Part shown: positions 1 through 64,000 of the stretch, piece by piece | How the letters are laid out: each line of letters begins with the position of its first letter | Numbering within the stretch: the first letter of the stretch is position 1 | Source of the DNA: Bacteroidota bacterium | Lineage (GTDB): Bacteria; Bacteroidota; Bacteroidia; Chitinophagales; Chitinophagaceae | Reading direction: 5' to 3' | DNA length: 64,000 bases | Assembly: GCA_947487525.1 (NCBI GenBank) | Contig: CANKWR010000006.1 | Span: 1 to 64,000 of the forward strand | Program-made: the position numbers and the translations under genes | Notes under the pieces: model-generated | Seen by the model: only the letters and a program-made list of their open reading frames with translations | Told to the model about the DNA's origin: nothing | The model's database searches: none

Positions 1-1553
1 TGACCAAAGTGGGTGGTGAGTGCCCCAGTTGGGAGGCAAATGGCATAGTAATACACTGGAGCTTAGGTGCAGCACATTTTACCTATGATGTTGATAAGAG
101 TTATGCCTTTGATGATAGTGTAGCTATGGCAAAAAAAGTGGAAGACTTAGCCAAGGATTTGGCTAAAAATGATACTACTAAAAAGGACTCCACCAACAAA
201 GACAACCTAGCAAAAAAAGTAGACAAAAAAGAAAGCCCCAAGTTTAAAGCAAGCGAACAATGGGTAAATGTATATTATGATAAAGACATTCCAACGGGTT
301 CAGTCCTGCTTAAAAATGCCAAAATCATCACCATGAATGGGGATGAAGTGATTGAAGGAGGGGATGTGTACATTGTAAACAACCGTATAAAAGGAATCGG
401 AAAATCAGGCACCCTAAAAACCGATGCAAACACTTCGGTGGTAGATGTTTCAGGTAAAACCATTATTCCTGGTTTTGTTGATACCCACGCACACATGTGG
501 CCTAGTTGGGGCATCCATAAAAATCAAGCATGGGTGTATGCAGCCAACTTGGCTTATGGCGTTACGACTACGCGTGACCCACAAACAGCCACTACCGATG
601 TACTTACCTATAGCGATATGGTAGAAGCAGGTTCCATGGTGGGGCCAAGAATTTATTCCACCGGTCCTGGTGTTGGCTACTGGTCCTATAATTTGAAGGA
701 TTCAGCTCAAGCAGAATCGGTATTGTCTCAGTATTCTAAATATTTTAATACCAAGTACATTAAAATGTATTTAGTAGGGAATAGAAAACAAAGACAATGG
801 GTCATTCAGGCAGCCAAAAATCAACAACTCATGCCAACCACGGAAGGTGGGCTTGATTTTAAATTGAATATGACTAATTTATTAGACGGCTATCCTGGTC
901 ATGAACATTCCATTCCAATTTATCCTTTGTACAATGATGTGATTAATACCATTGCAAAATCAAAAATGACGGTTACACCTACCTTGTTGGTTTCTTATGG
1001 TGGACCATGGGCTGAAAACTATTTTTATGAAACAGCCAATCCCTATAGTGATCAAAAAATGCAATTCTTTACTCCTTATGAAGAGCTTGCTTCTAAATCA
1101 CGTAGACGTGCTACCTGGTTTTTACCTGAAGAGCATGTGTTTCAAAAACATGCGCTTAGTATGAAAAACCTAGTGGAAGCAGGTGGATTAGCGGGTATTG
1201 GTAGCCATGGTCAATTACAAGGTTTAGGCTATCATTGGGAGCTTTGGTCTATGCAAAGCGGGGGTATGCGCAACCATGATGCACTAAAAGCAGCTACCAT
1301 CTTTGGTGCTGCTGGACTTGGCCTGGACAAGGATTTGGGTAGTATTGAAACCGGTAAGCTAGCCGACTTAATCATTTTAAACAAGGATCCATTAACGGAT
1401 ATTCACAATACCAACTCCATTCAATTGGTAATGAAAAACGGTCGTTTATACAATGGCGACAATTTAAATGAAACAGTGACTGGTAAAAAAGTATTGGACC
1501 GATCAGAATGGTTGGATAGTAAGCCGGTAAAAAATACCAATGTAAAAGATTAA
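1..1553 (+). CDS. Amidohydrolase-family protein, 5' end cut by window
   Basis: This is the C-terminal part of a metal-dependent amidohydrolase. The reading frame is open to base 3 (codons ACC AAA GTG GGT), so the gene begins outside the window and the GTG at 9 is not a start. The first ~35 residues (GGECPSWEANG onward) resemble the last blade of a TolB/PD40 beta-propeller, which in this family precedes the amidohydrolase domain. A Lys/Asp-rich linker follows (residues ~40-80). The TIM-barrel then shows the metal-binding pair VDTHAHMW, GHEHS, IGSHGQLQGLG and the C-terminal KLADLIILNKDPL strand that closes the small beta-sandwich. It is probably periplasmic or secreted and acts on cyclic amides or peptides, but the substrate cannot be read. 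A hairpin terminator follows. Confidence 0.85.
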   Translation, partial: TKVGGECPSWEANGIVIHWSLGAAHFTYDVDKSYAFDDSVAMAKKVEDLAKDLAKNDTTKKDSTNKDNLAKKVDKKESPKFKASEQWVNVYYDKDIPTGSVLLKNAKIITMNGDEVIEGGDVYIVNNRIKGIGKSGTLKTDANTSVVDVSGKTIIPGFVDTHAHMWPSWGIHKNQAWVYAANLAYGVTTTRDPQTATTDVLTYSDMVEAGSMVGPRIYSTGPGVGYWSYNLKDSAQAESVLSQYSKYFNTKYIKMYLVGNRKQRQWVIQAAKNQQLMPTTEGGLDFKLNMTNLLDGYPGHEHSIPIYPLYNDVINTIAKSKMTVTPTLLVSYGGPWAENYFYETANPYSDQKMQFFTPYEELASKSRRRATWFLPEEHVFQKHALSMKNLVEAGGLAGIGSHGQLQGLGYHWELWSMQSGGMRNHDALKAATIFGAAGLGLDKDLGSIETGKLADLIILNKDPLTDIHNTNSIQLVMKNGRLYNGDNLNETVTGKKVLDRSEWLDSKPVKNTNVKD

Positions 1554-1601
1554 AATTTACATCCTTCAAAGTAATTGCTCCATTCACTGGGCACGCTTTA
1601 T

Positions 1602-1634
1602 AAAAAAGCACAGTCATTATGATTGTGCTTTTTT
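1602..1634 (+). terminator. Rho-independent terminator
   Basis: A 13-14 bp stem (left arm 1602-1615, right arm 1621-1634, loop ATTAT) with one G-T wobble, A-run on the left arm and T-run on the right arm. It lies between the amidohydrolase stop and the acylase start and fits as the amidohydrolase terminator. The A/T symmetry means it could also work in the other direction. Confidence 0.8.
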
Positions 1635-1673
1635 ATTTTCCCTAACTTTAAGAACTCATCTCAAATTGTTTGT

Positions 1674-3995
1674 ATGAAATACATAATTCGTTTTTTTGCA
1701 TTTTGGTTGTTCATTACCACTACCCATGTGAGCCAAGCTCAAATTAATTTTAAACCAAAAAGTAAAAGCGACATTATTGCAAAGGAGCAGCAAAGATGGA
1801 AGCAACATGTTGCTCAAACTACCATTATTAGAGACGAGTGGGGCATACCGCATATTTACGGAAAAACAGATGCAGACGCAGTGTTTGGATTAATGTATGC
1901 TCAATGTGAAGAGAACTTTCCTCAAATTGAAAAAAATTATTTAGAAATGCTCGGCCGATTGCAAGAGCTTAAAGAAAATGATATTTCTCTATCAAAAAAT
2001 GAAGAGAAAATTTATGCCGATTTAATGATGAAACTAATACAAGACAGTGTAGATGCAATCAATGACTACAATAACAGTCCAGTATGGTTTCAGCAATTAT
2101 TACAGGCGCACGCCGATGGCATCAATTATTATTTATCGAAACATCCCAATGTACACCCCGAAGTAATCACCCAATTTAAACCATGGTATCATTTAATGTG
2201 GACGGATGGCAGTGTTTCCCCAACAAGAACAGGAGGAATAGAGGAAGCGGATGTTGCTTCGTTTTACGGACAGACCAAGGGAGCGGCAGCGAAAAATAAC
2301 ATCAGCCTATTGGCTCGTTTTGATATGGAAGAAAAAACATTAAAGGGCTCAAATGGTTTTGCCATTGCACCCATGCATAGCAAATCAGGCAATGCCATGT
2401 TGTTTATTAACCCACATGTCCCTTTTTATTTTAGATCAGAAATGCATATGGTAAGTGAAGAAGGATTAAACGTATATGGAGCAGTTACTTGGGGGCAGAT
2501 GTTTATATACCAGGGATTTAACGAAAATTGCGGGTGGATGCATACCAGCAGCTATGCTGATGTGGCCGATGTTTATGAAGAAAAAATAGCAAAAACCAAT
2601 GATGGTTTCAATTATGAGTACGATCAAAAGCAATTACCCATTGGTACACGCGATATTGAAATTAAATATTATGATCAAGGCGTTTTGAAATCAAAAATGT
2701 TTACTACATATAAAACACATCATGGACCCATCATGGGGAGCAAGGGGGATAAATGGTTAAGTTTACATGAAAACAATCGTTCCTTAAACGCTTTACTTGA
2801 ATGTTGGAATAGGACAAAATCAAAAAACATTGCAGAGTACACCACTGCTTTAAATTTACTTGCCAACAATAGCAACAATACCGTGTATGCCGACGCTCAA
2901 GGAAATATTGGTTATTGGCATGGCAATTACATGCCTAAAAGAAATGATCCAAGCTTTGATTATACCAGGCCGGTGGATGGAAGTATTAAAGGCACGGATT
3001 GGACTGGTGTGCATGCTTTAAATGAAATTGTTCAAAGTATCAATCCAGTCAATGGATGGTTGCAAAACTGCAATGCCACTCCATTTACAGTGGCAGGAAA
3101 AAATAGTCCGAAGCAGGAAAATTATCCAAGCTATATGGCACCAGATGGTGAAAATCCAAGAGGATTGAATGCAGTTCGTTTATTAGAAGGTATTGACAAA
3201 ATTAATTTAGATGAACTCATTCAATTAGGTTACAATAAACATTTAACTGCATTTGATATTGTACTTCCAACTTTTATTGCAGATGCAAGAAAAATACAAA
3301 AGGATTCGAGCAATGTAATCGGTGGTGAAAATTTAATGACCCCCGCTTTAGAAAAAGCAATTGGCTATTTAGAAAAATGGAATCATGATGCGGACACCAA
3401 TTCAATTGCACAAACCATTGCCATTATGTGGATGACCGAAATCAATAATCCTGCGGGTCCTTTTCCATTTAAACCAAGCACAGAGGAGGAGGGTACTAAA
3501 ATTGCAGAAAGATATACGTCGATCAATAAGTATCCAATCAATTTCAAATTAACCTGTTTACAAAAGGTGTTAACGAATTTAGAAACTAAATATGGTCAAT
3601 GGGAAATTCCTTGGGGTACGATCAATAGATACCAAAGAGTCAATCCAGGGGACTATTTTAATGACAAAGCCAATAGTATTGCAGTGGCACAAACCTCCAG
3701 TAAATTTGGACAATTACCCGCATTTGAAAGTAAAATCATGTCAGGTCCAAATAAAACAAGCACCTTAAAAAGATACGGCTACTCTGGAAATAGTTTTGTC
3801 GCCGCAGTTAGCTTTGGCAAAAAGGTAACCGCTAAAACCATTATCACAGGTGGCCAAAGCAGATGGGCAAATAACCAACATTTTACCAATCAGGCTCAAA
3901 TGTATGTTGACGGGAAATTTAAATCCATTCACTTTTACAAAGAGGATGTTTTAGCACATAAAGTAACATCATACAAACCTGGATTCGAAAGGTAG
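1674..3995 (+). CDS. Penicillin acylase family protein (Ntn hydrolase)
   Basis: Penicillin/acyl-homoserine-lactone acylase superfamily: hydrolyses an amide bond after autocatalytic cleavage into alpha and beta chains, usually in the periplasm. I chose ATG 1674 (773 aa) because it opens a signal peptide (FFAFWLFITTTHVSQAQ) and the upstream extension to 1623 lies in the terminator T-run. The alpha-chain start motif IIRDEWGIPHIYGKT is at residues ~51-65. The likely beta-chain nucleophile is Ser226 in GSNGFAIAP. GFNENCGWMHTSS and NNSNNTVYADAQGNIGYWHG are typical beta-chain segments. TAACTTTA at 1643-1650 resembles a -7 box. The last 61 bases overlap the convergent regulator gene. Substrate unknown; beta-lactam, AHL or peptide amides are all possible. 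Confidence 0.88.
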   Translation: MKYIIRFFAFWLFITTTHVSQAQINFKPKSKSDIIAKEQQRWKQHVAQTTIIRDEWGIPHIYGKTDADAVFGLMYAQCEENFPQIEKNYLEMLGRLQELKENDISLSKNEEKIYADLMMKLIQDSVDAINDYNNSPVWFQQLLQAHADGINYYLSKHPNVHPEVITQFKPWYHLMWTDGSVSPTRTGGIEEADVASFYGQTKGAAAKNNISLLARFDMEEKTLKGSNGFAIAPMHSKSGNAMLFINPHVPFYFRSEMHMVSEEGLNVYGAVTWGQMFIYQGFNENCGWMHTSSYADVADVYEEKIAKTNDGFNYEYDQKQLPIGTRDIEIKYYDQGVLKSKMFTTYKTHHGPIMGSKGDKWLSLHENNRSLNALLECWNRTKSKNIAEYTTALNLLANNSNNTVYADAQGNIGYWHGNYMPKRNDPSFDYTRPVDGSIKGTDWTGVHALNEIVQSINPVNGWLQNCNATPFTVAGKNSPKQENYPSYMAPDGENPRGLNAVRLLEGIDKINLDELIQLGYNKHLTAFDIVLPTFIADARKIQKDSSNVIGGENLMTPALEKAIGYLEKWNHDADTNSIAQTIAIMWMTEINNPAGPFPFKPSTEEEGTKIAERYTSINKYPINFKLTCLQKVLTNLETKYGQWEIPWGTINRYQRVNPGDYFNDKANSIAVAQTSSKFGQLPAFESKIMSGPNKTSTLKRYGYSGNSFVAAVSFGKKVTAKTIITGGQSRWANNQHFTNQAQMYVDGKFKSIHFYKEDVLAHKVTSYKPGFER

Positions 3996-4639
3996 TTTTC
4001 ATATAATTTTGAAATGCATGCAATTTTAACAAGCCCTGCTGCATTTTTAACATCAAATAATTGCATCATTTTGGTACGGTGTCCCTCTACTGTTCTTTTA
4101 CTATGCCCCAATTCAAAGGCAATTAATTTACTAGGGGCTTCTTGACAAATCCTGATTAATATGTATTTATCATACGTTGATAATTGATATACTTTGTCTA
4201 CGATTTGTAAACGGTCCATGTTATTGGCAAGTGCCTCCACCTTAATGGCAATATCATTGCTGAAAAAAACTTTCTCTTTTCTTGCCATTTCTATTCCTTT
4301 TAGCCACTCTTCTTTACTTACATTTCGAGAAACGATTACCGAAAAACCATTGTCAATGAGTTGGAAAAGTAAAAAATCATCAAACTCATTCAACACAACC
4401 ATAATAGGTATTTTATTTTTTAATAAATCCACCCAGCTTTTGTCTTTGACCTGAAAGCCATTGAACATTGCACTTTCAATGACCAAAATCCTAGGCATAT
4501 CATTGACCATGATGTCACTCAATAAACTTAACTTATCAATAATGAGCGCGGACCAACTTTCAGCATGTTTGTTAATTAACATGGCACTGCCCAAGGCATA
4601 CACTGGTTGTTGATCACAAATAATTACTTGACTGGTCAT
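3935..4639 (-). CDS. LuxR/NarL-type regulator with degenerate receiver domain
   Basis: A 234-aa response-regulator-like transcription factor. The C-terminal part (residues ~150-215) is a LuxR-type helix-turn-helix: LIAFELGHSKRTVEGHRTKM matches the recognition helix pattern (x-ERTVKxH). The N-terminal ~120 residues have receiver topology, but the expected phospho-acceptor strand reads RILVIESAMF, with Glu55 where Asp is usual, and the conserved Lys strand reads VIVSRNVSKEE with Arg. So the receiver is probably not phosphorylated by the standard route. The ATG at 4639 is well placed. The gene is divergent from the ATP-grasp pair and could regulate it. Its 3' end overlaps the acylase gene convergently; the last ~20 residues are encoded inside that overlap. 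Confidence 0.82.
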   Translation of the reverse strand: MTSQVIICDQQPVYALGSAMLINKHAESWSALIIDKLSLLSDIMVNDMPRILVIESAMFNGFQVKDKSWVDLLKNKIPIMVVLNEFDDFLLFQLIDNGFSVIVSRNVSKEEWLKGIEMARKEKVFFSNDIAIKVEALANNMDRLQIVDKVYQLSTYDKYILIRICQEAPSKLIAFELGHSKRTVEGHRTKMMQLFDVKNAAGLVKIACISKLYENYLSNPGLYDVTLCAKTSSL

Positions 4640-4872
4640 AAAGGAATTTTAATGAATTAAAACAAAGCAATAATTTGTAATAAATTGATATACAGTACAC
4701 TATACTGTTTGAATGGCAAATTGGTACATTGCAATTGCCCCTATCTACTTTGTCCTAAATAGGGTTGATAGCAACTATTTGCATAGCACTACCATCCTAC
4801 CTAAATAATGTGCTAAATAAATGGTGATTGTAATATCTTTTTATAACTTCAGACTATCTATTACTAACCCCT
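4640..4872. promoter_or_regulatory. Divergent intergenic region with inverted repeat
   Basis: The 233 bases between the regulator and the ATP-grasp genes hold no ORF I believe. They contain an inverted repeat at 4692-4708 (ACAGTA, 5-base spacer, TACTGT), a second with arms CCCTAT/ATAGGG around 4740-4770, and a near-consensus -7 box TATCTTTT at 4834-4841 for rightward transcription. The repeats are candidate operator sites for the divergent LuxR-type regulator; this is inference. Confidence 0.4.
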
Positions 4873-6003
4873 TTGACGAAAGCGTTGACAGCACTACGAA
4901 ATTTATTTTACCCCTTTGTCCCTGTTGGACATTTAAAAGTGTGGGTACTGGCACCAGCACTAAATAATCCGGATCCAAATTTGGCTTACTACTACGACTT
5001 TAGTCAAAGTATTGAAGAGTATACTCAAGTATTTTCTGAAATTGATATTCCTTGGAAATGGCAGCCCGTAACTTTAAACAATTACCAACAGATTGTTCAT
5101 GAAATTGATAGTGAGCAAAAAAAGGGGAAGTTTTTTCCTGTAGTACTCAACCTATGTGATGGAGATGAAATAAACGGCGCGCCTGGAATTTCTGTAATAG
5201 AAGCACTCAATAAAAAAAATATAGTGTACACCGGTGCGGATGCTTTTTTTTATGACATTACTACTTCTAAAATTCCAATGAAGCAAGCATTTGATAATGC
5301 TAAAATTAGTACGCCTAATTGGGAAGCGATCATGACGGAACAAATTAATCCCAAAGCATTATTAACCAATTTAGGTGCTCCAATTATTGTAAAGCCAGCC
5401 GTATCAGGTGGCAGCTTAGGCGTGGGTGTGAAAAATGTAGTAGAAACTGAGGAAACATTAATGACACAAGTACAAAAAATGTTTGAAGGCTATAGAGGAT
5501 GGGATCTAGCAGGGCAAGGGATTATAGCCGAATCCTTTATTGATGGGCCCGAATATACCATCATGATTGTGGGCAGTCATCATCAACCCGAAACAGCTAA
5601 AATATTTCCGCCCGTAGAACGCGTTTTTCATTCCTCCTTACCTGCAAAAGAAAAATTCTTGTCCTTTGATCGACTATGGGAAATTTATGAAGAAGAGTCC
5701 CCGATGCCCCAGGAGGAAAATTTTTATGAATATGCCATGCATCCAAATGAGCAACAAATAGAACTTCAAAAAATAGCATGGGATGCGTATGTTGCAGTAA
5801 AAGGAACGGGCTACACCAGAGTGGATGTAAGGGTAGATGCGCAAACAGGGACACCCTATGTGTTAGAAGTAAATGCACAGTGTGGCATTAGTAAGGATGA
5901 GAACTTTACTTCGATCGGCGCTATTTTGAGATACGCCAACCAAAGCTTTACTCAATTGGTCATCTACATTATTAATGATGCATTTGCTCGAAGAAGAAAA
6001 TAA
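4873..6003 (+). CDS. D-Ala-D-Ala ligase-like ATP-grasp enzyme
   Basis: A 376-aa ATP-grasp ligase resembling D-alanine-D-alanine ligase, which joins a carboxylate to an amine using ATP through an acyl phosphate. Visible elements: IIVKPAVSGGSLGV (ATP lysine Lys174 and the Gly-rich loop), ESFIDGPEYTIMI (~220-232), GYTRVDVRVD (~313-322) and LEVNAQCGIS (Mg-binding Glu332/Asn334). There is no ATG near the N terminus, so TTG 4873 (or TTG 4885) is the likely start. It differs from housekeeping Ddl in the Glu/Met-rich insert at ~250-290, so I infer a specialised ligase rather than the cell-wall enzyme. An 8-base gap separates it from the downstream ATP-grasp-SET gene, so they are probably cotranscribed and act in one pathway. 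Confidence 0.85.
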   Translation: MTKALTALRNLFYPFVPVGHLKVWVLAPALNNPDPNLAYYYDFSQSIEEYTQVFSEIDIPWKWQPVTLNNYQQIVHEIDSEQKKGKFFPVVLNLCDGDEINGAPGISVIEALNKKNIVYTGADAFFYDITTSKIPMKQAFDNAKISTPNWEAIMTEQINPKALLTNLGAPIIVKPAVSGGSLGVGVKNVVETEETLMTQVQKMFEGYRGWDLAGQGIIAESFIDGPEYTIMIVGSHHQPETAKIFPPVERVFHSSLPAKEKFLSFDRLWEIYEEESPMPQEENFYEYAMHPNEQQIELQKIAWDAYVAVKGTGYTRVDVRVDAQTGTPYVLEVNAQCGISKDENFTSIGAILRYANQSFTQLVIYIINDAFARRRK

Positions 6004-6011
6004 ATACCATT

Positions 6012-7451
6012 ATGCACCCCCTGCCCATCCTTGGAAATGCTGCCACTTTTAAAAATTTAAAAGTATGCGTACTGCAACCCGACTACTCAACTTCGGGAGT
6101 AGATTATCAGTATTATGATCCTAAAAGGGATTTGAGTGTCATTATGCCCGAAGCGCATATTGATCATGTTTTTTTAAATAAGCTTACCACTTACCAACAA
6201 CTAAAAAAATTAAAAGAAAACAACTATGACATTTATATTAACCTTTGCGAAGGATATTTAGAATGGAAAGTACCCTCTATTGACGTAATTACAAGTTTAG
6301 ATTTATTAGAGCTTCCTTATACAGGACCCAGCGCAAACTTATACGACCCTGCTAAAACAATCATGAAATACCTTGCATTTTGCGAGGACGTTAAAACACC
6401 AGCACATATCCTTATTGAAAGTAAAGATGCATTAAATCAATTACCCGGAAATTTAGTATTCCCGCTATTTGTAAAGCCCGCAAAAGCGGGGGATAGTTTG
6501 GGCGTGGATGAAGCTAGCAAGGTAAATAACCTAACTGATTTACACTCAAAAGTAACTGCAATCCTAGAGGAGTTTGGGGCTGCCTTGGTGGAAGAATATA
6601 TTGAGGGACGAGAGTTTACGGTATTGGTTTGTGCCCATGCGGATGGAAAAACCTGTACCAGGTTTACCCCGGTTGAATATCTATTTCCTGCGGGTTTTGC
6701 ATTTAAAACCTACGCATTAAAAACTTCTGAATTACATCCAAACGCCAATGTACCAGTAACCGACAATGTGCTTGCCAAAAAGCTAGAAGACATTGCCGAA
6801 CAAATATTCATGTCCTTTAACGGAGTAGGCTATGGAAGAATGGATTTTAGAATGAATGACAAGGGAGAAATATTTTTTTTAGAAATCAATTTTACTTGTT
6901 CTGTTTTTTATGCTGCTGGCTACGAGGGATCTGCCGATTATATTTTACAACACGATGGTGCTGGCCAACGAGGTTTTCTTGAGCGTATTATCATTGAAGG
7001 CATGGCAAGATTTAATCGGAAACAAAAAAAATATATTATTAAAGGCAATGCCATTGCGGGTTATGGGATGTATGCCAAATTTGATTTGCCTAAAGGGACC
7101 CTATTGTTTAAAGGAGAAGAAAGAGCACAGCGTATTGTCACAAAAAAATACGTAGATGAAAATTGGGATGAAAGAGAAAAAAATTATTTCAGAAGATATG
7201 CTTACCCAATTGGTAACAATGTATATATTTTATGGGCCCTAGAACCTGAAGAGTGGTCTCCTCAAAATCACCACTGTGATGCCAATTGTACATACGAAGG
7301 ACTCAACGTATACACGAATAGGGCCATTAAAAAAGGAGAGGAGCTTACCTTGGATTATGCGCAATTTTTAGACGATACCATGGAGCCTTTTGAATGTAGC
7401 TGTCAATCGCTCCATTGTAGAAAATTGATAACAGGTAAAGCTAGATCGTAG
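6012..7451 (+). CDS. ATP-grasp ligase fused to a SET methyltransferase domain
   Basis: A 479-aa two-domain protein. Residues ~15-330 are a D-Ala-D-Ala ligase-like ATP-grasp domain (FVKPAKAGDSLGV ~153-165, VEEYIEGREFTVL, GYGRMDFR ~273-280, FLEINFTCS ~289-297). Residues ~340-472 are a SET domain: IKGNAIAGYGMYAKFDLPKG (AdoMet-site N-flank), NHHCDANC (419-426, matching the NHSCxPN motif), GEELTLDYA (442-450), then a post-SET CxCx4C (Cys462, Cys464, Cys469) that with Cys422 could bind zinc. SET domains transfer methyl groups from AdoMet to lysine amines. The target here is unknown: it could be a protein or the ligase product. It follows another ATP-grasp gene by 8 bases. All SET landmark residues are present, so an active enzyme is likely. 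Confidence 0.88.
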   Translation: MHPLPILGNAATFKNLKVCVLQPDYSTSGVDYQYYDPKRDLSVIMPEAHIDHVFLNKLTTYQQLKKLKENNYDIYINLCEGYLEWKVPSIDVITSLDLLELPYTGPSANLYDPAKTIMKYLAFCEDVKTPAHILIESKDALNQLPGNLVFPLFVKPAKAGDSLGVDEASKVNNLTDLHSKVTAILEEFGAALVEEYIEGREFTVLVCAHADGKTCTRFTPVEYLFPAGFAFKTYALKTSELHPNANVPVTDNVLAKKLEDIAEQIFMSFNGVGYGRMDFRMNDKGEIFFLEINFTCSVFYAAGYEGSADYILQHDGAGQRGFLERIIIEGMARFNRKQKKYIIKGNAIAGYGMYAKFDLPKGTLLFKGEERAQRIVTKKYVDENWDEREKNYFRRYAYPIGNNVYILWALEPEEWSPQNHHCDANCTYEGLNVYTNRAIKKGEELTLDYAQFLDDTMEPFECSCQSLHCRKLITGKARS

Positions 7452-7458
7452 AATAGTT

Positions 7459-7800
7459 TTATAACTCTTCGATGCGCTTGGCCTTATCATCAATCACTAA
7501 ATCAAAATTGGGTTTGGTTGGACCTCCATTGGGACAGTAACCTGTAATTAAATCATTGAACTTACATCCCCACTTATTTAATTGGGATAAAGTCAACTCC
7601 TTTAAGTCCCGCTTCGAACTTTCACCCCTACCCGTCCAATAAGTGATATGCCAACCCTCCTCATATAACTTATTTATTTTAGCAATATTGTCAAAGTTAG
7701 GTTCTGCTAATTCATATACTCTTTTGTTTGTATAAAAACAGATGGTTTCATCAATGTCAATTAGTGCTTTCTTTGAACCAAACCTTATAGACTCTATCAT
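7459..7800 (-). CDS. Small HAD-superfamily hydrolase
   Basis: A 113-aa HAD-like phosphatase core. Motif I is ALIDIDETIC (DxDxT), motif II is the Thr in YWTGRG, and motif IV is LVIDDKA (DD). It lacks a cap domain. Such small HADs often occur with capsule or sugar-nucleotide genes as putative phosphatases. I use ATG 7800, not the TTG at 7830, because a perfect -7 box (TAAGTTTG on the minus strand, 7828-7835) overlaps that TTG and would start transcription just upstream of 7800. It is convergent with the ATP-grasp-SET gene, 7 bases away; a link in function is possible but not shown. Confidence 0.8.
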   Translation of the reverse strand: MIESIRFGSKKALIDIDETICFYTNKRVYELAEPNFDNIAKINKLYEEGWHITYWTGRGESSKRDLKELTLSQLNKWGCKFNDLITGYCPNGGPTKPNFDLVIDDKAKRIEEL

Positions 7801-7827
7801 TGTTATTTGATTTAGATAATTATTATG

Positions 7828-7835
7828 CAAACTTA
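7828..7835 (-). promoter_or_regulatory. -7 promoter box (TAAGTTTG) of the HAD gene
   Basis: Exact match to the Bacteroidota -7 consensus TAnnTTTG on the minus strand, about 28 bases upstream of ATG 7800. No clear -33 TTTG is seen. It decides the start codon of the HAD gene. Confidence 0.5.
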
Positions 7836-7878
7836 ACTATAATCCATAAATTACAATTCTCAATTATAAAAATACATT

Positions 7879-9969
7879 ATGTATAAACTTGCTCTAAAAA
7901 TAGGATGCCTGCTTTTGGTGTTTTTGAACGTTCAACCTGCTCAAAGTCAAATAAGCAGCAACCCAACAATTGATGTAAATAAAATTACCATCGCAAGAGA
8001 TTCTTTTGGGGTGCCCCATATTTTTGCACCTACCGATCCTGAAGTCGCTTACGGTGTTGCCTGGGCACATTCCGAAGATGATTTCAAAACCATACAAACT
8101 TTAATACTAACTGGTAAAGGAAAGCTATCCACTTATTTAGGGAAAAAAGGGGCTCCCGTTGATTTTGTAGTAGGTTTATTAAATACAAAAGCGACTGTTC
8201 AAGCGCAAATTGGACAAATGGATCCCAAGTTCATTGCATTGGTAAAGGGTTATTTAATGGGACTGGAAGCCTATGCAAAAGCAAATCCAAATGAAGTGCT
8301 TAACAAAAATGTATTTCCGATTACGATTGAAGAATATTTATCCGCTACCGTATTTTCAGTAGCCGTTTTTTGTGGGGTCGATAAAACATTGCCAAAAATT
8401 TTAAATGGAAGTATCCCTTCTTTAGCTGGATTTACCGGAGAGGGAAGCAACGCATTTGCAATTCATTCAAGTAAATCAACGACAGGTGAAAATATGTTGG
8501 TGATTAATGCACATCAACCCATTGAAGGTGCTACCGCTTTTTATGAAGCACATGTACAAAGCGAAGAGGGTTGGAATATATTAGGAGGACTGTTTCCAGG
8601 TGCCCCATTAATTTTTCATGGCGTTACACCCAATTTTGCTTGGGCACATACAGTAAATTTTCAAGATAAAATTGACGTATTTCAATTGCAAACCGACAAA
8701 GCACACCCAGGTGAATACCAGGTGGACGGAAATTGGTTAAAATTAGAAAAGCGAAAAGTTAAATTAAATATTAAAGGCCTTCCTTTCCCAATTTATAAAA
8801 AAGTGTACAATTCTATTTATGGACCTACCGTTGCAACGCCAAAAGGTGAATATTTTTCAATGAGATTGCCTTCCTTAATGGATGCTGGCGCTTTACAACA
8901 ATGGTACGGAATGAATAGAGCAACGAATTTCACCAGCTTTAAAAAAGCATTGGAACAAAATCATTTACCCATGTTTAATATTATGTATGCCGATAATAAG
9001 GATACGATATTTTATATTTCTAATGGAAAAATGCCTTACCGTAATCCAGACACCGCCTATCATTGGAATAGCACCGTGCCGGGCAACACCATGGCTACCT
9101 TATGGACTCAATTTAAATCCTTAAGCGAATTACCTCAACAACTTAATCCTGCGAGCGGTTATTTATTTAACACCAACCACTCTCCTTTTTTAGCAACCGA
9201 TGAGCAGTATAATTTAAATCCAAAAAATTATGATGTCAATGATGGATACGAAACCTATCATAACAACAGAAGCCGTCGTGCAAAAGATTTAATTGATCCT
9301 CTTGCAAAAATTAGTTATGAGGATTTAAAACGTATTAAGTTTGATAGAAACCTACCCTCAAAAATTTTATTCCCTTATGGATACAATGCAGATAGTATGT
9401 TCCTAGTGAATGAAAACAATTATCCTGCATTGGCTCCAATTATCACTACTTTAAAAAATTGGGATCATGCTGCAGTAGCAGATAGTAAGGGAGCTGCCAT
9501 TTATAATATCGCTTATTACTTAGTTCCACAAATAATGGAAGGAAGAAAAAATGACCACCTCACCCTACAAGAAGCAATTACTGTTTATCAAAAAATTGAC
9601 GATTACCTTAAAAAACATTTTGGACGCACTGATATCGTTTTAGGTGATTTACAAAAATTAGTAAGGGGGGACGAAAGTTGGCCACAGGGAGGCATGCCGG
9701 ATGTATTGGCAGCAGTAATGAGCGAACCCTATAAGAATGGTACTAGAAAAATGAATAGTGGGGATGCCTATATTAACATTGTGAAATTTCCGAAAGACGG
9801 TAGCTTGCCGCATATTGAATCCATCAATACATTTGGAGCAAGTATGCATAAAGAAAGCCCCCATTTCGCTGACCAAAGAGCCATGTATCAAAGTCAAACC
9901 TTAAAACCGATGACCTTGGACAAAAATGAAGTCATTAAAAAAGCAGAAAAAATTTACCATCCGCAATAG
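7879..9969 (+). CDS. Penicillin acylase family protein (Ntn hydrolase)
   Basis: A 696-aa secreted acylase, second of three in the window and clearly diverged from the one at 1674. Signal peptide MYKLALKIGCLLLVFLNVQP, ending AQSQ. Alpha-chain motif ITIARDSFGVPHIFAPTD (~36-53) and probable autocatalytic site GEGSNAFAIHSS with Ser190 as beta-chain N terminus. PNFAWAHTVNFQDKIDVFQLQ and MYADNKDTIFYISNGKMP are family beta-chain segments. This shorter form resembles the acylase group that includes AHL and aculeacin acylases; that subgroup call is tentative. It is transcribed alone and ends at a strong shared terminator at 10001-10033. Confidence 0.88.
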   Translation: MYKLALKIGCLLLVFLNVQPAQSQISSNPTIDVNKITIARDSFGVPHIFAPTDPEVAYGVAWAHSEDDFKTIQTLILTGKGKLSTYLGKKGAPVDFVVGLLNTKATVQAQIGQMDPKFIALVKGYLMGLEAYAKANPNEVLNKNVFPITIEEYLSATVFSVAVFCGVDKTLPKILNGSIPSLAGFTGEGSNAFAIHSSKSTTGENMLVINAHQPIEGATAFYEAHVQSEEGWNILGGLFPGAPLIFHGVTPNFAWAHTVNFQDKIDVFQLQTDKAHPGEYQVDGNWLKLEKRKVKLNIKGLPFPIYKKVYNSIYGPTVATPKGEYFSMRLPSLMDAGALQQWYGMNRATNFTSFKKALEQNHLPMFNIMYADNKDTIFYISNGKMPYRNPDTAYHWNSTVPGNTMATLWTQFKSLSELPQQLNPASGYLFNTNHSPFLATDEQYNLNPKNYDVNDGYETYHNNRSRRAKDLIDPLAKISYEDLKRIKFDRNLPSKILFPYGYNADSMFLVNENNYPALAPIITTLKNWDHAAVADSKGAAIYNIAYYLVPQIMEGRKNDHLTLQEAITVYQKIDDYLKKHFGRTDIVLGDLQKLVRGDESWPQGGMPDVLAAVMSEPYKNGTRKMNSGDAYINIVKFPKDGSLPHIESINTFGASMHKESPHFADQRAMYQSQTLKPMTLDKNEVIKKAEKIYHPQ

Positions 9970-10000
9970 CAAACTGCTCCATTAAAATAAAGTACTTATT

Positions 10001-10033
10001 AAATAGTTACAGCCTAGCTGTAACTATTTTTTT
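10001..10033. terminator. Bidirectional terminator between convergent genes
   Basis: A perfect 13-bp stem (10001-10013 and 10017-10029) with a 3-base CTA loop, A-rich on the left and a T-run on the right. It stands between the rightward acylase and the leftward dehydrogenase, and overlaps the last codons of the latter. Confidence 0.85.
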
Positions 10034-11274
10034 ATCTAAAATAGCCTTGGTATCAAAAATAATGGCGTCCGCTTCCTTTTTTAAATTAGCATAATCTAAG
10101 GAAGTAAAAAAATCATGTGCTACTGTAATCACAATTGCGTCATATTTTTCCAATGAAGTGACTAATTCAATGCCGTGTTGTTCTTTAACTTCGAGGGCAT
10201 CCGCAAAAGGGTCAAAAACTGCAACATCCATTTCCTGCCCTTTTAAGAAATGATAAATATCAAACACTTTTGAATTTCTAATGTCTGGACAATTTTCTTT
10301 AAACGTTACCCCGAGCAATAACACTTTCGCAGCTTTTACTGGTTTATTGAATTGCGTAAGTAAACGAATTAATTTATTGGCAATAAATCCACTCATGGCA
10401 TCATTTACATTACGTCCCGACAAAATCACCTGTGGCGTATGTCCGAGCTGAGTAGCTTTATGGGCCAGATAATAAGGATCTACCCCAATGCAATGCCCGC
10501 CTACCAAACCGGGTTTAAAAGGTAAAAAATTCCATTTAGTGGCGGCGGCAGCCAATACCTCATAGGTATCCACATGCATCTTATCAAAAATCAAGGCCAA
10601 TTCATTTACAAATGAAATATTAATGTCCCGCTGTGCATTTTCAATTGCCTTTGAAGCTTCTGCCACTTTTATACTACTCGCTTTATGTGTTCCGGCTTTG
10701 ATGATAGTGCCGTATAAATGATCAATATAATCGGCTGCCTCACTCGTGGAGCCTGAAGTAACTTTTACAATATTGGTTAAGGTATGCATTGTATCACCCG
10801 GATTAATGCGCTCGGGAGAATAGCCAACAAAAAAATCGGTATTGTATATTAATCCACTTATGTTTTCTAAAATAGGAACGCAGTCTTCCTCGGTACAACC
10901 AGGATACACGGTACTTTCATAAATAACGATATCCCCTTTTTTAAAATACCGCCAAGCATTTGAGTAGCTGTCAATAACGGATTTAAATTAGGTTGCTTTT
11001 TTGCATCTACCGGAGTGGGCACAGTCACAATGAATATTTGACAATGAGCGATATCCTCCAACTGATGGGTAAAAACCAATTTATCCGCATGTTGAATTTG
11101 AGTAGTACTGCATTGTAAGGTATCATCTATCCCATTCATCAATGAATCCACTCTTTTGGAATGGATATCAAATCCAACAACGGTATATTTTTCAGCAAAT
11201 GCAACAGCAAGCGGTAGGCCAACATAACCTAGTCCGATAATTGCAATTGTTGGATTATGATTTGAGAAGCTCAT
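10007..11274 (-). pseudogene. Nucleotide-sugar (UDP-GlcNAc/GalNAc type) dehydrogenase, frameshifted
   Basis: One gene read in two frames. Residues from 11274 (MSFSNHNPTIAIIGLGYVGLPLAVAF, an NAD-binding Rossmann start) run to ~10940. The rest of the enzyme continues in another frame (IVIYESTVYPGCTEEDCVPI onward) to 10007. The catalytic region GGHCIGVDPYYLAHKA, with the Cys nucleophile, is intact, as is the C-terminal UDP-binding domain. GGHCIGVDPYYL fits the UDP-N-acetylhexosamine 6-dehydrogenase branch (TviB/WbpA/WbpO-like). The break is at the homopolymers T6 and C4 (10933-10942); one extra base there restores the expected KKGDIVIYEST. Everything else looks under selection, so a sequencing indel or a very recent mutation is likely. 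Its neighbours are not a polysaccharide cluster. Confidence 0.85.
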
Positions 11275-11298
11275 ATAAATCCAAAGGTAAAGGACAGA

Positions 11299-12186
11299 TT
11301 AATGATGTCCATATTTTTTTTCACCCGCGGGTATGGCTATAGAGAGTCTATTTTGAGCAGGGGGTAATGGGCAGGTGGCAAAATCGGTAAAGGCACATGG
11401 TGGATTATAGGCTTTATTAAAGTCAATAAATGTATTGCCCGCTGCATCTGGCATTTCAACGTCAATAAACCTGCCTGATACGTAAGTTTGTTTCCCACTA
11501 GTAGCATCGGCAAAAGCAACGAATAAGGTATTCCCTCCTTCAATAATGGCATCTAAAGTATACTCCACTCCATCCATTTTAAAATGTAATTTTCCACCCG
11601 TTTTTTGCGCGGTAGTCTGTCCCAATACATTTGAAATCAAAATAAAATCCTGTGCCGGCTTTTCCAATTTTGCTTTAATGCGCCATTTACTTTGTACCGG
11701 ATAGTAGTCCAACCCTTTAAATGTTTTCAATAGTGGCGCTTTATAATTTCTAAAGCGTATTCCAATTTTATCTTCTCTTTTTATTACAACCCAATTAAAA
11801 TGCGACCAATCCATAGAGGCAGCATTTCCTGCAGCATTGAAAACCGTAATAGGCGTTTGTCCACTATATCGCTTACCATTGATGGTAATTGCCTTGTTTG
11901 GACTATTTTGCCAACGAACCGAATCGCCTTCATATATAAAAGAACCCAGTGTTGCAGGAAAGGTTGAATTAGGATAATAGGCATTTGACGCAGGATCACT
12001 TCCAAAACTATTCACCCCTTTATTAAACCAAAATAGCCCTTCTAAATTTAACCATCCGTCTGGTTGTTTTAAATAGGCCGCTCTTTTTACATGCCAATCA
12101 TTAATGGATTGGACATACTCGTTTTTTTGACCATAACCCCTCATCGTTGCAATACATAAAAACAAAACGATCCAAAAACGATTCAT
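11299..12186 (-). CDS. DUF1684 family secreted protein
   Basis: Matches the DUF1684 pattern: an N-terminal WHVKRAAYLKQPDGWLNLEGLFWF segment, central beta-rich region, and the C-terminal FNKAYNPPCAFTDFATCPLP with conserved Asn-Pro-Pro-Cys and Cys-Pro-Leu-Pro, then NRLSIAIPAGEKKY. Biochemical function is not established. ATG 12186 begins a signal peptide (NRFWIVLFLCIATMRGYGQ) and sits 28 bases below a perfect -7 box (TATCTTTG, 12214-12221 minus), so the longer frame to 12216 is rejected. Probably exported to the periplasm. Confidence 0.85.
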   Translation of the reverse strand: MNRFWIVLFLCIATMRGYGQKNEYVQSINDWHVKRAAYLKQPDGWLNLEGLFWFNKGVNSFGSDPASNAYYPNSTFPATLGSFIYEGDSVRWQNSPNKAITINGKRYSGQTPITVFNAAGNAASMDWSHFNWVVIKREDKIGIRFRNYKAPLLKTFKGLDYYPVQSKWRIKAKLEKPAQDFILISNVLGQTTAQKTGGKLHFKMDGVEYTLDAIIEGGNTLFVAFADATSGKQTYVSGRFIDVEMPDAAGNTFIDFNKAYNPPCAFTDFATCPLPPAQNRLSIAIPAGEKKYGHH

Positions 12187-12213
12187 ATAATTTGTTTTAG
12201 CCATTTTAAAAAT

Positions 12214-12221
12214 CAAAGATA
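12214..12221 (-). promoter_or_regulatory. -7 promoter box (TATCTTTG) of the DUF1684 gene
   Basis: Exact TAnnTTTG match on the minus strand, correctly spaced for ATG 12186. No TTTG -33 box is evident. Confidence 0.5.
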
Positions 12222-12320
12222 ATGAAATTTATATTAGTCTATTGTTTTAGTAGGATTCTATACTGAAATGCTTTGGCTGACCTTATGGATTTACTTATTA
12301 TTTTGTACCTTGGAATGGCA

Positions 12321-12782
12321 ATGAAACAGGCATTGAAATTTTTAATGGTAAGCGTATGCTTGATGATGGTAAAGGATAGTCAAGCACAAATCAGCAAGGA
12401 CAAAGCACGTATTAACCATACCGCCATTTATGTAATGGATATTGCTAAATCGGGCAATTTTTATAGCAAAAGAATTGGATTGGATACCGTAGCGGAACCC
12501 TTTCATGATGGAAAACATATTTGGTATAAAACAGCCGAACATACCATGTTACATGTAATAGAAGGTGCTTTGGCAAAAAGGGAATACTATAAAAATCAAC
12601 ACACTTGTTTTACAGTGTCTCATTTTGAGCAGTTTGTACAAAATTTACTAAAGGACCAATGGCCATTTGAAGACGTAGTAGGTAATAAAAATAAAATTAC
12701 CACCAGAGTAGATGGCGTCCATCAAATTTGGCTGCAGGATCCCGATGGATATTGGATAGAAATAAATGACGATCCTTTTTAA
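12321..12782 (+). CDS. VOC (glyoxalase/dioxygenase) superfamily protein, exported
   Basis: A 153-aa protein with a signal peptide (MKQALKFLMVSVCLMMVKDS, then QAQ) followed by one VOC module. INHTAIYVMDIAKSGNFYSK is the first beta-alpha-beta unit with a His metal ligand, HTCFTVSHFEQFVQNLL the second, and LQDPDGYWIEINDDPF the last strand with a Glu ligand. VOC proteins bind a divalent metal and catalyse isomerisation, epimerisation or dioxygenation; which one cannot be told. A secreted VOC protein is less usual. ATG 12321 is chosen because it opens the signal peptide; the upstream TTG 12273 is implausible. First gene of a short rightward run to 14988. Confidence 0.82.
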   Translation: MKQALKFLMVSVCLMMVKDSQAQISKDKARINHTAIYVMDIAKSGNFYSKRIGLDTVAEPFHDGKHIWYKTAEHTMLHVIEGALAKREYYKNQHTCFTVSHFEQFVQNLLKDQWPFEDVVGNKNKITTRVDGVHQIWLQDPDGYWIEINDDPF

Positions 12783-12830
12783 TTGGTTTACCCATTTTAT
12801 TTGAATTACTTTAATTATCTATAAGTGTCT

Positions 12831-13709
12831 ATGAAAAGAAAATATTTTTTTATGCTCATCGCTTGCATTTGTATGCTCAATGCCAATGCGCAGGGTAAAG
12901 TGTTGACAAAACAAATAATCAAAAGCAATATCTTACAAAAGGAAGTGCATTACACCATTTACTTACCGGAGGGTTATGAGAAAAATGAAAGAAAATATCC
13001 TGTAACTTATTTATTACATGGCCATGGTGATGCCGACGATGGTTGGGTACAATATGGAGAAATTAACCGTTTAGCAGATGCCGCTATCAAAAAGGGGACC
13101 ATACCTCCTATGATTATCGTGACCCCCGATGGCTTTAAAAGCTTTTATATGAACGCGGCAGATGGATCCATGAATTATGAAGATTTTTTTATTCAAGAAC
13201 TCATTCCGCATATTGAAAAAACCTATAAAGTTAAAAGTGAAAAACGATTTAGAGGCATCGCAGGATTGTCCATGGGAGGTTACGGCAGTTTACTGTATGC
13301 ACTTAAATACCCGCAATTGTTTGTGGCAGCAGCCCCATTAAGCGCTGCAATATGGACCAATCATGATTACGAAAATATGGCTGAAAGTATGTATGGAGCT
13401 TATTTTGCGGGAGTTGTCGGAAAAAATTTAAAGGGTAAAGAACGTTTAACGCCTACTTGGTATGCAAATAGTATATTTAGTATTATTGATAAAAAAACAA
13501 CTGAAGAATTGTCGGCCGTGAAATATTGGATTGATTGCGGCGACGATGATTTTTTGACCATTGGAAATGCTCAATTGCATATTAGTCTCACCAATAAGAA
13601 AGTGCCACATGAATTTAGAATGAAAGACGGGACACACAGTTGGTCCTATTGGAGAATGGGGGTTATTGATGGACTTTCTTTTATTGGAGACAATTACAGA
13701 TTAAAATAA
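12831..13709 (+). CDS. Secreted esterase (alpha/beta hydrolase, esterase D-like)
   Basis: A 292-aa putative esterase. Signal peptide KYFFMLIACICMLNANAQ. The nucleophile elbow is GLSMGGYGSLLYALKYP. The oxyanion-side loop is TYLLHGHGDADDGWVQYG. The catalytic Asp is probably in DCGDDDF and the His in KDGTHSWSYW. The pattern is that of feruloyl or acyl esterases such as EstA/FrsA-type enzymes in polysaccharide degradation. ATG 12831 is preferred over GTG 12825. The next gene starts 4 bases after the stop, so they are likely cotranscribed. Confidence 0.87.
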   Translation: MKRKYFFMLIACICMLNANAQGKVLTKQIIKSNILQKEVHYTIYLPEGYEKNERKYPVTYLLHGHGDADDGWVQYGEINRLADAAIKKGTIPPMIIVTPDGFKSFYMNAADGSMNYEDFFIQELIPHIEKTYKVKSEKRFRGIAGLSMGGYGSLLYALKYPQLFVAAAPLSAAIWTNHDYENMAESMYGAYFAGVVGKNLKGKERLTPTWYANSIFSIIDKKTTEELSAVKYWIDCGDDDFLTIGNAQLHISLTNKKVPHEFRMKDGTHSWSYWRMGVIDGLSFIGDNYRLK

Positions 13710-13713
13710 TTTT

Positions 13714-14208
13714 ATGGAAAAAGATATACAGGTTTTTATTACAGGGGGCACATTTGACAAGGAGTATAATGAATTAAATGGTAGCCTTTATTTTAAGGAA
13801 ACACATTTATATGAAATGCTTGAACTAGGCAGGAGTAAACTTAATTTATCTATTGATACTTTAATGATGAAGGATAGTTTAGACTTTGTGGATGCGGATA
13901 GGGCTTTAATTGCCGCCGCTTGTAATAATACGAACATCAGCAAAATATTAATCACGCATGGTACCGATACCATGACCTTGACTGCCGATTATTTAAAAGA
14001 AAAATGTACCGAAAAAACAATTGTACTCACAGGTGCCATGGTTCCATACAAATTTGGCAGTAGCGATGGGTTGTTTAATTTAGGAAGTGCACTCGCATTT
14101 GCTCAAGTATTGCCGCCCGGTGTGTATATTGCTATGAATGGAAAAATATTTGAAGCAGGGAAAGTAAGGAAGAATACAGACAAAGGTGAATTTGAAAAAT
14201 CAGCCTAA
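13714..14208 (+). CDS. Single-domain asparaginase-like protein
   Basis: A 164-aa cytoplasmic protein equal to the N-terminal domain of L-asparaginase only. FITGGTFDKEYNE carries the first catalytic Thr motif (TGGT), ILITHGTDTMTLTADYL the second (HGTDT), and VLTGAMVP follows. The C-terminal domain present in ~330-aa asparaginases is absent, and no remnant lies downstream before the GDPD gene at 14218. Short asparaginase-domain proteins of this size exist in many bacteria, so this is probably a natural short form, not a truncation. Activity on asparagine is uncertain. Confidence 0.83.
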   Translation: MEKDIQVFITGGTFDKEYNELNGSLYFKETHLYEMLELGRSKLNLSIDTLMMKDSLDFVDADRALIAAACNNTNISKILITHGTDTMTLTADYLKEKCTEKTIVLTGAMVPYKFGSSDGLFNLGSALAFAQVLPPGVYIAMNGKIFEAGKVRKNTDKGEFEKSA

Positions 14209-14217
14209 ATTAACAAC

Positions 14218-14988
14218 ATGCATAAAATAATATTAGTCATTCTTAGTTTTTACACCATGAACACGGGCATTGCACAACATAACACCAAAATCATTGCACA
14301 TAGAGGCGCGTGGCAGGAATATGGTTTACCCGAAAACTCCATTGCTTCCTTACAAAAAGCCATTGAGCTCGAATGTTATGGTAGTGAATTTGATGTAAGG
14401 CGCACCAAGGATGGTGTTTTGGTGGTTTGTCATGACCCTGTTTATTATGGAGATACCATAGAACTTATGAATTATGCCGACCTCAACAAAAAAAAATTAA
14501 GCAATGGGGAAGACTTACCCACTTTGCTTGACTATTTTAAAAAAGGCAACATTGCAGGTTCAAAAACTAAATATATTTGTGAAATTAAGCAGGCGGTCAC
14601 GGACAAATCATTAGATAAAATTGCAACAGCAGAAGTCATGCAAATGGTCAAGAAATTAGGCATTGCTAAAGACTTGGTTTTTATAAGTTTTCGTTTTGAA
14701 ATTTTAGAATGGATCAAGGAAATAGATCCCCAGTCAATTGTTTTATACTTGGAAGCCGATAAAGACATCAATGCAATTAAAAAAGCAAAATTCGATGGCA
14801 TCAATTACCACTATAGTCATTACTTAAAAAACGAAGGCATTGGTAAGGAAGCCAAGTTCAATAATCTAATGCTCGGAAGCTGGACCGTAAATGAGGAAGC
14901 CGTTTTAAACTCCTTGATGTTACAGGACATAGCCTTTATTACGACCAACACGCCCATTGCATTTAAAACCTATTTAAAAAAGCAATAG
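14218..14988 (+). CDS. Glycerophosphodiester phosphodiesterase family protein
   Basis: A 256-aa GDPD. Signal peptide to QHNTK. IIAHRGAWQEYGLPENS has the catalytic His-Arg and Glu-Asn motif, GSEFDVRRTKDGVLVVCHDP the metal Glu/Asp pair and the second His, and YICEIK a later Glu. MLGSWTVNEEA and the terminal INTP-like FITTNTP close the barrel. It hydrolyses glycerophosphodiesters to glycerol 3-phosphate and an alcohol, probably in the periplasm. Last gene of the rightward run from 12321; its stop almost touches the convergent gene at 14990. Confidence 0.9.
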   Translation: MHKIILVILSFYTMNTGIAQHNTKIIAHRGAWQEYGLPENSIASLQKAIELECYGSEFDVRRTKDGVLVVCHDPVYYGDTIELMNYADLNKKKLSNGEDLPTLLDYFKKGNIAGSKTKYICEIKQAVTDKSLDKIATAEVMQMVKKLGIAKDLVFISFRFEILEWIKEIDPQSIVLYLEADKDINAIKKAKFDGINYHYSHYLKNEGIGKEAKFNNLMLGSWTVNEEAVLNSLMLQDIAFITTNTPIAFKTYLKKQ

Positions 14989-14989
14989 G

Positions 14990-15451
14990 CTACTTATATC
15001 TTGTGTCTATGAGGTATTGAATTTTCCAGCCTTCCTTTAATTGAACAAGTTGAAAAGAGTTCACCCCACGGTGTGAATACTTGTCTTTGTAATAAAACTG
15101 ATACGGCGTCCATACAATGGCAAGCTCCTTGTTGGTTTTGACAGTTTCAAATTCAATACGTTCGTCAAGGGAACCCGCTGGTTGTTTTGCCACACTGATC
15201 AAAAAATCTTGCACTGATCCATTTTGTACAACCACTTCGTATGGTTTTGAAACAATGGTTTGAAAAATAGCAGTACTGCTAAAACATTGTTTTAAAGCAA
15301 GCGTATCGCCCTTTTTCATAGCATTAAACATATTTTGAACAACGCTCTTTACCGCTTCAATTTCTTTTTCATTGGCAATGGCTGTTTGAGCATTTAACAT
15401 AACGCTAGCGCTCATACTTATAAAAACAAACAATAATAATTTTTTATACAT
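14990..15451 (-). CDS. NTF2-like (SnoaL/DUF4440-type) secreted protein
   Basis: A 153-aa protein with a signal peptide (KLLLFVFISMSASVMLNAQ) and an NTF2-like cone fold. VKSVVQNMFNAMKKGDTLAL is the first helix, CFSSTAIFQTI the next strand, and VNSFQLVQLKEGWKIQYLID the closing strands. Bacteroidota code many such exported NTF2-like proteins; some bind small molecules, and no reaction can be assigned. It is convergent with GDPD with one base between. Confidence 0.78.
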   Translation of the reverse strand: MYKKLLLFVFISMSASVMLNAQTAIANEKEIEAVKSVVQNMFNAMKKGDTLALKQCFSSTAIFQTIVSKPYEVVVQNGSVQDFLISVAKQPAGSLDERIEFETVKTNKELAIVWTPYQFYYKDKYSHRGVNSFQLVQLKEGWKIQYLIDTRYK

Positions 15452-15555
15452 AAGGGATATTTAGAATTTTAAAAATCATTTTAAAATTTGATGTTGATTT
15501 TGTATTTTGACGACAATTTATAACAGTTTCACTAAATATATATTCCAGTCCTTTA

Positions 15556-16851
15556 TTATTTTAACTGTTTTATATCCACCCGGGTTGGGGTATCTTCTCC
15601 GGAAACAATGGTTCTTGAACTTAAAGCAATTGCTTTAATAATTTCATTCATATTGTCCATGTCTAAAGTACTAAACTCGTCGCTTGCTTTATGGTAATTG
15701 GGTTCGCTATCCATTTTTGAAGTAGAAATGGTGTGTGCCGGAACACCTAGTCTTGCCAAAGTTGCATTATCAGAGCGGTAAAATAAATTTTGGTCTGTAT
15801 AAGGATCAGGATAAAACGTAAACACAGATCCTACTAAATTCTTTTGTAAAATTTCCCCCATATTGGTTTTTTCATAGCCAGTGATATAAGCACTATTCTT
15901 ACCCCATTTACTTTCTGTGCCAATCATTTCTAAATTAAACATGGCTTTCACTGCTAAGGGATCAAATTGTTTTGAAAAATATTGGGATCCAAAACCGCCC
16001 ACTTCCTCGGCCGTAAAGGCGACAAAAACCAAGGTGCGCTCATTGTTATTGAGTTGTTTGAAATATTTTGATAGCATAATCATTGCGGTCGTTCCAGCAG
16101 CGTCGTCATTGGCTCCATTGAAAATGGAATCTGCACTATTCGCTTTTGAATTAATGATGCCTAAATGATCATAATGTGCGGAAAAAATCACGTATTCATT
16201 GGCTAATTTTTTTCCTGGAATAACACCTACCACATTCGCAAGTGGAAGCTGTTGAATTTTATTTTTTGCTTCAATAGTAAATTGTGTTGGAGTAGTACTG
16301 GACAAAACAAAAATAACTGTCTTTTGCGTTTCCGTAATATTGTTTCTAAATTGAGCGAGTCTGCTAAAGATGCCTGAAAAACTCGTGTCTACAAAAACAA
16401 TATAATTTTTATTGGCAGTCATATACTTTCCAATGGTCTTTCTAATATCCTCCCCTTTATTGATATTGCCAATTTCATATCCACTTTTTTCATTCACAGT
16501 AAGTTCTGCTTCAGCAGAGATCGGAACAATTTTATTGGATGCAACACTCATCCCATCTATTGTAACCGTAACGGAAATCAAGGAAGCGCTAAACCTTGTA
16601 AATTTTTGTAAATATGTTTTGCTATTCGGCAAGGTCATCAAGCCTGTTTGCTTAAACTCATTGGCAATAAAATCAGCTGCTTGATCAATTTCTTTACTAA
16701 ATGTTTTTCTTCCTGCCAATGCATCGGAACTTAAATACTTTTCAATTCTTTCCGTTTCTAATTTATTAATAATTGAGTTTGCATCTTGAGCAAAACTGGC
16801 AATGCTTAAAAAAGAAAACAGCAACAAAAAGGGGGCAGTAATGAATTTCAT
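15556..16851 (-). CDS. M28 family zinc aminopeptidase
   Basis: A 431-aa secreted peptidase. Signal peptide FITAPFLLLFSFLSIASFAQ. The dinuclear zinc site is visible as SAHYDHLG (His, Asp), NGANDDAAGT (bridging Asp), FTAEEVGGFGS (catalytic Glu and Glu ligand), a later Asp in the EMIG region, and a His in VPAHTISTSKMDSEPNYH. A protease-associated-like insert sits between ~130 and 220. It removes N-terminal residues from peptides. TATCTTTAA on the minus strand at 16873-16881 is a near-consensus -7 box. Monocistronic. Confidence 0.9.
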   Translation of the reverse strand: MKFITAPFLLLFSFLSIASFAQDANSIINKLETERIEKYLSSDALAGRKTFSKEIDQAADFIANEFKQTGLMTLPNSKTYLQKFTRFSASLISVTVTIDGMSVASNKIVPISAEAELTVNEKSGYEIGNINKGEDIRKTIGKYMTANKNYIVFVDTSFSGIFSRLAQFRNNITETQKTVIFVLSSTTPTQFTIEAKNKIQQLPLANVVGVIPGKKLANEYVIFSAHYDHLGIINSKANSADSIFNGANDDAAGTTAMIMLSKYFKQLNNNERTLVFVAFTAEEVGGFGSQYFSKQFDPLAVKAMFNLEMIGTESKWGKNSAYITGYEKTNMGEILQKNLVGSVFTFYPDPYTDQNLFYRSDNATLARLGVPAHTISTSKMDSEPNYHKASDEFSTLDMDNMNEIIKAIALSSRTIVSGEDTPTRVDIKQLK

Positions 16852-16928
16852 AAAATGTTTGTTAATTAATAGGCATTAAAGATAAAGTATTAAACCTTTG
16901 TTATAAAGTATTGTCTAATTTTATAACT

Positions 16929-17471
16929 ATGCAATCAGACCAAGCTTTAATAATAGAATTTCAGGCCTCCGCCCATAAAGAGGCACCCTATACTATTTTA
17001 TTAAAGCGGCATCAGCAAAAAGTATATTATCAAATTAAAAGAATGGTCACCAACCATATGGATGCCGATGATATCGCCCAGCAGGTTTGGATCAAGGTTT
17101 GGAATAAATTGGACGGTTTTAAAATGGAGAGTGAGTTCACTACCTGGATTTTTAGGATTGCCTACAATGAAACAATCAATTTTTTACAAAAGCAGCAAAA
17201 AACAGGTGATCATAATTTAAGTGATGAACTTATTGACTATGAACAAGCTGCAAGTAGTACTGATCACCCAAAATCAAGTCAAATACAAATTACTTTAGAG
17301 ACTGCCATTCAACAACTACCTGAAAAGCAACGCTTTGTGTTTATGTTACGATATTTTGAGGAAATGAATTATGAAAAAATTGCCTCCATTACAGGCACTA
17401 CCGTTGGCGGCGCGAAGGCCAATTACCATCAGGCGATAAAAAAAATGGAAGAAATAGTAAAGCGTGCTTAA
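16929..17471 (+). CDS. ECF-type RNA polymerase sigma factor
   Basis: A 180-aa sigma-70 family protein. Region 2: PYTILLKRHQQKVYYQIKRM and DDIAQQVWIKVWNKLDGFK; region 4: LPEKQRFVFMLRYFEEMNYE and IASITGTTVGGAKANYHQAI. ATG 16929 is chosen; an upstream in-frame start at 16911 has no support. It is followed at 33 bases by a small membrane protein and then by a Spy-like protein, the usual sigma/anti-sigma/envelope-sensor arrangement in Bacteroidota, so I infer control of an envelope-stress regulon. Confidence 0.9.
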   Translation: MQSDQALIIEFQASAHKEAPYTILLKRHQQKVYYQIKRMVTNHMDADDIAQQVWIKVWNKLDGFKMESEFTTWIFRIAYNETINFLQKQQKTGDHNLSDELIDYEQAASSTDHPKSSQIQITLETAIQQLPEKQRFVFMLRYFEEMNYEKIASITGTTVGGAKANYHQAIKKMEEIVKRA

Positions 17472-17504
17472 ACTTTAATAACAATAGAAGGTCAAAATAA
17501 CACA

Positions 17505-17963
17505 ATGCAACCAACAGACAATGATATTACCCTAAATGAGGACAAAGCACAGGTAGAAGCTTTGTTTGGCAAGCAGTCTTTGGCTCAATTTGAGGAGGAG
17601 CAACAGGCTAGAAGCGATTCATTTTTTGATACTCAAGCAGCGCAGATATTAGCGGATATAAGAAAAAATCAAAAGAAAAAATCAAAATTATACTCTATTG
17701 GCAGTTTTAGACAATTGGCCATTGCAGCTTCCTTTATCATTTTTATTGCGGCTACCTTTATTTTCATCCAGTCTAAACAACAAAATGAAATCGCAAAAAT
17801 ATCCATTGAAGAAATTCCCAGCGAGGAAATTGACAATTACCTGGTATCCAATGATTGGGTAAATGAACTTGATTGGGAAAATACCACATTAAAAGAAGCG
17901 TTGCCTATTGAAGCATTGAGCAATGCATTCATAAAGGACAGCAACAAAAACGAAAAAAATTAA
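17505..17963 (+). CDS. Probable anti-sigma factor, single-pass membrane protein
   Basis: A 152-aa protein with one transmembrane helix (LAIAASFIIFIAATFIFIQ, ~77-95), a cytoplasmic Glu/Gln-rich N terminus and a short acidic periplasmic end. No named domain is recognised. Position directly after an ECF sigma gene and the topology argue that it holds the sigma factor at the membrane. It lacks a clear zinc HxxxCxxC motif, so it would be of the non-zinc type. Confidence 0.68.
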   Translation: MQPTDNDITLNEDKAQVEALFGKQSLAQFEEEQQARSDSFFDTQAAQILADIRKNQKKKSKLYSIGSFRQLAIAASFIIFIAATFIFIQSKQQNEIAKISIEEIPSEEIDNYLVSNDWVNELDWENTTLKEALPIEALSNAFIKDSNKNEKN

Positions 17964-17991
17964 ATTAAAATCATCCTTTCAAAACAACACT

Positions 17992-18405
17992 ATGAAAAGA
18001 ATGCTACTGGTATTGACAGTTATTGCATGCAGTTTTGCTGCAAATGCACAAAGAGGTTTTGGTCCTAAAGAGGGAAAGCGACATAGAGAAATGGGTAAAA
18101 TGAAAGATAAAATTGAAATGTATAAGATTCAATTTTTTACTGAAAAGTTAAGCTTGACCACGAATGAAGCAGTACAATTTTGGCCAATCTATGAAGCCCA
18201 TAAAAAAGAAATGAAAGAAATTATGCAGTCAAGGGCAAATGACGAAATTGGCTTGCAAGAAGCTACTTTAAACGCAAGGAAAAAATATAAAACCGATTTA
18301 AAGGCGGTATTTAAAAACGATGAAAGAATCAACGAGGCACTTAAGTTAGATCGTGAGTTTATGAAAAAAGTGCAGGCTGAAATGCTTAAAAGAAGAGGCG
18401 CTTAA
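17992..18405 (+). CDS. Spy/CpxP-like periplasmic protein
   Basis: A 137-aa exported, strongly charged helical protein. Signal peptide LLVLTVIACSFAANAQ, then Arg/Lys-rich segments. FFTEKLSLTTNEAVQFWPIY resembles the LTxxQ-like helix of Spy/CpxP/heavy-metal-sensor proteins, and the rest is helical (ARKKYKTDLKAVFKNDERIN). Family members act as periplasmic chaperones or sensors. Third gene of the sigma operon, 28 bases after the anti-sigma-like gene; likely a regulon member or sensor. Confidence 0.7.
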   Translation: MKRMLLVLTVIACSFAANAQRGFGPKEGKRHREMGKMKDKIEMYKIQFFTEKLSLTTNEAVQFWPIYEAHKKEMKEIMQSRANDEIGLQEATLNARKKYKTDLKAVFKNDERINEALKLDREFMKKVQAEMLKRRGA

Positions 18406-18416
18406 AATAAAAACAA

Positions 18417-19934
18417 TTATTCTTTTGTAAGATGATATTCTTGAATCAAAGCAGGATTTTCAGGTGATAAAGTAAAAGATAATCTTAAATTCCCTTTTTC
18501 ACATTCAATAATACAATACCCCCTTAACTGGTTTTCCGCAATCATGGTATTTATTTTTACCAGTTTGCCCATCTCTGCAAATAGGGTTGAAGATTGTTTT
18601 TTGAGTAAATCAATAGGATAATCATCAAAGAAATTTTCTGCAAAAATATTCGGCATCTTCTCCCATTTTACAATCACTTTAGCAAGCTGCTCTTGTCTTT
18701 GAGCAAGTATGGGAGAAACACTGGTTTCACGAGGTTTTAAATTAGCCATACGCACCAAAGTATCCAATACAGCAGTGTTGATGGCGGTCGTAGGTGCATA
18801 AGTCACATTGGCAAATAACATTACCCCAATCCCATAATCTGGCAAAAACTGCCAATTACTTCCAAAACCTGGCAATCCACCACTATGCCCAATGTATTTT
18901 TTATATTCTGCATCAATGATCCATTTTAATCCATAAGTGTATGCGCTGGCAGTAACCATTTTTTTCCCATTGGGAAATGTATTGTTTGGATTTAGGGAAA
19001 TAAATCGAACTGGCTGATGCATTTCTCGAAGGGAACTTCTTTTTACAGGCAATAGCTCTACATCGTTTCTTTCTGGCCAGGCTGCTTCATGCATTGCAAT
19101 ATATTTTCCAAACATATCAATTGAAGTAATCATACCACCCATGGCACCATAGATACCATCTTGCAGGGGTATTTCTTTCCTCCAGTTGTCGTTAATATAA
19201 CGATATCCATAAACAAATTTTTCTTTGGGGATCGTAGTAAATTCATAGGTTGTTTCATTCATTCCCAAAGGCTGTAAAATATATTGTTTAATATACGCAT
19301 CATAGGTAATGCCCGATACTTTATGTATGATGTACCCTAGCATCGCGAATCCTAAATTACTGTATTCATATTCCACCCCTGCGGCATTTGAAAAAGACAA
19401 TTGTCCTTGAATTAAATCATTTAAATCCTTTTCGGTATCCGCTAATTGACGGTCGCCCCATGGATTGTCCTCTGGGAAACCTGCACTATGACTCATTAAA
19501 TGTCGAATCGTAATGGCAGGTGCATCCTTTGTTAAGCCTTGTCCTTTTAAAGCAGGAATATACATTTCTACAGGATCATCTAATTGTAATTTTCCGGCAT
19601 CCCTTAAATGTAAAATAGCCAAGGAGGTAAAACTTTTTGACATGGAGGCAATGCGAAACATGGAACTCGTGGTTGCAGGAATTTTTTCTTCAACATTCGC
19701 ATATCCTCCCGCCCCCTTGAAGCTTAATTGTCCATCCACGACAATGCCGTATGCAAATCCTGGCACATGATTTGCCATTGCAAAATCCATGTATATTTTT
19801 TCAATCACTGGCATTGCATTTTTTATACGCTCTAATCTAGTTGCATCATTAAAAGCTGCTGGTGAAAAAGAAATCGGATTTTGGGCTAGGATGCTTAATG
19901 GCAAAATGAATAGTAAAAAAAATATTTTCTTCAT
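18417..19934 (-). CDS. Serine hydrolase, class C beta-lactamase/PBP4*-like
   Basis: A 505-aa secreted SxxK hydrolase. Signal peptide KKIFFLLFILPLSILAQ. Catalytic motifs are SMSK in FRIASMSKSFTSLAIL, YSN in YEYSNLGFAMLGY, and HSG in YIGHSGGLPGFGS. The C-terminal ~110 residues form an extra beta domain (from ILAQRQEQLAKV). Members hydrolyse D-amino peptides or esters; true beta-lactamase activity cannot be assumed. It lies 53 bases downstream of the third acylase and is probably cotranscribed with it. Confidence 0.88.
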   Translation of the reverse strand: MKKIFFLLFILPLSILAQNPISFSPAAFNDATRLERIKNAMPVIEKIYMDFAMANHVPGFAYGIVVDGQLSFKGAGGYANVEEKIPATTSSMFRIASMSKSFTSLAILHLRDAGKLQLDDPVEMYIPALKGQGLTKDAPAITIRHLMSHSAGFPEDNPWGDRQLADTEKDLNDLIQGQLSFSNAAGVEYEYSNLGFAMLGYIIHKVSGITYDAYIKQYILQPLGMNETTYEFTTIPKEKFVYGYRYINDNWRKEIPLQDGIYGAMGGMITSIDMFGKYIAMHEAAWPERNDVELLPVKRSSLREMHQPVRFISLNPNNTFPNGKKMVTASAYTYGLKWIIDAEYKKYIGHSGGLPGFGSNWQFLPDYGIGVMLFANVTYAPTTAINTAVLDTLVRMANLKPRETSVSPILAQRQEQLAKVIVKWEKMPNIFAENFFDDYPIDLLKKQSSTLFAEMGKLVKINTMIAENQLRGYCIIECEKGNLRLSFTLSPENPALIQEYHLTKE

Positions 19935-19987
19935 GATGATAATAATAAATTAATAAATTTTAAAAGCGTTTAATTAGAATATATAAA

Positions 19988-22414
19988 TTAGTTTTTTTTC
20001 AGAATAGTAATCGTATCTGAATTTTGTTCAATAAGTGATTTTGAAAAATAGGCTGGAAAATAGGCATCATTTGCCCAAGTTGAAAATAAATTGCCATAAT
20101 ATGGGCTTTTATAATCACCAGATTGACCAGGTGTATTAATCATAAGTGTATGATCCCAATTTTTAGTATCCATCAATACTCTAAAACTAGCACCACTTGA
20201 TTGATTTTCAGCACTTCCTGTTGAACCCACTGTATAACCATTGCCTCCTCTTGGTAAAGGCCCAAGGTTTAATTTTTGTTTACTTTTCGCGTCAATCAAA
20301 TGCGCCAGTGGATGTTCAAAACGAATATGCTTATAGCTGGCTTGTCCATATTTCCAAAGTGAATAATCAATTTTATCCGTGACTGGATTTTTAAATTTAG
20401 TTGACATTTTAGAAAATGCTTGTTCAAAACACTTAATTAAAAATTGATCTCTCTGTTCCTTAGGATTGTTGTTAAAATAATTATTAGGGTAAACTAAACG
20501 TTCTATCACTTTTGAAAGTTGCATCGACACTAATCCCTTGATACTTTCTGGTATAAATAATTTAGAGGCTTCAAAAATGATTTCTTTTTCCATCATTACA
20601 TAAAAACCGGCAGCTACGCTTTCTTTATTTAATTGATAATTCCATGTATTTAAATATTCATCCCTAAAATATTTCATCTGTTCTGATGATAGATTTATAT
20701 TTTTTATCAAAGGAATAATAGTGCTTGCTGGTATAGAAAAATAATCTGTCTGCAAAGCAGCCATATCCTGCATCGAAATTTTTTCTTTATTATTTATTTC
20801 AGATTCAATACGATTGGCTCTGTAGGCATCGGACCAGGTATAACCAACTGCATTCCAATGTTTGTAATCGTTGGGGGTCACATTATTATTAGCAGTGACA
20901 AAAAAACCTTTTTTAGGATTTAATAGATGTGGGCGTTCTTTTATAGGCAAATATCCCTTCCATTCAAATCTGCCATCACCAGGAACAGGAACATATCCGC
21001 TAAAATTTTCTCTAATAGGAACAATGCCCACAGCTTGCCAACCTATATTCCCTTTTTTGTCAGCCCATATCATATTTTCACCAGGTATATGACTATAACT
21101 ACATGCTTCTCTAAAACTATTCCAATTAGTTGCTTGATCAATCCTTAAAGAAGCTAAATAAGGAGCACCTCCTGGTTCCATCCAAGCACACTTCATGGAA
21201 TATGCTTTATGATTTACAGTATCAATATGCATAACAGGACCATGCACCGAATAAGGCAATTGAACAATGTGTTGCTTTTCATTTTTTACTAAAATGGTAT
21301 CACTAATCATTTGCATGTTTTTCCATGCACCTTTATACCAATATTGTTGGTGGTCGTTAGGATTCAAATTATATACATAAATATCTTCTCCATCCGTTTC
21401 GTAAATGGTTAATCCCCAGGCACCATAATCATTGTGTCCTATCGAAACTCCTGGAATGGTGGGCTCTCCACCACCAATTACATTCCAACCTGGTGCATTT
21501 AAATGCACAATATAGCGCAAAGAGGGAAGTGCAATTTTGCGATGTGGATCATTTGCTAACATGGGAAAACCGCTTGCTGATTTTTTCCCACTCACAATCC
21601 AGTTATTACTACCCTCCATTTCCTGATCACTTAAAAAAGGTTCTGCTTTTGTAATTTGTTTAGTAGGGCTCATCGGTACATCCTCTTCATCCATGTTAGT
21701 AATGTCGTTTTTTGTAAACTCAAGTTCAGTTCTATATGCATTATATAATTCTAAAATAGCCTTGTTTAATAAGGTCCCATCTATGGTACTATCCAATTGA
21801 ATATTAGGGTCTTTTGGATGAAACCACATAAGGTCTTTCACATTGGCAGCTCCTACTATTGCAACGGCTTTTCCTAAATTTAATTCCTGGCTGCTATTCC
21901 CTAATAATCCTTGATGTCTTGATATCACAACATCGGTTGTCCATTTTTTAGGGGTGATTTTTAACAATCGAAATTCATAAGGCAATAATGAAGTATCCTT
22001 ATTCACTTCATCGATATATGCATTTACCCCATTAACATAAGATTGAATTATTTTTTGCCCACGAGGATGATAGTAGTTTAATTCTTTTTGCATATCTCCT
22101 CTATATTTAAAAAGTCTTGTTCCTACATCTCTCTTAAGTGCGCGCGCTCCAAAAATTTCAGCAACGGTGCCTGTAGCTTGTCTTCGCCAAATTTCAAATT
22201 GAAAAAGTCTATCCTTCGCAGCACAATATCCTTGAGCAAAAAATAAATCCGTTTCATTAGTTGCATAAATATGATTCACCCCCCATTTATCTCTAATTAC
22301 TTTTACATTTTGCAAAACACCTTTCACTTTTTTAGTTTGTACTTTTTGTGCATTCGCTTGGTGAATTGTCAAAATTGCTATACAACTTAATAAAAACAGG
22401 ATGGTATTTTTCAT
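19988..22414 (-). CDS. Penicillin acylase family protein (penicillin G acylase-like)
   Basis: An 808-aa secreted Ntn hydrolase, the third in the window and the closest to classical penicillin amidase. Signal peptide MKNTILFLLSCIAILTIHQ, then ANAQ. Alpha chain starts with NVKVIRDKWGVNHIYATNE. RLFQFEIWRRQATG is the classic alpha-chain segment. The autocatalytic site is MEGSNNWIVSGKKS with Ser269. NDPHRKIALPSLRYIVHL and GVSIGHNDYGAWGLTI are hallmark beta-chain motifs. The natural substrate is unknown. ATG 22414 is the signal-peptide start. Downstream, on the same strand, lies an SxxK serine hydrolase. Confidence 0.92.
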   Translation of the reverse strand: MKNTILFLLSCIAILTIHQANAQKVQTKKVKGVLQNVKVIRDKWGVNHIYATNETDLFFAQGYCAAKDRLFQFEIWRRQATGTVAEIFGARALKRDVGTRLFKYRGDMQKELNYYHPRGQKIIQSYVNGVNAYIDEVNKDTSLLPYEFRLLKITPKKWTTDVVISRHQGLLGNSSQELNLGKAVAIVGAANVKDLMWFHPKDPNIQLDSTIDGTLLNKAILELYNAYRTELEFTKNDITNMDEEDVPMSPTKQITKAEPFLSDQEMEGSNNWIVSGKKSASGFPMLANDPHRKIALPSLRYIVHLNAPGWNVIGGGEPTIPGVSIGHNDYGAWGLTIYETDGEDIYVYNLNPNDHQQYWYKGAWKNMQMISDTILVKNEKQHIVQLPYSVHGPVMHIDTVNHKAYSMKCAWMEPGGAPYLASLRIDQATNWNSFREACSYSHIPGENMIWADKKGNIGWQAVGIVPIRENFSGYVPVPGDGRFEWKGYLPIKERPHLLNPKKGFFVTANNNVTPNDYKHWNAVGYTWSDAYRANRIESEINNKEKISMQDMAALQTDYFSIPASTIIPLIKNINLSSEQMKYFRDEYLNTWNYQLNKESVAAGFYVMMEKEIIFEASKLFIPESIKGLVSMQLSKVIERLVYPNNYFNNNPKEQRDQFLIKCFEQAFSKMSTKFKNPVTDKIDYSLWKYGQASYKHIRFEHPLAHLIDAKSKQKLNLGPLPRGGNGYTVGSTGSAENQSSGASFRVLMDTKNWDHTLMINTPGQSGDYKSPYYGNLFSTWANDAYFPAYFSKSLIEQNSDTITILKKN

Positions 22415-22452
22415 TTGATTGATTTAACAGGCTTAAATTAAGCAATATTTAC

Positions 22453-22483
22453 AAAAAAGCCACTTCCAATATAAAAGTGGCTT
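22453..22483 (-). terminator. Terminator downstream of the CstB-like gene
   Basis: Nine-bp perfect stem (22457-22465 and 22475-22483) with a T-run on the minus strand (22453-22458), directly after the CstB-like stop and before the acylase gene. Confidence 0.75.
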
Positions 22484-22510
22484 AATTATTCTAGTAATAG
22501 ATAAAACGAA

Positions 22511-23935
22511 TTATAATAGTAATGAAGTGGGGACATGATATTCTGTAATCTTAAATTTACCTGACTCCTTTATTTCCTTGAACCCGCCTTTTACATCGAT
22601 TAAATTATCGTAACCGCGGGCTTTTAAGATAGAAATGAAAATCATGGATCTATATCCCCCTGCGCAATGCACTAAATACTTTTTTTCCTTGTCTATAACC
22701 GACATGCTATTATTGATAAAATCAAGTGGCGCATTGATGGCTCCCTTGATATGCTCGCTTTTGAATTCTGAGGCCTTGCGTACATCTAAAATAATTGCGT
22801 CAGCCTTTTTTTCATATTCAACTGCTAATTCATTCGCCGTAATTGAAATAATTTGATCGGTTTCCTTGCCGGCATTTTTCCATGCTTCAAAACCAGCTTG
22901 TAAATATCCAATGGTAAAATCATATCCTACTCTTGCCAATCTTGTAATCACTTCTAATTCACGGCCCTCATCGGTTACTAATAAAATTTCTTGTTTAATA
23001 TCAGGTATCATGGCGCCCACCCAGGGTGCAAAACTGCCATCAATGCCTATATTAATTGAATTAGGTATAAAGCCTTTAGCAAAGGTTTGGGCGTCTCTAG
23101 TATCTATAATCAACGCATTTGTTTCATTTGCTACCGCCTCAAATGCATCCGGGGCAAAAGCATGTTGTCCTCTTGCTAAAACAGTATCAATACTATCATA
23201 CCCCTGAATATTCATCATCACATTTAAAGGGAAATAGCCTGGGGGAGCAACCAAACCATCCAACACAGCCTCAATAAATTCAGGTTTTGTCATGGTAGGC
23301 GCCAAGGCATAATTGGTTGCTTTTTGGCTGCCCAAAGTGTCCTGCGTTTCTTTACTCATTTTTTTACCACAGGCGCTTCCAGCTCCATGTGCTGGGTAGA
23401 TAATGATGTCATTGGACAATGGCATAATTTTATTACGCAATGAATCGTATAAATATCCAGCTAATATTTCTTGTGTTAATTCGGCTTTTACTTTTTGTGC
23501 TAAATCAGGACGACCCACATCCCCTATAAACAAAGTATCGCCACTAAATAAAGCAACTTCCTTTCCGGTTTCATCTATTAGTAAATAACAAGTGCTCTCC
23601 ATGGTATGCCCTGGTGTGTGAATCACTTTTATTTTGACTTTGCCAATGGCAATGAATTCTCCGTCTTTTGCGCTATAAAAATCAAAGGCGGGAGCAGCAT
23701 TTGGACCGTATACAATGGTTGCGCCTGTTTTTTTTGCTAAATCAATATGACCAGATACAAAGTCGGCATGGAAATGTGTTTCCAATACATATTTAATGGT
23801 CGCCTTGTCTGCTAATGCTTTTTGTAGGTAGGCATCCACTTCTCTTAATGGATCAATGATGGCCACTTCCCCTTCACTCATTATATAATAAGCACCTTGT
23901 GCTAAACAACCCGTATAAATTTGTTCTATTTTCAT
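22511..23935 (-). CDS. Persulfide dioxygenase-rhodanese fusion (CstB-like)
   Basis: A 474-aa three-module protein. Residues ~1-230 are a metallo-beta-lactamase fold of the ETHE1/persulfide dioxygenase kind: LETHFHADFVSGH (His54, His56, Asp58), HTPGHTMEST (His110), SGDTLFIGDVGRPDL (Asp133), YPAHGAGSACG (His183). Residues ~265-355 are a rhodanese whose active-site loop reads VTDEGRE, with Asp322 instead of Cys, so a non-catalytic pseudo-rhodanese. Residues ~375-458 are a rhodanese with Cys424 in HCAGGYRS. The order matches Staphylococcus CstB, which oxidises persulfides to sulfite/thiosulfate. ATG 23935 (MKIEQIYTGC) is preferred over GTG 23962. It is divergent from a TauE exporter, consistent with sulfide detoxification. 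Confidence 0.87.
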   Translation of the reverse strand: MKIEQIYTGCLAQGAYYIMSEGEVAIIDPLREVDAYLQKALADKATIKYVLETHFHADFVSGHIDLAKKTGATIVYGPNAAPAFDFYSAKDGEFIAIGKVKIKVIHTPGHTMESTCYLLIDETGKEVALFSGDTLFIGDVGRPDLAQKVKAELTQEILAGYLYDSLRNKIMPLSNDIIIYPAHGAGSACGKKMSKETQDTLGSQKATNYALAPTMTKPEFIEAVLDGLVAPPGYFPLNVMMNIQGYDSIDTVLARGQHAFAPDAFEAVANETNALIIDTRDAQTFAKGFIPNSINIGIDGSFAPWVGAMIPDIKQEILLVTDEGRELEVITRLARVGYDFTIGYLQAGFEAWKNAGKETDQIISITANELAVEYEKKADAIILDVRKASEFKSEHIKGAINAPLDFINNSMSVIDKEKKYLVHCAGGYRSMIFISILKARGYDNLIDVKGGFKEIKESGKFKITEYHVPTSLLL

Positions 23936-23987
23936 GTCTACATCATTTAATTTAGTCCACAATTTCAGTTATAAAATTAAGTTATAT

Positions 23988-24051
23988 AGTGACAAAAATC
24001 ACTTTCACACAAAAAAATTACGTAAGTGACAAATAGTACATAAATTGTACT
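23988..24051. promoter_or_regulatory. Two inverted repeats between CstB-like and TauE genes
   Basis: In the 148-base divergent gap: AGTGA-6-TCACT at 23988-24003 and AGTACA-5-TGTACT at 24035-24051. Near-consensus GATATTTG (24062-24069) may be the TauE -7 box. The first repeat resembles half-sites used by Crp/Fnr-family regulators; no regulator gene is adjacent, so this is inference only. Confidence 0.4.
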
Positions 24052-24083
24052 TCATTAAAGAGATATTTGCAAAAATTTACCAC

Positions 24084-24893
24084 ATGGAATGGATAGGGTA
24101 TATAGCTTCAATTTTAATTGGTATTTCCCTTGGATTAATTGGAAGTGGTGGTTCTATTTTAACAGTACCAGTATTGGTTTATTTATTTCATATCAATCCT
24201 TTGTTATCAACCACCTATTCCTTGTGTATTGTAGGCGTAAGTAGTATTGCAGGAGTCATTTCAAGGTTAAGACAAAAGCTACTCGATTTTAAAGTAATTA
24301 TCTTGTTTGGGACACCTTCTATATTGGGTGTTTTTATTGCAAGGAAATATATACTTCATTCTATTCCAGATCAATTTACTATTTTTCCAGGCACGCTAAT
24401 TAGTAAGAGTGATTTTATCATGTTGTTTTTTGCAACATTAATGTTGGCTTCCGCATTGTCCATGATTCTAGGAAAAAATAAAAAAGAAAATGAAGCACAA
24501 ATGCCAGTGTATGGTTTTTCACTCGCGATGGTAGGACTTGGCGAAGGCATTGTCACCGGAATCGTGGGGGCAGGAGGTGGCTTTTTAATAATACCCGCAC
24601 TTGTCCTTTTAGGTAAATTGCCCATGAAAAAAGCAATTGCATCTTCCTTGTTTATTATCACCATTAAATCATTGGTCGGATTTGGAGGAGACTTGCTTCA
24701 TGTTACCGTTGATTGGAAATTTATTTCCATCATTACCGTATTGGCGACATTAGGTATTATAACAGGAAATTATTTAAATAAAATCATGGATGGCGCAAAA
24801 CTCAAAAAAGGTTTTGGCTGGTTTGTATTAATAATGTCCTTGGTTATTTTATTTGAACAATTTTTTCGCTTCCCTTTTTTCAAGCAACATTAA
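24084..24893 (+). CDS. TauE/SafE family sulfite or organosulfur exporter
   Basis: A 269-aa inner-membrane protein with about eight hydrophobic segments and the duplicated TauE/SafE pattern: LIGISLGLIGSGGSILTVPV near the N terminus and GLGEGIVTGIVGAGGGFLIIP in the second half. ATG 24084 is chosen; the TTG at 24045 lies inside an inverted repeat. TauE-like proteins are thought to export sulfite or sulfoacetate. Pairing with a CstB-like gene suggests it removes sulfite made from persulfide. The stop touches the convergent S9 peptidase stop. Confidence 0.87.
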   Translation: MEWIGYIASILIGISLGLIGSGGSILTVPVLVYLFHINPLLSTTYSLCIVGVSSIAGVISRLRQKLLDFKVIILFGTPSILGVFIARKYILHSIPDQFTIFPGTLISKSDFIMLFFATLMLASALSMILGKNKKENEAQMPVYGFSLAMVGLGEGIVTGIVGAGGGFLIIPALVLLGKLPMKKAIASSLFIITIKSLVGFGGDLLHVTVDWKFISIITVLATLGIITGNYLNKIMDGAKLKKGFGWFVLIMSLVILFEQFFRFPFFKQH

Positions 24894-26879
24894 TTAATTC
24901 AAATATTTTTTAAACCATTCTAAATGGCTGTTTAATCGATGTACATTATAACTAGGTACACGAATGCCATGATTTTGATTTGGATAAATAATTAACTGCG
25001 TTGGAATGCCTACCGATTTAAATGCTTGATACATTTGCTCTGCGCCAACTACTGGCACATTAAAATCAGCTTGACTTGCCATAAACAGCGTAGGCGTTTT
25101 TATTTCTTTTACTTTAAAAAAGGGATAAGATACATCCAGCCACTTTTGTAAATTTTCCCATGGCTTGCCCAATTCGGGTTCGTATTGGCTTATATATTGA
25201 TCTGTACCATAAAATGAAAGCATTAATGATCCCCCTGCGCCACTTACCGCGGCTTTAAATCGCTTGTCTGTTGCAATGGTATAATTGGTTAAAATACCGC
25301 CGTAGCTCCATCCTGCAATGGCCATTTTGTTTTCGTCTGCAATGCCTGTTTTAATTAAGTAATCGGCTACGCCAATAATGTCTTTCACTTCCTTGTTGCC
25401 CCAATCGCCATAAATACTTTTGGTATAGGCAGCTCCACGACCACTACTTCCTCTATAATTAACAGTCGCTACCGCATACCCTGCGGCTGCATAAACTTGG
25501 CTGGTTAAATCAAAGGAGTAGTCATCCTGCGCAACTGGACCACCGTGAATAAATAAAATAAGTGGTAATTTTTTTGCATTGCTATCTGGCAAATACAAAA
25601 TACTATTTACTTTATTATTATCGCTTGCTGTTGCACTAAAGCCTTTGACTACAATTTTTTGAATGGTATTTACAAAAGCGTCCTGTATATGAGTGAGTTG
25701 TTTAAAGCCTGTGCCTTCATTAAGGTATACCTCGTTCGGTACATTAGGGGTGCTGAAAAGTGCAGCCATTTTCCCTTTTTCATTCATGTTAATGCCATTG
25801 TAAACACCGAGCTCATTTGTAAATGAACCAACAGCTCCCGTATTTGCGTTTACTTGAATTATATTTTGTTTGCGATCGTCCTCCGATGTTCCAAAAATAT
25901 TTTTACCGTCCAATGACCAAAATATATTATCAATGGAAAGGTCATATTTTTTTGAAATTACTTTTTCAGTTTTTGAAGCAATATCAAGTATACCTAGTTG
26001 TTGCAAATCATACATATTAAATGCATCCTCCGAACTACTTCTTAAAAAAGCAATTTTACTATTGTCTGGACTAAATACTGGCTTTTGATCTACTCCCTTG
26101 TAAAACGTTAACTGTACTGGCTTTGCATCCTTTGCCAAGGACAATAAAAAAATATCGGTGTTTGAGTTCTGATCAAAGTTGGGCGTCACATTACTTGCAT
26201 AAGCAACAAGCTTACCATCATTACTCACCTCTGCATCATTTTCGTTATTAGATCCACTGGTTAAGGTATCTAATTTTTTTGTGGATACATTATATACATA
26301 AAGATGTGTTTTTCGATTGTCTAAATACCCTTCGTAATCGGCCTTAAAATGATAACGATCAATTTCATAAGGCACCCTCACTTTTGTTTTTGCTGTGTCG
26401 GTAAAATTTTGGTCTTTAATCTCAAATAAAATTTTACTGCCATCTTTGAACCATTGGTAGTTTTCAATTTCTCCTTTAATATGTGTAAGCTGCAATGGCT
26501 CTCCACCACGACGATCTAAAACAAATAATTGACTTTCTTCTTTTTCCTCTTTACCCGATGCTAAATAGGAAATGTATTTCCCATCGGGACTCCATTGATA
26601 ATTAGATACTCCTTTGGTTTGTGTAGTTAAGCAAACGGTTTCTTTACCCTCCTTGTGCACCATATATAAATGTGCCACATTTTTATCCTTTACTGAATCG
26701 GCTTTTGAAACGGTATATAAAACCCAATCTCCCTCGGGTGAAACCATTGGACGACCTACATTACTAATTGCATAAATCGCCTTAGGGCTTAGTTTATGTA
26801 AATTGGCATTGGATTGTTGAGCATACCCATTTTGAGTACAAAATAAAATTCCGAACAAAAATACTTTGGCTATACGCAT
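24894..26879 (-). CDS. S9 family prolyl oligopeptidase (acylaminoacyl-peptidase-like)
   Basis: A 661-aa exported serine peptidase. Signal peptide MRIAKVFLFGILFCTQNGYA. The N-terminal half is a WD40/PD40 beta-propeller (blades such as NYQWSPDGKYISYLASG and DQKPVFSPDNSKIAFLRSS). The C-terminal alpha/beta hydrolase has LFIHGGPVAQDDYSF, Ser525 in AGWSYGGILTNY, Asp605 in ASQADFNVP and His637 in NQNHGIR. It cleaves short peptides, often with broad specificity. A perfect -7 box TACATTTG (26900-26907 minus) lies 21 bases upstream of the ATG. Monocistronic. Confidence 0.92.
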   Translation of the reverse strand: MRIAKVFLFGILFCTQNGYAQQSNANLHKLSPKAIYAISNVGRPMVSPEGDWVLYTVSKADSVKDKNVAHLYMVHKEGKETVCLTTQTKGVSNYQWSPDGKYISYLASGKEEKEESQLFVLDRRGGEPLQLTHIKGEIENYQWFKDGSKILFEIKDQNFTDTAKTKVRVPYEIDRYHFKADYEGYLDNRKTHLYVYNVSTKKLDTLTSGSNNENDAEVSNDGKLVAYASNVTPNFDQNSNTDIFLLSLAKDAKPVQLTFYKGVDQKPVFSPDNSKIAFLRSSSEDAFNMYDLQQLGILDIASKTEKVISKKYDLSIDNIFWSLDGKNIFGTSEDDRKQNIIQVNANTGAVGSFTNELGVYNGINMNEKGKMAALFSTPNVPNEVYLNEGTGFKQLTHIQDAFVNTIQKIVVKGFSATASDNNKVNSILYLPDSNAKKLPLILFIHGGPVAQDDYSFDLTSQVYAAAGYAVATVNYRGSSGRGAAYTKSIYGDWGNKEVKDIIGVADYLIKTGIADENKMAIAGWSYGGILTNYTIATDKRFKAAVSGAGGSLMLSFYGTDQYISQYEPELGKPWENLQKWLDVSYPFFKVKEIKTPTLFMASQADFNVPVVGAEQMYQAFKSVGIPTQLIIYPNQNHGIRVPSYNVHRLNSHLEWFKKYLN

Positions 26880-26899
26880 ACATTAAATTTTAAGGTAAC

Positions 26900-26907
26900 C
26901 AAATGTA
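26900..26907 (-). promoter_or_regulatory. -7 promoter box (TACATTTG) of the S9 peptidase gene
   Basis: Exact TAnnTTTG match on the minus strand, 21 bases upstream of ATG 26879. A -33 box is not clear. Confidence 0.5.
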
Positions 26908-26923
26908 CGAACTTATTTAAAGG

Positions 26924-26955
26924 GCAAGAAAAAGGGCAGTATAGAAATACCGCCC
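26924..26955 (-). terminator. Probable terminator of the tRNA transcript
   Basis: Nine-bp stem (26934-26942 and 26947-26955, loop AGAA) with one mismatch and a T-rich stretch on the minus strand after it. It lies 32 bases beyond the tRNA 3' end. Confidence 0.55.
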
Positions 26956-26987
26956 GAATTAACGATTGCTTGTTATGTATGTTCCAG

Positions 26988-27058
26988 CTGTCATAGATGG
27001 GATCGAACCATCGTTAAGGGTTTTGCTGACCCTTGCCTCTCCACTCGGCCACATGACA
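26988..27058 (-). tRNA. tRNA(-like) gene, anticodon GCA (Cys), atypical
   Basis: A full 71-base cloverleaf can be drawn on the minus strand. Acceptor TGTCATG/TATGACA (one G-T); D stem GCC/GGC with loop GAGTGGAGA (G18G19 present); anticodon stem AGGGT/ACCCT with loop CAGCAAA; variable TAAC; T stem GATGG/CCATC with loop TTCGATC; base 73 is G; CCA is not encoded. The anticodon by position is GCA, reading Cys codons. Two oddities: position 33 is A, where nearly all tRNAs have U, and 73 is G where bacterial tRNA-Cys has U. A perfect -7 box (27108-27115) and a terminator flank it, so it is probably transcribed. It may be a divergent tRNA-Cys, a tRNA with another role, or a decayed copy. The rest of the 409-base gap 26880-27288 is AT-rich with no ORF. 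Confidence 0.65.
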
Positions 27059-27107
27059 ATATTTTAAAAAATGCTTTAAGCGTACCTAATGATTGTTGAG
27101 AACAGCA

Positions 27108-27115
27108 CAAATATA
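27108..27115 (-). promoter_or_regulatory. -7 promoter box (TATATTTG) upstream of the tRNA
   Basis: Exact TAnnTTTG match on the minus strand, 50 bases upstream of the tRNA 5' end, in an otherwise empty AT-rich stretch. Confidence 0.45.
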
Positions 27116-27267
27116 GCTTATTATTTTATATTGTCTACCGTTTTTATAGACTTTTAATATAATTATCTTATAATATTACTTTTTAATTATTTATATATAT
27201 TATAAATATTGTAAGCGAGGAAAATTAGAGGTACCTGATTATAAATGCGATAGCGCAATGGAACGTG

Positions 27268-27275
27268 TAACTTTG
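27268..27275 (+). promoter_or_regulatory. -7 promoter box (TAACTTTG) of the cation exchanger gene
   Basis: Exact TAnnTTTG match. Transcription would begin near 27280, leaving only ~9 bases before ATG 27289 but ~36 before ATG 27316, which favours the latter start. Confidence 0.5.
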
Positions 27276-27315
27276 TACCGATTCTTTAATGCTTTATCCC
27301 CCCGTTCTATTGTCA

Positions 27316-28356
27316 ATGAATGTACAAACCATTTCAAGTGCGCTGTTAATTATTGTTTTCTTACTTTCTACCATCGTCATCTGGATAAGTGGAATAAAGT
27401 TAACTAAGGCAATAGATGCCATCACCACCCATTTTAATTTAGGGGAAGCTTTTGGAGGCATGGTATTTTTATCAATTGTAACCAACCTCCCAGAAATTGC
27501 AATTACGGCTGTTGCAGCTTATCATCGAGAATATACTATTGCCATTAGCAATATTTTGGGTGGCATCGCCATTCAAACTGTTGTGCTTGTATTAATAGAT
27601 ATATTTGGTGTTGGACGTTCTGCTCCACTTACTCAAAAAGGACATTCTAAAATATTGATTGTGGAAGGGCTTGCAGTTATCTTTATTCTTTGCCTTGTTT
27701 TAATTGCAAGTCAATTTCCAGCAAATTTAATATATGCAAGAAGCACGCCATTTGAATGGATGATGCTCGCTATTTGGTTAGGCACTATTTATATGACTAC
27801 AAGCTATATGCTTAAAAAAAAGCCTCCAATGCCTGTGCAACAAAATAGCGTTCACCGTTTACGTTATCCTAAAGCAAAATTTCAGGGAACCATTACCATG
27901 GCAATGGTAGTTTTAAGTATCGGTGCAATCATTACCTTGTTTGCAGGTTGGGGATTAATGATTACAGGCGAACAACTTACCATTAGATGGGGGATGAGCG
28001 GCGTTTTGTTTGGTGGAACCATTTTAGCATTATGCACTGCACTACCTGAAATCTCTACTGGTATTGCTTCCGCTAAACTCAGAGATTACAATATGGCAGT
28101 GAGCGATATTTTTGGTGGCAATGCATTTTTACCTATTTTATTTTTGATGGCATCCCTCATTAGTGGTGATGCCATCCTACCTAATTTAAAACCATCTGAC
28201 ATTTACCTAACTATTTTAGGTATTATCCTTACGGGTATTTACATGATGGGGATGGTACTCCATTCCAAAAAACAAATTTTTAGAATGGGTATTGATTCCT
28301 TCATAGTTCTCATTGTTTACTTAATTGGCTTATTGGGGTTAATTATTTTAACTTAA
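27316..28356 (+). CDS. CaCA-family sodium/calcium exchanger-like membrane protein
   Basis: A 346-aa integral membrane protein with ~10 hydrophobic segments in two homologous halves, as in the Ca2+:cation antiporter family. Alpha-repeat 1: FLSIVTNLPEIAITAVAA and ISNILGGIAIQTVV. Alpha-repeat 2: TILALCTALPEISTGIASAK and VSDIFGGNAFLPILF. The acidic Glu in each LPEI motif is the ion-binding residue; the GN(x)F/GGI elements follow. It likely exchanges Ca2+ for Na+ or H+. I prefer ATG 27316 given the promoter position; ATG 27289 would add nine residues. Followed by a weak hairpin terminator. Confidence 0.85.
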   Translation: MNVQTISSALLIIVFLLSTIVIWISGIKLTKAIDAITTHFNLGEAFGGMVFLSIVTNLPEIAITAVAAYHREYTIAISNILGGIAIQTVVLVLIDIFGVGRSAPLTQKGHSKILIVEGLAVIFILCLVLIASQFPANLIYARSTPFEWMMLAIWLGTIYMTTSYMLKKKPPMPVQQNSVHRLRYPKAKFQGTITMAMVVLSIGAIITLFAGWGLMITGEQLTIRWGMSGVLFGGTILALCTALPEISTGIASAKLRDYNMAVSDIFGGNAFLPILFLMASLISGDAILPNLKPSDIYLTILGIILTGIYMMGMVLHSKKQIFRMGIDSFIVLIVYLIGLLGLIILT

Positions 28357-28365
28357 AACAACACA

Positions 28366-28389
28366 GGTAGTTCGGTAACTACGCTTTTT
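28366..28389 (+). terminator. Short terminator hairpin
   Basis: Six-bp stem GTAGTT/AACTAC (28367-28372, 28377-28382) with loop CGGT and a T5 run at 28385-28389, ten bases after the exchanger stop. Confidence 0.55.
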
Positions 28390-28397
28390 GATCGCCC

Positions 28398-28405
28398 TAT
28401 ATTTG
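28398..28405 (+). promoter_or_regulatory. -7 promoter box (TATATTTG)
   Basis: Exact TAnnTTTG match, 20 bases before ATG 28425. Likely drives the two secreted-protein genes 28425 and 28981. Confidence 0.5.
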
Positions 28406-28424
28406 AAATCAAACAATTCAAATT

Positions 28425-28979
28425 ATGGCTATTTTTTTGTCCAAGAAAAATACCCTGCTCCTTGGGCTCATGCTATTCAGGTATGCCTCCTTAGCTGCCC
28501 AATTTAATTCAACAAGCAGCTACCCGAAATTAGATCCATGGACCATAAATAGTACTGGGCGCACAGCGTCACTTTCGGCGTTCACATTGGACTGGAACCT
28601 TGGTGACTTTGCACATACCATTCATTTTTCAAACAATGAAATCTCCTTTATTACCACTGGCTACTTGCAAAATAGTTACCCTACGCATCAACTTAAGGAG
28701 AAGATAGATAGTATTTTATTACAGGTTAAACTAGGGCCCAATCCATTTAAAAATACTATCCTTATTTCCTGTAACCAGGATGCACTTACCATTGATGCCA
28801 TCCTGTTATTTGATGAACAAGGCAATCACTTAGTACAAGTAAAGGGTCCGTTTTCGGGGGTGCATTTTGAGCAAAGAATTACAGTATCTCCACTGAAACA
28901 AGCGTACTGTTTTATTCAAATACAATTCACTTTAGGGAATGAGCAATACCTCAAAACCTATAAATTAATTCAATATTAA
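28425..28979 (+). CDS. Secreted protein with T9SS-type C-terminal sorting-like domain
   Basis: A 184-aa protein of unknown function. An N-terminal signal region (TLLLGLMLFRYASLAAQ) is followed by FNSTSSYPKLDPWTINSTGR, and SAFTLDWNLGDFAHTIHFSN looks like a short beta domain. The last ~85 residues, from LGPNPFKNTILISC to LKTYKLIQY, have the PNPF opening and beta-strand layout of T9SS type A sorting domains, though the classic Gly-x-Y/F-x-x-(K/R) end is weak. It would be exported by the type IX system. It is one base upstream of the next gene and presumably made with it. Confidence 0.68.
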   Translation: MAIFLSKKNTLLLGLMLFRYASLAAQFNSTSSYPKLDPWTINSTGRTASLSAFTLDWNLGDFAHTIHFSNNEISFITTGYLQNSYPTHQLKEKIDSILLQVKLGPNPFKNTILISCNQDALTIDAILLFDEQGNHLVQVKGPFSGVHFEQRITVSPLKQAYCFIQIQFTLGNEQYLKTYKLIQY

Positions 28980-28980
28980 G

Positions 28981-30165
28981 ATGATAAAATTATTCCTACT
29001 TATTGCATCATGTTATTTTTATGTTTTCGCCTTACAAGCGCAAAATAATCATGGCATTCATTTTCAAGGCATTGCTCGTTCCGAAACTGGAATGATTGTT
29101 GCGAATAAACAAATTACCTTACGCATTAGTATTGTAAATGACAGTAGCCTTACTGATATTGAATATCAGGAAATAAAGTCGGTTAGGACCAATGTGCTGG
29201 GATTGTTTTATACCAATATTGGATTAAATGAAAATGGAAAAGTAGTTACCATCGGAAACTTCGATGACATTCAATGGGAAGACAAAGAAAAATATTTACA
29301 AATTGAATTAGATCCCAATAACGCACTTCAATTTTTGTACGCCGGCATTGAAAAAATACATTACGTTCCATTTGCGCTGTATGCAAAAAAAGCAAAAACC
29401 ATTGTAGAAGTATTGCCCGTTAGACTGGGAGGAACCGGATTTAAAAATGTGCTGGATGTTGTCAAATCCTATGGATTAGACAAGGTGAGCAATACAGCAG
29501 ACAGCTTAAAACCCATTAGTATAGCTACCGCTTTGTTGTTAAATGAAAAATTAAAAAAATCAGATACCCTAAGTTTAAACAATCGCATCAATCAAAAGTT
29601 AAATAGCATAGACACCCTTAAACTAATCGCTAAAATAAATTTGAAATTAAATAGCGCTGACACTTTGAACTTATCAAGCCGTATTCAAAATATTAAAAAA
29701 AGTAGTTACGCTGTTTTTTATGATACGGCAAAACAAAACGCTAGTAGCTCAACTGCAACAGCTGTGAAGTTTAGTTTTCAACAAGCAGCCCATAAAATAA
29801 AAATCAATCAAAATACGGCAGGCAATCCTACCAAAATTACAGTAGCAGAAAATGGTCTTTACCAGCTTCACTATCAATTTCAGTTGATAAAACCAGATGT
29901 AGGCAATGATGAAGCACATGTTTGGATCCGGCGCAATGGATCGGCCTATCTAAATTCAACCCTTTCCTATTTAATTGTAGGCACTGGTTTTAAAAATAAT
30001 ATAGCAGGTAATTATTTTATGGACCTCAACGCCAATGACTACATTGAAATATTTTTTGCAATCAAAAATAACAATAGCAGTTTAACAGGCACTGTTGCGA
30101 CTACTGCTACACCATCCAAGCCCGCTACCCCTTCGGCAAGCATTACCATACACAGTGTAGATTGA
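28981..30165 (+). CDS. Secreted stalk-like protein with 16-residue repeats and C1q/TNF-like C domain
   Basis: A 394-aa protein. Signal peptide IKLFLLIASCYFYVFALQAQ. Residues ~22-135 hold a domain seen at the start of many Bacteroidota fibre-like proteins (GIHFQGIARSETGMIVANKQ, IHYVPFALYAKKA). Residues 189-236 are three exact 16-residue repeats of the form KLNSxDTLxLxxxINL, predicted helical or coiled. Residues ~243-394 form a beta-rich globular end (KITVAENGLYQLHYQFQL, VWIRRNG, NDYIEIFFAI) of the C1q/TNF/BclA kind. I infer a trimeric surface fibre with a globular tip. The start is one base after the T9SS-like gene. Confidence 0.72.
   Translation: MIKLFLLIASCYFYVFALQAQNNHGIHFQGIARSETGMIVANKQITLRISIVNDSSLTDIEYQEIKSVRTNVLGLFYTNIGLNENGKVVTIGNFDDIQWEDKEKYLQIELDPNNALQFLYAGIEKIHYVPFALYAKKAKTIVEVLPVRLGGTGFKNVLDVVKSYGLDKVSNTADSLKPISIATALLLNEKLKKSDTLSLNNRINQKLNSIDTLKLIAKINLKLNSADTLNLSSRIQNIKKSSYAVFYDTAKQNASSSTATAVKFSFQQAAHKIKINQNTAGNPTKITVAENGLYQLHYQFQLIKPDVGNDEAHVWIRRNGSAYLNSTLSYLIVGTGFKNNIAGNYFMDLNANDYIEIFFAIKNNNSSLTGTVATTATPSKPATPSASITIHSVD
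29545..29688 (+). repeat. Three tandem 48-base coding repeats (16 residues)
   Basis: Codes residues 189-236 of the fibre-like protein. The DTL triplets recur with exact 16-residue spacing (Asp195, Asp211, Asp227). The copies are degenerate at DNA level. Confidence 0.7.
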
Positions 30166-30178
30166 TACTATTCATTCC

Positions 30179-31441
30179 TTAGCCAAATGGTTGGTCTATC
30201 GCGAGACTTTGTTTTGAAAAATAATGTGGGCCATCTTCCCCAATGTATAAACAGTCTTCGAGTCGAATGCCAAATTCTCCAGGAATAGAAATAGTGGGTT
30301 CGTTGCTAAAACACATACCCACTTGTATCGGGGTTTTATTGCCCTTCACAAAGTTAGTCCACTCATGGCCTTCCAATCCAATACCATGTCCGGTTCTGTG
30401 CGGCAATCCTGGCAATTTGTAATGGTGTGCAAAGCCGGCCTTTTCAATCACCGCTCTTGCTGCAGCATCCACTACTTCACAGGGAGCGCCTATTTTAATC
30501 GCTGCAAATGCAGCATCCTGCGCTTGTTTTTCTAAATTCCATACCTCTATTTGTCTTTGGCTTGCTGGTCCTACCACCACCGTACGCGAAATATCTGAGG
30601 CATATCCTTCACAACTTGTACCCCCATCAACAAGCACGATATCTCCTTCTTGCATGGTTTGTGGTGCGATACTTCCATGTGGTAAGGCCGAATATTTTCC
30701 TACAATGACCATGGCGCCCCCACTAAACCCCAATTTTCTTAATGCGCTACTAATATTACCACTTAATTCACTTTGTGGCATACCAGGTCGAATGCTGGAA
30801 AAAGCCATTTTATAGGCTTCAATGGTTACATCATTGGCAATTTGCATTAAAGCAATTTCTGCTTTGCTCTTTATCATTCTACAACCTGCCGTAATTGGCG
30901 TTGCATCTACTATTTCAAATCCGCCTGCTTCTTTTTTAACCCCATGGGCGATAAAAAAACGAACCCTTTCTTCCATTCCAATTTTTCGAAATTGCACCCC
31001 CCTGTCTTTAACGGCCCCAACAATTAATGCATAGGGACTTTCATGCTCCTCCCAACAGCGTATTTCAGTTCCAAATTCAGTTTGTATTAATTCCCTAGCC
31101 CGGTCTTCCTCAAATTTTGGACAAATATATACCAGCTCCCCTTTTGCTGGAATCACAACACCAAAAGGGCGTTCACTTTGACCCCATTTCATTCCCGTAA
31201 AATAAAAGCAGGAACTAGTCCCTTCTAAAAAAATGGCATCCATTTTTTCTTTTTGCATTAAAGCTTGTGCTTTTGCAATTCTGTCTTTTCGTTCTTGCAC
31301 TGAAATAGGAACAATTTTATCCATAAAGCCCCCGGTAATGGTATTGGTTTGATTGGGTGCTGCGCTCAAGTGACCACTTAATGGCAATGCAGCAGCTGTC
31401 ATAGCAGACAAGCTGATAAATTTTCGTCTATTGAATTGCAT
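30179..31441 (-). CDS. M24 family Xaa-Pro dipeptidase/aminopeptidase, Tat-exported
   Basis: A 420-aa pita-bread metallopeptidase. The N terminus has a twin-arginine signal (NRRKFISLSAMTAAALPL). The N-terminal creatinase-like domain (~45-185) is followed by the catalytic domain with metal ligands in VDGGTSCEGYASDISRTVV (two Asp), HRTGHGIGLEGHE (His), EPTISIPGEFGIRLED (two Glu). It cleaves the residue before proline in peptides. TATCTTTAA on the minus strand near 31455-31463 resembles a -7 box. Convergent with the fibre gene, 13 bases apart. Tat export suggests it folds with its metals in the cytoplasm. Confidence 0.92.
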   Translation of the reverse strand: MQFNRRKFISLSAMTAAALPLSGHLSAAPNQTNTITGGFMDKIVPISVQERKDRIAKAQALMQKEKMDAIFLEGTSSCFYFTGMKWGQSERPFGVVIPAKGELVYICPKFEEDRARELIQTEFGTEIRCWEEHESPYALIVGAVKDRGVQFRKIGMEERVRFFIAHGVKKEAGGFEIVDATPITAGCRMIKSKAEIALMQIANDVTIEAYKMAFSSIRPGMPQSELSGNISSALRKLGFSGGAMVIVGKYSALPHGSIAPQTMQEGDIVLVDGGTSCEGYASDISRTVVVGPASQRQIEVWNLEKQAQDAAFAAIKIGAPCEVVDAAARAVIEKAGFAHHYKLPGLPHRTGHGIGLEGHEWTNFVKGNKTPIQVGMCFSNEPTISIPGEFGIRLEDCLYIGEDGPHYFSKQSLAIDQPFG

Positions 31442-31540
31442 ATTGATTTATTTACCAATTAAAGATATTACTTTTCAGGTGTATTAAATTAAAGATAAAA
31501 ACTTTAAATTTATACTTGCAATCACTGCCAACTGTTCATT

Positions 31541-32605
31541 ATGAAAAATATTTTACTTGGGGGTTTTATTTTATTATTTGGATTTTATGCAAAGGGGCAA
31601 TCCAAAAAAGAAATTGCAAAGGCAATCGATTCGATAATGAGCAAATACAGTAGTGGAAATGAGCCAGGTGCGAGTGTACTAGTCATGAAAAAAAATAAAG
31701 TGGTATTTAAAAAAGGATATGGCAGCGCAAATATCAATACACAAGAAGCAATTCAGCCCAATACTAATTTTAGACTTGCCTCTATAACAAAGCAGTTTAC
31801 TGCAATGTCCATCTTATTATTAGAGAAAAAGGGGAAGTTGTCCTTAAATGATTCATTGCAAAAATTCTTTACAAGTTTTCCTGATTATGGTAAAAATATT
31901 ACCATCAAAGATTTGCTGACTCATACTTCGGGATTAATTGATTACGAGGATTTAATGCCAGCCAATCAAATTATACAATTGCATGACACCAATTGTATAC
32001 AACTAATGTATATGACGGACTCTTTGTATTTTCCCGCTGGCACCAAATATAAATACAGCAATACCGGATATTCAATACTGTCTTTAATTGTAGAGCAAGT
32101 AGCCGGTATTCCTTTTGCACAGTTTTTGAAAGAAAATATTTTTAATAAAATTGGCATGAAAACTTCGGTTGCCTTTGAAGAAGGTAAATCCAAGGTTGCC
32201 AATAGAGCTTATGGACATAGCTATTCAAATGGCGGCTGGACACAAACCGATCAGAGTGTAACGAGTGCAGTTTTAGGGGATGGAGGGATTTATACGAATG
32301 TAGAAGAGTATGCTAAATGGATTAAGGCAAATTGGTCTTATAAATTAATTAGTCCTGCCATGCAAAATCGTGCCTGGTCAAAAACGAAATTAACCAACGG
32401 AATCATGGTGGATTATGGATATGGTTGGCAGGTGGAAGCGTTTATGAATATGACCCATCCCTATCATGATGGAAGTAGTATCGGCTTTAGGAACTCCGCG
32501 GGATTGTTTCCTGAGCAAAAACTAATGGTGATTGTTTTAACCAACCGAAATGAGCATGATCCTATTCAGGAAGTACATCAAATAGCGCGCTTATTTATTC
32601 CATAA
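31541..32605 (+). CDS. Serine hydrolase, class C beta-lactamase-like
   Basis: A 354-aa secreted SxxK hydrolase. Signal peptide KNILLGGFILLFGFYAKGQ. Motifs: SITK in LASITKQFTAMS, YSN in YKYSNTGYSILS, and HDGSSIGFRNS in place of the KTG/HxG triad. The size is that of a bare catalytic domain, smaller than the serine hydrolase at 18417. It probably acts on D-amino peptides or esters in the periplasm. Transcribed alone. Confidence 0.87.
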   Translation: MKNILLGGFILLFGFYAKGQSKKEIAKAIDSIMSKYSSGNEPGASVLVMKKNKVVFKKGYGSANINTQEAIQPNTNFRLASITKQFTAMSILLLEKKGKLSLNDSLQKFFTSFPDYGKNITIKDLLTHTSGLIDYEDLMPANQIIQLHDTNCIQLMYMTDSLYFPAGTKYKYSNTGYSILSLIVEQVAGIPFAQFLKENIFNKIGMKTSVAFEEGKSKVANRAYGHSYSNGGWTQTDQSVTSAVLGDGGIYTNVEEYAKWIKANWSYKLISPAMQNRAWSKTKLTNGIMVDYGYGWQVEAFMNMTHPYHDGSSIGFRNSAGLFPEQKLMVIVLTNRNEHDPIQEVHQIARLFIP

Positions 32606-32649
32606 TCGGTGACAAAACCTATGAAGTATTCGTGGGAAAGGATTAGCGC

Positions 32650-32678
32650 TTTGCTAAGATATAATTGCGTTAACTTTG
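32650..32678 (+). promoter_or_regulatory. Promoter of the ABC export operon (TTTG ... TAACTTTG)
   Basis: -33-like TTTG at 32650-32653 and an exact -7 box TAACTTTG at 32671-32678, 17 bases apart (slightly tighter than usual). Transcription would start near 32684, just before the palindrome at 32691. Confidence 0.55.
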
Positions 32679-32690
32679 GGTATAGCAGCG

Positions 32691-32713
32691 ATACAGGATC
32701 ATTGATCCTGTAT
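32691..32713. promoter_or_regulatory. 23-base perfect palindrome at the operon leader
   Basis: Arms ATACAGGATCA and TGATCCTGTAT around one central T. It lies between the predicted transcription start and ATG 32735. No T-run follows, so it is not a normal terminator. It fits an operator for a dimeric repressor or a leader hairpin. Confidence 0.5.
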
Positions 32714-32734
32714 TAAAATTGAAATATATTGAGT

Positions 32735-33829
32735 ATGAAACAGATTTCTAATTTATCATTCAAAGTAATCCTATTGGCTGTCCTATTCGCCTCCTGCGGA
32801 AATAAAGAAACCCCCATTCATCCAATAGTTGAAAAAATCAGCTCCTCAGTATATGCATCCGGTATTGTTAAAAGTAGACATCAATATGAGGTGTATTCAA
32901 AAACAAATGGGTTATTAACCGAGATTTTAGTGAAAGAAGGAGATCTGGTTACTAAAGGACAAGCAATTTTAAAATTGGCGAATCAAGCACAAGCATTGAG
33001 TTACGAAAATGCACAATTATTAGCAAATTATTCCTCGGGGGAAAGCAATCAAGAAAAAATTAGGCAAGCAGAAACTGAATTAGAGGTAGCTAAATTAAAA
33101 ATGGAAAATGATGCATCCCTATTTGATCGTCAAAAAAAATTATGGGCCAACGAAATAGGAACAAAAAATGAACTAGACCAAAGAGAAATAGCAACAAAAA
33201 ATAGTACTGCCCTCTACCATGCAAGCAAGCTAAAATTAAACGACTTAAAAAAGCAAATCAATTTTCAATCAAAGCAAACCAATAAAAATGCCGAGATTTC
33301 CTCCAGTTCCTTAAATGATTATATTATTAAAAGTGAGGTCAACGGAAAATTATACAGCCTGAATAAGGAAATTGGCGAAATGGTTACCAATCAAATGCCT
33401 ATTGCGGTTATCGGAGATGCGCAGCAGTTTTATGTTGAATTACAAGTGGATGAATATGATATTGCTAAACTAAAAAAGGGGCAAAAAGTAATGATTTCCA
33501 TGGATAGCTATAAGGGTAAAGCATTCGAAGCAGTGGTAGAAAACATTTATCCTTTAATGAATCAAAAATTAAAATCATTTAAAATAGATGCTGTTTTTAC
33601 GCGCCAGCCCGACCATTTATTCCCCAATTTAAGTGCACAAGCAAACATTATCATTGAAGTAAAAGAAAAAGCAATTACCATTCCGCGTAATTATTTAATT
33701 GACAACGAATACGTGTATTTGGCTAATAAAGAAAAAAGAAAAGTAAAAGTGGGCTTATTGGATTATGAAAAAGTGGAAATCCTTTCAGGCATAACGGTGA
33801 ATGATGCTTTGGTAAAATCAATTCAATGA
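32735..33829 (+). CDS. HlyD/MacA-type membrane fusion lipoprotein
   Basis: A 364-aa periplasmic adaptor. Lipobox LFASC with Cys21. VYASGIVKSRHQYEVYSKTN and GLLTEILVKEGDLVTKGQAI form the biotinyl-lipoyl half. Residues ~85-190 are a coiled-coil hairpin (EKIRQAETELEVAKLKMEND). YIIKSEVNGKLYSLNKEIGE is the second lipoyl half, then the beta-barrel (VELQVDEYDIAKLKKGQKV). It bridges an ABC permease to an outer-membrane channel. ATG 32735 is chosen over TTG 32729. It overlaps the permease gene by 4 bases (ATGA), so translation is coupled. No TolC-like gene is adjacent. Confidence 0.9.
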   Translation: MKQISNLSFKVILLAVLFASCGNKETPIHPIVEKISSSVYASGIVKSRHQYEVYSKTNGLLTEILVKEGDLVTKGQAILKLANQAQALSYENAQLLANYSSGESNQEKIRQAETELEVAKLKMENDASLFDRQKKLWANEIGTKNELDQREIATKNSTALYHASKLKLNDLKKQINFQSKQTNKNAEISSSSLNDYIIKSEVNGKLYSLNKEIGEMVTNQMPIAVIGDAQQFYVELQVDEYDIAKLKKGQKVMISMDSYKGKAFEAVVENIYPLMNQKLKSFKIDAVFTRQPDHLFPNLSAQANIIIEVKEKAITIPRNYLIDNEYVYLANKEKRKVKVGLLDYEKVEILSGITVNDALVKSIQ

Positions 33830-35085
33830 GTAATAAGCTACTCATAAGTATTGCAAAAGCCCTTTTGCTTGCTAGGTGGAGACAAACCCTAGTAGCGGCC
33901 TTTGGCGTTACCTTTAGTATTACCATGTTTATTACCTTATTAAGTTTTATGTCAGGCTTGAATGACTTATTAGATGGTCTGATACTTAATAGAACTGCCC
34001 ATGTACGAATTTACAACGACATTAAACCCAATGCCGACCAACCCATCAATAAAAATGTACAGTATGCTAAGGGCCATAATTTTATTGGCTCTATCAAGTC
34101 TGATGGAAATAGAATGGCTATTTATAATAGTGTCGCCATTATGAATGCCATTCAAAAAGACACAAGAGTATTGGGCTTGTCGCCAAAAATTACAGCGCAG
34201 GTTTTTTTTAATGATGGTAGTGTAGATATTACAGGAAGTATTTTTGGCATTAATCCTACCGAAGAAACTAAACTATTTCATTTTGATGAATATATTACCA
34301 CCGGCAACTCGGCAGACTTAACTAAAATCAACAATAGTATTATACTAGGAAAAGGGTTGGCCGATAAGTTATTGGTACAAATAGGAGATATCGTTCAAAT
34401 TACCACTTCCAAAGGAGATCGTTTCCCCTTAAAAGTAGTAGGCACTTTTCAATCCGGCATCAAGGATTTTGACAATGTCCAAAGTTACGCTTCCTTGAAT
34501 ACTGTTCAGAAAATATTGTCCGTACCCAATGATTACATCACCAGTATTCAGGTGAAATTAAATGATATTCGACAAGCGCCTGCTGTTGCAAAAGAATATC
34601 AGCAATTGTATCAAACAGATGCCGAAGATATTCAAACAGCTAATTCACAATTTGAAACCGGCAGTTCAATAAGAACATTAATATCTTATTCCGTAGGCGT
34701 CACCTTGCTTATTGTCGCAGGCTTTGGTATTTATAATATCTTAAACATGATGATATTTGAAAAAATGGATTCTATTGCCATTTTAAAAGCGACAGGATTT
34801 TCTGGAACAGATGTAAAAAAAATATTTATTTATATTGCTGTTTCCATTGGCGTATTTGGGGGGCTGATAGGGCTCTTATTGGGTTTTGGCCTATCGGCCT
34901 TAATTGACCAAATTCCATTTAATACCGTTTCGCTGCCCACCATTCAAACCTACCCCATTAATTATAATCCTAAATTTTATATGATTGGTATTGTTTTTTC
35001 ATTCATCACTACCTATTTCGCTGGATGGTTTCCTGCCAGAAAAGCAAGTAAAATAGACCCAGTAGTAATTATAAGAGGTAAATAA
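33826..35085 (+). CDS. ABC transporter permease, MacB/FtsX family
   Basis: A 419-aa permease. Transmembrane helix 1 (LVAAFGVTFSITMFITLLSF, ~20-42) is followed by a large periplasmic MacB-type domain (~45-275). FtsX helices come next: SYSVGVTLLIVAGFGIYNIL, IFIYIAVSIGVFGGLIGLLL and a last helix near YMIGIVFSFITTYFAGWFPA. It works with the ATPase at 35087 and the adaptor at 32735 in mechanotransmission-type export from the periplasm. Start overlaps the adaptor stop. Confidence 0.9.
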   Translation: MSNKLLISIAKALLLARWRQTLVAAFGVTFSITMFITLLSFMSGLNDLLDGLILNRTAHVRIYNDIKPNADQPINKNVQYAKGHNFIGSIKSDGNRMAIYNSVAIMNAIQKDTRVLGLSPKITAQVFFNDGSVDITGSIFGINPTEETKLFHFDEYITTGNSADLTKINNSIILGKGLADKLLVQIGDIVQITTSKGDRFPLKVVGTFQSGIKDFDNVQSYASLNTVQKILSVPNDYITSIQVKLNDIRQAPAVAKEYQQLYQTDAEDIQTANSQFETGSSIRTLISYSVGVTLLIVAGFGIYNILNMMIFEKMDSIAILKATGFSGTDVKKIFIYIAVSIGVFGGLIGLLLGFGLSALIDQIPFNTVSLPTIQTYPINYNPKFYMIGIVFSFITTYFAGWFPARKASKIDPVVIIRGK

Positions 35086-35086
35086 C

Positions 35087-35761
35087 ATGAGTACCATCCT
35101 AGAAGCAAAAAATATCAACAAATTCTTTCATGATCCTATACGTATTCAGGTACTTGAAAATTTGAGCTTTAGTATTAATAAAGGGGAGTTTGTTTCTCTT
35201 ACTGGAAAATCAGGATGCGGAAAGTCTACTTTATTATATGTATTGTCAACGATGGATACCGACTATGATGGTAGTTTATTGATAGACGGTGAGGAGATGC
35301 CTAAATCAAATGAACCGTTCTTGGCAAAAATTAGAAATGAAAAAATTGGATTTGTTTTTCAGTTTCATTATTTATTAAACGAATTTAATGTTTTAGAAAA
35401 TGTGATGTTGCCCGGTTTAAAGCTGGGTAAATATTCAAGTGCCGAAGTAAAGCATCGTGCTATGGAAAAGTTAAAAATATTGGGGATCGAACACTTGGCG
35501 TATAAACAGGCCAACCGTATATCTGGTGGCGAAAAACAACGTGTAGCTATTGCAAGAGCCCTTATTAATGACCCACATATTATTATGGGCGATGAGCCTA
35601 CGGGCAATTTAGATAAAAAAAATAGCGACCTGGTATTTGATATGTTCAAACAGCTTTGTGAAACATTGAATCAAACCCTCCTTATTGTAACGCATGACCC
35701 TAGTTTTGCAGCCCGCACCCATAGAATTATTCAAATGGAAGACGGAAAAATCATTCCATAA
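35087..35761 (+). CDS. ABC transporter ATPase, LolD/MacB family
   Basis: A 224-aa ATPase. Walker A TGKSGCGKSTLLYVL (~39-53), Q-loop FVFQFHYLLNEFNVLENVML, signature ISGGEKQRVAIARAL, Walker B HIIMGDEPTGNLD, H-loop LLIVTHDP. Starts one base after the permease stop. The operon ends at a terminator at 35785. LolD itself cannot be excluded, but with one permease and a MacA-like adaptor, a MacAB-like exporter is the better reading. Confidence 0.92.
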   Translation: MSTILEAKNINKFFHDPIRIQVLENLSFSINKGEFVSLTGKSGCGKSTLLYVLSTMDTDYDGSLLIDGEEMPKSNEPFLAKIRNEKIGFVFQFHYLLNEFNVLENVMLPGLKLGKYSSAEVKHRAMEKLKILGIEHLAYKQANRISGGEKQRVAIARALINDPHIIMGDEPTGNLDKKNSDLVFDMFKQLCETLNQTLLIVTHDPSFAARTHRIIQMEDGKIIP

Positions 35762-35784
35762 TTCAAGCCAAACGAATTAACTTT

Positions 35785-35814
35785 AATACAGCCTATAAAT
35801 GGGCTGTATTTTTT
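35785..35814 (+). terminator. Operon terminator abutting the next start codon
   Basis: Perfect 9-bp stem AATACAGCC/GGCTGTATT (35785-35793, 35802-35810) followed by T-run to 35814. The ATG of the following gene is at 35815. A TAACTTTA box at 35778-35785 could serve that gene's promoter. Confidence 0.8.
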
Positions 35815-36780
35815 ATGTCTACTGTAAAGCAAAAAGTAAAGTCTATTCTTAAGTATGGATTCAGCGCCTTATTAATTGTGGTGATTTTGGTGTTTACCGT
35901 TTTTGCACAAAAGGATATTCCCAAGGAGCAAATGATTAAAAAGTATGCAACAGGCAATTCAAAATTCATGCCAGTGATGGGTATGCAAGTCCATTACAGA
36001 GATGAAGGCAATCAACAAGATAGCATTCCCCTTGTTCTTATTCATGGAACTTCATCCTCCCTGCATACCTGGGAAAAAGTAACGGCCATTTTAAATGATG
36101 CCCAGCATGGAAACAAGCGGGTGATTTCTTTAGACATACCCGCCTTTGGATTAACAGGTCCTACTATTGAAAATAGCTACTCTTACGAGCACTACGCTCA
36201 AGTGATTGATTCACTTTTAATTAAATTAGGGGTCAATAAATGTATTATTGGCGGAAATTCATTGGGCGGAGGAATAGCATGGCATTATGCAATCGTATTG
36301 CCACAAAAAGTAAGTAAACTTATTTTGATAGATGCCACTGGTTATCCTACAAAAAACGAGAAGGGGTCTTTGGGATTTAAAATTGCACAAATGCCCGTCA
36401 TCAATAATTTATTGCTATTGATTACCCCTAAGTCCTTGATCAGAAAAAGCATTGAGGGGGTTTATTATGATCAAAGTTTAATTGAGGAAAGCACTGTAAC
36501 TAGGTATCATGAATTATTGCTTTGTGCAGGCAATAGAAAAGCCGCATTGTCTTTATTCAAACATCCATTTACCCAAAATACCGAATTGATCAAAACGATT
36601 GAAACGCCTACCCTTATTATTTGGGGCAAGGAGGATGGATTGATTCATGTTGAAAATGCATATCAATTTAATAAGGACATAAAAAATAGCCAACTTGTTA
36701 TTTTCGACAAAGTAGGTCATGTCCCCAATGAGGAAGCCCCGGCTAAAGTGGCCAATGCTATTCATGATTTCATAAAATAA
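35815..36780 (+). CDS. Membrane-anchored alpha/beta hydrolase
   Basis: A 321-aa hydrolase with an N-terminal anchor helix (YGFSALLIVVILVFTVFAQ). LVLIHGTSSSLHTWEKV is the oxyanion region, GGNSLGGGIAWHYA the nucleophile Ser, WGKEDGLIHVENA the Asp, and GHVPNEEAPAKV the His. Similar to haloalkane dehalogenase/epoxide hydrolase/esterase-type enzymes; substrate unknown. ATG 35815 is needed to include the helix, although it lies right at the end of the upstream terminator. Confidence 0.87.
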   Translation: MSTVKQKVKSILKYGFSALLIVVILVFTVFAQKDIPKEQMIKKYATGNSKFMPVMGMQVHYRDEGNQQDSIPLVLIHGTSSSLHTWEKVTAILNDAQHGNKRVISLDIPAFGLTGPTIENSYSYEHYAQVIDSLLIKLGVNKCIIGGNSLGGGIAWHYAIVLPQKVSKLILIDATGYPTKNEKGSLGFKIAQMPVINNLLLLITPKSLIRKSIEGVYYDQSLIEESTVTRYHELLLCAGNRKAALSLFKHPFTQNTELIKTIETPTLIIWGKEDGLIHVENAYQFNKDIKNSQLVIFDKVGHVPNEEAPAKVANAIHDFIK

Positions 36781-36845
36781 GCAAACACTTTTTAAAATAC
36801 TTCATATAAATAGGATTTAGTAAATTTATCATACAACTTACAATT

Positions 36846-38411
36846 ATGAAATACAGTTTGATTTTATTGGCCATGATTACAAGCCACATCGCAATTGGAC
36901 AAAATGCTGATTTTATTATTCGCAATGGAAAAATAATGGACGGCACAGGCAATCATTGGCAATTAAAAGATGTAGCAATTGTAAATAATAAAATTGCCGC
37001 TATTGGTCATTTAAACAATTGGAAAGCCAATAGAGAAGTAGATGCAAAGGGTTTAATTGTAGCACCCGGCTTTATTGACGTTCATGCACATATTGAAGGG
37101 GGTGAAGCAAGAAATCCGTTGGCAACAAATTTTATTTATGATGGAGTAACTACGGTGGTCACTGGTAATTGCGGAGGTTCCTCAGACAATATGAAATCCT
37201 ATTTTAATTATATTGATTCTTTAGGCGTTTCCATTAATGTAGCAGCATTAATTGGACACAATAATATTCGCAAACAAGTAATGGGTTCGGCCAATAGACA
37301 TGCAACTGAACAAGAGTTACAAAAAATGGAATTAATTGCTGCTAAAGCAATGCAGGAGGGCGCTGTTGGAATGTCCACTGGTTTAATTTATATACCAGGG
37401 ACCTATGCGCCTACCGAGGAAGTGGTGCGATTGGCAAAAGTAATAAGTAGCCATGGGGGCGTATATGCATCTCATATTCGGAATGAAGAAGACAATGTAG
37501 CTGAAGCCGTAAAGGAAGCCATTGCCATAGGAAGAGAAGCAAAAATACCCGTAGAAATTTCTCATTTCAAAGTAAATGGTCAAAATAACTGGGGAAGAAG
37601 CAATGAAACCTTGGGCTTAGTGATTGATGCCAGAAAGGAAGGCATTGATGTAACCATTGATCAATACCCTTACACTGCAAGTAGCACCAACCTGGGAATT
37701 CTATTGCCTGACTGGGTTTTAGCGGACGGACAAGACTCCATATTAAAACGACTAAAGAATCCTGCGATTCGCGCGAAAGTAAAAGCACATAGTTTGGATA
37801 TGATAAAACGAAGAAACCTTACTCATTTTGATTATGCTTATGTTGCGAATTTTAAAGAAGATACCAGCTACAATGGTAAAAATTTAAGAGAGATCAATCA
37901 ATTAAAGGGATATAAGGACGAAGCGATTTTTGAAGCGGAAACGATTGTACAAATGATAGAGAAAGGAGGTGCTCAAATGGTTTATCATGGCATGGGAGAC
38001 CAAGATGTTAAAAATATAATGGCCTATCCATTTAATATGGCGGCTAGTGATGCGGGTATTGCAGTAGTGGGAAAAAATAGACCCCATCCACGCGCTTATG
38101 GAACCAATGCAAGGGTGTTGGGGAAATATGTAAGGGAAGAAAAAGTAATGAGTTTGGAAGAAGCCATTAGAAGAATGACTTCCTTGCCAGCCAATAAATT
38201 TAATTTAAAAGAAAGGGGATTAATTCAAGAAGGATTTATTGCCGACCTCGTTGTTTTTGATGAAAACGAAGTGGTTGATATGGCCACTTTTGAAAATCCA
38301 CATCAGTTTTCAAAAGGATTCAAATATGTTTTTGTGAATGGTACAATGACCTTAGACAAAGGCGCTCACAATGGCGCTAGAAAAGGCATGGCCATTAGAA
38401 ATAAAAACTAA
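36846..38411 (+). CDS. N-acyl-D-amino-acid deacylase (D-aminoacylase family)
   Basis: A 521-aa secreted amidohydrolase. Signal peptide MKYSLILLAMITSHIAIGQ. FIIRNGKIMDGTG opens the beta-sandwich. IDVHAHIEGGEARN is the metal HxH; TTVVTGNCGGSSDN carries the Cys metal ligand typical of D-aminoacylases; GHNNIRKQVMG, VEISHFKVNGQNNWGRS and MAASDAGIAVVGKNRPHPRA supply His and catalytic Asp. It removes the acyl group from N-acyl-D-amino acids or acts on related dipeptides. The substrate fits the acylase and SxxK hydrolase neighbours. Monocistronic. Confidence 0.9.
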   Translation: MKYSLILLAMITSHIAIGQNADFIIRNGKIMDGTGNHWQLKDVAIVNNKIAAIGHLNNWKANREVDAKGLIVAPGFIDVHAHIEGGEARNPLATNFIYDGVTTVVTGNCGGSSDNMKSYFNYIDSLGVSINVAALIGHNNIRKQVMGSANRHATEQELQKMELIAAKAMQEGAVGMSTGLIYIPGTYAPTEEVVRLAKVISSHGGVYASHIRNEEDNVAEAVKEAIAIGREAKIPVEISHFKVNGQNNWGRSNETLGLVIDARKEGIDVTIDQYPYTASSTNLGILLPDWVLADGQDSILKRLKNPAIRAKVKAHSLDMIKRRNLTHFDYAYVANFKEDTSYNGKNLREINQLKGYKDEAIFEAETIVQMIEKGGAQMVYHGMGDQDVKNIMAYPFNMAASDAGIAVVGKNRPHPRAYGTNARVLGKYVREEKVMSLEEAIRRMTSLPANKFNLKERGLIQEGFIADLVVFDENEVVDMATFENPHQFSKGFKYVFVNGTMTLDKGAHNGARKGMAIRNKN

Positions 38412-38431
38412 ATAATTTATACTCAATTTAC

Positions 38432-38496
38432 ATAAGTGAATGCTAAGCTTGAATTAATGTAGCATTTAACATAGTGAACGCTAAGCTTGAATTAAT
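38432..38496. repeat. Direct repeat covering the 3' end of the VIT1-like gene
   Basis: Two ~26-base copies (38432-38458 and 38471-38496), differing at two or three bases, share GCTAAGCTTGAATTAAT. The right copy contains the last codons and TAG stop of the VIT1-like gene; the left copy is a non-coding duplicate 38 bases downstream of it. Confidence 0.75.
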
Positions 38497-39185
38497 TTTG
38501 CAATCGCAAATGCAGTGGCAGCAGCTATTGCACCAATAAACATGACTTTAAGGCCACCCCACCAAGGATTAATTCCAGTGATTTTACTTTTAAAATAACC
38601 AAATACATATAAGCAAACAAGTGTAATGGCTGCAGATATTTCTAAGCCCTTAATGGCATCCGTTACAAAAAAATAAGGGGTTAGGGGGATGAGTCCACCT
38701 ACCACATAACTAAGGCCAATATTCATTGCACTTTTACGCGCGCGTTTAGGATCGGGCGATTCAAGGCCCAATTCAAATTTCATCATAAAATCCACCCAGC
38801 GCTGTTTGTCTTTAATAATTTCCTGCGTAGCTTCTTCTGCAGTATCCTTGGAAAGACCCCAGCCCAAAAACACGGTTCTCACTTCCTGAATTTCCACTTC
38901 TCTTTTATGTTCAATTTCCCAATACTCTTTTTTTAACTCGCTTTTATAATGATCCTGTTCTGTTTTCCCCGCCAAATAGCCCCCTAGGCCCATGGCAATA
39001 CTGCCCGCTGCCACTTCCGCAATACCTGCAATCCAAATTAAGTTTACATGTCCTTCCACAGCACCACTTAAACCAGCGGCAAGTGCAAATGGAACAGTGA
39101 GCCCATCACTCATTCCAATAACAACATCAGAAAGAAGGTCGGTGCTTTTCATGTGCTCTTCTAAATGCAAATGGAATTCGCTCAT
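38481..39185 (-). CDS. VIT1/CCC1 family iron or manganese transporter-like protein
   Basis: A 234-aa inner-membrane protein. LLSDVVIGMSDGLTVPFALA is the family's first helix with the conserved Asp-Gly. AEVAAGSIAMGLGGYLAGKT is helix 2. A cytoplasmic helical metal-binding insert (YKSELKKEYWEIEHKREVEI to FMMKFELG) carries repeated Glu residues. RKSAMNIGLSYVVGGLIPL and three further helices complete it. Members move Fe2+ or Mn2+ out of the cytosol. ATG 39185 (MSEFHLHLEEH) is chosen. The 3' end is part of a direct repeat. Confidence 0.88.
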   Translation of the reverse strand: MSEFHLHLEEHMKSTDLLSDVVIGMSDGLTVPFALAAGLSGAVEGHVNLIWIAGIAEVAAGSIAMGLGGYLAGKTEQDHYKSELKKEYWEIEHKREVEIQEVRTVFLGWGLSKDTAEEATQEIIKDKQRWVDFMMKFELGLESPDPKRARKSAMNIGLSYVVGGLIPLTPYFFVTDAIKGLEISAAITLVCLYVFGYFKSKITGINPWWGGLKVMFIGAIAAATAFAIAKLIQA

Positions 39186-39295
39186 AATAATAGAATTAAT
39201 ATAGATGTGAATGCAAACCATTCAAATGTAAACTAAAATGAATAAATTTAAGGAGGTGAAAAACAGATTTAAATCATATCTATCAAATAAAATAT

Positions 39296-40561
39296 ATGGA
39301 TACAAAAAACAATAGCAGAAGAAAGTTCATAAAAAATACCGCTACTATTTTAGCAGGATTTTCCATCGTACCCAGGCATGTTTTGGGAAGAGGGTATTTA
39401 GCCCCAAGTGATCAACTCACGAAAGGTATTATTGGGGTGGGTGGCATGGGTCGAGGCCATATTCCTTATGCGGGCACCAGAGTCGTTGCTATTTGTGATG
39501 TTGATCAAAATCATTTGACGGAAGTAGCCAAAAGTATTGGGGGAGGCGTCAAAACATTTCAGGATCATCGTGCATTAATTAATTTACCCGAAGTGGACAT
39601 TGTACATATTGCGACACCTCCTCATTGGCATGGAATTATGGCAGTAGAAGCTGCTAAAGCAGGCAAAGATATTTGGTGCGAAAAGCCCATGACCAGAACC
39701 ATTGGAGAAGGCAAAGCGGTAAGAGCAGCTATGCAACAATATGGACGGATGTTTAGGTTAAACACCTGGTTTCGATTTGAAGATCAATTTTACGGAATGA
39801 ACACCACCGTAAAACCAATTAAAAAATTAGTAGAAAGTGGATTATTGGGATGGCCCCTAACCGTTACGGTAAGTAAAACCACAGGATTCGATTGGAAGTT
39901 TTATTGGATGGGGAAAACCAATTTACCTACGCAAGCTGTTCCGGCACAGTTGGATTATGATCGTTGGCTAGGACCTGCTCCCTATAAACCTTATCATGCA
40001 CATCGCACCCATCAAACATTTAGAGGCTATTGGGATTATGATGGCGGCGGCTTAGGGGATATGGGACAACATTATTTAGATCCTATTCAATATTTTTTAG
40101 GCAAGGATGAAACCAGTCCTATCAAAGTGGAAGTAGATGCCGAACAGCAGCATCCAGATGCCTGCGGCAGTTTTAGAAAAATCACCTACACTTATGCAGA
40201 CGGATGTAAAATTATTTTAGATGGAGAGGCAAAGGATCCCGAGGCTGCATACATTGAAGGACCGAATGGGAAACTCTTTGCTGGATTTAAAAGTACCATC
40301 CCTAATTTAAAAGAAAAATTAGCGATGATGCCCGATCCTGCACCACAGGTAACCGATTTTTTAGACAGTGTGAAATACAGAACTCCATTTGCGTTGAATG
40401 AAAAAAATGGATTCAAGTCCTGTACCTTAATCAATATGGGGAAAATTGCTTTGCAACTGGATAGAACCTTACACTTTGATCCCATTAAGGAAGAATTCAT
40501 CAATGATACAGAAGCAAATTATTTAATTAATCCGCCCATGCGTGGACCTTGGACCATTTAA
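39296..40561 (+). CDS. Gfo/Idh/MocA family oxidoreductase, Tat-exported
   Basis: A 421-aa NAD(P)-dependent sugar oxidoreductase. Twin-arginine signal NSRRKFIKNTATILAGFSIV. The Rossmann part has GIIGVGGMGRGH and DIWCEKPMTRT (the EKP motif with catalytic Lys). GGGLGDMGQHYLDPIQYFLG has the catalytic Asp/His region. Such periplasmic enzymes oxidise sugars or glycosides, often at C3, with tightly bound cofactor. The following gene (starting 25 bases later) codes DUF1080 domains linked to 3-keto-glycoside hydrolysis, so I infer one pathway. Confidence 0.9.
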   Translation: MDTKNNSRRKFIKNTATILAGFSIVPRHVLGRGYLAPSDQLTKGIIGVGGMGRGHIPYAGTRVVAICDVDQNHLTEVAKSIGGGVKTFQDHRALINLPEVDIVHIATPPHWHGIMAVEAAKAGKDIWCEKPMTRTIGEGKAVRAAMQQYGRMFRLNTWFRFEDQFYGMNTTVKPIKKLVESGLLGWPLTVTVSKTTGFDWKFYWMGKTNLPTQAVPAQLDYDRWLGPAPYKPYHAHRTHQTFRGYWDYDGGGLGDMGQHYLDPIQYFLGKDETSPIKVEVDAEQQHPDACGSFRKITYTYADGCKIILDGEAKDPEAAYIEGPNGKLFAGFKSTIPNLKEKLAMMPDPAPQVTDFLDSVKYRTPFALNEKNGFKSCTLINMGKIALQLDRTLHFDPIKEEFINDTEANYLINPPMRGPWTI

Positions 40562-40586
40562 AATATTAAGGCATAAATTAAAGACT

Positions 40587-42662
40587 ATGAAAAAAATACT
40601 TGTACTATTTGTAATTGCTTTAGGTATAGTTTCCTGTAAAACAACTCAAATCCAAAAGGATAGCGATTTATATAGTTGGGGGGGTAAGAAAGTAACTAAA
40701 AAAGAATTTAATAAATTACTTAATCAATTTAATGCGGACTTTGTAAAAAATTGGAGTGTGAATCAGGTATTAAGCGCATTCCCCTACCAGCAAAACGCGG
40801 AAGCCAGTGCTGCACTAGAAAGTATGGATGCTTGGGGAAAAACAGACTGGGATCTATTTTTTAGAATGGTAGAAGATACTGCTCAACAAACAAAATTTAC
40901 GTATGCATTGCATGCTTATGTAAATAAAGTATCCTTAGATGAAAAAAAGAGGGAAACATTTGTTCCCCTTTTAACAAAGCAATTAACAAAAGCGAAGTCA
41001 ACCTATGCAAAAATTTTATTTGAAGAAGAATTAAAATTATTAAATGACCATAGCTACGTAAGCGCTAGGCTCAATGCATTGCCTTCACCAATTCCTTTAA
41101 CTCAAGTGGTAGGGTATAAAATGAATCCTACAGAATTACTATTGGCATTGCAAAACAATGCGGAACAAACACTTAATCCCGTTGAAAAGAAAAATATGAT
41201 TTGGGAGGCAAGTAAAATTACGGGTATTGGAAGTTTTATGTTTGTCGCTACATTTTTAGAGGAGGAAGAAGTAAAGGAAGAGGCTGCCATTGCGGTTGCA
41301 AAATTAGCTTTAAACGATTTTAGTATTCGAGGAAATGAAGTGCGTGCCATTGTAGAAAAAGCAATGCCTTTGATACACGGAGAGGACAGTGCTATTTTAG
41401 TGAATGCATTAAATGCGCATTTAAAAAAGATGCCTTATGATTATGGATTTGTTTCATTATTCAATGGAAAGGATTTAACCGGTTGGAAAGGACTGGTTGC
41501 CAATCCTATTGCGAGAAATAAAATGAGTGATGCAGCATTAAAAGCAGCACAAATAAAAGCAGATCAAAAAATGCACGAGGACTGGGTCGTGAAAGACGGA
41601 TTATTAAACTTTACGGGCAATGCCAATGGAGAAAATTTAGCGACCACAAAATTATACGGGGATATAGAAATGTTTGTGGATTGGCGGATACAAGAAAAAG
41701 GCGATGCCGGTATTTATTTAAGAGGCACCCCACAGGTACAAATTTGGGACACCAGTCGTAGAGAAGTGGGGGCACAAGTAGGAAGCGGTGGACTTTATAA
41801 TAATCAAAAAAATGTAAGTACCCCCTTGGTAGTAGCTGATCATAAAGTAGGTGAATGGAATACTTTTCATATCATCATGCAAGGGGATAAGGTAACGGTA
41901 TACTTAAATGGCATTTTAGTGACCGATCAAATTCCATTAGAAAATTACTGGGACCGCAAAATTCCTATTTTTATAAAAGAACAAATTGAATTACAAGCAC
42001 ATGGCACATTTGTTTCTTACCGAAATATATATGTAAGAGAATTGCCTCCAAGTGAACCCACTAAATTAAGCGAGCAAGAAACCAAAGATGGATTTACTTT
42101 ATTATTTGACGGGACCAATATCAACGAATGGGTTGGAAACACCACTGGTTATTTAGTTAAAGAGGGCGCATTGGTGGTGAGTCCCGAAAATGGTTCCGGT
42201 GGTAATTTATATACCAAAGAGGAGTTTGGTGATTTTATTTATCGTTTTGATTTTCAATTAACGCCTGGCGCTAATAATGGGATTGGCATTCATGCTCCGC
42301 TCGAAGGAGACGCCGCTTATCTTGGAATGGAAGTACAGGTATTGGACAGTGAACACCCTATGTATGCTGATCTACAACCTTATCAATATCATGGCTCTGT
42401 ATATGGCGTAATTCCAGCTAAACGTGGTTATTTAAAGCCCATAGGCGAGTGGAATAGCGAAGAGATTATGGTGAAGGGATCAACTATTAAAGTGACTTTA
42501 AACGGCACTGTTATTGTGGAGGGTGATTATGCATTGGCTTCCAAAAAAGGTACCATGGACCATAAAGCGCATCCTGGCTTACTCAACAAAACAGGCCATA
42601 TTGGTTTCTTGGGACACGGGGATGTAGTAAGATTTAAAAATATGCGCGTCAAAAAGATATAA
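40587..42662 (+). CDS. Lipoprotein with two DUF1080 (3-keto-disaccharide hydrolase-like) domains
   Basis: A 691-aa lipoprotein (lipobox IVSC, residue ~15). The N-terminal ~270 residues are helical and repeat-like. DUF1080 domain 1: FVSLFNGKDLTGWKG (~290) to SYRNIYVRELP; domain 2: FTLLFDGTNINEWVG (~500) to VVRFKNMRVKKI. Each is a concanavalin-like beta-sandwich; family members hydrolyse 3-keto-glycosides. The longer ORF from 40542 overlaps the oxidoreductase; ATG 40587 gives the lipobox, so I use it. Coupled to the Gfo/Idh/MocA gene. A strong terminator follows. Confidence 0.88.
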   Translation: MKKILVLFVIALGIVSCKTTQIQKDSDLYSWGGKKVTKKEFNKLLNQFNADFVKNWSVNQVLSAFPYQQNAEASAALESMDAWGKTDWDLFFRMVEDTAQQTKFTYALHAYVNKVSLDEKKRETFVPLLTKQLTKAKSTYAKILFEEELKLLNDHSYVSARLNALPSPIPLTQVVGYKMNPTELLLALQNNAEQTLNPVEKKNMIWEASKITGIGSFMFVATFLEEEEVKEEAAIAVAKLALNDFSIRGNEVRAIVEKAMPLIHGEDSAILVNALNAHLKKMPYDYGFVSLFNGKDLTGWKGLVANPIARNKMSDAALKAAQIKADQKMHEDWVVKDGLLNFTGNANGENLATTKLYGDIEMFVDWRIQEKGDAGIYLRGTPQVQIWDTSRREVGAQVGSGGLYNNQKNVSTPLVVADHKVGEWNTFHIIMQGDKVTVYLNGILVTDQIPLENYWDRKIPIFIKEQIELQAHGTFVSYRNIYVRELPPSEPTKLSEQETKDGFTLLFDGTNINEWVGNTTGYLVKEGALVVSPENGSGGNLYTKEEFGDFIYRFDFQLTPGANNGIGIHAPLEGDAAYLGMEVQVLDSEHPMYADLQPYQYHGSVYGVIPAKRGYLKPIGEWNSEEIMVKGSTIKVTLNGTVIVEGDYALASKKGTMDHKAHPGLLNKTGHIGFLGHGDVVRFKNMRVKKI

Positions 42663-42664
42663 TT

Positions 42665-42695
42665 AAAAAAGCCCCTCTTTAGGAGGGGCTTTTTT
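42665..42695. terminator. Strong bidirectional terminator
   Basis: A perfect 13-bp stem (A6GCCCCTC and its complement, 42665-42677 and 42683-42695), 5-base loop, ending in T6. It separates the rightward DUF1080 gene from the leftward TonB receptor and serves both. Confidence 0.9.
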
Positions 42696-42713
42696 AATAT
42701 CTAATATTAAATA

Positions 42714-45700
42714 CTAGTTAAATAAGTATCTAACACCAAGTTGAATTTGGTAACGAGAACCTAAACCAGTACTTGGTCTGTGTGCTCTTGTGAAAGGTAC
42801 TTTGTTAACCGCATCTAAGTAAGGGAATGTGTAAATTGGTGTTCTGCCATCTGTATCCATTCTTTGGAATACCAATGGAGAAGTGGTTGTAGGAATATAA
42901 TACACACCCCAATCCTTGTTCAATAAGTTAGTGAAATTGTAGATATCAGCAGTGAAACGTAAGGTATGCTTTTCTTTACCTGTTACGAAAGTAACATCTT
43001 GAGTAAAGTTTAAGTCTAACTTATGTGTCCAAGGCAATACATATCCGTTTCTTTCTGCGAATTGACCTCTACGGCTAAATAAATAAGGGTTGCCTGCAAT
43101 AAACGCAGATAATTGATTCCACAACTCTGTTTGAGTTCTTGTATCACCACCACTTGCATTCACTAATTTAATTTGATCAGCAGTAGCAGGAACAAACATT
43201 AAGTCATTGGAAGAGTTACCGTCTCCGTTAATACTTTCAGTAGCATTAGATGCTGATCCCACGGTATAAGAAGTAGCAAAGTTAGGAGATCCGTCATACA
43301 CTAAACCAATTGAAGTGGTTTGGCCTTTGATGAAGTCTTTCTTATACACCACACTTGCAATAATTCTGTGAGGCATATAGTTATTAGAATTACCAATGGT
43401 AAAGTCGTTTGGATTGTCAGACATTGCTTTCGAACCCCACATGGTTGCAGCAGTTGATCCACTTACAGCAGCATCTTTTGCTTCTTGTCTTGTATAAGCA
43501 GCAGTGAAGATAAATGCTTTGGTAATTTTTTGAATTTGTAAGGTTCCAGTCCAAGCATAACCAGCGCTATTGTTGGTCATATAAATTGCATTCTGAATCT
43601 GAGGATTGTTCACAGAAGAAGCGGTAGTTCCGCCCATTTGTGTTCCACCCCAAGGGAATGCAGTCTGATAAGGGAATCTCCAACGACCATCTGTTAATTT
43701 CGTCAAAGTTCTAGAAGGTAAAGCAATGTTTTGGAATACAGAAGCGTTCAATTGCTTGGTATACGTTCCTTCCGCAGTTAAAGTCCAACCTTTACCTAAT
43801 TTTTTATCAGCAGCTAAAGTTGATTTTAATACCTGAGGGAATTTATAATTAGGATCCGTTACATTAATATTATAAGATCTGCTCAAACCTGCAGTTGCAG
43901 CGGGTCTGTAGGCGTTTACATCTGGATTAAATACATTGCCATTCGGAGAGTTGTTGGTAAATGATCCAAACAAGGCCATTCCTGAGTTAGACGCTTGGTT
44001 TGAAATCCATACAAAAGGAGGTGCGCCTTGGAATAAACCGGCACCACCACGAATTTGTAAGCTTTGATCACCATACACATCATAGTTAAATCCTATTCTT
44101 GGTGAAATTTGTACCGCTACGTTAGGAGCAGCGCCTGTATTTGCACGTGTGTAATTATAGAATCTACTTAAGGTATCTACAACTGGGTTGTATAAGAATG
44201 TGTTGTAGAATTTAGTGTAATCAAAACGAACACCATAAGTCAAAGTAAATCTATCGGTAGCTCTGTATTTATCTTGAACATAAACACCAGCTTCGAAATT
44301 CTTTGGACCTACTAATGGGAATGCACCACCACCTAATGTATAAGAAAGTCTATATTGAACCGACTTTGTGCCTACGCCATTGGCAGAATTAATAAAATCA
44401 TTTAAAGAACTAAAACGATAAACTCCTTGGTAGTCAGGAGAGAAGCCATTTAAGTATTTTTTAAATGATGCTTGTGTACCAAGGGTAATTTCGTGCTTAC
44501 CAGCATAGATCGTTAAATTATCATTGAATTGATATACATCGGTATTTAATTTGTTACCATAAGTAAATAACTCATGACCAAATGAAGTGAAAGGTTGACC
44601 ATTACCATCTAAGATATCCACCATTGGAAAGTCTGGATTAGAAGACAATGCACTTCTGAAATCTCTTAAAGCAGAGTAACCAACTTGTAATTTATTACTC
44701 ATTCTATTGCTAAGTCTTGTGTTTAACTCTGCAATGAATACGTCTGCATTGTTGTTAATTTGATATCCAGCACCGAAAAATGGCATACCATAAGTTCCAG
44801 CTGCTCTACCATAAGAACTGTTTATTGAGCTACTATTAGAAGCAGGCTTTTGATCAGCTGATCTCAACATATTGTACTTAAGCGAAAATGTATTGTTAGC
44901 ATCGATGTTCCAGTCTAATTTAATTGCCAAACGCTTAGAGGAAGACACAAATGAATATGCTTCGTAAGCACCTGGATCGTAATTGTATTTTGTCTTTAGG
45001 AAGCTGGCTAATTTTTCTAATGAATCTCTATTAGCAGCAGAATAGGTTGTTCCATTTGCAGGGTTGGTAGCAGAAGACGCTAACCAGGTAGTACCAGGTG
45101 AAGTGTTAGACTCTTGCTCACCGTTTACAAATAAGAATAATTTATTTTTGATGATCGCACCGCTAGCAGTGAAACCTTTTAAATCAAAACTATAATCTTG
45201 CTTTGGCACCTTAAGGGTAAAAGGAGAATTTACTTCATACCCTTGCCAGTCTTTACTTTTAAAGTATTGGTAAACTGATCCTTGGTAAGTGTTGGTACCA
45301 CTTCTAGTAACTGAGTTTACACCACCTCCAATGAAACCACCATTCTTTACATCAAATGGAGAAGTGTTTACTTGAATTTGCTCAATCGCGTCTAATGAAA
45401 CCGCGTTTTGACCAGTTTGTCCACCAATATCACCTGATAAACCAAATGAGTTGTTGAAGTTAGCACCATCAATAGTGATGTTGTTTAACTGACTACTTTG
45501 ACCACCAAAAGATCCGTTGTTGTAAGTAGGCGTTAATTTGATGATGTCCTTGTATGAACGAGAAACAGTTGGCAAACTTGTAATTTGATTTCTGTTAAAT
45601 GTTTCTTGAGAACCTGTACGTGCGTTATTGAAAATTTTGTCCTGCTTTGATGAACTCACAACCACTTCTTTTAAGCTGCTGTTGTTATCCACTAAGCTAA

Positions 45701-46022
45701 AGTTTGCTTTGAAAGTTTGACCCAATAACAAGGTGATGTCATCTTGCTTTTCGGTTTTCATTCCAACATAAGTAACTGTTAATGTGTAAGGACCACCAAT
45801 TTTTAAGTTGTTAATGTTATATCTACCATCTGGACGACTGGTAGTAACATACTTAGTTCCTGTTGGCTGATGAATTGCGGTGATATTTGCACCAGCAACA
45901 CCCGCATTTCCTACAGTGATTAAACCTTGTATCTCGGATGTTGTTTCTTGTGCGTTTACTTTAATAATAGCTATTAAAATAACCAACAACACAGACAAAG
46001 CTTGTTTTAAAACACTTTTCAT
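42714..46022 (-). CDS. Oar-like TonB-dependent outer-membrane receptor
   Basis: An 1102-aa receptor. Signal peptide VLLVILIAIIKVNAQ. A carboxypeptidase-regulatory-like domain (EIQGLITVGNAGVAGANI to the GLxF region, ~27-110) precedes the plug (SYKDIIKLTPTYNNGSFGGQ, SLDAIEQIQVNTSPFDVKNG). The barrel runs to the C-terminal strand QIQLGVRYLFN. The large size, plug signature and lack of a SusD partner mark the Oar/OmpA-related subgroup, whose ligand is generally unknown (possibly proteins or peptides). It ends at the shared terminator. Confidence 0.92.
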   Translation of the reverse strand: MKSVLKQALSVLLVILIAIIKVNAQETTSEIQGLITVGNAGVAGANITAIHQPTGTKYVTTSRPDGRYNINNLKIGGPYTLTVTYVGMKTEKQDDITLLLGQTFKANFSLVDNNSSLKEVVVSSSKQDKIFNNARTGSQETFNRNQITSLPTVSRSYKDIIKLTPTYNNGSFGGQSSQLNNITIDGANFNNSFGLSGDIGGQTGQNAVSLDAIEQIQVNTSPFDVKNGGFIGGGVNSVTRSGTNTYQGSVYQYFKSKDWQGYEVNSPFTLKVPKQDYSFDLKGFTASGAIIKNKLFLFVNGEQESNTSPGTTWLASSATNPANGTTYSAANRDSLEKLASFLKTKYNYDPGAYEAYSFVSSSKRLAIKLDWNIDANNTFSLKYNMLRSADQKPASNSSSINSSYGRAAGTYGMPFFGAGYQINNNADVFIAELNTRLSNRMSNKLQVGYSALRDFRSALSSNPDFPMVDILDGNGQPFTSFGHELFTYGNKLNTDVYQFNDNLTIYAGKHEITLGTQASFKKYLNGFSPDYQGVYRFSSLNDFINSANGVGTKSVQYRLSYTLGGGAFPLVGPKNFEAGVYVQDKYRATDRFTLTYGVRFDYTKFYNTFLYNPVVDTLSRFYNYTRANTGAAPNVAVQISPRIGFNYDVYGDQSLQIRGGAGLFQGAPPFVWISNQASNSGMALFGSFTNNSPNGNVFNPDVNAYRPAATAGLSRSYNINVTDPNYKFPQVLKSTLAADKKLGKGWTLTAEGTYTKQLNASVFQNIALPSRTLTKLTDGRWRFPYQTAFPWGGTQMGGTTASSVNNPQIQNAIYMTNNSAGYAWTGTLQIQKITKAFIFTAAYTRQEAKDAAVSGSTAATMWGSKAMSDNPNDFTIGNSNNYMPHRIIASVVYKKDFIKGQTTSIGLVYDGSPNFATSYTVGSASNATESINGDGNSSNDLMFVPATADQIKLVNASGGDTRTQTELWNQLSAFIAGNPYLFSRRGQFAERNGYVLPWTHKLDLNFTQDVTFVTGKEKHTLRFTADIYNFTNLLNKDWGVYYIPTTTSPLVFQRMDTDGRTPIYTFPYLDAVNKVPFTRAHRPSTGLGSRYQIQLGVRYLFN

Positions 46023-46074
46023 TTTGTAAGGTATTTATTTATGATATTTAAAGAGCGAAATTAAACTAAAACTT

Positions 46075-46186
46075 GTTAATAAACCATAGAAATGGTTAAC
46101 AAATAATTAACTAAACCATAAGAACTTTAAAAGGCCAAAATAAAAATCAACATTATAATAATATTATTTATATAATATTATTATAA
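46075..46186. repeat. AT-only palindrome and direct repeats upstream of the Oar-like gene
   Basis: The 269-base gap holds no ORF. It has a near-exact direct repeat TTAAYTAAACCATA (46075-46091, 46107-46125), an inverted repeat AACCAT-4-ATGGTT (46082-46097), and a 14-bp perfect palindrome of A/T only (46153-46166 and 46173-46186). These could bind a regulator or melt as part of the receptor promoter; no -7 consensus match is clear. Confidence 0.45.
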
Positions 46187-46291
46187 ATGATCATATAATA
46201 CATAATTTATTTTTTATATTTATGATTTAATTAATTATAAATCAATCATATAGACAGAAACTATTCAATAATATGAGAAAAAGACTAAACA

Positions 46292-47113
46292 CTATTCCAT
46301 CATTTTTAGCAAATCATAGATTTTTCGAGCAATTGAATCCTCATAATTTGGGCGCAGTAAAATCTCGTCAATTTGGTGGACGGGGATGATGCGTTTGGTG
46401 GAGCTGGTAATAAAGGCTTCTTTTGCCTCTTTTAATTCATTTAGTTGAATGTCCCTTATTTCAAAGGGGATGGAATGCGCTTCGCAAACCTGGATAATAT
46501 TTTTTCTAGTAATGCCATTTAACATGTTTTGCTGGGCAGTTACTAAAGTATGGTCCTTGGTTACCAGGAAAAAATTTGACCTAGGGCACTCACTCACTAT
46601 GTCATTATAATAATATAGAATATCGTCGGCACCCTGCTCTTTCATCCAAGGTTGCAGCCATACCGCCATTAAATAGTCGGTTGTTTTTACATCCGGTATT
46701 TGTCTTTGATAGGCATAGGTCGCCAATTTAATACCTGTTTCTGGTAAGTGCAAGGTAGGTTCTGCTAAGGGTGCTTGAATAATAATTAAATGAGGATGTT
46801 CAATAGTATATCCATCAGGTGCATCTCCTCCTGCAATAATCATGCGAATGCCAGAATAGGCTAATTGATTTTTTTGAATGAGTTCCTTTACAATAGTTTT
46901 TATGTCTTCCCGGGTTTGTGGAATGGTTAACCTCATTTTTTCCGCTGAATGAAAAAATCGATCCAAATGATCCTCCATAAATAAGGGTGTATCCCCTGCA
47001 ACCCTTAAAAAATCAAATATGCCATATCCGCGTTGGACCAATAAATCGGTTACTGGAACACCCGCCTTTTCAATGAGTTGAATTTGATTATTGGCAAAAC
47101 AATATATACTCAT
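46292..47113 (-). CDS. Class IV PLP aminotransferase (branched-chain/D-amino acid/ADC lyase-like)
   Basis: A 273-aa fold-type IV PLP enzyme. QRGYGIFDFLRV opens the family motif. Lys143 in VKTTDYLMA is the likely PLP lysine, Glu175 in IVSECPRSNFFLV the N1-binding Glu, and LNGITRKNIIQV the phosphate-contact loop. The residues do not decide among branched-chain aminotransferase, D-amino-acid aminotransferase and 4-amino-4-deoxychorismate lyase. Cytoplasmic. Downstream of the M14 gene beyond a strong terminator, so separately transcribed. Confidence 0.87.
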   Translation of the reverse strand: MSIYCFANNQIQLIEKAGVPVTDLLVQRGYGIFDFLRVAGDTPLFMEDHLDRFFHSAEKMRLTIPQTREDIKTIVKELIQKNQLAYSGIRMIIAGGDAPDGYTIEHPHLIIIQAPLAEPTLHLPETGIKLATYAYQRQIPDVKTTDYLMAVWLQPWMKEQGADDILYYYNDIVSECPRSNFFLVTKDHTLVTAQQNMLNGITRKNIIQVCEAHSIPFEIRDIQLNELKEAKEAFITSSTKRIIPVHQIDEILLRPNYEDSIARKIYDLLKMME

Positions 47114-47170
47114 CCTTTTAATATTTATATAAAATTACAATTTAGTATGCATTCAACCCTATATAAAATT

Positions 47171-47200
47171 AAAAAGGCGATCTAAATAGATCGCCTTTTT
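47171..47200. terminator. Terminator of the M14 carboxypeptidase gene
   Basis: Perfect 13-bp stem (47171-47183, 47188-47200) around AAAT, A-run on one side and T-run on the other; 19 bases beyond the M14 stop. Confidence 0.88.
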
Positions 47201-47218
47201 TTATTGATGTTCGTTTTT

Positions 47219-49900
47219 TTAATACAATTGGTTAAATAACATTTTGTACGTGCTATGTGTTTGCCCTCTGAAAGTAATTTCAGGTCCATAAACAAATAAT
47301 TTTCCTTTTCCAATTTTAGCTTCAAAAGCAGCTACTCCGTCTTGAAGATAGGCTTGCCCAAAAGCCCAACCACTTCGCAGTGTTTTATCAGAAGCAAACC
47401 AGGCAAGCGGTAAAATTATTCCATTGGCAATTGCATCAGGTTGTACTCTAAATACAGGACTATTGTTGAAATAAATATCCGCCTTGTTTTTCATTCCCCA
47501 GTTTGCTTTTACCTCTGGTGCGACAGCGACCTGCAAAATACTTCCTGGAATATAAAATTTCTCCCCTGGTAATACGCGCTCTTTCCCATTATTCATTTCA
47601 ACGATGGCATTTTTTACGGGAAGATCTAAATGGTAGGCCAGGTTGGCACTTGAACCAATGGTCACAACGCTACCGCCTTGTTCGATAAATGCTTTCAATG
47701 CAGGAATTGATTTATCTGCAGTTATTTTTCCAAGCATTGGATGATAGGTTGCTGGTATTTCATCTAGGTTGGGTTCTTTCTCCTCATAAGGAGAGGCAGC
47801 ACCAGCAACTACTGGAGGAATGGCACCATCTACAAACACAATCACATCATATTTGTTTTTTAAATTTCCTGCATTAATTTCTTTAGCGTAAAGTAAATTA
47901 AAATCAAAATGATGCTGTTCAAAAATCCATCTTAACCAACCAGCAGGCATTGAACCACCATAGCGATCCCATAATCCAATTTTTAATTTTTCCATTTTTA
48001 TTGCGTCCGTCGGGACATTATCAACAGTCACCGCTGAGATGCCAGCCTTCGTGATCGTTTCTTTGTCTTTTGTTACATCCGCAATTTCAAAATAAAATCC
48101 ATTTTTATTTTTATAAACAGCTTTGCCTGTTTTCAATAAATCATTCACTAGCATAAAACTGTTATTATCCTCTGATTTAATAACATAAAATTTATTTGCA
48201 CTGTTAGGCCTTACAACAATGGAAGTTTTTGGAGATTGAATTTGACCATAAGCAATGGTTTCAAAAGGACCATTAAAATCGTCAAGGATTCTATCAAATA
48301 CAACGCCCATGGTATATGCTGGAGTCCAACCTGCTGCATCATAAGGGCGAACGGGGGGACCACCTGGATATAAAAAGTCATTTGGATGATCCTGCGGATC
48401 AAACATATCTAATACATGTGGTCTAAATGCTTGATTCGTTCTTACGATATAAGCACCCGCTTCATAATTTTTTCCATTCACTACAAAGTCGCTTGTTGCC
48501 TTATGAACTTTAATGCCACTTTGAATTAAAATATTAACAAACGCAATTGCACTTGAATTTTGATTTGCAGGAATAATATAACCACGTGGATCTCTTAAAT
48601 TGGGCGCCTTATAAATTTTTGAAAAATTTTGATACGCGATGCTATCCACTTTAATGTCTCTTTTCTCCGACTTTAATTGTTCATTCAACATTTCTACTTT
48701 ATTTGGCGAAAGTGTCCAGTTGTCTTTGTTGCCTGATTCAATGGCAGCCTTTCCCATTTTATACATATTCAACAACACTTCGTCCTTGTACCTTGCCGCA
48801 TAATTTAAAACTGCATAATTTAAAGAAATAGAATAATCAATTGAATTTTTGAAATACCATTTTTGCGGTTCAATTGGATAAGGCAAGCCGCTATTTGGAA
48901 TTAAACGCTGCGGCACCAAAGGAATGGTCATGGGTGTAGGACTTCCAATGATCTCAGTTAATATGCCAACAATGTTATGATAGTAAGCAGTTGTTCTTAA
49001 TCCTCCATTCCACCAGGTTGAATACACCGATCCACCCTTCATCGTGTAACCTGGTTTTTGTTCTGCATTTAAACGACTGCTCATAGCAGCACCCATTGCA
49101 TCTAAACTTGTTATCAATAATGGATTGTAAACATAGTTAAATGGATCTCGGTAGGGAGGGCCAGCAACTACAGTTCCTGCTGGTCCTGTTTGGTGGTGAT
49201 TGTATAATATTTGAGGCATCCACTCAATGTATTGTTGACGACTCATGTTCTTTGACTCACTCATGTTCATCATAAAAAAGTCACGGTTGTTGTCGTGTCC
49301 AATATATTTTTGATACAATCTAGGCAATGCCGATGTGGATCTTTTTAAAGTATCTGTATTGCGCATATACCAATTTGTCACCAACTCTTGTCCATCGGGA
49401 TTGGCATGTACAAATAAAATAATGGTGTTTTTTAAAATGCGTTTTGTTTCCTCGTCGTCTCTTGTTATTACCGTATAAATAGTTTGAATTAACTGATGCG
49501 CACCCACTACTTCTGTTGCATGTAAGCCACCATCAATCCATACCACCGACTTCCCTTCCTTTGCCAATTGCGTAGCTTCTTCATTCGATAAGTTTTCAGC
49601 TCTTGCTAATTTTTGTGAAATAGATTTATACTTTTCTAATTGTCTAATATTACTTGGATCCGAAACAATAAGCATATATTGGTTTCTTCCTTCTTCGGTT
49701 TTGCCCACCACTTGCAGCTTTACTTTATTAGATGCGGCAGCTAATTTTTTAAAATAGGACTCCGTTTGAGTGTACGTCGCTAAATGATAATTGTCTCCAA
49801 TGCTAAATCCAAAATGTTCCTTTGGAGTGGGGATGGACTGTGCTTTGCTGGTAACAAAGCCTATCACAATAAACAGACCCATAAAAAGCAGTTTACGCAT
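47219..49900 (-). CDS. M14 family zinc carboxypeptidase
   Basis: An 893-aa secreted metallopeptidase. ATG 49900 opens the signal peptide (RKLLFMGLFIVIGFVTSKAQ). The zinc motif WIDGGLHATEVVGAHQ (HxxE) is followed by HANPDGQE with the third His region and HDNNRDFFMMN. LTEIIGSPTP carries the general-base Glu. The C-terminal half (~380-893) is an extra beta-rich region including a glutamine-amidotransferase-like fold segment (GGSVVTIGSSANLAYHLDLP). It removes C-terminal residues from peptides. The leftward terminator follows. Confidence 0.88.
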   Translation of the reverse strand: MRKLLFMGLFIVIGFVTSKAQSIPTPKEHFGFSIGDNYHLATYTQTESYFKKLAAASNKVKLQVVGKTEEGRNQYMLIVSDPSNIRQLEKYKSISQKLARAENLSNEEATQLAKEGKSVVWIDGGLHATEVVGAHQLIQTIYTVITRDDEETKRILKNTIILFVHANPDGQELVTNWYMRNTDTLKRSTSALPRLYQKYIGHDNNRDFFMMNMSESKNMSRQQYIEWMPQILYNHHQTGPAGTVVAGPPYRDPFNYVYNPLLITSLDAMGAAMSSRLNAEQKPGYTMKGGSVYSTWWNGGLRTTAYYHNIVGILTEIIGSPTPMTIPLVPQRLIPNSGLPYPIEPQKWYFKNSIDYSISLNYAVLNYAARYKDEVLLNMYKMGKAAIESGNKDNWTLSPNKVEMLNEQLKSEKRDIKVDSIAYQNFSKIYKAPNLRDPRGYIIPANQNSSAIAFVNILIQSGIKVHKATSDFVVNGKNYEAGAYIVRTNQAFRPHVLDMFDPQDHPNDFLYPGGPPVRPYDAAGWTPAYTMGVVFDRILDDFNGPFETIAYGQIQSPKTSIVVRPNSANKFYVIKSEDNNSFMLVNDLLKTGKAVYKNKNGFYFEIADVTKDKETITKAGISAVTVDNVPTDAIKMEKLKIGLWDRYGGSMPAGWLRWIFEQHHFDFNLLYAKEINAGNLKNKYDVIVFVDGAIPPVVAGAASPYEEKEPNLDEIPATYHPMLGKITADKSIPALKAFIEQGGSVVTIGSSANLAYHLDLPVKNAIVEMNNGKERVLPGEKFYIPGSILQVAVAPEVKANWGMKNKADIYFNNSPVFRVQPDAIANGIILPLAWFASDKTLRSGWAFGQAYLQDGVAAFEAKIGKGKLFVYGPEITFRGQTHSTYKMLFNQLY

Positions 49901-49992
49901 AATTTTAATTTTGAAGTAAGTTAAAGAAATGATACTATAACTTTTCAAAATTGAACACCTTTTACACGAATGGAATTAAAATGATTTGTGCC

Positions 49993-50613
49993 TCAAGAAA
50001 GTACGGGAGACAACTTGGCTAAATTAGATTTAGGCGTTAAAAATTGTTGCGGATAGTGGGCGATTATTTCTTGTAGGCTGGCCAATAAATCCAATGGATT
50101 GCTAAATACATACTTATGCTTTAAACGCATATTTTGAACCAATGATTTTGCAACCATTTTTGCCTGTTTTGTATCCAGTGGAATCTGTCCAAATACCAAT
50201 GCAGGATTCATTTTTTTGGCATCCGCAAATGAAGCGCGGTATAATTCGATAATAGCCCCCGGTTTTAATCGCAGTAAATTGTATAAGTGAATAATATCAA
50301 GCATTAGCCATATCATTTGTTGGTGGCCTTGTGCAGTTAGGGCTCCTTTATGAATATATGGTTGAGCAGCAGTTGTGTCTAGCGTGTTTGCTGAAACAGC
50401 AATGCCTGCAAATGGATACAATGACTTTACCTGGATGCTGGATGGGGTAAGGATAACACTGGCTTCAAAACTTTGATGCAAATACCTAAAGCGAAGTTGG
50501 CCAATTATTTTTTCAGCAGTTGTTGACTGTATGAATAATTCAAAATCATTTGACTGCTTATGTACTGAGGAAGAAAGGGTTGGAGTTGCGGAGGAATGAT
50601 GTTGTAGAAACAT
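49993..50613 (-). CDS. Conserved-looking protein of unknown function
   Basis: A 206-aa protein I do not recognise. There is no signal peptide and no transmembrane helix. N-terminal 15 residues are Ser/His-rich. A beta-rich part (~22-85) is followed by a helical part (HQQMIWLMLDIIHLYNLLRL, AKMVAKSLVQNMRLKHKYVF, NPLDLLASLQEIIAHYPQQF). The frame keeps coherent composition, and it has a full -33/-7 promoter and a structured leader RNA directly upstream, so I believe it is expressed. It shares no operon with the M14 gene, which begins 93 bases later. Confidence 0.6.
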   Translation of the reverse strand: MFLQHHSSATPTLSSSVHKQSNDFELFIQSTTAEKIIGQLRFRYLHQSFEASVILTPSSIQVKSLYPFAGIAVSANTLDTTAAQPYIHKGALTAQGHQQMIWLMLDIIHLYNLLRLKPGAIIELYRASFADAKKMNPALVFGQIPLDTKQAKMVAKSLVQNMRLKHKYVFSNPLDLLASLQEIIAHYPQQFLTPKSNLAKLSPVLS

Positions 50614-50638
50614 AGTTTATTTTATTTTGGCGTGATGA

Positions 50639-50707
50639 CCTCATCTATTTTACCACCGCGGAGTTAAACTCTCTCGGTTGGTACCCACTCAAGGGTTCTT
50701 GATGATG
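50639..50707 (-). ncRNA. Structured leader RNA, three-way junction, S-box-like motifs
   Basis: On the minus strand, immediately after the predicted transcription start. P1: CCAUCAUC (50700-50707) can pair with GAUGAGG (50639-50645). P2: ACCC/GGGU hairpin. P3: ACCAACCG pairs with CGGUGGU (one bulged A) topped by GAGUU/AACUC. Segments AUCAAGA, CAACC...GGUGGUAA and AGAUGAG echo the SAM-I (S-box) core, but the large P2 kink-turn arm and P4 are missing. GAUGAGGUCAUC can also fold on itself, giving a mutually exclusive hairpin. It may be a riboswitch; the ligand is unknown. It lies 26 bases before ATG 50613. Confidence 0.5.
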
Positions 50708-50710
50708 GAA

Positions 50711-50742
50711 CAAAAATAGGCTTTTAGTGGATGCAAGCCAAA
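50711..50742 (-). promoter_or_regulatory. Promoter with -33 TTTG and -7 TATTTTTG
   Basis: TTTG at 50739-50742 and TATTTTTG at 50711-50718 on the minus strand, 20 bases apart, match Bacteroidota spacing. Start of transcription predicted near 50703-50707. The -33 box overlaps the edge of the upstream gene's terminator stem. Confidence 0.65.
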
Positions 50743-50768
50743 AAAGGCCAGTAAAAAACTGGCCTTTT
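50742..50768 (-). terminator. Terminator of the MoxR/VWA operon
   Basis: Perfect 11-bp stem AAAAGGCCAGT and complement (50742-50752, 50758-50768) with A/T runs; 28 bases beyond the MoxR-like stop. Confidence 0.8.
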
Positions 50769-50796
50769 AGGTATTAAATTTTTGATAATCAATTGT

Positions 50797-52353
50797 TTAT
50801 TGATAGTCGTTGAAATCCTCCTCCTCAAAATTCATGGTTCCTAGGTTCATCATACTACCCATCAAATCCTTGAATTCAATTTTCCCATCAATCATCTTTT
50901 TGCTAATCAAAGAATAAGCCGACAGACCATGTAATACAAACTCCATTAATAAAGCAGTTTGTTTTTCATTGGCTTGCGGGAAATATTTTTTTACGATGCC
51001 AAATAATCCGTCTACTTTATACAAAGCCATTATTTTATCCTCGTCTTTCATGTCCAATAACAAATCCAAATAATTTCCTGTATCAAACCATTTTGTAATT
51101 AATGCATATGGATTTTCTGTTTGTTTAGCTTCTGCTGTTTGCGTGGCAGATTTTTTAACTACTTTTTTCTTTTTAATTTCATCGGGATTCGGGAAGTAGG
51201 TTACAAACAAAGTACGAATAGATTTATTCAATAAATTCAAAGCCACTTCATAAGGACCTTCTTGTTCACCCTCGTATACCAATTCAATTTTTCCCGTGAT
51301 GGCTGGAATAATTCCGGATAAATCACTGATCCAAATTTGTGTGTGTTTTTCATTGTGAATGATGGCCCTTCGCTCAGCACTACTCACTGCAGCCTCATAG
51401 GCAGCAATGGTTAAACGTGAACTGACACCGCTTTTCTTATCTACAAATTCATTGGTTCTTGCTTCAAAGGAAACCTGTTCAATTAATCTTTTTACCAAAT
51501 CACTTACTTCTACTTTTTCTTTTTGGGTTGGTAATATATTGGCTTCTTGTTCTGTAATCGCTAATGAGGTTTCAATGCTTTTTGGATAGTGTGTTAAAAT
51601 TTGACTTTCAATTCTATCTTTTAAGGGTGTTACAATACTTCCTCGATTGGTATAGTCTTCGGGATTGGCTGTAAACACAAATAAAATATCTAAAGGCATG
51701 CGTAATTTAAAACCACGAATTTGAATATCCCCTTCCTGTAAAATATTAAATAAGGACACTTGAATTCTTGCTTGTAAATCGGGTAATTCATTAATTACAA
51801 AAATGCCTCGATTGCTTCTTGGAATAATGCCATAGTGAATTACTTTTTCGTCGGCAAAACTTAATTTTAAATTAGCCGCCTTAATCGGGTCAATGTCTCC
51901 AATTAAATCCGACACACTCACATCCGGAGTCGCTAGCTTTTCGCCATAACGCGCGCTTTTATGTACCCAGTGAATAGGCGTTTTATCGCCATGTTCAGCA
52001 ATTAAGTCCACAGCAAACCTGCTGAGCGGTTGTAATGGATCATCATTTACCTCAGAGCCAGCAATAGTGGGGATGTATTCGTCTAATAAATCCACCATTT
52101 GACGCGCCATCCTGGTTTTGGCCTGGCCACGCAATCCCAAAAACAAAATATTGTGTCGGCTTAATAATGCACGTTCCACATCGGGGATGACGGTATCCTC
52201 ATAGCCTAAAATACCCTCAAAGGCATTTTCTTTATTTTGAATACTGGCAATTAAATTATCCCTCACCTCATCCTTAATGGACTTGGATTGATAACCCGAT
52301 TTTTTTAAATCTCCTAGGGTTAGGATTTTTTGTATTTCTATTTTCTTACTCAT
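50797..52353 (-). CDS. MoxR/ChlI-like AAA+ ATPase
   Basis: A 518-aa AAA+ ATPase. Walker A LGLRGQAKTRMARQM (~72-86), Walker B GIFVINELPDLQARIQ, sensor-1 DILFVFTANPEDYTNRG, arginine-finger region PLKDRIESQILTHYP. The C terminus (~330-518) is a magnesium-chelatase-like lid plus helical extension. MoxR-type ATPases with VWA partners act as chaperones in cofactor insertion or protein assembly. The VWA gene ends 2 bases upstream, so the two form an operon. The target is not evident; the neighbouring DUF6526 gene is divergent. Confidence 0.88.
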   Translation of the reverse strand: MSKKIEIQKILTLGDLKKSGYQSKSIKDEVRDNLIASIQNKENAFEGILGYEDTVIPDVERALLSRHNILFLGLRGQAKTRMARQMVDLLDEYIPTIAGSEVNDDPLQPLSRFAVDLIAEHGDKTPIHWVHKSARYGEKLATPDVSVSDLIGDIDPIKAANLKLSFADEKVIHYGIIPRSNRGIFVINELPDLQARIQVSLFNILQEGDIQIRGFKLRMPLDILFVFTANPEDYTNRGSIVTPLKDRIESQILTHYPKSIETSLAITEQEANILPTQKEKVEVSDLVKRLIEQVSFEARTNEFVDKKSGVSSRLTIAAYEAAVSSAERRAIIHNEKHTQIWISDLSGIIPAITGKIELVYEGEQEGPYEVALNLLNKSIRTLFVTYFPNPDEIKKKKVVKKSATQTAEAKQTENPYALITKWFDTGNYLDLLLDMKDEDKIMALYKVDGLFGIVKKYFPQANEKQTALLMEFVLHGLSAYSLISKKMIDGKIEFKDLMGSMMNLGTMNFEEEDFNDYQ

Positions 52354-52355
52354 AA

Positions 52356-53453
52356 TTAATAAACTGTTTTTCTTTTCCCGCTTTCAAAATCATTAAAAAT
52401 AAAACTTCCCAAATTATCCAATGAAGCAAAATAAGCTTTGCCATTATTCATTTCAGTAAACTCCTCCACAAATTTTTGTAAATAAGGATCCGACGCAATC
52501 ATAAATGTGGTGATGGGTATTTTTAATTTTTTACATTGCCCCGCCAAGTTAATACAACGATTCACCACTTTGCGATCTAATCCAAAACTGTTTTTATAAT
52601 ACTTGCCGCCAATTTTCAAACAGGTGGGCTTACCATCGGTAATCATAAAAATTTGCTTATTCGCTGTTTTGCGTTTGCGCAATATATCCATTGCCAACTC
52701 AAGCCCTGCAACCGTATTGGTATGATAAGGGCCCACTTGTAAATAAGGAAGGTCTTTGATTTCCACCTGCCAAGCATCATTGCCAAATACCACAATATCA
52801 ATCGTGTCTTTGGGATATTTTTTGGTAATAAGTTCGCACAATGCCATGGCTACTTTTTTCGCAGGCGTAATTCTATCCTCTCCATACAAAATCATAGAGT
52901 GCGAAATATCTATCATCAATACGGTAGAAGTTTGCGTTTTAAAATCTGCTTCTCTAATCACTAAGTCGTCCTCTTTCATGGAAAAGGAATCGACGCCTCT
53001 ATTAATTTGCGCGTTTTTTATACTCTCCGTAAAATCTATTTGTTCCATTAAATCACCAAACTGAAAAGAGCGAGTGTCTGAATTAATATCCCCCGTTGGA
53101 CCTACTTTCGTCGTACTATGATTTCCCTGCTTTGTCTTTTTTAGTTTGCCGAAAATTTCCTCCAAACTTTTTTGGCGAATGGTTTGCTCCGTTTTGGCCG
53201 TAATGGCGAATTTGCCATCCTGTGGGTTTTCTTTTAAATAGCCGTTTTGTTTGAGGTCCTCTATAAAATCACCCACACCATAATTATCGTCGGTAAATTG
53301 ATGGGTACGGTCCAACTGATTCATCCAATCCAACGCCTCACTTGCATCCCCACTGGTATAGTTTAATAGTTGCGTGAAAATGTCCAACATTTGTTCAAAC
53401 TTGGACTTTGAATTTTCACCCGGAATAAAGTTTAAAAAACGATGACCTATCAT
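52356..53453 (-). CDS. VWA-domain protein, partner of the MoxR-like ATPase
   Basis: A 365-aa protein. ATG 53453 (MIGHRFLNFIPGEN) is preferred; the ORF upstream to 53570 adds an unlikely hydrophobic leader. N-terminal ~180 residues are helical. The VWA domain holds the MIDAS signature TVLMIDISHSMILYGED (DxSxS), a Thr in NTVAGLEL and QIFMITDGKPTCLK (Asp). It binds a metal-mediated partner, probably a substrate of the AAA+ neighbour. First gene of the two-gene operon. No transmembrane helix, so likely cytoplasmic. Confidence 0.85.
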   Translation of the reverse strand: MIGHRFLNFIPGENSKSKFEQMLDIFTQLLNYTSGDASEALDWMNQLDRTHQFTDDNYGVGDFIEDLKQNGYLKENPQDGKFAITAKTEQTIRQKSLEEIFGKLKKTKQGNHSTTKVGPTGDINSDTRSFQFGDLMEQIDFTESIKNAQINRGVDSFSMKEDDLVIREADFKTQTSTVLMIDISHSMILYGEDRITPAKKVAMALCELITKKYPKDTIDIVVFGNDAWQVEIKDLPYLQVGPYHTNTVAGLELAMDILRKRKTANKQIFMITDGKPTCLKIGGKYYKNSFGLDRKVVNRCINLAGQCKKLKIPITTFMIASDPYLQKFVEEFTEMNNGKAYFASLDNLGSFIFNDFESGKRKTVY

Positions 53454-53603
53454 AGTTATGCAAGTTAACAAAATACAAGGCACAAGGTTTAAATAATATA
53501 AGAAAGCAGACGGCTTATTCCTTAAATAATAAACAGGGGAGAAATGAAAAATGGGCTTATTCCATGACATTGACTATCTTTCCGCTCACAAAAAAAATTG
53601 TAT

Positions 53604-54032
53604 ATGCAATCACAAAATTTTAAAAACCATGCTCAAATGGTGCCCGGATTTCACTATGGCGCATTTGGCTTAATATTCGCTTTATTAGGAGGTGCTATTA
53701 ATTATATCATTAAATCAACTCCTGAAAATAAATACTTGGCATCACTAGTCGTATTAATTGCGGTCATTTTTGTTTTCATCGCATGGTATGCACGCGTGTT
53801 TGCTTTGAAGGCGCAGGATCGAGCCATTAAGGCAGAGGAGTCGCTGCGTTATTATATTATGACCGGCAAGGCCTTGCCGAATGAATTAAAAATAGGTCAA
53901 ATTATTGCCCTTCGTTTTGCAAGTGATGCAGAGTATTTGGCATTACTAGATAAAGCGATAAAAGATAATTTATCCAATAAAGAAATTAAAATGGCGATTC
54001 AACAATGGAAAGGCGATTATCATAGAGTGTAA
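53604..54032 (+). CDS. DUF6526 small membrane protein
   Basis: A 142-aa protein with two hydrophobic helices (FGLIFALLGGAINYIIKS, ASLVVLIAVIFVFIAWYA) and a cytoplasmic helical tail (IALRFASDAEYLALLDKAIK). NHAQMVPGFHYGAFGLIFAL and the ARVFALKAQDRAIKAEES segment match the DUF6526 pattern as I remember it. Role unknown. ATG 53604 is preferred over the TTG at 53598. Divergent from the MoxR/VWA operon. Confidence 0.75.
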   Translation: MQSQNFKNHAQMVPGFHYGAFGLIFALLGGAINYIIKSTPENKYLASLVVLIAVIFVFIAWYARVFALKAQDRAIKAEESLRYYIMTGKALPNELKIGQIIALRFASDAEYLALLDKAIKDNLSNKEIKMAIQQWKGDYHRV

Positions 54033-54035
54033 TAT

Positions 54036-54071
54036 AATTACAGAGATAATTACAGAGAGGATTACAGAAAT
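54036..54071 (+). repeat. Three tandem 12-base repeats
   Basis: Units AATTACAGAGAT, AATTACAGAGAG, GATTACAGAAAT lie just after the DUF6526 stop. Low-complexity tandem duplication; no coding or regulatory role seen. Confidence 0.7.
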
Positions 54072-54108
54072 TTTATAAATACCAATTACGCCTTAAGTAA
54101 AAATTTAG

Positions 54109-54138
54109 AAAGGCCCTGCAAACCATTGCGGGGCTTTT
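54109..54138. terminator. Bidirectional terminator (DUF6526 / DUF1501)
   Basis: Stem GCCCTGCAA/TTGCGGGGC with one wobble (54113-54121, 54126-54134), A and T tracts outside. It lies between the converging genes and touches the DUF1501 stop codon. Confidence 0.75.
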
Positions 54139-55708
54139 ACATTTTAATGATTGCTTTTACGTACACTTTGTCTTCGTTTTGTAAACGGATATAATAGACG
54201 CCTGTGGGCAAACCGCTGCCATATAAGTTATAACTATTCATTCCTGGATAGTTATAGGTGGCTTCAACTAATAATCTCATAATGGTACCGGATCCATCTA
54301 AAAGTTGTAATAAAGTATGACCCCCCTTGGTTTTAAATTCAATTTTGGTAAAGCTGGTAAACGGATTAGGGTAATTGTAAATAAGGGCTTCCTTCGCAAA
54401 AGTGGAATCTTTTTCATTGATGCCACAAACACTTGCATTGATTAACGGAAGCGTTGGATATTGTTTTGTCAAAATTTCTGTTTGGGCAGTATCAGAAACG
54501 CAGAACCAATTTTGTAATATGCTATTGTAAACGGTTCTAAAATCATACTGATACGGCACATTGTCATTTACCTTTGCAGTGGCAGGTATGTTTGGGTTAG
54601 TTCCAAAAACCCCACCCCGCACATTTTTCCCAAATAAAAATAATGGCGCTGCGGAACCATGGTCGGTACCTCCGCTATCATTGGATTTAATGCGTCGTCC
54701 AAATTCTGAATACGTCATACCAATTACTCGGTCTTCAATTTCTAATCCACTCATATCCGATTGAAAAGCTGCAATTGAATCGGAGAGTACTTTTAATAAG
54801 TTTGCATGTACTCCAGTGGTAGTATCAGATGCAACTGCTTGACCCGAATGGGTATCAAAACCGCCGTAGTTAACCATGTACACTTTAGTTTGCAAGCCGC
54901 CCTTAATTAACCTTGCTACAATTTTTAATTGTGCAGCTAAGTAATTGTTAGGATAGGCAACCTGTTGTTTAACACTATCTGAAGCAGCTTTAATTCTGGC
55001 CGTATATTGATTCGTTAGCTTAGCTACCCCACGTAAAAAACTTAATTCATATCCCGAGTTGGTGTTGGGAACTCCTGCATCTGTTCCATCAATTAAATTA
55101 TAAAAGGAACTAGGATCTGAAATACTCAATGCCATATTTACCGTGGGTCCTTGACAAGTTAAAGTCGTTAAGGAACCAATTTGAATGGCTAGTGGATCGG
55201 GTTTTTGCGCCGTAGGGTAATTATCAGGATAACCTGGATTTTCATTGTTCAACATACGACCGGCCCAACCCGTATTTAAATATTCATCACTATCCGATCC
55301 GGACATCCAAATATCGGTTGATCTAAAATGTGAAAAATTTGGATTGGGATAACCCACCGATTGCACAATATTTAATTTACCATCACTAAATAAATTTTGC
55401 ATCCCCGTCATCGCAGGATGTATCCCTGTAGCATCATTGCCCGTTAATTTAAGAATTTTATTTTCAGGTATGGCAATATTGGTTCTCGCATTATAATAAT
55501 TACTGTATTCACTAATCGGGATGACCGTGTTTAATCCATCGTTTCCTCCGCTAAGTTGTATAATCACCAATACCTTATCATTGGCTGAGGTTGCCAAGGA
55601 AGCGGTATCCAATAAAGGGTGGTCCTGTAAAACATGAATAGGTGTTCCTCCAATTAAAGTAGGGGTCATTAGAGCCAAACTATTTCTTATAAAATTTCTT
55701 CTTTTCAT
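54137..55708 (-). CDS. DUF1501 secreted protein with T9SS sorting domain
   Basis: A 523-aa exported protein. Twin-arginine-like start KRRNFIRNSLALMTPTLIGG. The DUF1501 sulfatase-like fold shows IQLSGGNDGLNTVIPISEYS (metal-site Asp), NPNFSHFRSTDIWMSGSD, YGGFDTHSGQA, SEFGRRIKSNDSGGTDHGSA and FLFGKNVRGGVFG. C-terminal ~75 residues (YNYPNPFTSFTKIEFKTKGG to VKAIIKM) are a T9SS type A sorting domain. Two bases separate it from DUF1800 upstream, the usual pairing in Bacteroidota. Function unproven; surface or polymer-related roles are suspected. Confidence 0.88.
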   Translation of the reverse strand: MKRRNFIRNSLALMTPTLIGGTPIHVLQDHPLLDTASLATSANDKVLVIIQLSGGNDGLNTVIPISEYSNYYNARTNIAIPENKILKLTGNDATGIHPAMTGMQNLFSDGKLNIVQSVGYPNPNFSHFRSTDIWMSGSDSDEYLNTGWAGRMLNNENPGYPDNYPTAQKPDPLAIQIGSLTTLTCQGPTVNMALSISDPSSFYNLIDGTDAGVPNTNSGYELSFLRGVAKLTNQYTARIKAASDSVKQQVAYPNNYLAAQLKIVARLIKGGLQTKVYMVNYGGFDTHSGQAVASDTTTGVHANLLKVLSDSIAAFQSDMSGLEIEDRVIGMTYSEFGRRIKSNDSGGTDHGSAAPLFLFGKNVRGGVFGTNPNIPATAKVNDNVPYQYDFRTVYNSILQNWFCVSDTAQTEILTKQYPTLPLINASVCGINEKDSTFAKEALIYNYPNPFTSFTKIEFKTKGGHTLLQLLDGSGTIMRLLVEATYNYPGMNSYNLYGSGLPTGVYYIRLQNEDKVYVKAIIKM

Positions 55709-55709
55709 T

Positions 55710-57314
55710 TTATTGTAATTGATAGTCTGGTAAATTCATAATGTATTTCAACAAGGTTTTTAATCTTGTATTCACAATATTAAAATTAATAGTGCTAGGT
55801 ACAGTAAGGTAGGCATTCCACGCATTTGTCCAATAATAATCGCTGGCCTGGCCCGATAACAAGATTTGTAATTTTAACGTAGTTTTTAATGTGGGTGAAA
55901 TTTCAGTAGAAACTAAAAAAGAAAACAAATCATTTATTAAAATATTAGGGTCTGCGGGATTGGTAGAAATTATTTTTACAAAGTTGATGGTGTTTACAAT
56001 TATTTTTTTGCCGTTTTTAGTATACCCTGTTTCTAACATTAAATCCGTAAACTTATTGCGCTTAGGTAAGGTATCGGCATTGATCCAAAGTTCATTGTAA
56101 TCGGGATACTGATAATATGCCGGCCATCCTGCTACATTCGGCGGATCCACTGGGTTTTGCCCCATACTAACAAGCTGATTCAACATATTGTTGTAAAGGT
56201 GGTAAGCATCCACTGTATTGGTGATGGCATCTGGAAAAGCAATTTCATATTGTCTTAAAAAACCAGTAACAAGATCCGCCGGGCTTTTAATTTGACAACC
56301 TATGTAAAGCGTATCGTAAAAATGTTCGCTTTGCAATAATAATTTTAATACCGGTTTTATTTCAAAATTATTCGCAATGAATGCATTGGCCATCGGCGTA
56401 ATAATATTATTTTCTACATTGTTGTCAATATAGTAATAAACAAAATAGCGATAAAATTTACGACATATATTTTTGGCTACTTCTGTTTTTAAAAAAAGCA
56501 TATTCAACAACTCATCGGTCTCGGTGGCACCATTGGCGCCCGTTTTACCAGTGATGGTGGTGTTATTGTAAAAGGCAGAAAAAGTTTTATTGGCTGTATC
56601 GTGTCTTGTTGAATCAAATACTGCATTAAAATTGGCATCAAGTCTCCATCCGGTTAAAGCCCTAGCAGCAGTTTTAACATCGTCCTCGCTATATTTTGTT
56701 CCACCCTCCTTGCCCACCGTAAATAGTTCTTGTAATTCGCGCGCAAAGTTTTCATCAGGTGCAGTTTTAGTATTTAAATATCCATTTAAATTTCTAAGCA
56801 TCCCCGGATCGGTAGTGACTATGCGAAGCATTTGTTTATAGTTTCCAACACAATTAAACCTTGAAATTTGATGGTGTTTGTAAATTAAGGTTGGATAATC
56901 AATTGCTTGGGTTTCCGTACCAAAATGATTGCTCCAAAATACCGTTAACTTTTCTCTAATATTTCTTTCCTGACCCACCCAATTGCTAATGAGCCATCTT
57001 TTATAACTAAGAATTCTATAAAAATTGAGGGTGCCATCCACCGAATTATCATTCACCCAGGTACTACCCAAGGGCACATTGGGGTCAATTACATTGGTGG
57101 TAGTATAATCATTTAAAGGAGGGGTAGGTAGCGTTGAGGGCACATTTAACAGCTCATCCACCGCTTGCACCACTGTTTTAGCACCAAAATATTGGATGTC
57201 GGCCATCTTAGCCCCAAACAGGGTTCGGTTCAGCAAGTGCTTTACTTGCTGTGGTAGCCAGGGGCCCTGATAGGTATTCAAGCCTAAGGGGCTGGATTGA
57301 GGTGTTTGCGGCAT
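55710..57314 (-). CDS. DUF1800 family protein
   Basis: A 534-aa protein matching DUF1800: LLNRTLFGAKMADIQYFGAK near the start, KLTVFWSNHFGTETQAIDYP, the segment NENFARELQELFTVG-like (DENFARELQELFTVGKEGGT), AARALTGWRLD, KNICRKFYRYFVYYYIDNNV and PPNVAGWPAYYQYPDY. No obvious signal peptide at this start; ATG 57314 is the first choice and a longer form is not seen. Precedes DUF1501 by one base, so the two are translated together. Role unknown. Nested palindromes lie just upstream. Confidence 0.88.
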   Translation of the reverse strand: MPQTPQSSPLGLNTYQGPWLPQQVKHLLNRTLFGAKMADIQYFGAKTVVQAVDELLNVPSTLPTPPLNDYTTTNVIDPNVPLGSTWVNDNSVDGTLNFYRILSYKRWLISNWVGQERNIREKLTVFWSNHFGTETQAIDYPTLIYKHHQISRFNCVGNYKQMLRIVTTDPGMLRNLNGYLNTKTAPDENFARELQELFTVGKEGGTKYSEDDVKTAARALTGWRLDANFNAVFDSTRHDTANKTFSAFYNNTTITGKTGANGATETDELLNMLFLKTEVAKNICRKFYRYFVYYYIDNNVENNIITPMANAFIANNFEIKPVLKLLLQSEHFYDTLYIGCQIKSPADLVTGFLRQYEIAFPDAITNTVDAYHLYNNMLNQLVSMGQNPVDPPNVAGWPAYYQYPDYNELWINADTLPKRNKFTDLMLETGYTKNGKKIIVNTINFVKIISTNPADPNILINDLFSFLVSTEISPTLKTTLKLQILLSGQASDYYWTNAWNAYLTVPSTINFNIVNTRLKTLLKYIMNLPDYQLQ

Positions 57315-57321
57315 TACACTT

Positions 57322-57356
57322 AGAATTGATACTAAATTTAGTAAAAAATCAATTCT
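57322..57356. promoter_or_regulatory. Nested palindromes upstream of the DUF1800 gene
   Basis: Arms AGAATTGAT and ATCAATTCT (57322-57330, 57348-57356) enclose a perfect 12-base palindrome ACTAAATTTAGT (57331-57342). It lies 8 bases upstream of ATG 57314. A candidate operator. The rest of 57357-57425 is unremarkable. Confidence 0.45.
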
Positions 57357-57425
57357 GAATTAAATAAATAGGGCGTTTTAACAGTTTTTAAGGAGTATCT
57401 GCCACAGATTGGAACATCTAAACGG

Positions 57426-58601
57426 TTACTTTTTAATGAAAACCATTTGATTTTGATTCTTACTATTCCAATGGTATCCCAAAGAGAATTTCAACTCGCC
57501 TTTATAGTATTTTTCATTTTGATAAGCTTGATCCAAATTGGGTTGGTACAAGCTATCTGTAAAGTCTTTAATAGGCTTTTCATACTTTCCAAACAATTCA
57601 TAATTCCATTTTTCTGGACTAAATCTTGAAAAAGGAACACCGGTATCATCTTGCACTAAATAGTAGTTTTTAGTAAGTACCAGGTTTTGGATGGTGCCGA
57701 ATTGATTGTAATAATGCATTAAATAAGAAGCCGATTTTATAAAACCATTTGCGGTGTTGGAAACATACTTTTTCATAAATCGCAATGATTTAGAACTAGC
57801 GGTTAACCCTTGATTGGATAAATCGGTACAGAAATAATTTAAGACCTGAAACTTTTGATTGGTTTTGTCAAATAATTTAATTTCTACGCTTAATCTTACT
57901 TTAGAAAGACTGTCATAGTTAACATATTTTTTATTCGCACTGTCGTCCAAAATAAAATATTTAACCGATAATATATCATGATTCGTTTTAGCTGCAGACC
58001 AAAGTAAGATGGGTAATACGCCACTAATTTTGGTTTTCTTACCAAAATCGGCTTCCATGTTTTTAGTAATAAAGTAGCTTCTCATATAAATGTCTCTCAT
58101 CACCGTATCAAAGTCTCTTAAATATTCAAAGAAGTCATTTTTGTTTAATGTATTAATGTCTATTACACTCCCTGCTTTTTCGATAGCAGACATAAAATAT
58201 TCATTTGATTGAGGATACAAATAATATACATGAATAAAGTCAGCTCCCGAAAATGGATAAAACACAAAACTCGTGTCTGCTGTTTTGTTTCTAGCCATAT
58301 TGTCCTTATTCCAAGTAGTTATCAAGCTTAATCTGTTTTCAATTACCTGATTAATTTTATTGCGTTGTTCATTTGAAAAGCCAACGAGTGAAGCAGCGTC
58401 CACGTCGTTAAATGGAGTCGTGTCTATCGCAGCCACTCTTTGTGCATAGTTGTTATAAAACGTATCAACTACGTATTGGATTTTCGATTTTTCCTGAACC
58501 TTAACCTCGGTTTTCTTTTCCTTATTTTCTTGACAAGAAAATGTCAATAGAATAAATGAACCAACTATAACTCCTTGTATTAATTTACTACTCGTTTTCA
58601 T
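57426..58601 (-). CDS. Lipoprotein of unknown function, paralogue of the gene at 63066
   Basis: A 391-aa lipoprotein (lipobox LTFSC, ~20-24). No known domain is recognised. It and the partial protein at the right edge share several blocks: FYPFSG(A/P)D, ASYLMH, QDDTGVP, QPxLxxAY and FSLGY(H/N), in the same order, so they are paralogues. Mixed alpha/beta, ~45% polar. It follows the M23 gene by 9 bases and ends the leftward operon (57426-60983). The genes around it act on the cell wall, so I infer a periplasmic or outer-membrane role there. Confidence 0.72.
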   Translation of the reverse strand: MKTSSKLIQGVIVGSFILLTFSCQENKEKKTEVKVQEKSKIQYVVDTFYNNYAQRVAAIDTTPFNDVDAASLVGFSNEQRNKINQVIENRLSLITTWNKDNMARNKTADTSFVFYPFSGADFIHVYYLYPQSNEYFMSAIEKAGSVIDINTLNKNDFFEYLRDFDTVMRDIYMRSYFITKNMEADFGKKTKISGVLPILLWSAAKTNHDILSVKYFILDDSANKKYVNYDSLSKVRLSVEIKLFDKTNQKFQVLNYFCTDLSNQGLTASSKSLRFMKKYVSNTANGFIKSASYLMHYYNQFGTIQNLVLTKNYYLVQDDTGVPFSRFSPEKWNYELFGKYEKPIKDFTDSLYQPNLDQAYQNEKYYKGELKFSLGYHWNSKNQNQMVFIKK

Positions 58602-58610
58602 TGTTTATCG

Positions 58611-59639
58611 CTATTTCTTTTTTGATTTTTTCTTTGAATTACTTGATTTTTTACTAGCTGTTGATTTACTAGACTTTTTATTGTTACTTATTTTTTTACC
58701 GCTGCTATTGGTTGATTTTTTTCCAACTTTTTTTACGTTCTTTTTACTTCCTTTTTTACTATATTTTGATTTAGATCCCGATTTTGAACGCTTGGCATAT
58801 TTTTTGCTTGCCGTTCCGGATGGATATCGCTCTGCAGATAATTTATTTTTATCCAAAACAAGTTTGTCAGCAATGAGCTTACCTTTTTTAAAATCAAAAT
58901 ACATTTCAGGGTCAATGGGAAAATCTTTATACCTGGTTTCAAAATGTAAATGTGGTCCACTGGAGTTGCCAGTAGTACCGCCCAGTCCAACTGTTTCACC
59001 ACCTTGTACATATTGATTTACAGATACCATAATTTTACTAAGGTGTGCATATACGGTTTCTAAGCCATTGGTATGTCTTACCACTACGCAATTGCCAAAG
59101 CCGCCCGAATTAAATTGCGCATACCTAACAATCCCATTAAAAGCCGATACAACTGAGTCGCCCGTGCGTAAGAATAAATCAAGGCCCTTATGCATTCTTC
59201 CCCATCTCATGCCATATTTAAAATTTAAGTTTCCATACCAGGTGAGTTGAAATCGCTCGCCTTGTTTTATTAATGGAATATCAATTGTTTCGGACAAATC
59301 AGCATAACTGTTGTTTTCATATACAAATACCGAACCGCTAGACCAGTTATTGGTAAACACTTCATTCTCTGCTAATAATTTTTTTGCAATATCTTCCGCC
59401 AGTTCGGCTGAAAGCGGCGGGGTAGTAAGCCAACTTTTCTTTGAAGTATTATTTTTACTTAGGTAAGGCTCATTTTTTACAGGTAGATTTACCACCGTGT
59501 CATTATTGATTAAATCAATGACCGTGTCCTTGCTTTGACTTTCATTTTGCAAATGCAAAGCAAAAACCTGACTAGGCAAAATGAAAAAACAGAATGCCAC
59601 CATCATGCCAATAGTGCTGCGATTAAATTTATGTATCAT
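58611..59639 (-). CDS. M23 (LytM-like) peptidoglycan endopeptidase with basic tail
   Basis: A 342-aa exported protein. Signal peptide IGMMVAFCFFILPSQVFA. The catalytic domain (~140-250) has His150-x3-Asp154 in RMHKGLDLF, His199 in VYAHLSK and His230-x-His232 in SGPHLHFET, all zinc-site residues of active LytM. Residues ~279-342 are an unstructured Lys/Ser-rich tail (e.g. SKSKYSKKGSKKN), able to bind anionic polymer such as teichoic-like glycans or nucleic acid. It cuts peptide crosslinks of peptidoglycan. Nine bases downstream of the L,D-transpeptidase gene. Confidence 0.9.
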   Translation of the reverse strand: MIHKFNRSTIGMMVAFCFFILPSQVFALHLQNESQSKDTVIDLINNDTVVNLPVKNEPYLSKNNTSKKSWLTTPPLSAELAEDIAKKLLAENEVFTNNWSSGSVFVYENNSYADLSETIDIPLIKQGERFQLTWYGNLNFKYGMRWGRMHKGLDLFLRTGDSVVSAFNGIVRYAQFNSGGFGNCVVVRHTNGLETVYAHLSKIMVSVNQYVQGGETVGLGGTTGNSSGPHLHFETRYKDFPIDPEMYFDFKKGKLIADKLVLDKNKLSAERYPSGTASKKYAKRSKSGSKSKYSKKGSKKNVKKVGKKSTNSSGKKISNNKKSSKSTASKKSSNSKKKSKKK

Positions 59640-59648
59640 TTAACTATT

Positions 59649-60983
59649 TTATTTATTAAACTTGTCGTATTCATTTTTGAAAAAATAATATCCATCTATT
59701 ATAAAACCATTTTTATAGTCCCCATCTACGCTAATATCAAATCTTTTTGCAAAACTTGGATGCTTATCGTTAATCCATTTTCTAAATTTATTGCCCTCCG
59801 CTTTGGATTTAAATGGTAAATAAGTAAGCGGGTTTGCTTTTTCCTTAATTAGGTATAAACTATCCTGATACGCAATAAATAGTTTGGTATTTTGAGGGGT
59901 CCACCATCTAAAAAATTTAGAACCAAAATCAGAAACCCTTAAACAACCAATGCTATTGGGTGTGCCCAACATGCCTCTTGGTAAATAATTAAGTGCTATT
60001 TCGTGAATGCCGTTCCTGCGCATTGCCTTAGGATAAGACTTGTCAGGTTCCATTAATAAAAAATTAGGTAGTTCCACCTTGCTATCAAATATGGTGATTC
60101 TTTTATTACCTCCGCCCACTTCCTTGTCTCTGGCAATATCCAATGAATCATACTTCCTTTCTGATTCCCAATTTTTACTTGTAATTCTGTTAAGTCCTGC
60201 ATAGTACCCCCTTCTTTCATAAGTAGGCGCATACTCAAATGCTCTTTTGTATTGATTACCTTCGGCATCTTTTTCAAACATAAAATCCTGACGCTTTGCG
60301 GAAGTGGCAAATTTTCCAACCACTTTTAATGTGTCTTTACAAGCTTCACACATCACGAGTACCTGACCTACACCATACACTTGATCATTGTTAATTGAAT
60401 AGGCTCTAGCAATGGGGATAATTTTATATTTCCATACCTTCTCGATAAAATTAATGAAAGGCTCCGCCTTTTTCCCATACTGACTCCTTACACTATCATA
60501 AATTTTAGTAAGGTTTGCCTCTGAGTAAAGGGTGGTATCTATTTTTGCTAACAAAGATTTATTGATAAAACTAAACTCTTTTAAAGTAGTTAAACTTGGA
60601 TAGATTTCATAAATACCCGAAGTTTTTTTGGCGTAGGAAAGCGAATTAAAATCTCCCACTATAAATCTGTTTCTATATGGATTTTGGCTAGGCAATGAAT
60701 CATTGAACAATTCCTGATAACTGTACCCCACTTTGGTTCCCTTTTCCCAAAAACTAGGATCTTTTAGTAAAGCCAGATAGCAAGGGTTGTTAAGATACCT
60801 TGCCTTAATTTCTTCCACCGTTAAGGAATCTATGTTTTTGACGCCAGCAATTTCATTGGCAGTCGAATCCACTTTTATTTGCTTTTTGACAGTTTTTTTG
60901 GAGAACAGATGAGTCTTGTTTTTAACATTAAAAACAACCAGCAATAATGTGATTAATACACCCCCCCATTTAATATATTTCAT
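59649..60983 (-). CDS. L,D-transpeptidase (YkuD) family protein
   Basis: A 444-aa exported protein with an N-terminal anchor/signal (WGGVLITLLLVVFNV). The first ~250 residues are a Bacteroidota-specific region (NNPCYLALLKDPSFWEKGTK, IYPSLTTLKEFSFI). The YkuD site is GIHEIALNYLPRGMLGTPNS then IGCLRV, with His327 and Cys347. The enzyme forms 3-3 peptidoglycan crosslinks or attaches proteins. It is first gene of the 57426-60983 operon, after a 108-base gap. Confidence 0.87.
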   Translation of the reverse strand: MKYIKWGGVLITLLLVVFNVKNKTHLFSKKTVKKQIKVDSTANEIAGVKNIDSLTVEEIKARYLNNPCYLALLKDPSFWEKGTKVGYSYQELFNDSLPSQNPYRNRFIVGDFNSLSYAKKTSGIYEIYPSLTTLKEFSFINKSLLAKIDTTLYSEANLTKIYDSVRSQYGKKAEPFINFIEKVWKYKIIPIARAYSINNDQVYGVGQVLVMCEACKDTLKVVGKFATSAKRQDFMFEKDAEGNQYKRAFEYAPTYERRGYYAGLNRITSKNWESERKYDSLDIARDKEVGGGNKRITIFDSKVELPNFLLMEPDKSYPKAMRRNGIHEIALNYLPRGMLGTPNSIGCLRVSDFGSKFFRWWTPQNTKLFIAYQDSLYLIKEKANPLTYLPFKSKAEGNKFRKWINDKHPSFAKRFDISVDGDYKNGFIIDGYYFFKNEYDKFNK

Positions 60984-61091
60984 CGAAAAATAGAATTATA
61001 ATCAAAATGTAAACATTGGGGGTCATAAATATATAAAATATTTAATAAATAGCCCGGTATTGCTGGGTTTTAACAAGTAGGGAGGTCTATT

Positions 61092-61880
61092 TTATGGTAT
61101 ACTGCTAAAAAATGAAAGCAGCTTATCCACTTCTGAATTCCAAAAGGTATAATTATGTTGCCCATTTTGGGGGAAATCAAATTGGACCCTTAGCGATGGA
61201 TGTTCTTTTAAAAGCTTATCCCTCAATGCGATAGATTGTTTTACTGGCACCACCTGATCCTTCATTCCATGTCCAATGAAAATGGGATGTTTAAATTCCT
61301 TCGCGCGCAATGTAATATTATTATCCCCCAGCCAATTGCCTTTGTTGTTTTCATAAGGACCCAATGCATTGATCATCAACGGATCATTTTTTTGAAGGGT
61401 CGGATCATAATCGCCAGATAAACAGGCTGCCCCCGAAAACACGGTTGGATTTTCCAACATTAAAATAGCGGCACCCCTTGCGCCCGTGGACAAACCCATA
61501 ACAAATGTTTTGATATTACTTGTTAATAGGTTTTTTACAAATAGTTGTTTCACTACACTATCCATGATCCATGTTCTGGTAGGATATTTTTTTACCATTG
61601 AATTCGTTGGTGGAAAAAACTGTTTTAAGTAAAGACTTTTTTGAACATCAATAAATATTAAATTAACGCCTTGACGTTTTGCTTTTTCACAAAGCGTTGT
61701 TTTGGTACACCATTGTAAATCATCAAATCCATAGCCAGGCAGTACCAATAAATTATATCTCGGTGTTTTAGCGTACTGAATGGTTATAGGAACAGGTAGT
61801 CCATTAAACAACTTGTTAAAACTGGTGTCTTTAGGGTTAAGGGAAAATAAAATATTAAAAAGTAATCCGGTTAACAACAT
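61092..61880 (-). CDS. Exported alpha/beta hydrolase (esterase-like)
   Basis: A 262-aa hydrolase with a short N-terminal hydrophobic segment (LLTGLLFNILFSLN). LLVLPGYGFDDLQWCTK is the oxyanion region, MGLSTGARGAAILMLENP the nucleophile Ser, FIGHGMKDQVVPVKQSI the Asp, and NGQHNYTFWN the His. Esterase-D/putative-esterase-like. Starts 13 bases after the class-A-like hydrolase stop on the same strand. Substrate unknown; cell-wall acetyl or acyl esters are one option. Confidence 0.8.
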   Translation of the reverse strand: MLLTGLLFNILFSLNPKDTSFNKLFNGLPVPITIQYAKTPRYNLLVLPGYGFDDLQWCTKTTLCEKAKRQGVNLIFIDVQKSLYLKQFFPPTNSMVKKYPTRTWIMDSVVKQLFVKNLLTSNIKTFVMGLSTGARGAAILMLENPTVFSGAACLSGDYDPTLQKNDPLMINALGPYENNKGNWLGDNNITLRAKEFKHPIFIGHGMKDQVVPVKQSIALRDKLLKEHPSLRVQFDFPQNGQHNYTFWNSEVDKLLSFFSSIP

Positions 61881-61893
61881 GAACTTGTATTTA

Positions 61894-63063
61894 TTATTTA
61901 ATTATTTTTTTCTTTTTTTCATAGTTGTATAAAACCTTACTAAGTTGTCTAAAAAAATCAATGCCGGGACTTGAATAATAGGCCCTTCGTTTATAATAAT
62001 ACTTATTCGTTGCGTTGTACATTGAAACTGATAAAAAATAGTTAACCTTATTTTTTTCATCCGTAAAATACATAATATCGGAAATATACCCTCCCGCATT
62101 TCCATTTTTACTATATATTTTAACGCTACTATCGTTATTGTTAATTAAATCGGGTGGAATTAAATATTTATGATAGTGATTGGGGTAGCTATGGTATTCG
62201 GGGATGGACTTGGGATAGGAAGAGATTGTTTGCTTAAAATAATTTAAGTTCGCTTCGCTTATTTTTAATGAAGACAGTTGCTGAGTTGTAGTTGGATAAA
62301 ACAATTGCTTCATTAATTGATGCAAAGAATACAAACTGGCGAGGTTATAGGATTGGGCGCCTGCTTCATTTAAATAAATGTTTTGAGTGCTGTTTTGTAC
62401 ACTATCGGTTTGACAATGAATGGCGTACCTAACGTTGGTACTGTCTTTAAGAAATGAAATGCCACCATGTAGTTTTGCCTTTTCGCCACTGCAACCCGAA
62501 GAGAATCTGTTTCGTAAAATAATGTTGGATAAATTAAGCTCCCTCATTCTTTTATTAAAATGGGTAGGCCCAACAAAATCATAAAAAAAATTATAAGCAT
62601 CATTATTGCTCATGATTAACATTTCTCTATATAAAATATCTAAACTAGGTTTTGATTTGTGATTTACATAGTTGTCGGTTCCAAAATCACATGAACAGGT
62701 TTTGCTTTCGATGGATGTTTGCAAACTAATGCCAAATTGTCCCTGAAATCGAGTGAACATTTCCAAGGAAATCAGTGCCAATGGAAATTTAATTAAGCTT
62801 GCTGGGTGGTAATAATACTTGTCCTTATAAAGGGAATATTCATTCAATACCATCCTGCCTGCTTGTTCGTTGACTGCGGTGAAATGAATTTGTAAATGGT
62901 ACTTTTCTGGATTAGCAAGTACCTGGTCAATAATGGGTTCCTTCCCTTTGAGGATGGACAAAAATTCAGTTGCATCATGCATAACCAATGTCTGCCCAAA
63001 AGTAATATTGCAAAATAATATTACGACTGTCCTGAGCAGTATATGTGTTATTTTATTTAGCAA
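61894..63063 (-). CDS. Class A beta-lactamase-like serine hydrolase
   Basis: A 389-aa exported SxxK protein. TTG 63063 begins a signal peptide (HILLRTVVILFCNITFGQ) and sits two bases after the upstream gene's stop; no ATG fits. YHPASLIKFPLALISL has Ser89 and Lys92; IMSNNDAYNFFYDFVG resembles the SDN loop (SNN); KNGNAGGYISDIMYF fits the KTG strand as KNG. Such proteins in Bacteroidota hydrolyse peptides or esters, or are inactive. In a run with cell-wall genes; transcribed with the partial gene upstream and the esterase downstream. Confidence 0.82.
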   Translation of the reverse strand: MLNKITHILLRTVVILFCNITFGQTLVMHDATEFLSILKGKEPIIDQVLANPEKYHLQIHFTAVNEQAGRMVLNEYSLYKDKYYYHPASLIKFPLALISLEMFTRFQGQFGISLQTSIESKTCSCDFGTDNYVNHKSKPSLDILYREMLIMSNNDAYNFFYDFVGPTHFNKRMRELNLSNIILRNRFSSGCSGEKAKLHGGISFLKDSTNVRYAIHCQTDSVQNSTQNIYLNEAGAQSYNLASLYSLHQLMKQLFYPTTTQQLSSLKISEANLNYFKQTISSYPKSIPEYHSYPNHYHKYLIPPDLINNNDSSVKIYSKNGNAGGYISDIMYFTDEKNKVNYFLSVSMYNATNKYYYKRRAYYSSPGIDFFRQLSKVLYNYEKKKKIIK

Positions 63064-63065
63064 GG

Positions 63066-64000
63066 CTACTCATTTCTGGCGATTTGTAAATTACTCTCCC
63101 CGTGTGCTGAATTATATCCTAATGAAAAAGGCAATGATCGTTTTTCTAAACTATCGTATGCTTTTTTTAGCTCAGGTTGGAAGGCGTATTCAAATAAATT
63201 AATTAATCTATTGTACACACCATACAGCGTAACTTTTTTAGCAGCTTCAAGGAAATATTTATACGGTACCCCTGTGTCATCTTGAATATGAAATTTTGAA
63301 TTAGCAACAATAAAGCTCCTAATAGAAGAAAAATTATTGGAGTGCATTAAATAAGAAGCCGCTTTATTGAAGGTATACATATTATTGTCTTTCTTGGATA
63401 CCCATTCTAAAAACTTAGGATCTTTTGAAATGCCTTCATCAGATAAGTCTTTTGAAAAATAAAAAATATGGGATTGTTTATGATTCGGCAATTCGAAGTC
63501 GGCAATAAAAACGTTGGGAGTAGCTCCATTAGCAACCTCATCAATTTGCCCTGTGGTTGCGTTCCAAACACCCATTGAAGCATTGGTGATTTTGCAATTG
63601 ATTCTTTTTAAATAAAATATAATAACGTCGGCCAATCCTTTATCCTGAAACTGTTTATGCATGTCCTTGGTTCTAAAAAAACCCAAACGAGAAGTATAAA
63701 AAAATATTTCAGGTGTTTTTGCTAAAAAATTATCAATATTATTTTCAGAAAAAATAAAAGATTCTTTAGAAACTGCTTTTTCCAACCCTACTAAAATATA
63801 ATTATCTGCATTGTCATAAAGCGTTCCTGCAAAAGCAATATCTGGACCACTAAAAGGATAAAATACACTATAGTGCTCTTTATTCAAATAGGGCGCCACT
63901 TCGGATGTAACCCAAGTGCTCATTGGTGCTAAGGTTTTTTCGTAATGTCTATTCCAGTCGCTGTTTAAATTATTAAATAATACTCTTTTTTTATCCGTCA
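63066..64000 (-). CDS. Partial protein of unknown function, paralogue of the gene at 57426
   Basis: The frame stays open through the window edge (residues SDWNRHYEKTLAPMST precede the first ATG), so the start is beyond 64000 and ATG 63923 is internal. At least 311 residues are present. Shared blocks with the lipoprotein at 57426: SVFYPFSGPDI, AASYLMH, IQDDTGVPYK, FQPELKKAY and FSLGYNS. No domain recognised. Two bases before the class-A-like hydrolase start, so cotranscribed. Confidence 0.75.
   Translation of the reverse strand, partial: TDKKRVLFNNLNSDWNRHYEKTLAPMSTWVTSEVAPYLNKEHYSVFYPFSGPDIAFAGTLYDNADNYILVGLEKAVSKESFIFSENNIDNFLAKTPEIFFYTSRLGFFRTKDMHKQFQDKGLADVIIFYLKRINCKITNASMGVWNATTGQIDEVANGATPNVFIADFELPNHKQSHIFYFSKDLSDEGISKDPKFLEWVSKKDNNMYTFNKAASYLMHSNNFSSIRSFIVANSKFHIQDDTGVPYKYFLEAAKKVTLYGVYNRLINLFEYAFQPELKKAYDSLEKRSLPFSLGYNSAHGESNLQIARNE

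What the first reader, a model, noticed from the sequence alone, without database searches (positions are those of the whole stretch)
6012..7451. ATP-grasp ligase fused to a eukaryote-type SET methyltransferase
One 479-aa protein joins a D-Ala-D-Ala ligase-like ATP-grasp domain to a SET domain with every landmark: NHHCDANC, GEELTLDYA and an exact post-SET CxCx4C. SET enzymes usually methylate protein lysines. Linking one to an amide-forming ligase suggests either a product that is ligated then N-methylated, or a protein substrate modified by both reactions. I do not know of a characterised example; I cannot rule out earlier description.
Basis: partly seen in the sequence, partly recalled or inferred. 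Interest (0 to 1): 0.82.

Follow-up and report, generated by a model that had tools for sequence, protein, structure and literature searches.

The report
Peptide-ligase–SET-methyltransferase fusion enzyme
A bacterial enzyme joins an amide-bond-making domain to a methyl-transferring domain of the histone-modifier type, and many of its more distant relatives sit beside a second methyltransferase and a transporter-like gene, which suggests an undescribed route to small methylated molecules rather than protein modification.

Summary
ORF 6012-7451 encodes one 479-aa protein with a Ddl-fold ATP-grasp domain and a SET domain with complete motifs. It is no artefact: of 80 hit-derived loci examined, 76 carry the fusion, in genomes sampled from Bacteroidota, Gemmatimonadota, Myxococcota and one Acidobacteriota genome. 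A second ATP-grasp gene lies directly upstream (4873-6003), as at 55 of 57 'type A' loci. At 15 of 33 type A loci outside the window's clade, and 6 of 17 'type B' loci, a small second SET protein is nearby or fused on. Its closest solved relative by sequence and Foldseek E-value is BurB, a SET enzyme that S-methylates free methionine (PMC12542666). ABC-transporter-like membrane proteins recur too. The window's clade has neither (0 of 24). I read the fusion as a biosynthetic enzyme for a small methylated, amide-linked metabolite; activity and substrate are untested. The only paper found naming both domains concerns eukaryotic TTLL12, whose domains lack critical residues. Conserved, widespread, apparently undescribed: a new variant of known kinds.

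The parts
6012..7451 (+). ATP-grasp ligase-SET methyltransferase fusion gene, 479 aa
6057..7025 (+). ATP-grasp domain (about residues 16-338, my bounds), D-Ala-D-Ala-ligase fold; K155, S162, E194, E201, R276, D278, E291, N293 invariant in the 14 rows of A3, three Ddl-like proteins included
7059..7358 (+). SET domain (Pfam residues 350-449) with GYG, NHHCDAN and EELTLDY motifs
7395..7418 (+). post-SET cysteine motif CSCQSLHC (residues 462-469)
4873..6003 (+). ATP-grasp-1, separate ligase gene (376 aa, TTG start as listed, true start unsure), ending 8 bases before the fusion; adjacent and co-directional at 55 of 57 type A loci

Best explanation
The protein is a bifunctional biosynthetic enzyme, one of a conserved pair of ATP-grasp ligases. 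SHOWN by sequence: both domains are present with conserved catalytic-type residues; the ATP-grasp-1 neighbour is conserved; a BurB-family SET and ABC-type membrane proteins recur at other loci, though not in the window's clade. INFERRED: the SET domain uses AdoMet to methylate an amino-acid-type substrate (side-chain amine or sulfur); the ATP-grasp domain activates a carboxylate as an acyl phosphate and joins it to an amine; the partner ligase adds or supplies another residue; the product is a small, probably cationic (methylated ammonium or sulfonium), amide-linked metabolite. Where the second SET is present it would make another methylated building block, by analogy with BurB (Met to S-methylmethionine). 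The order of methylation and ligation, and export of the product, are guesses.
For: Fusion retained across divergent lineages (53-87% identity in the first scan; 32-37% to the window protein in the six type B rows aligned). The ATP-grasp tree joins the fused forms (with nested unfused ones) at support 95/87, so one old fusion with later SET losses is the simplest reading. Leaving ATP-grasp-1 aside, the small BurB-like SET is the most recurrent neighbour (23 of 23 co-directional, 16 clades), the ABC membrane protein next (15 of 15 co-directional and downstream). In two proteins from the Polyangium-phylum sample (L165, L169) the BurB-like SET is a third domain of the fusion. SET genes are rare: 1 of 14 control genomes. 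Small-SET profile: best PDB match BurB, 4.1e-20 against 1.2e-8 for the next; best Foldseek match BurB-SMM-SAM, 2.7e-10 against 5.9e-7 for the best non-BurB. BurB S-methylates free Met (PMC7496086 abstract and passages; PMC12542666 abstract, passages and two sections). Patchy within the genus: 16 of 36 same-genus genomes (some of these are incomplete), as for an accessory pathway.
Against: The window's 24-locus clade has neither the BurB-like SET nor the ABC protein (0 of 24); the two other SETs found in the window's genome (88% complete) lack the post-SET cysteine motif. Most Gemmatimonadota type A loci lack them as well (SET 1 of 12, ABC 2 of 12), and 11 of 17 type B loci lack the small SET. 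The fused SET matches MLL-type histone methyltransferases over more of its length than it matches BurB. The fold margin of the small SET to BurB is thin by TM-score (query-normalised 0.62-0.63, against 0.59 for ASH1L with lower rmsd), and BurB's AdoMet-contacting H72 and R133 align with L and Q in it (my reading). The type A ABC protein, where scanned (L028, L030), has a transmembrane domain only, so its transport role is unsure. No substrate is identified, and 'closest solved' does not mean 'same substrate'.
Confidence: 0.55

Rival explanations
1. Protein-modification enzyme: the ATP-grasp part adds an amino acid or peptide to a protein (as RimK or TTL enzymes do, recalled) and the SET part methylates a lysine of the same protein or of the added residue.
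For: The fused SET profile is closest over its full length to MLL1 (1.9e-13); [quoted passage not shown] In the window's own clade no small-molecule partner gene was found.
Against: No candidate substrate protein recurs widely next to the fusion in the neighbour clustering; the partner SET is BurB-like; ABC-type membrane proteins recur; distribution is patchy.
Confidence: 0.2
2. Intracellular osmolyte or storage peptide: the two ligases and the SET make a zwitterionic methylated dipeptide kept in the cell, comparable in role to N-epsilon-acetyl-beta-lysine (recalled) or DMSP.
For: Distant ATP-grasp relatives lie beside a GNAT acetyltransferase and a lysine-2,3-aminomutase-type gene at 4 of 38 loci (L045, L047, L066, L070; families scanned for L045 and L070 only); S-methylmethionine is a DMSP precursor.
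Against: ABC-type membrane proteins next to the fusion point to export; the aminomutase loci lie in a separate clade of the tree.
Confidence: 0.15
3. Altered D-Ala-D-Ala ligase acting in cell-wall synthesis.
For: Fold and Pfam match to Ddl.
Against: None of the 25 NCBIfam models shown (of 36 matched) reaches its cut-off (best 81.2 of 245.65 bits); the window's genome has a separate Ddl-like match on C73 (not family-scanned); the Ddl tyrosine after K237 is T or W, and the Ddl N-terminal glutamate has no counterpart.
Confidence: 0.04
4. The SET half is a catalytically dead scaffold, as reported for TTLL12.
For: Precedent in TTLL12; SET was lost in the unfused relatives, so it is dispensable in some lineages.
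Against: SET and post-SET residues are invariant in 28 sequences; dN/dS of the SET part about 0.07 (against L004) and 0.13 (against L008), with dS near saturation.
Confidence: 0.06

Closest known systems
BurB of Burkholderia thailandensis (SET methionine S-methyltransferase; PDB 9l4t, 9l4v)
   Same: SET fold with post-SET cysteines; best sequence and Foldseek match of the small partner SET; BurB T73, Q75, H81, P85, H93, C95, P97, Y124, S126 and E128 align with invariant positions of the 11 partner sequences in A2 (my reading).
   Different: BurB stands alone and feeds DMSP/gonyol formation; BurB H72 and R133, which contact AdoMet, are not kept in the partner (same calls); the fused SET of the window is a separate branch (92/89) and is joined to a ligase; Met binding by the partner was not testable because BurB holds Met through main-chain contacts.
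D-alanine--D-alanine ligases (Ddl) and other ATP-grasp amino-acid ligases
   Different: Substrate-side residues differ; NCBIfam Ddl cut-offs not met; carries a SET domain.
TTLL12 (eukaryotic SET-like plus tubulin-tyrosine-ligase-like protein)
   Same: The only SET plus ATP-grasp-type protein named in the papers that I found.
Eukaryotic MLL/KMT2 histone H3K4 methyltransferases
   Same: The fused SET aligns over GxG, NHSC, EELTxDY and the post-SET CxCx4C.
   Different: Bacterial; different SET-I insert rich in conserved W, F and Y; substrate unknown.

Membership tests
SET domain (Pfam PF00856) | Score above curated cut-off | tested here: met
   41.9 bits against 22.4, residues 350-449
SET domain (Pfam PF00856) | GxG, NHxCxxN, ExTxxY and post-SET CxCx4C motifs | tested here: met
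   Window protein. Across 39 fused rows (24 type A, 15 type B) CxCx4C is in all; NHxC becomes DH or EH in some type B rows, and my patterns missed the NHxC or ExTxxY motif in some rows
SET domain (Pfam PF00856) | AdoMet pocket in a structure model | tested here: inconclusive
   Full-length model mean pLDDT 82.9; the listed matches reach residue 372 at most, so the SET half was not compared; no structure jobs left
ATP-grasp, Ddl-type | Dala_Dala_lig_C above cut-off | tested here: met
   75.0 bits against 24
D-alanine--D-alanine ligase (equivalog) | NCBIfam curated cut-off | tested here: not met
   TIGR01205 81.2 against 245.65 bits; none of the 25 models shown, of 36 matched, reaches its cut-off
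D-alanine--D-alanine ligase (equivalog) | Substrate-side residues (recalled as E. coli DdlB E15 and Y216) | tested here: not met
   Against three Ddl-like proteins of relatives (named by similarity, not family-scanned): no counterpart of the N-terminal E; Y after K237 replaced by T (type A) or W (type B)
BurB-type SET (partner protein at other loci, not the window protein) | Closest solved relative by sequence and by fold | tested here: met
   4.1e-20; Foldseek rank 1 by E-value, 2.7e-10, though TM-scores are close to those of ASH1L
BurB-type SET (partner protein at other loci, not the window protein) | AdoMet-contacting side chains of BurB (H72, H93, R133, H138) | tested here: inconclusive
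   H93 kept as H80 in all 11; H72 and R133 align with L and Q; H138 aligns with a variable position (my reading)
BurB-type SET (partner protein at other loci, not the window protein) | S-methylation of free methionine | not testable with these tools
   BurB binds Met through main-chain contacts
TTLL12-type SET-TTL proteins | N-terminal SET-like, C-terminal TTL domain | tested here: not met
   Window protein has N-terminal Ddl-type ATP-grasp and C-terminal SET; TTLL12 order
Anti-phage defence protein (PADLOC) | Model match | tested here: not met
   0 families for P0001; one weak hit (17.8 bits) for P0002; the exporter of L122 hits ATPase-type models only

The most novel reading that the evidence does not exclude
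A previously undescribed class of bacterial metabolites, methylated (sulfonium or ammonium) amide-linked amino-acid conjugates, is made by a compact pathway in which SET methyltransferases are fused to, or encoded beside, ATP-grasp peptide ligases, found in Bacteroidota, Gemmatimonadota, Myxococcota and at least one Acidobacteriota genome; SET domains would then have a wider role in bacterial small-molecule chemistry, with histone-type protein methylation only one use of the fold.
Probability: 0.35. Interest if true: 0.87.

Novelty: new variant of a known kind. Interest (0 to 1): 0.72.

Why it matters
SET enzymes are known mainly as eukaryotic protein-lysine methyltransferases; BurB is a characterised exception that acts on a small molecule, and its discoverers noted that natural-product methyltransferases had until then been found only in classes I and III. 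A conserved family that physically joins a SET domain to a peptide-type ligase, in several phyla and at many loci with a BurB-like partner, offers a testable case that small-molecule methylation is a wider bacterial use of this fold. It also defines a compact gene cluster to test for a new metabolite; I did not test whether cluster-mining tools already detect it.

Tried and rejected
Rejected: frame or assembly artefact; housekeeping Ddl; defence system; gene of known phages or plasmids (no tblastn match at 1e-20 in either collection).

No help: Rfam found nothing at gathering score in window 1-20000 or in nine relatives' loci. The second-look structure list covers the ATP-grasp half, so the SET pocket was not checked in 3D. 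NCBIfam names neither the small SET nor the ABC membrane protein of L028 at 1e-5. Iyer et al. 2009 on amidoligases, recalled as relevant, is not held. No paper was found with ATP-grasp, aminomutase and acetyltransferase. A lysine link through aminomutase neighbours of distant ATP-grasps was seen at 4 of 38 loci only, in a separate clade; one type B locus (L164) has a weaker aminomutase-like gene some 5 kb away. I keep it as a hint. Penicillin-acylase-family neighbours recur in the window's clade and were not among the recurrent partners.

Rows left out before counts: of 80 loci, L026 and L044 (contig-cut pieces), L171 and L172 (unfused), and L115 and L152 (copies at 98% or more). One search used 24 of 57 type A (the window's own row, as L083, among the 24), 15 of 17 type B, 11 of 12 unfused and 12 of 38 distant loci. 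One search used the same fused rows and left out small SETs of L095, L096, L115, L117 and L127 and those scoring under 60 bits; 7 of its 73 rows are exact copies. One search left out ATP-grasp-1 genes and ORFs under 110 aa.

Count corrected: my notebook says 17 of 35 same-genus genomes; one search gives 16 of 36, own genome excluded.

Full report

IS IT REAL. Among relatives, 16 of 36 same-genus genomes carry it and 0 of 23 order-level ones. In evenly drawn samples searched with a profile of 28 fusions, full-length matches were: window's phylum 17 of 395 genomes, own included, plus 15 genomes with ATP-grasp-only matches; phylum of L043 (a Gemmatimonadota record) 16 of 150, plus 4 ATP-grasp-only; phylum of L062 (Acidobacteria) 1 of 149, plus 2 ATP-grasp-only; phylum of L052 (Polyangium) 7 of 140, plus 2 ATP-grasp-only; phylum of L068 (Planctomycetota) 0 of 149, but 13 ATP-grasp-only matches; phylum of L063 (Povalibacter) 0 of 299. 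E limits were 1e-30 and 1e-40. Phylum names are read from record titles of the centre loci; a MAG may be mislabelled or contaminated, so the single Acidobacteriota case is weak. One type A locus, L040, is titled Sphingomonadales although its neighbours in the trees are Bacteroidota.

TWO TYPES AND THEIR NEIGHBOURS. I examined 80 loci that earlier searches had returned for a hit; 76 met my fusion thresholds, 74 after removing two copies at 98% identity or more (L024 and L042 are two pieces of one MAG). Type A (57 loci of the window's kind; the window's own locus is not among the 57) has ATP-grasp-1 next to it, same strand, at 55; the two without are L042 (a contig-end piece) and L119. None of the 17 type B loci has it. 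A BurB-like small SET lies within 6 kb, or is fused on, at 0 of 24 window-clade loci, 15 of 33 other type A loci (14 of 21 in the Bacteroidota-sample group, which includes L040; 1 of 12 Gemmatimonadota) and 6 of 17 type B loci; in two of these (L165, L169) it is a third domain of the same polypeptide. An ABC transmembrane protein is directly downstream at 15 of 33 non-window type A loci (13 of 21 and 2 of 12); Pfam PF13748 was checked for L028 and L030, the others by a profile of seven such proteins. A complete ABC exporter lies beside 4 of 17 type B loci, all in one genus; Pfam and NCBIfam were run for L122 only, the other three were recognised by nucleotide-binding motifs and position. Clustering of neighbours within 5 kb, ATP-grasp-1 left out, gave the small SET (23 of 23 co-directional, 16 clades) and the ABC membrane protein (15 of 15) as the two most recurrent partners; the next had 7 members. 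As controls, none of the 38 distant ATP-grasp loci (3-18 kb each) and none of the 12 unfused close relatives within 5.5 kb showed the small-SET, fused-SET or ABC membrane profile.

HISTORY. In the ATP-grasp tree (75 chosen rows) the type A rows form one group (100/99); type B and the unfused forms (11 rows, 7 from the planctomycete sample) form its sister (100/99), with the unfused ones nested inside type B; A plus B plus unfused join at 95/87. One old fusion followed by SET losses is the simplest reading; the root is a midpoint root and some inner forks are weak (82/42, for example). In the SET tree the fused SETs (A and B) part from the small SETs (92/89), while the groups fused A and fused B are each weakly supported (70/92 and 86/21).

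WHAT THE PARTNER SAYS. The small SET's best solved relative is BurB by single sequence (3.4e-13), by profile (4.1e-20; next 1.2e-8) and by Foldseek E-value of its model (mean pLDDT 87.3; 2.7e-10, best non-BurB 5.9e-7). By TM-score the margin is thin (0.62-0.63 against 0.59 for ASH1L, which has the lower rmsd). BurB converts free methionine to S-methylmethionine with AdoMet (PMC7496086, abstract and passages; PMC12542666, abstract, passages, introduction and the section on characterisation). BurB contacts Met through main-chain atoms, so residue identity cannot test whether the partner uses Met. BurB Y124 (Y124A almost inactive, Y124F over 60% active) aligns with the invariant Y111 of the partner, but the AdoMet contacts H72 and R133 are not kept (my reading). 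The fused SET differs again: over its full length MLL1 scores best (1.9e-13), with BurB at 2.9e-12 over 59 positions; fused and small SET profiles are homologous (probability 98.9). What the fused domain methylates therefore remains open.

ATP-GRASP HALF. K155, S162, E194, E201, R276, D278, E291 and N293 are shared with three Ddl-like proteins of relatives, but the tyrosine after K237 is T (type A) or W (type B), and the Ddl N-terminal glutamate has no counterpart (the role of these positions in Ddl is recalled, and the three proteins were not family-scanned). With the missed curated cut-offs this argues for an active ligase with substrates other than D-Ala.

HOW IT MOST LIKELY WORKS. AdoMet-dependent methylation and ATP-dependent amide formation on small amino-acid-type substrates, physically coupled, with the product perhaps exported where an ABC protein is present. 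Shown: domains, conservation, gene neighbourhoods, phylogeny. Inferred: both activities, substrate class, order and export. In the window's own clade the partner SET and ABC protein are absent from the neighbourhood; the pair of ligases there may use a partner encoded elsewhere or make a simpler product. The window's genome is 88% complete, so absence from it is not proof.

LITERATURE. A full-text search of 5.39 million open papers for ATP-grasp with SET domain and methyltransferase, and for ATP-grasp with SET-domain, returned only the TTLL12 paper (PMC3520985; abstract and passages seen). A search for SET domain with alanine ligase and bacteria gave three papers on other subjects, judged from listed titles and abstracts. 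A term search within the 2014 review of bacterial SET proteins (PMC3980110) found none of ATP-grasp, ligase, fusion, domain architecture, Bacteroidetes or Gemmatimon; I saw no more of it. Most subscription papers, and all bioRxiv preprints, are not held, so earlier description cannot be ruled out.

Noticed in passing
window 10007-11274 (-): A nucleotide-sugar dehydrogenase (TviB-like) appears to be split: a 300-aa ORF matches the model from position 122 on, and a 135-aa ORF lies next to it, where relatives such as L005 have one ORF of 423 aa. A frameshift or an assembly error; the 135-aa ORF was not family-scanned.
   Followed up: no
window 7451-7459, against L004 9493-11032: L004 carries a 3-keto-disaccharide-hydrolase-like and a TMEM164-like gene between the fusion and the next gene, and other relatives have one or two ORFs there; the window has none.
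   Followed up: partly
window 1623-3995 and 7879-9969: Two penicillin-acylase-family genes (weak PvdQ similarity, under the curated cut-off) flank the ligase pair here and in many loci of the window's clade.
   Followed up: partly
L045 7803-11567, L047 1952-5095, L070 2318-6481, L066 3-3086: Distant ATP-grasp relatives (pairs in three of the four) followed by a GNAT acetyltransferase and a lysine-2,3-aminomutase-type gene: possibly a separate ligase pathway on beta-amino acids.
   Followed up: partly
L126 11694-13091, and genes in L140, L142, L147: A MATE-like efflux protein (named from recall of the sequence; no family search run) recurs near the fusion in four clades, on the same strand in two of four.
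   Followed up: no
L121, L122, L123, L125: A second small SET (118-120 aa) lies after the ABC exporter, giving three SET domains in one cluster.
   Followed up: partly
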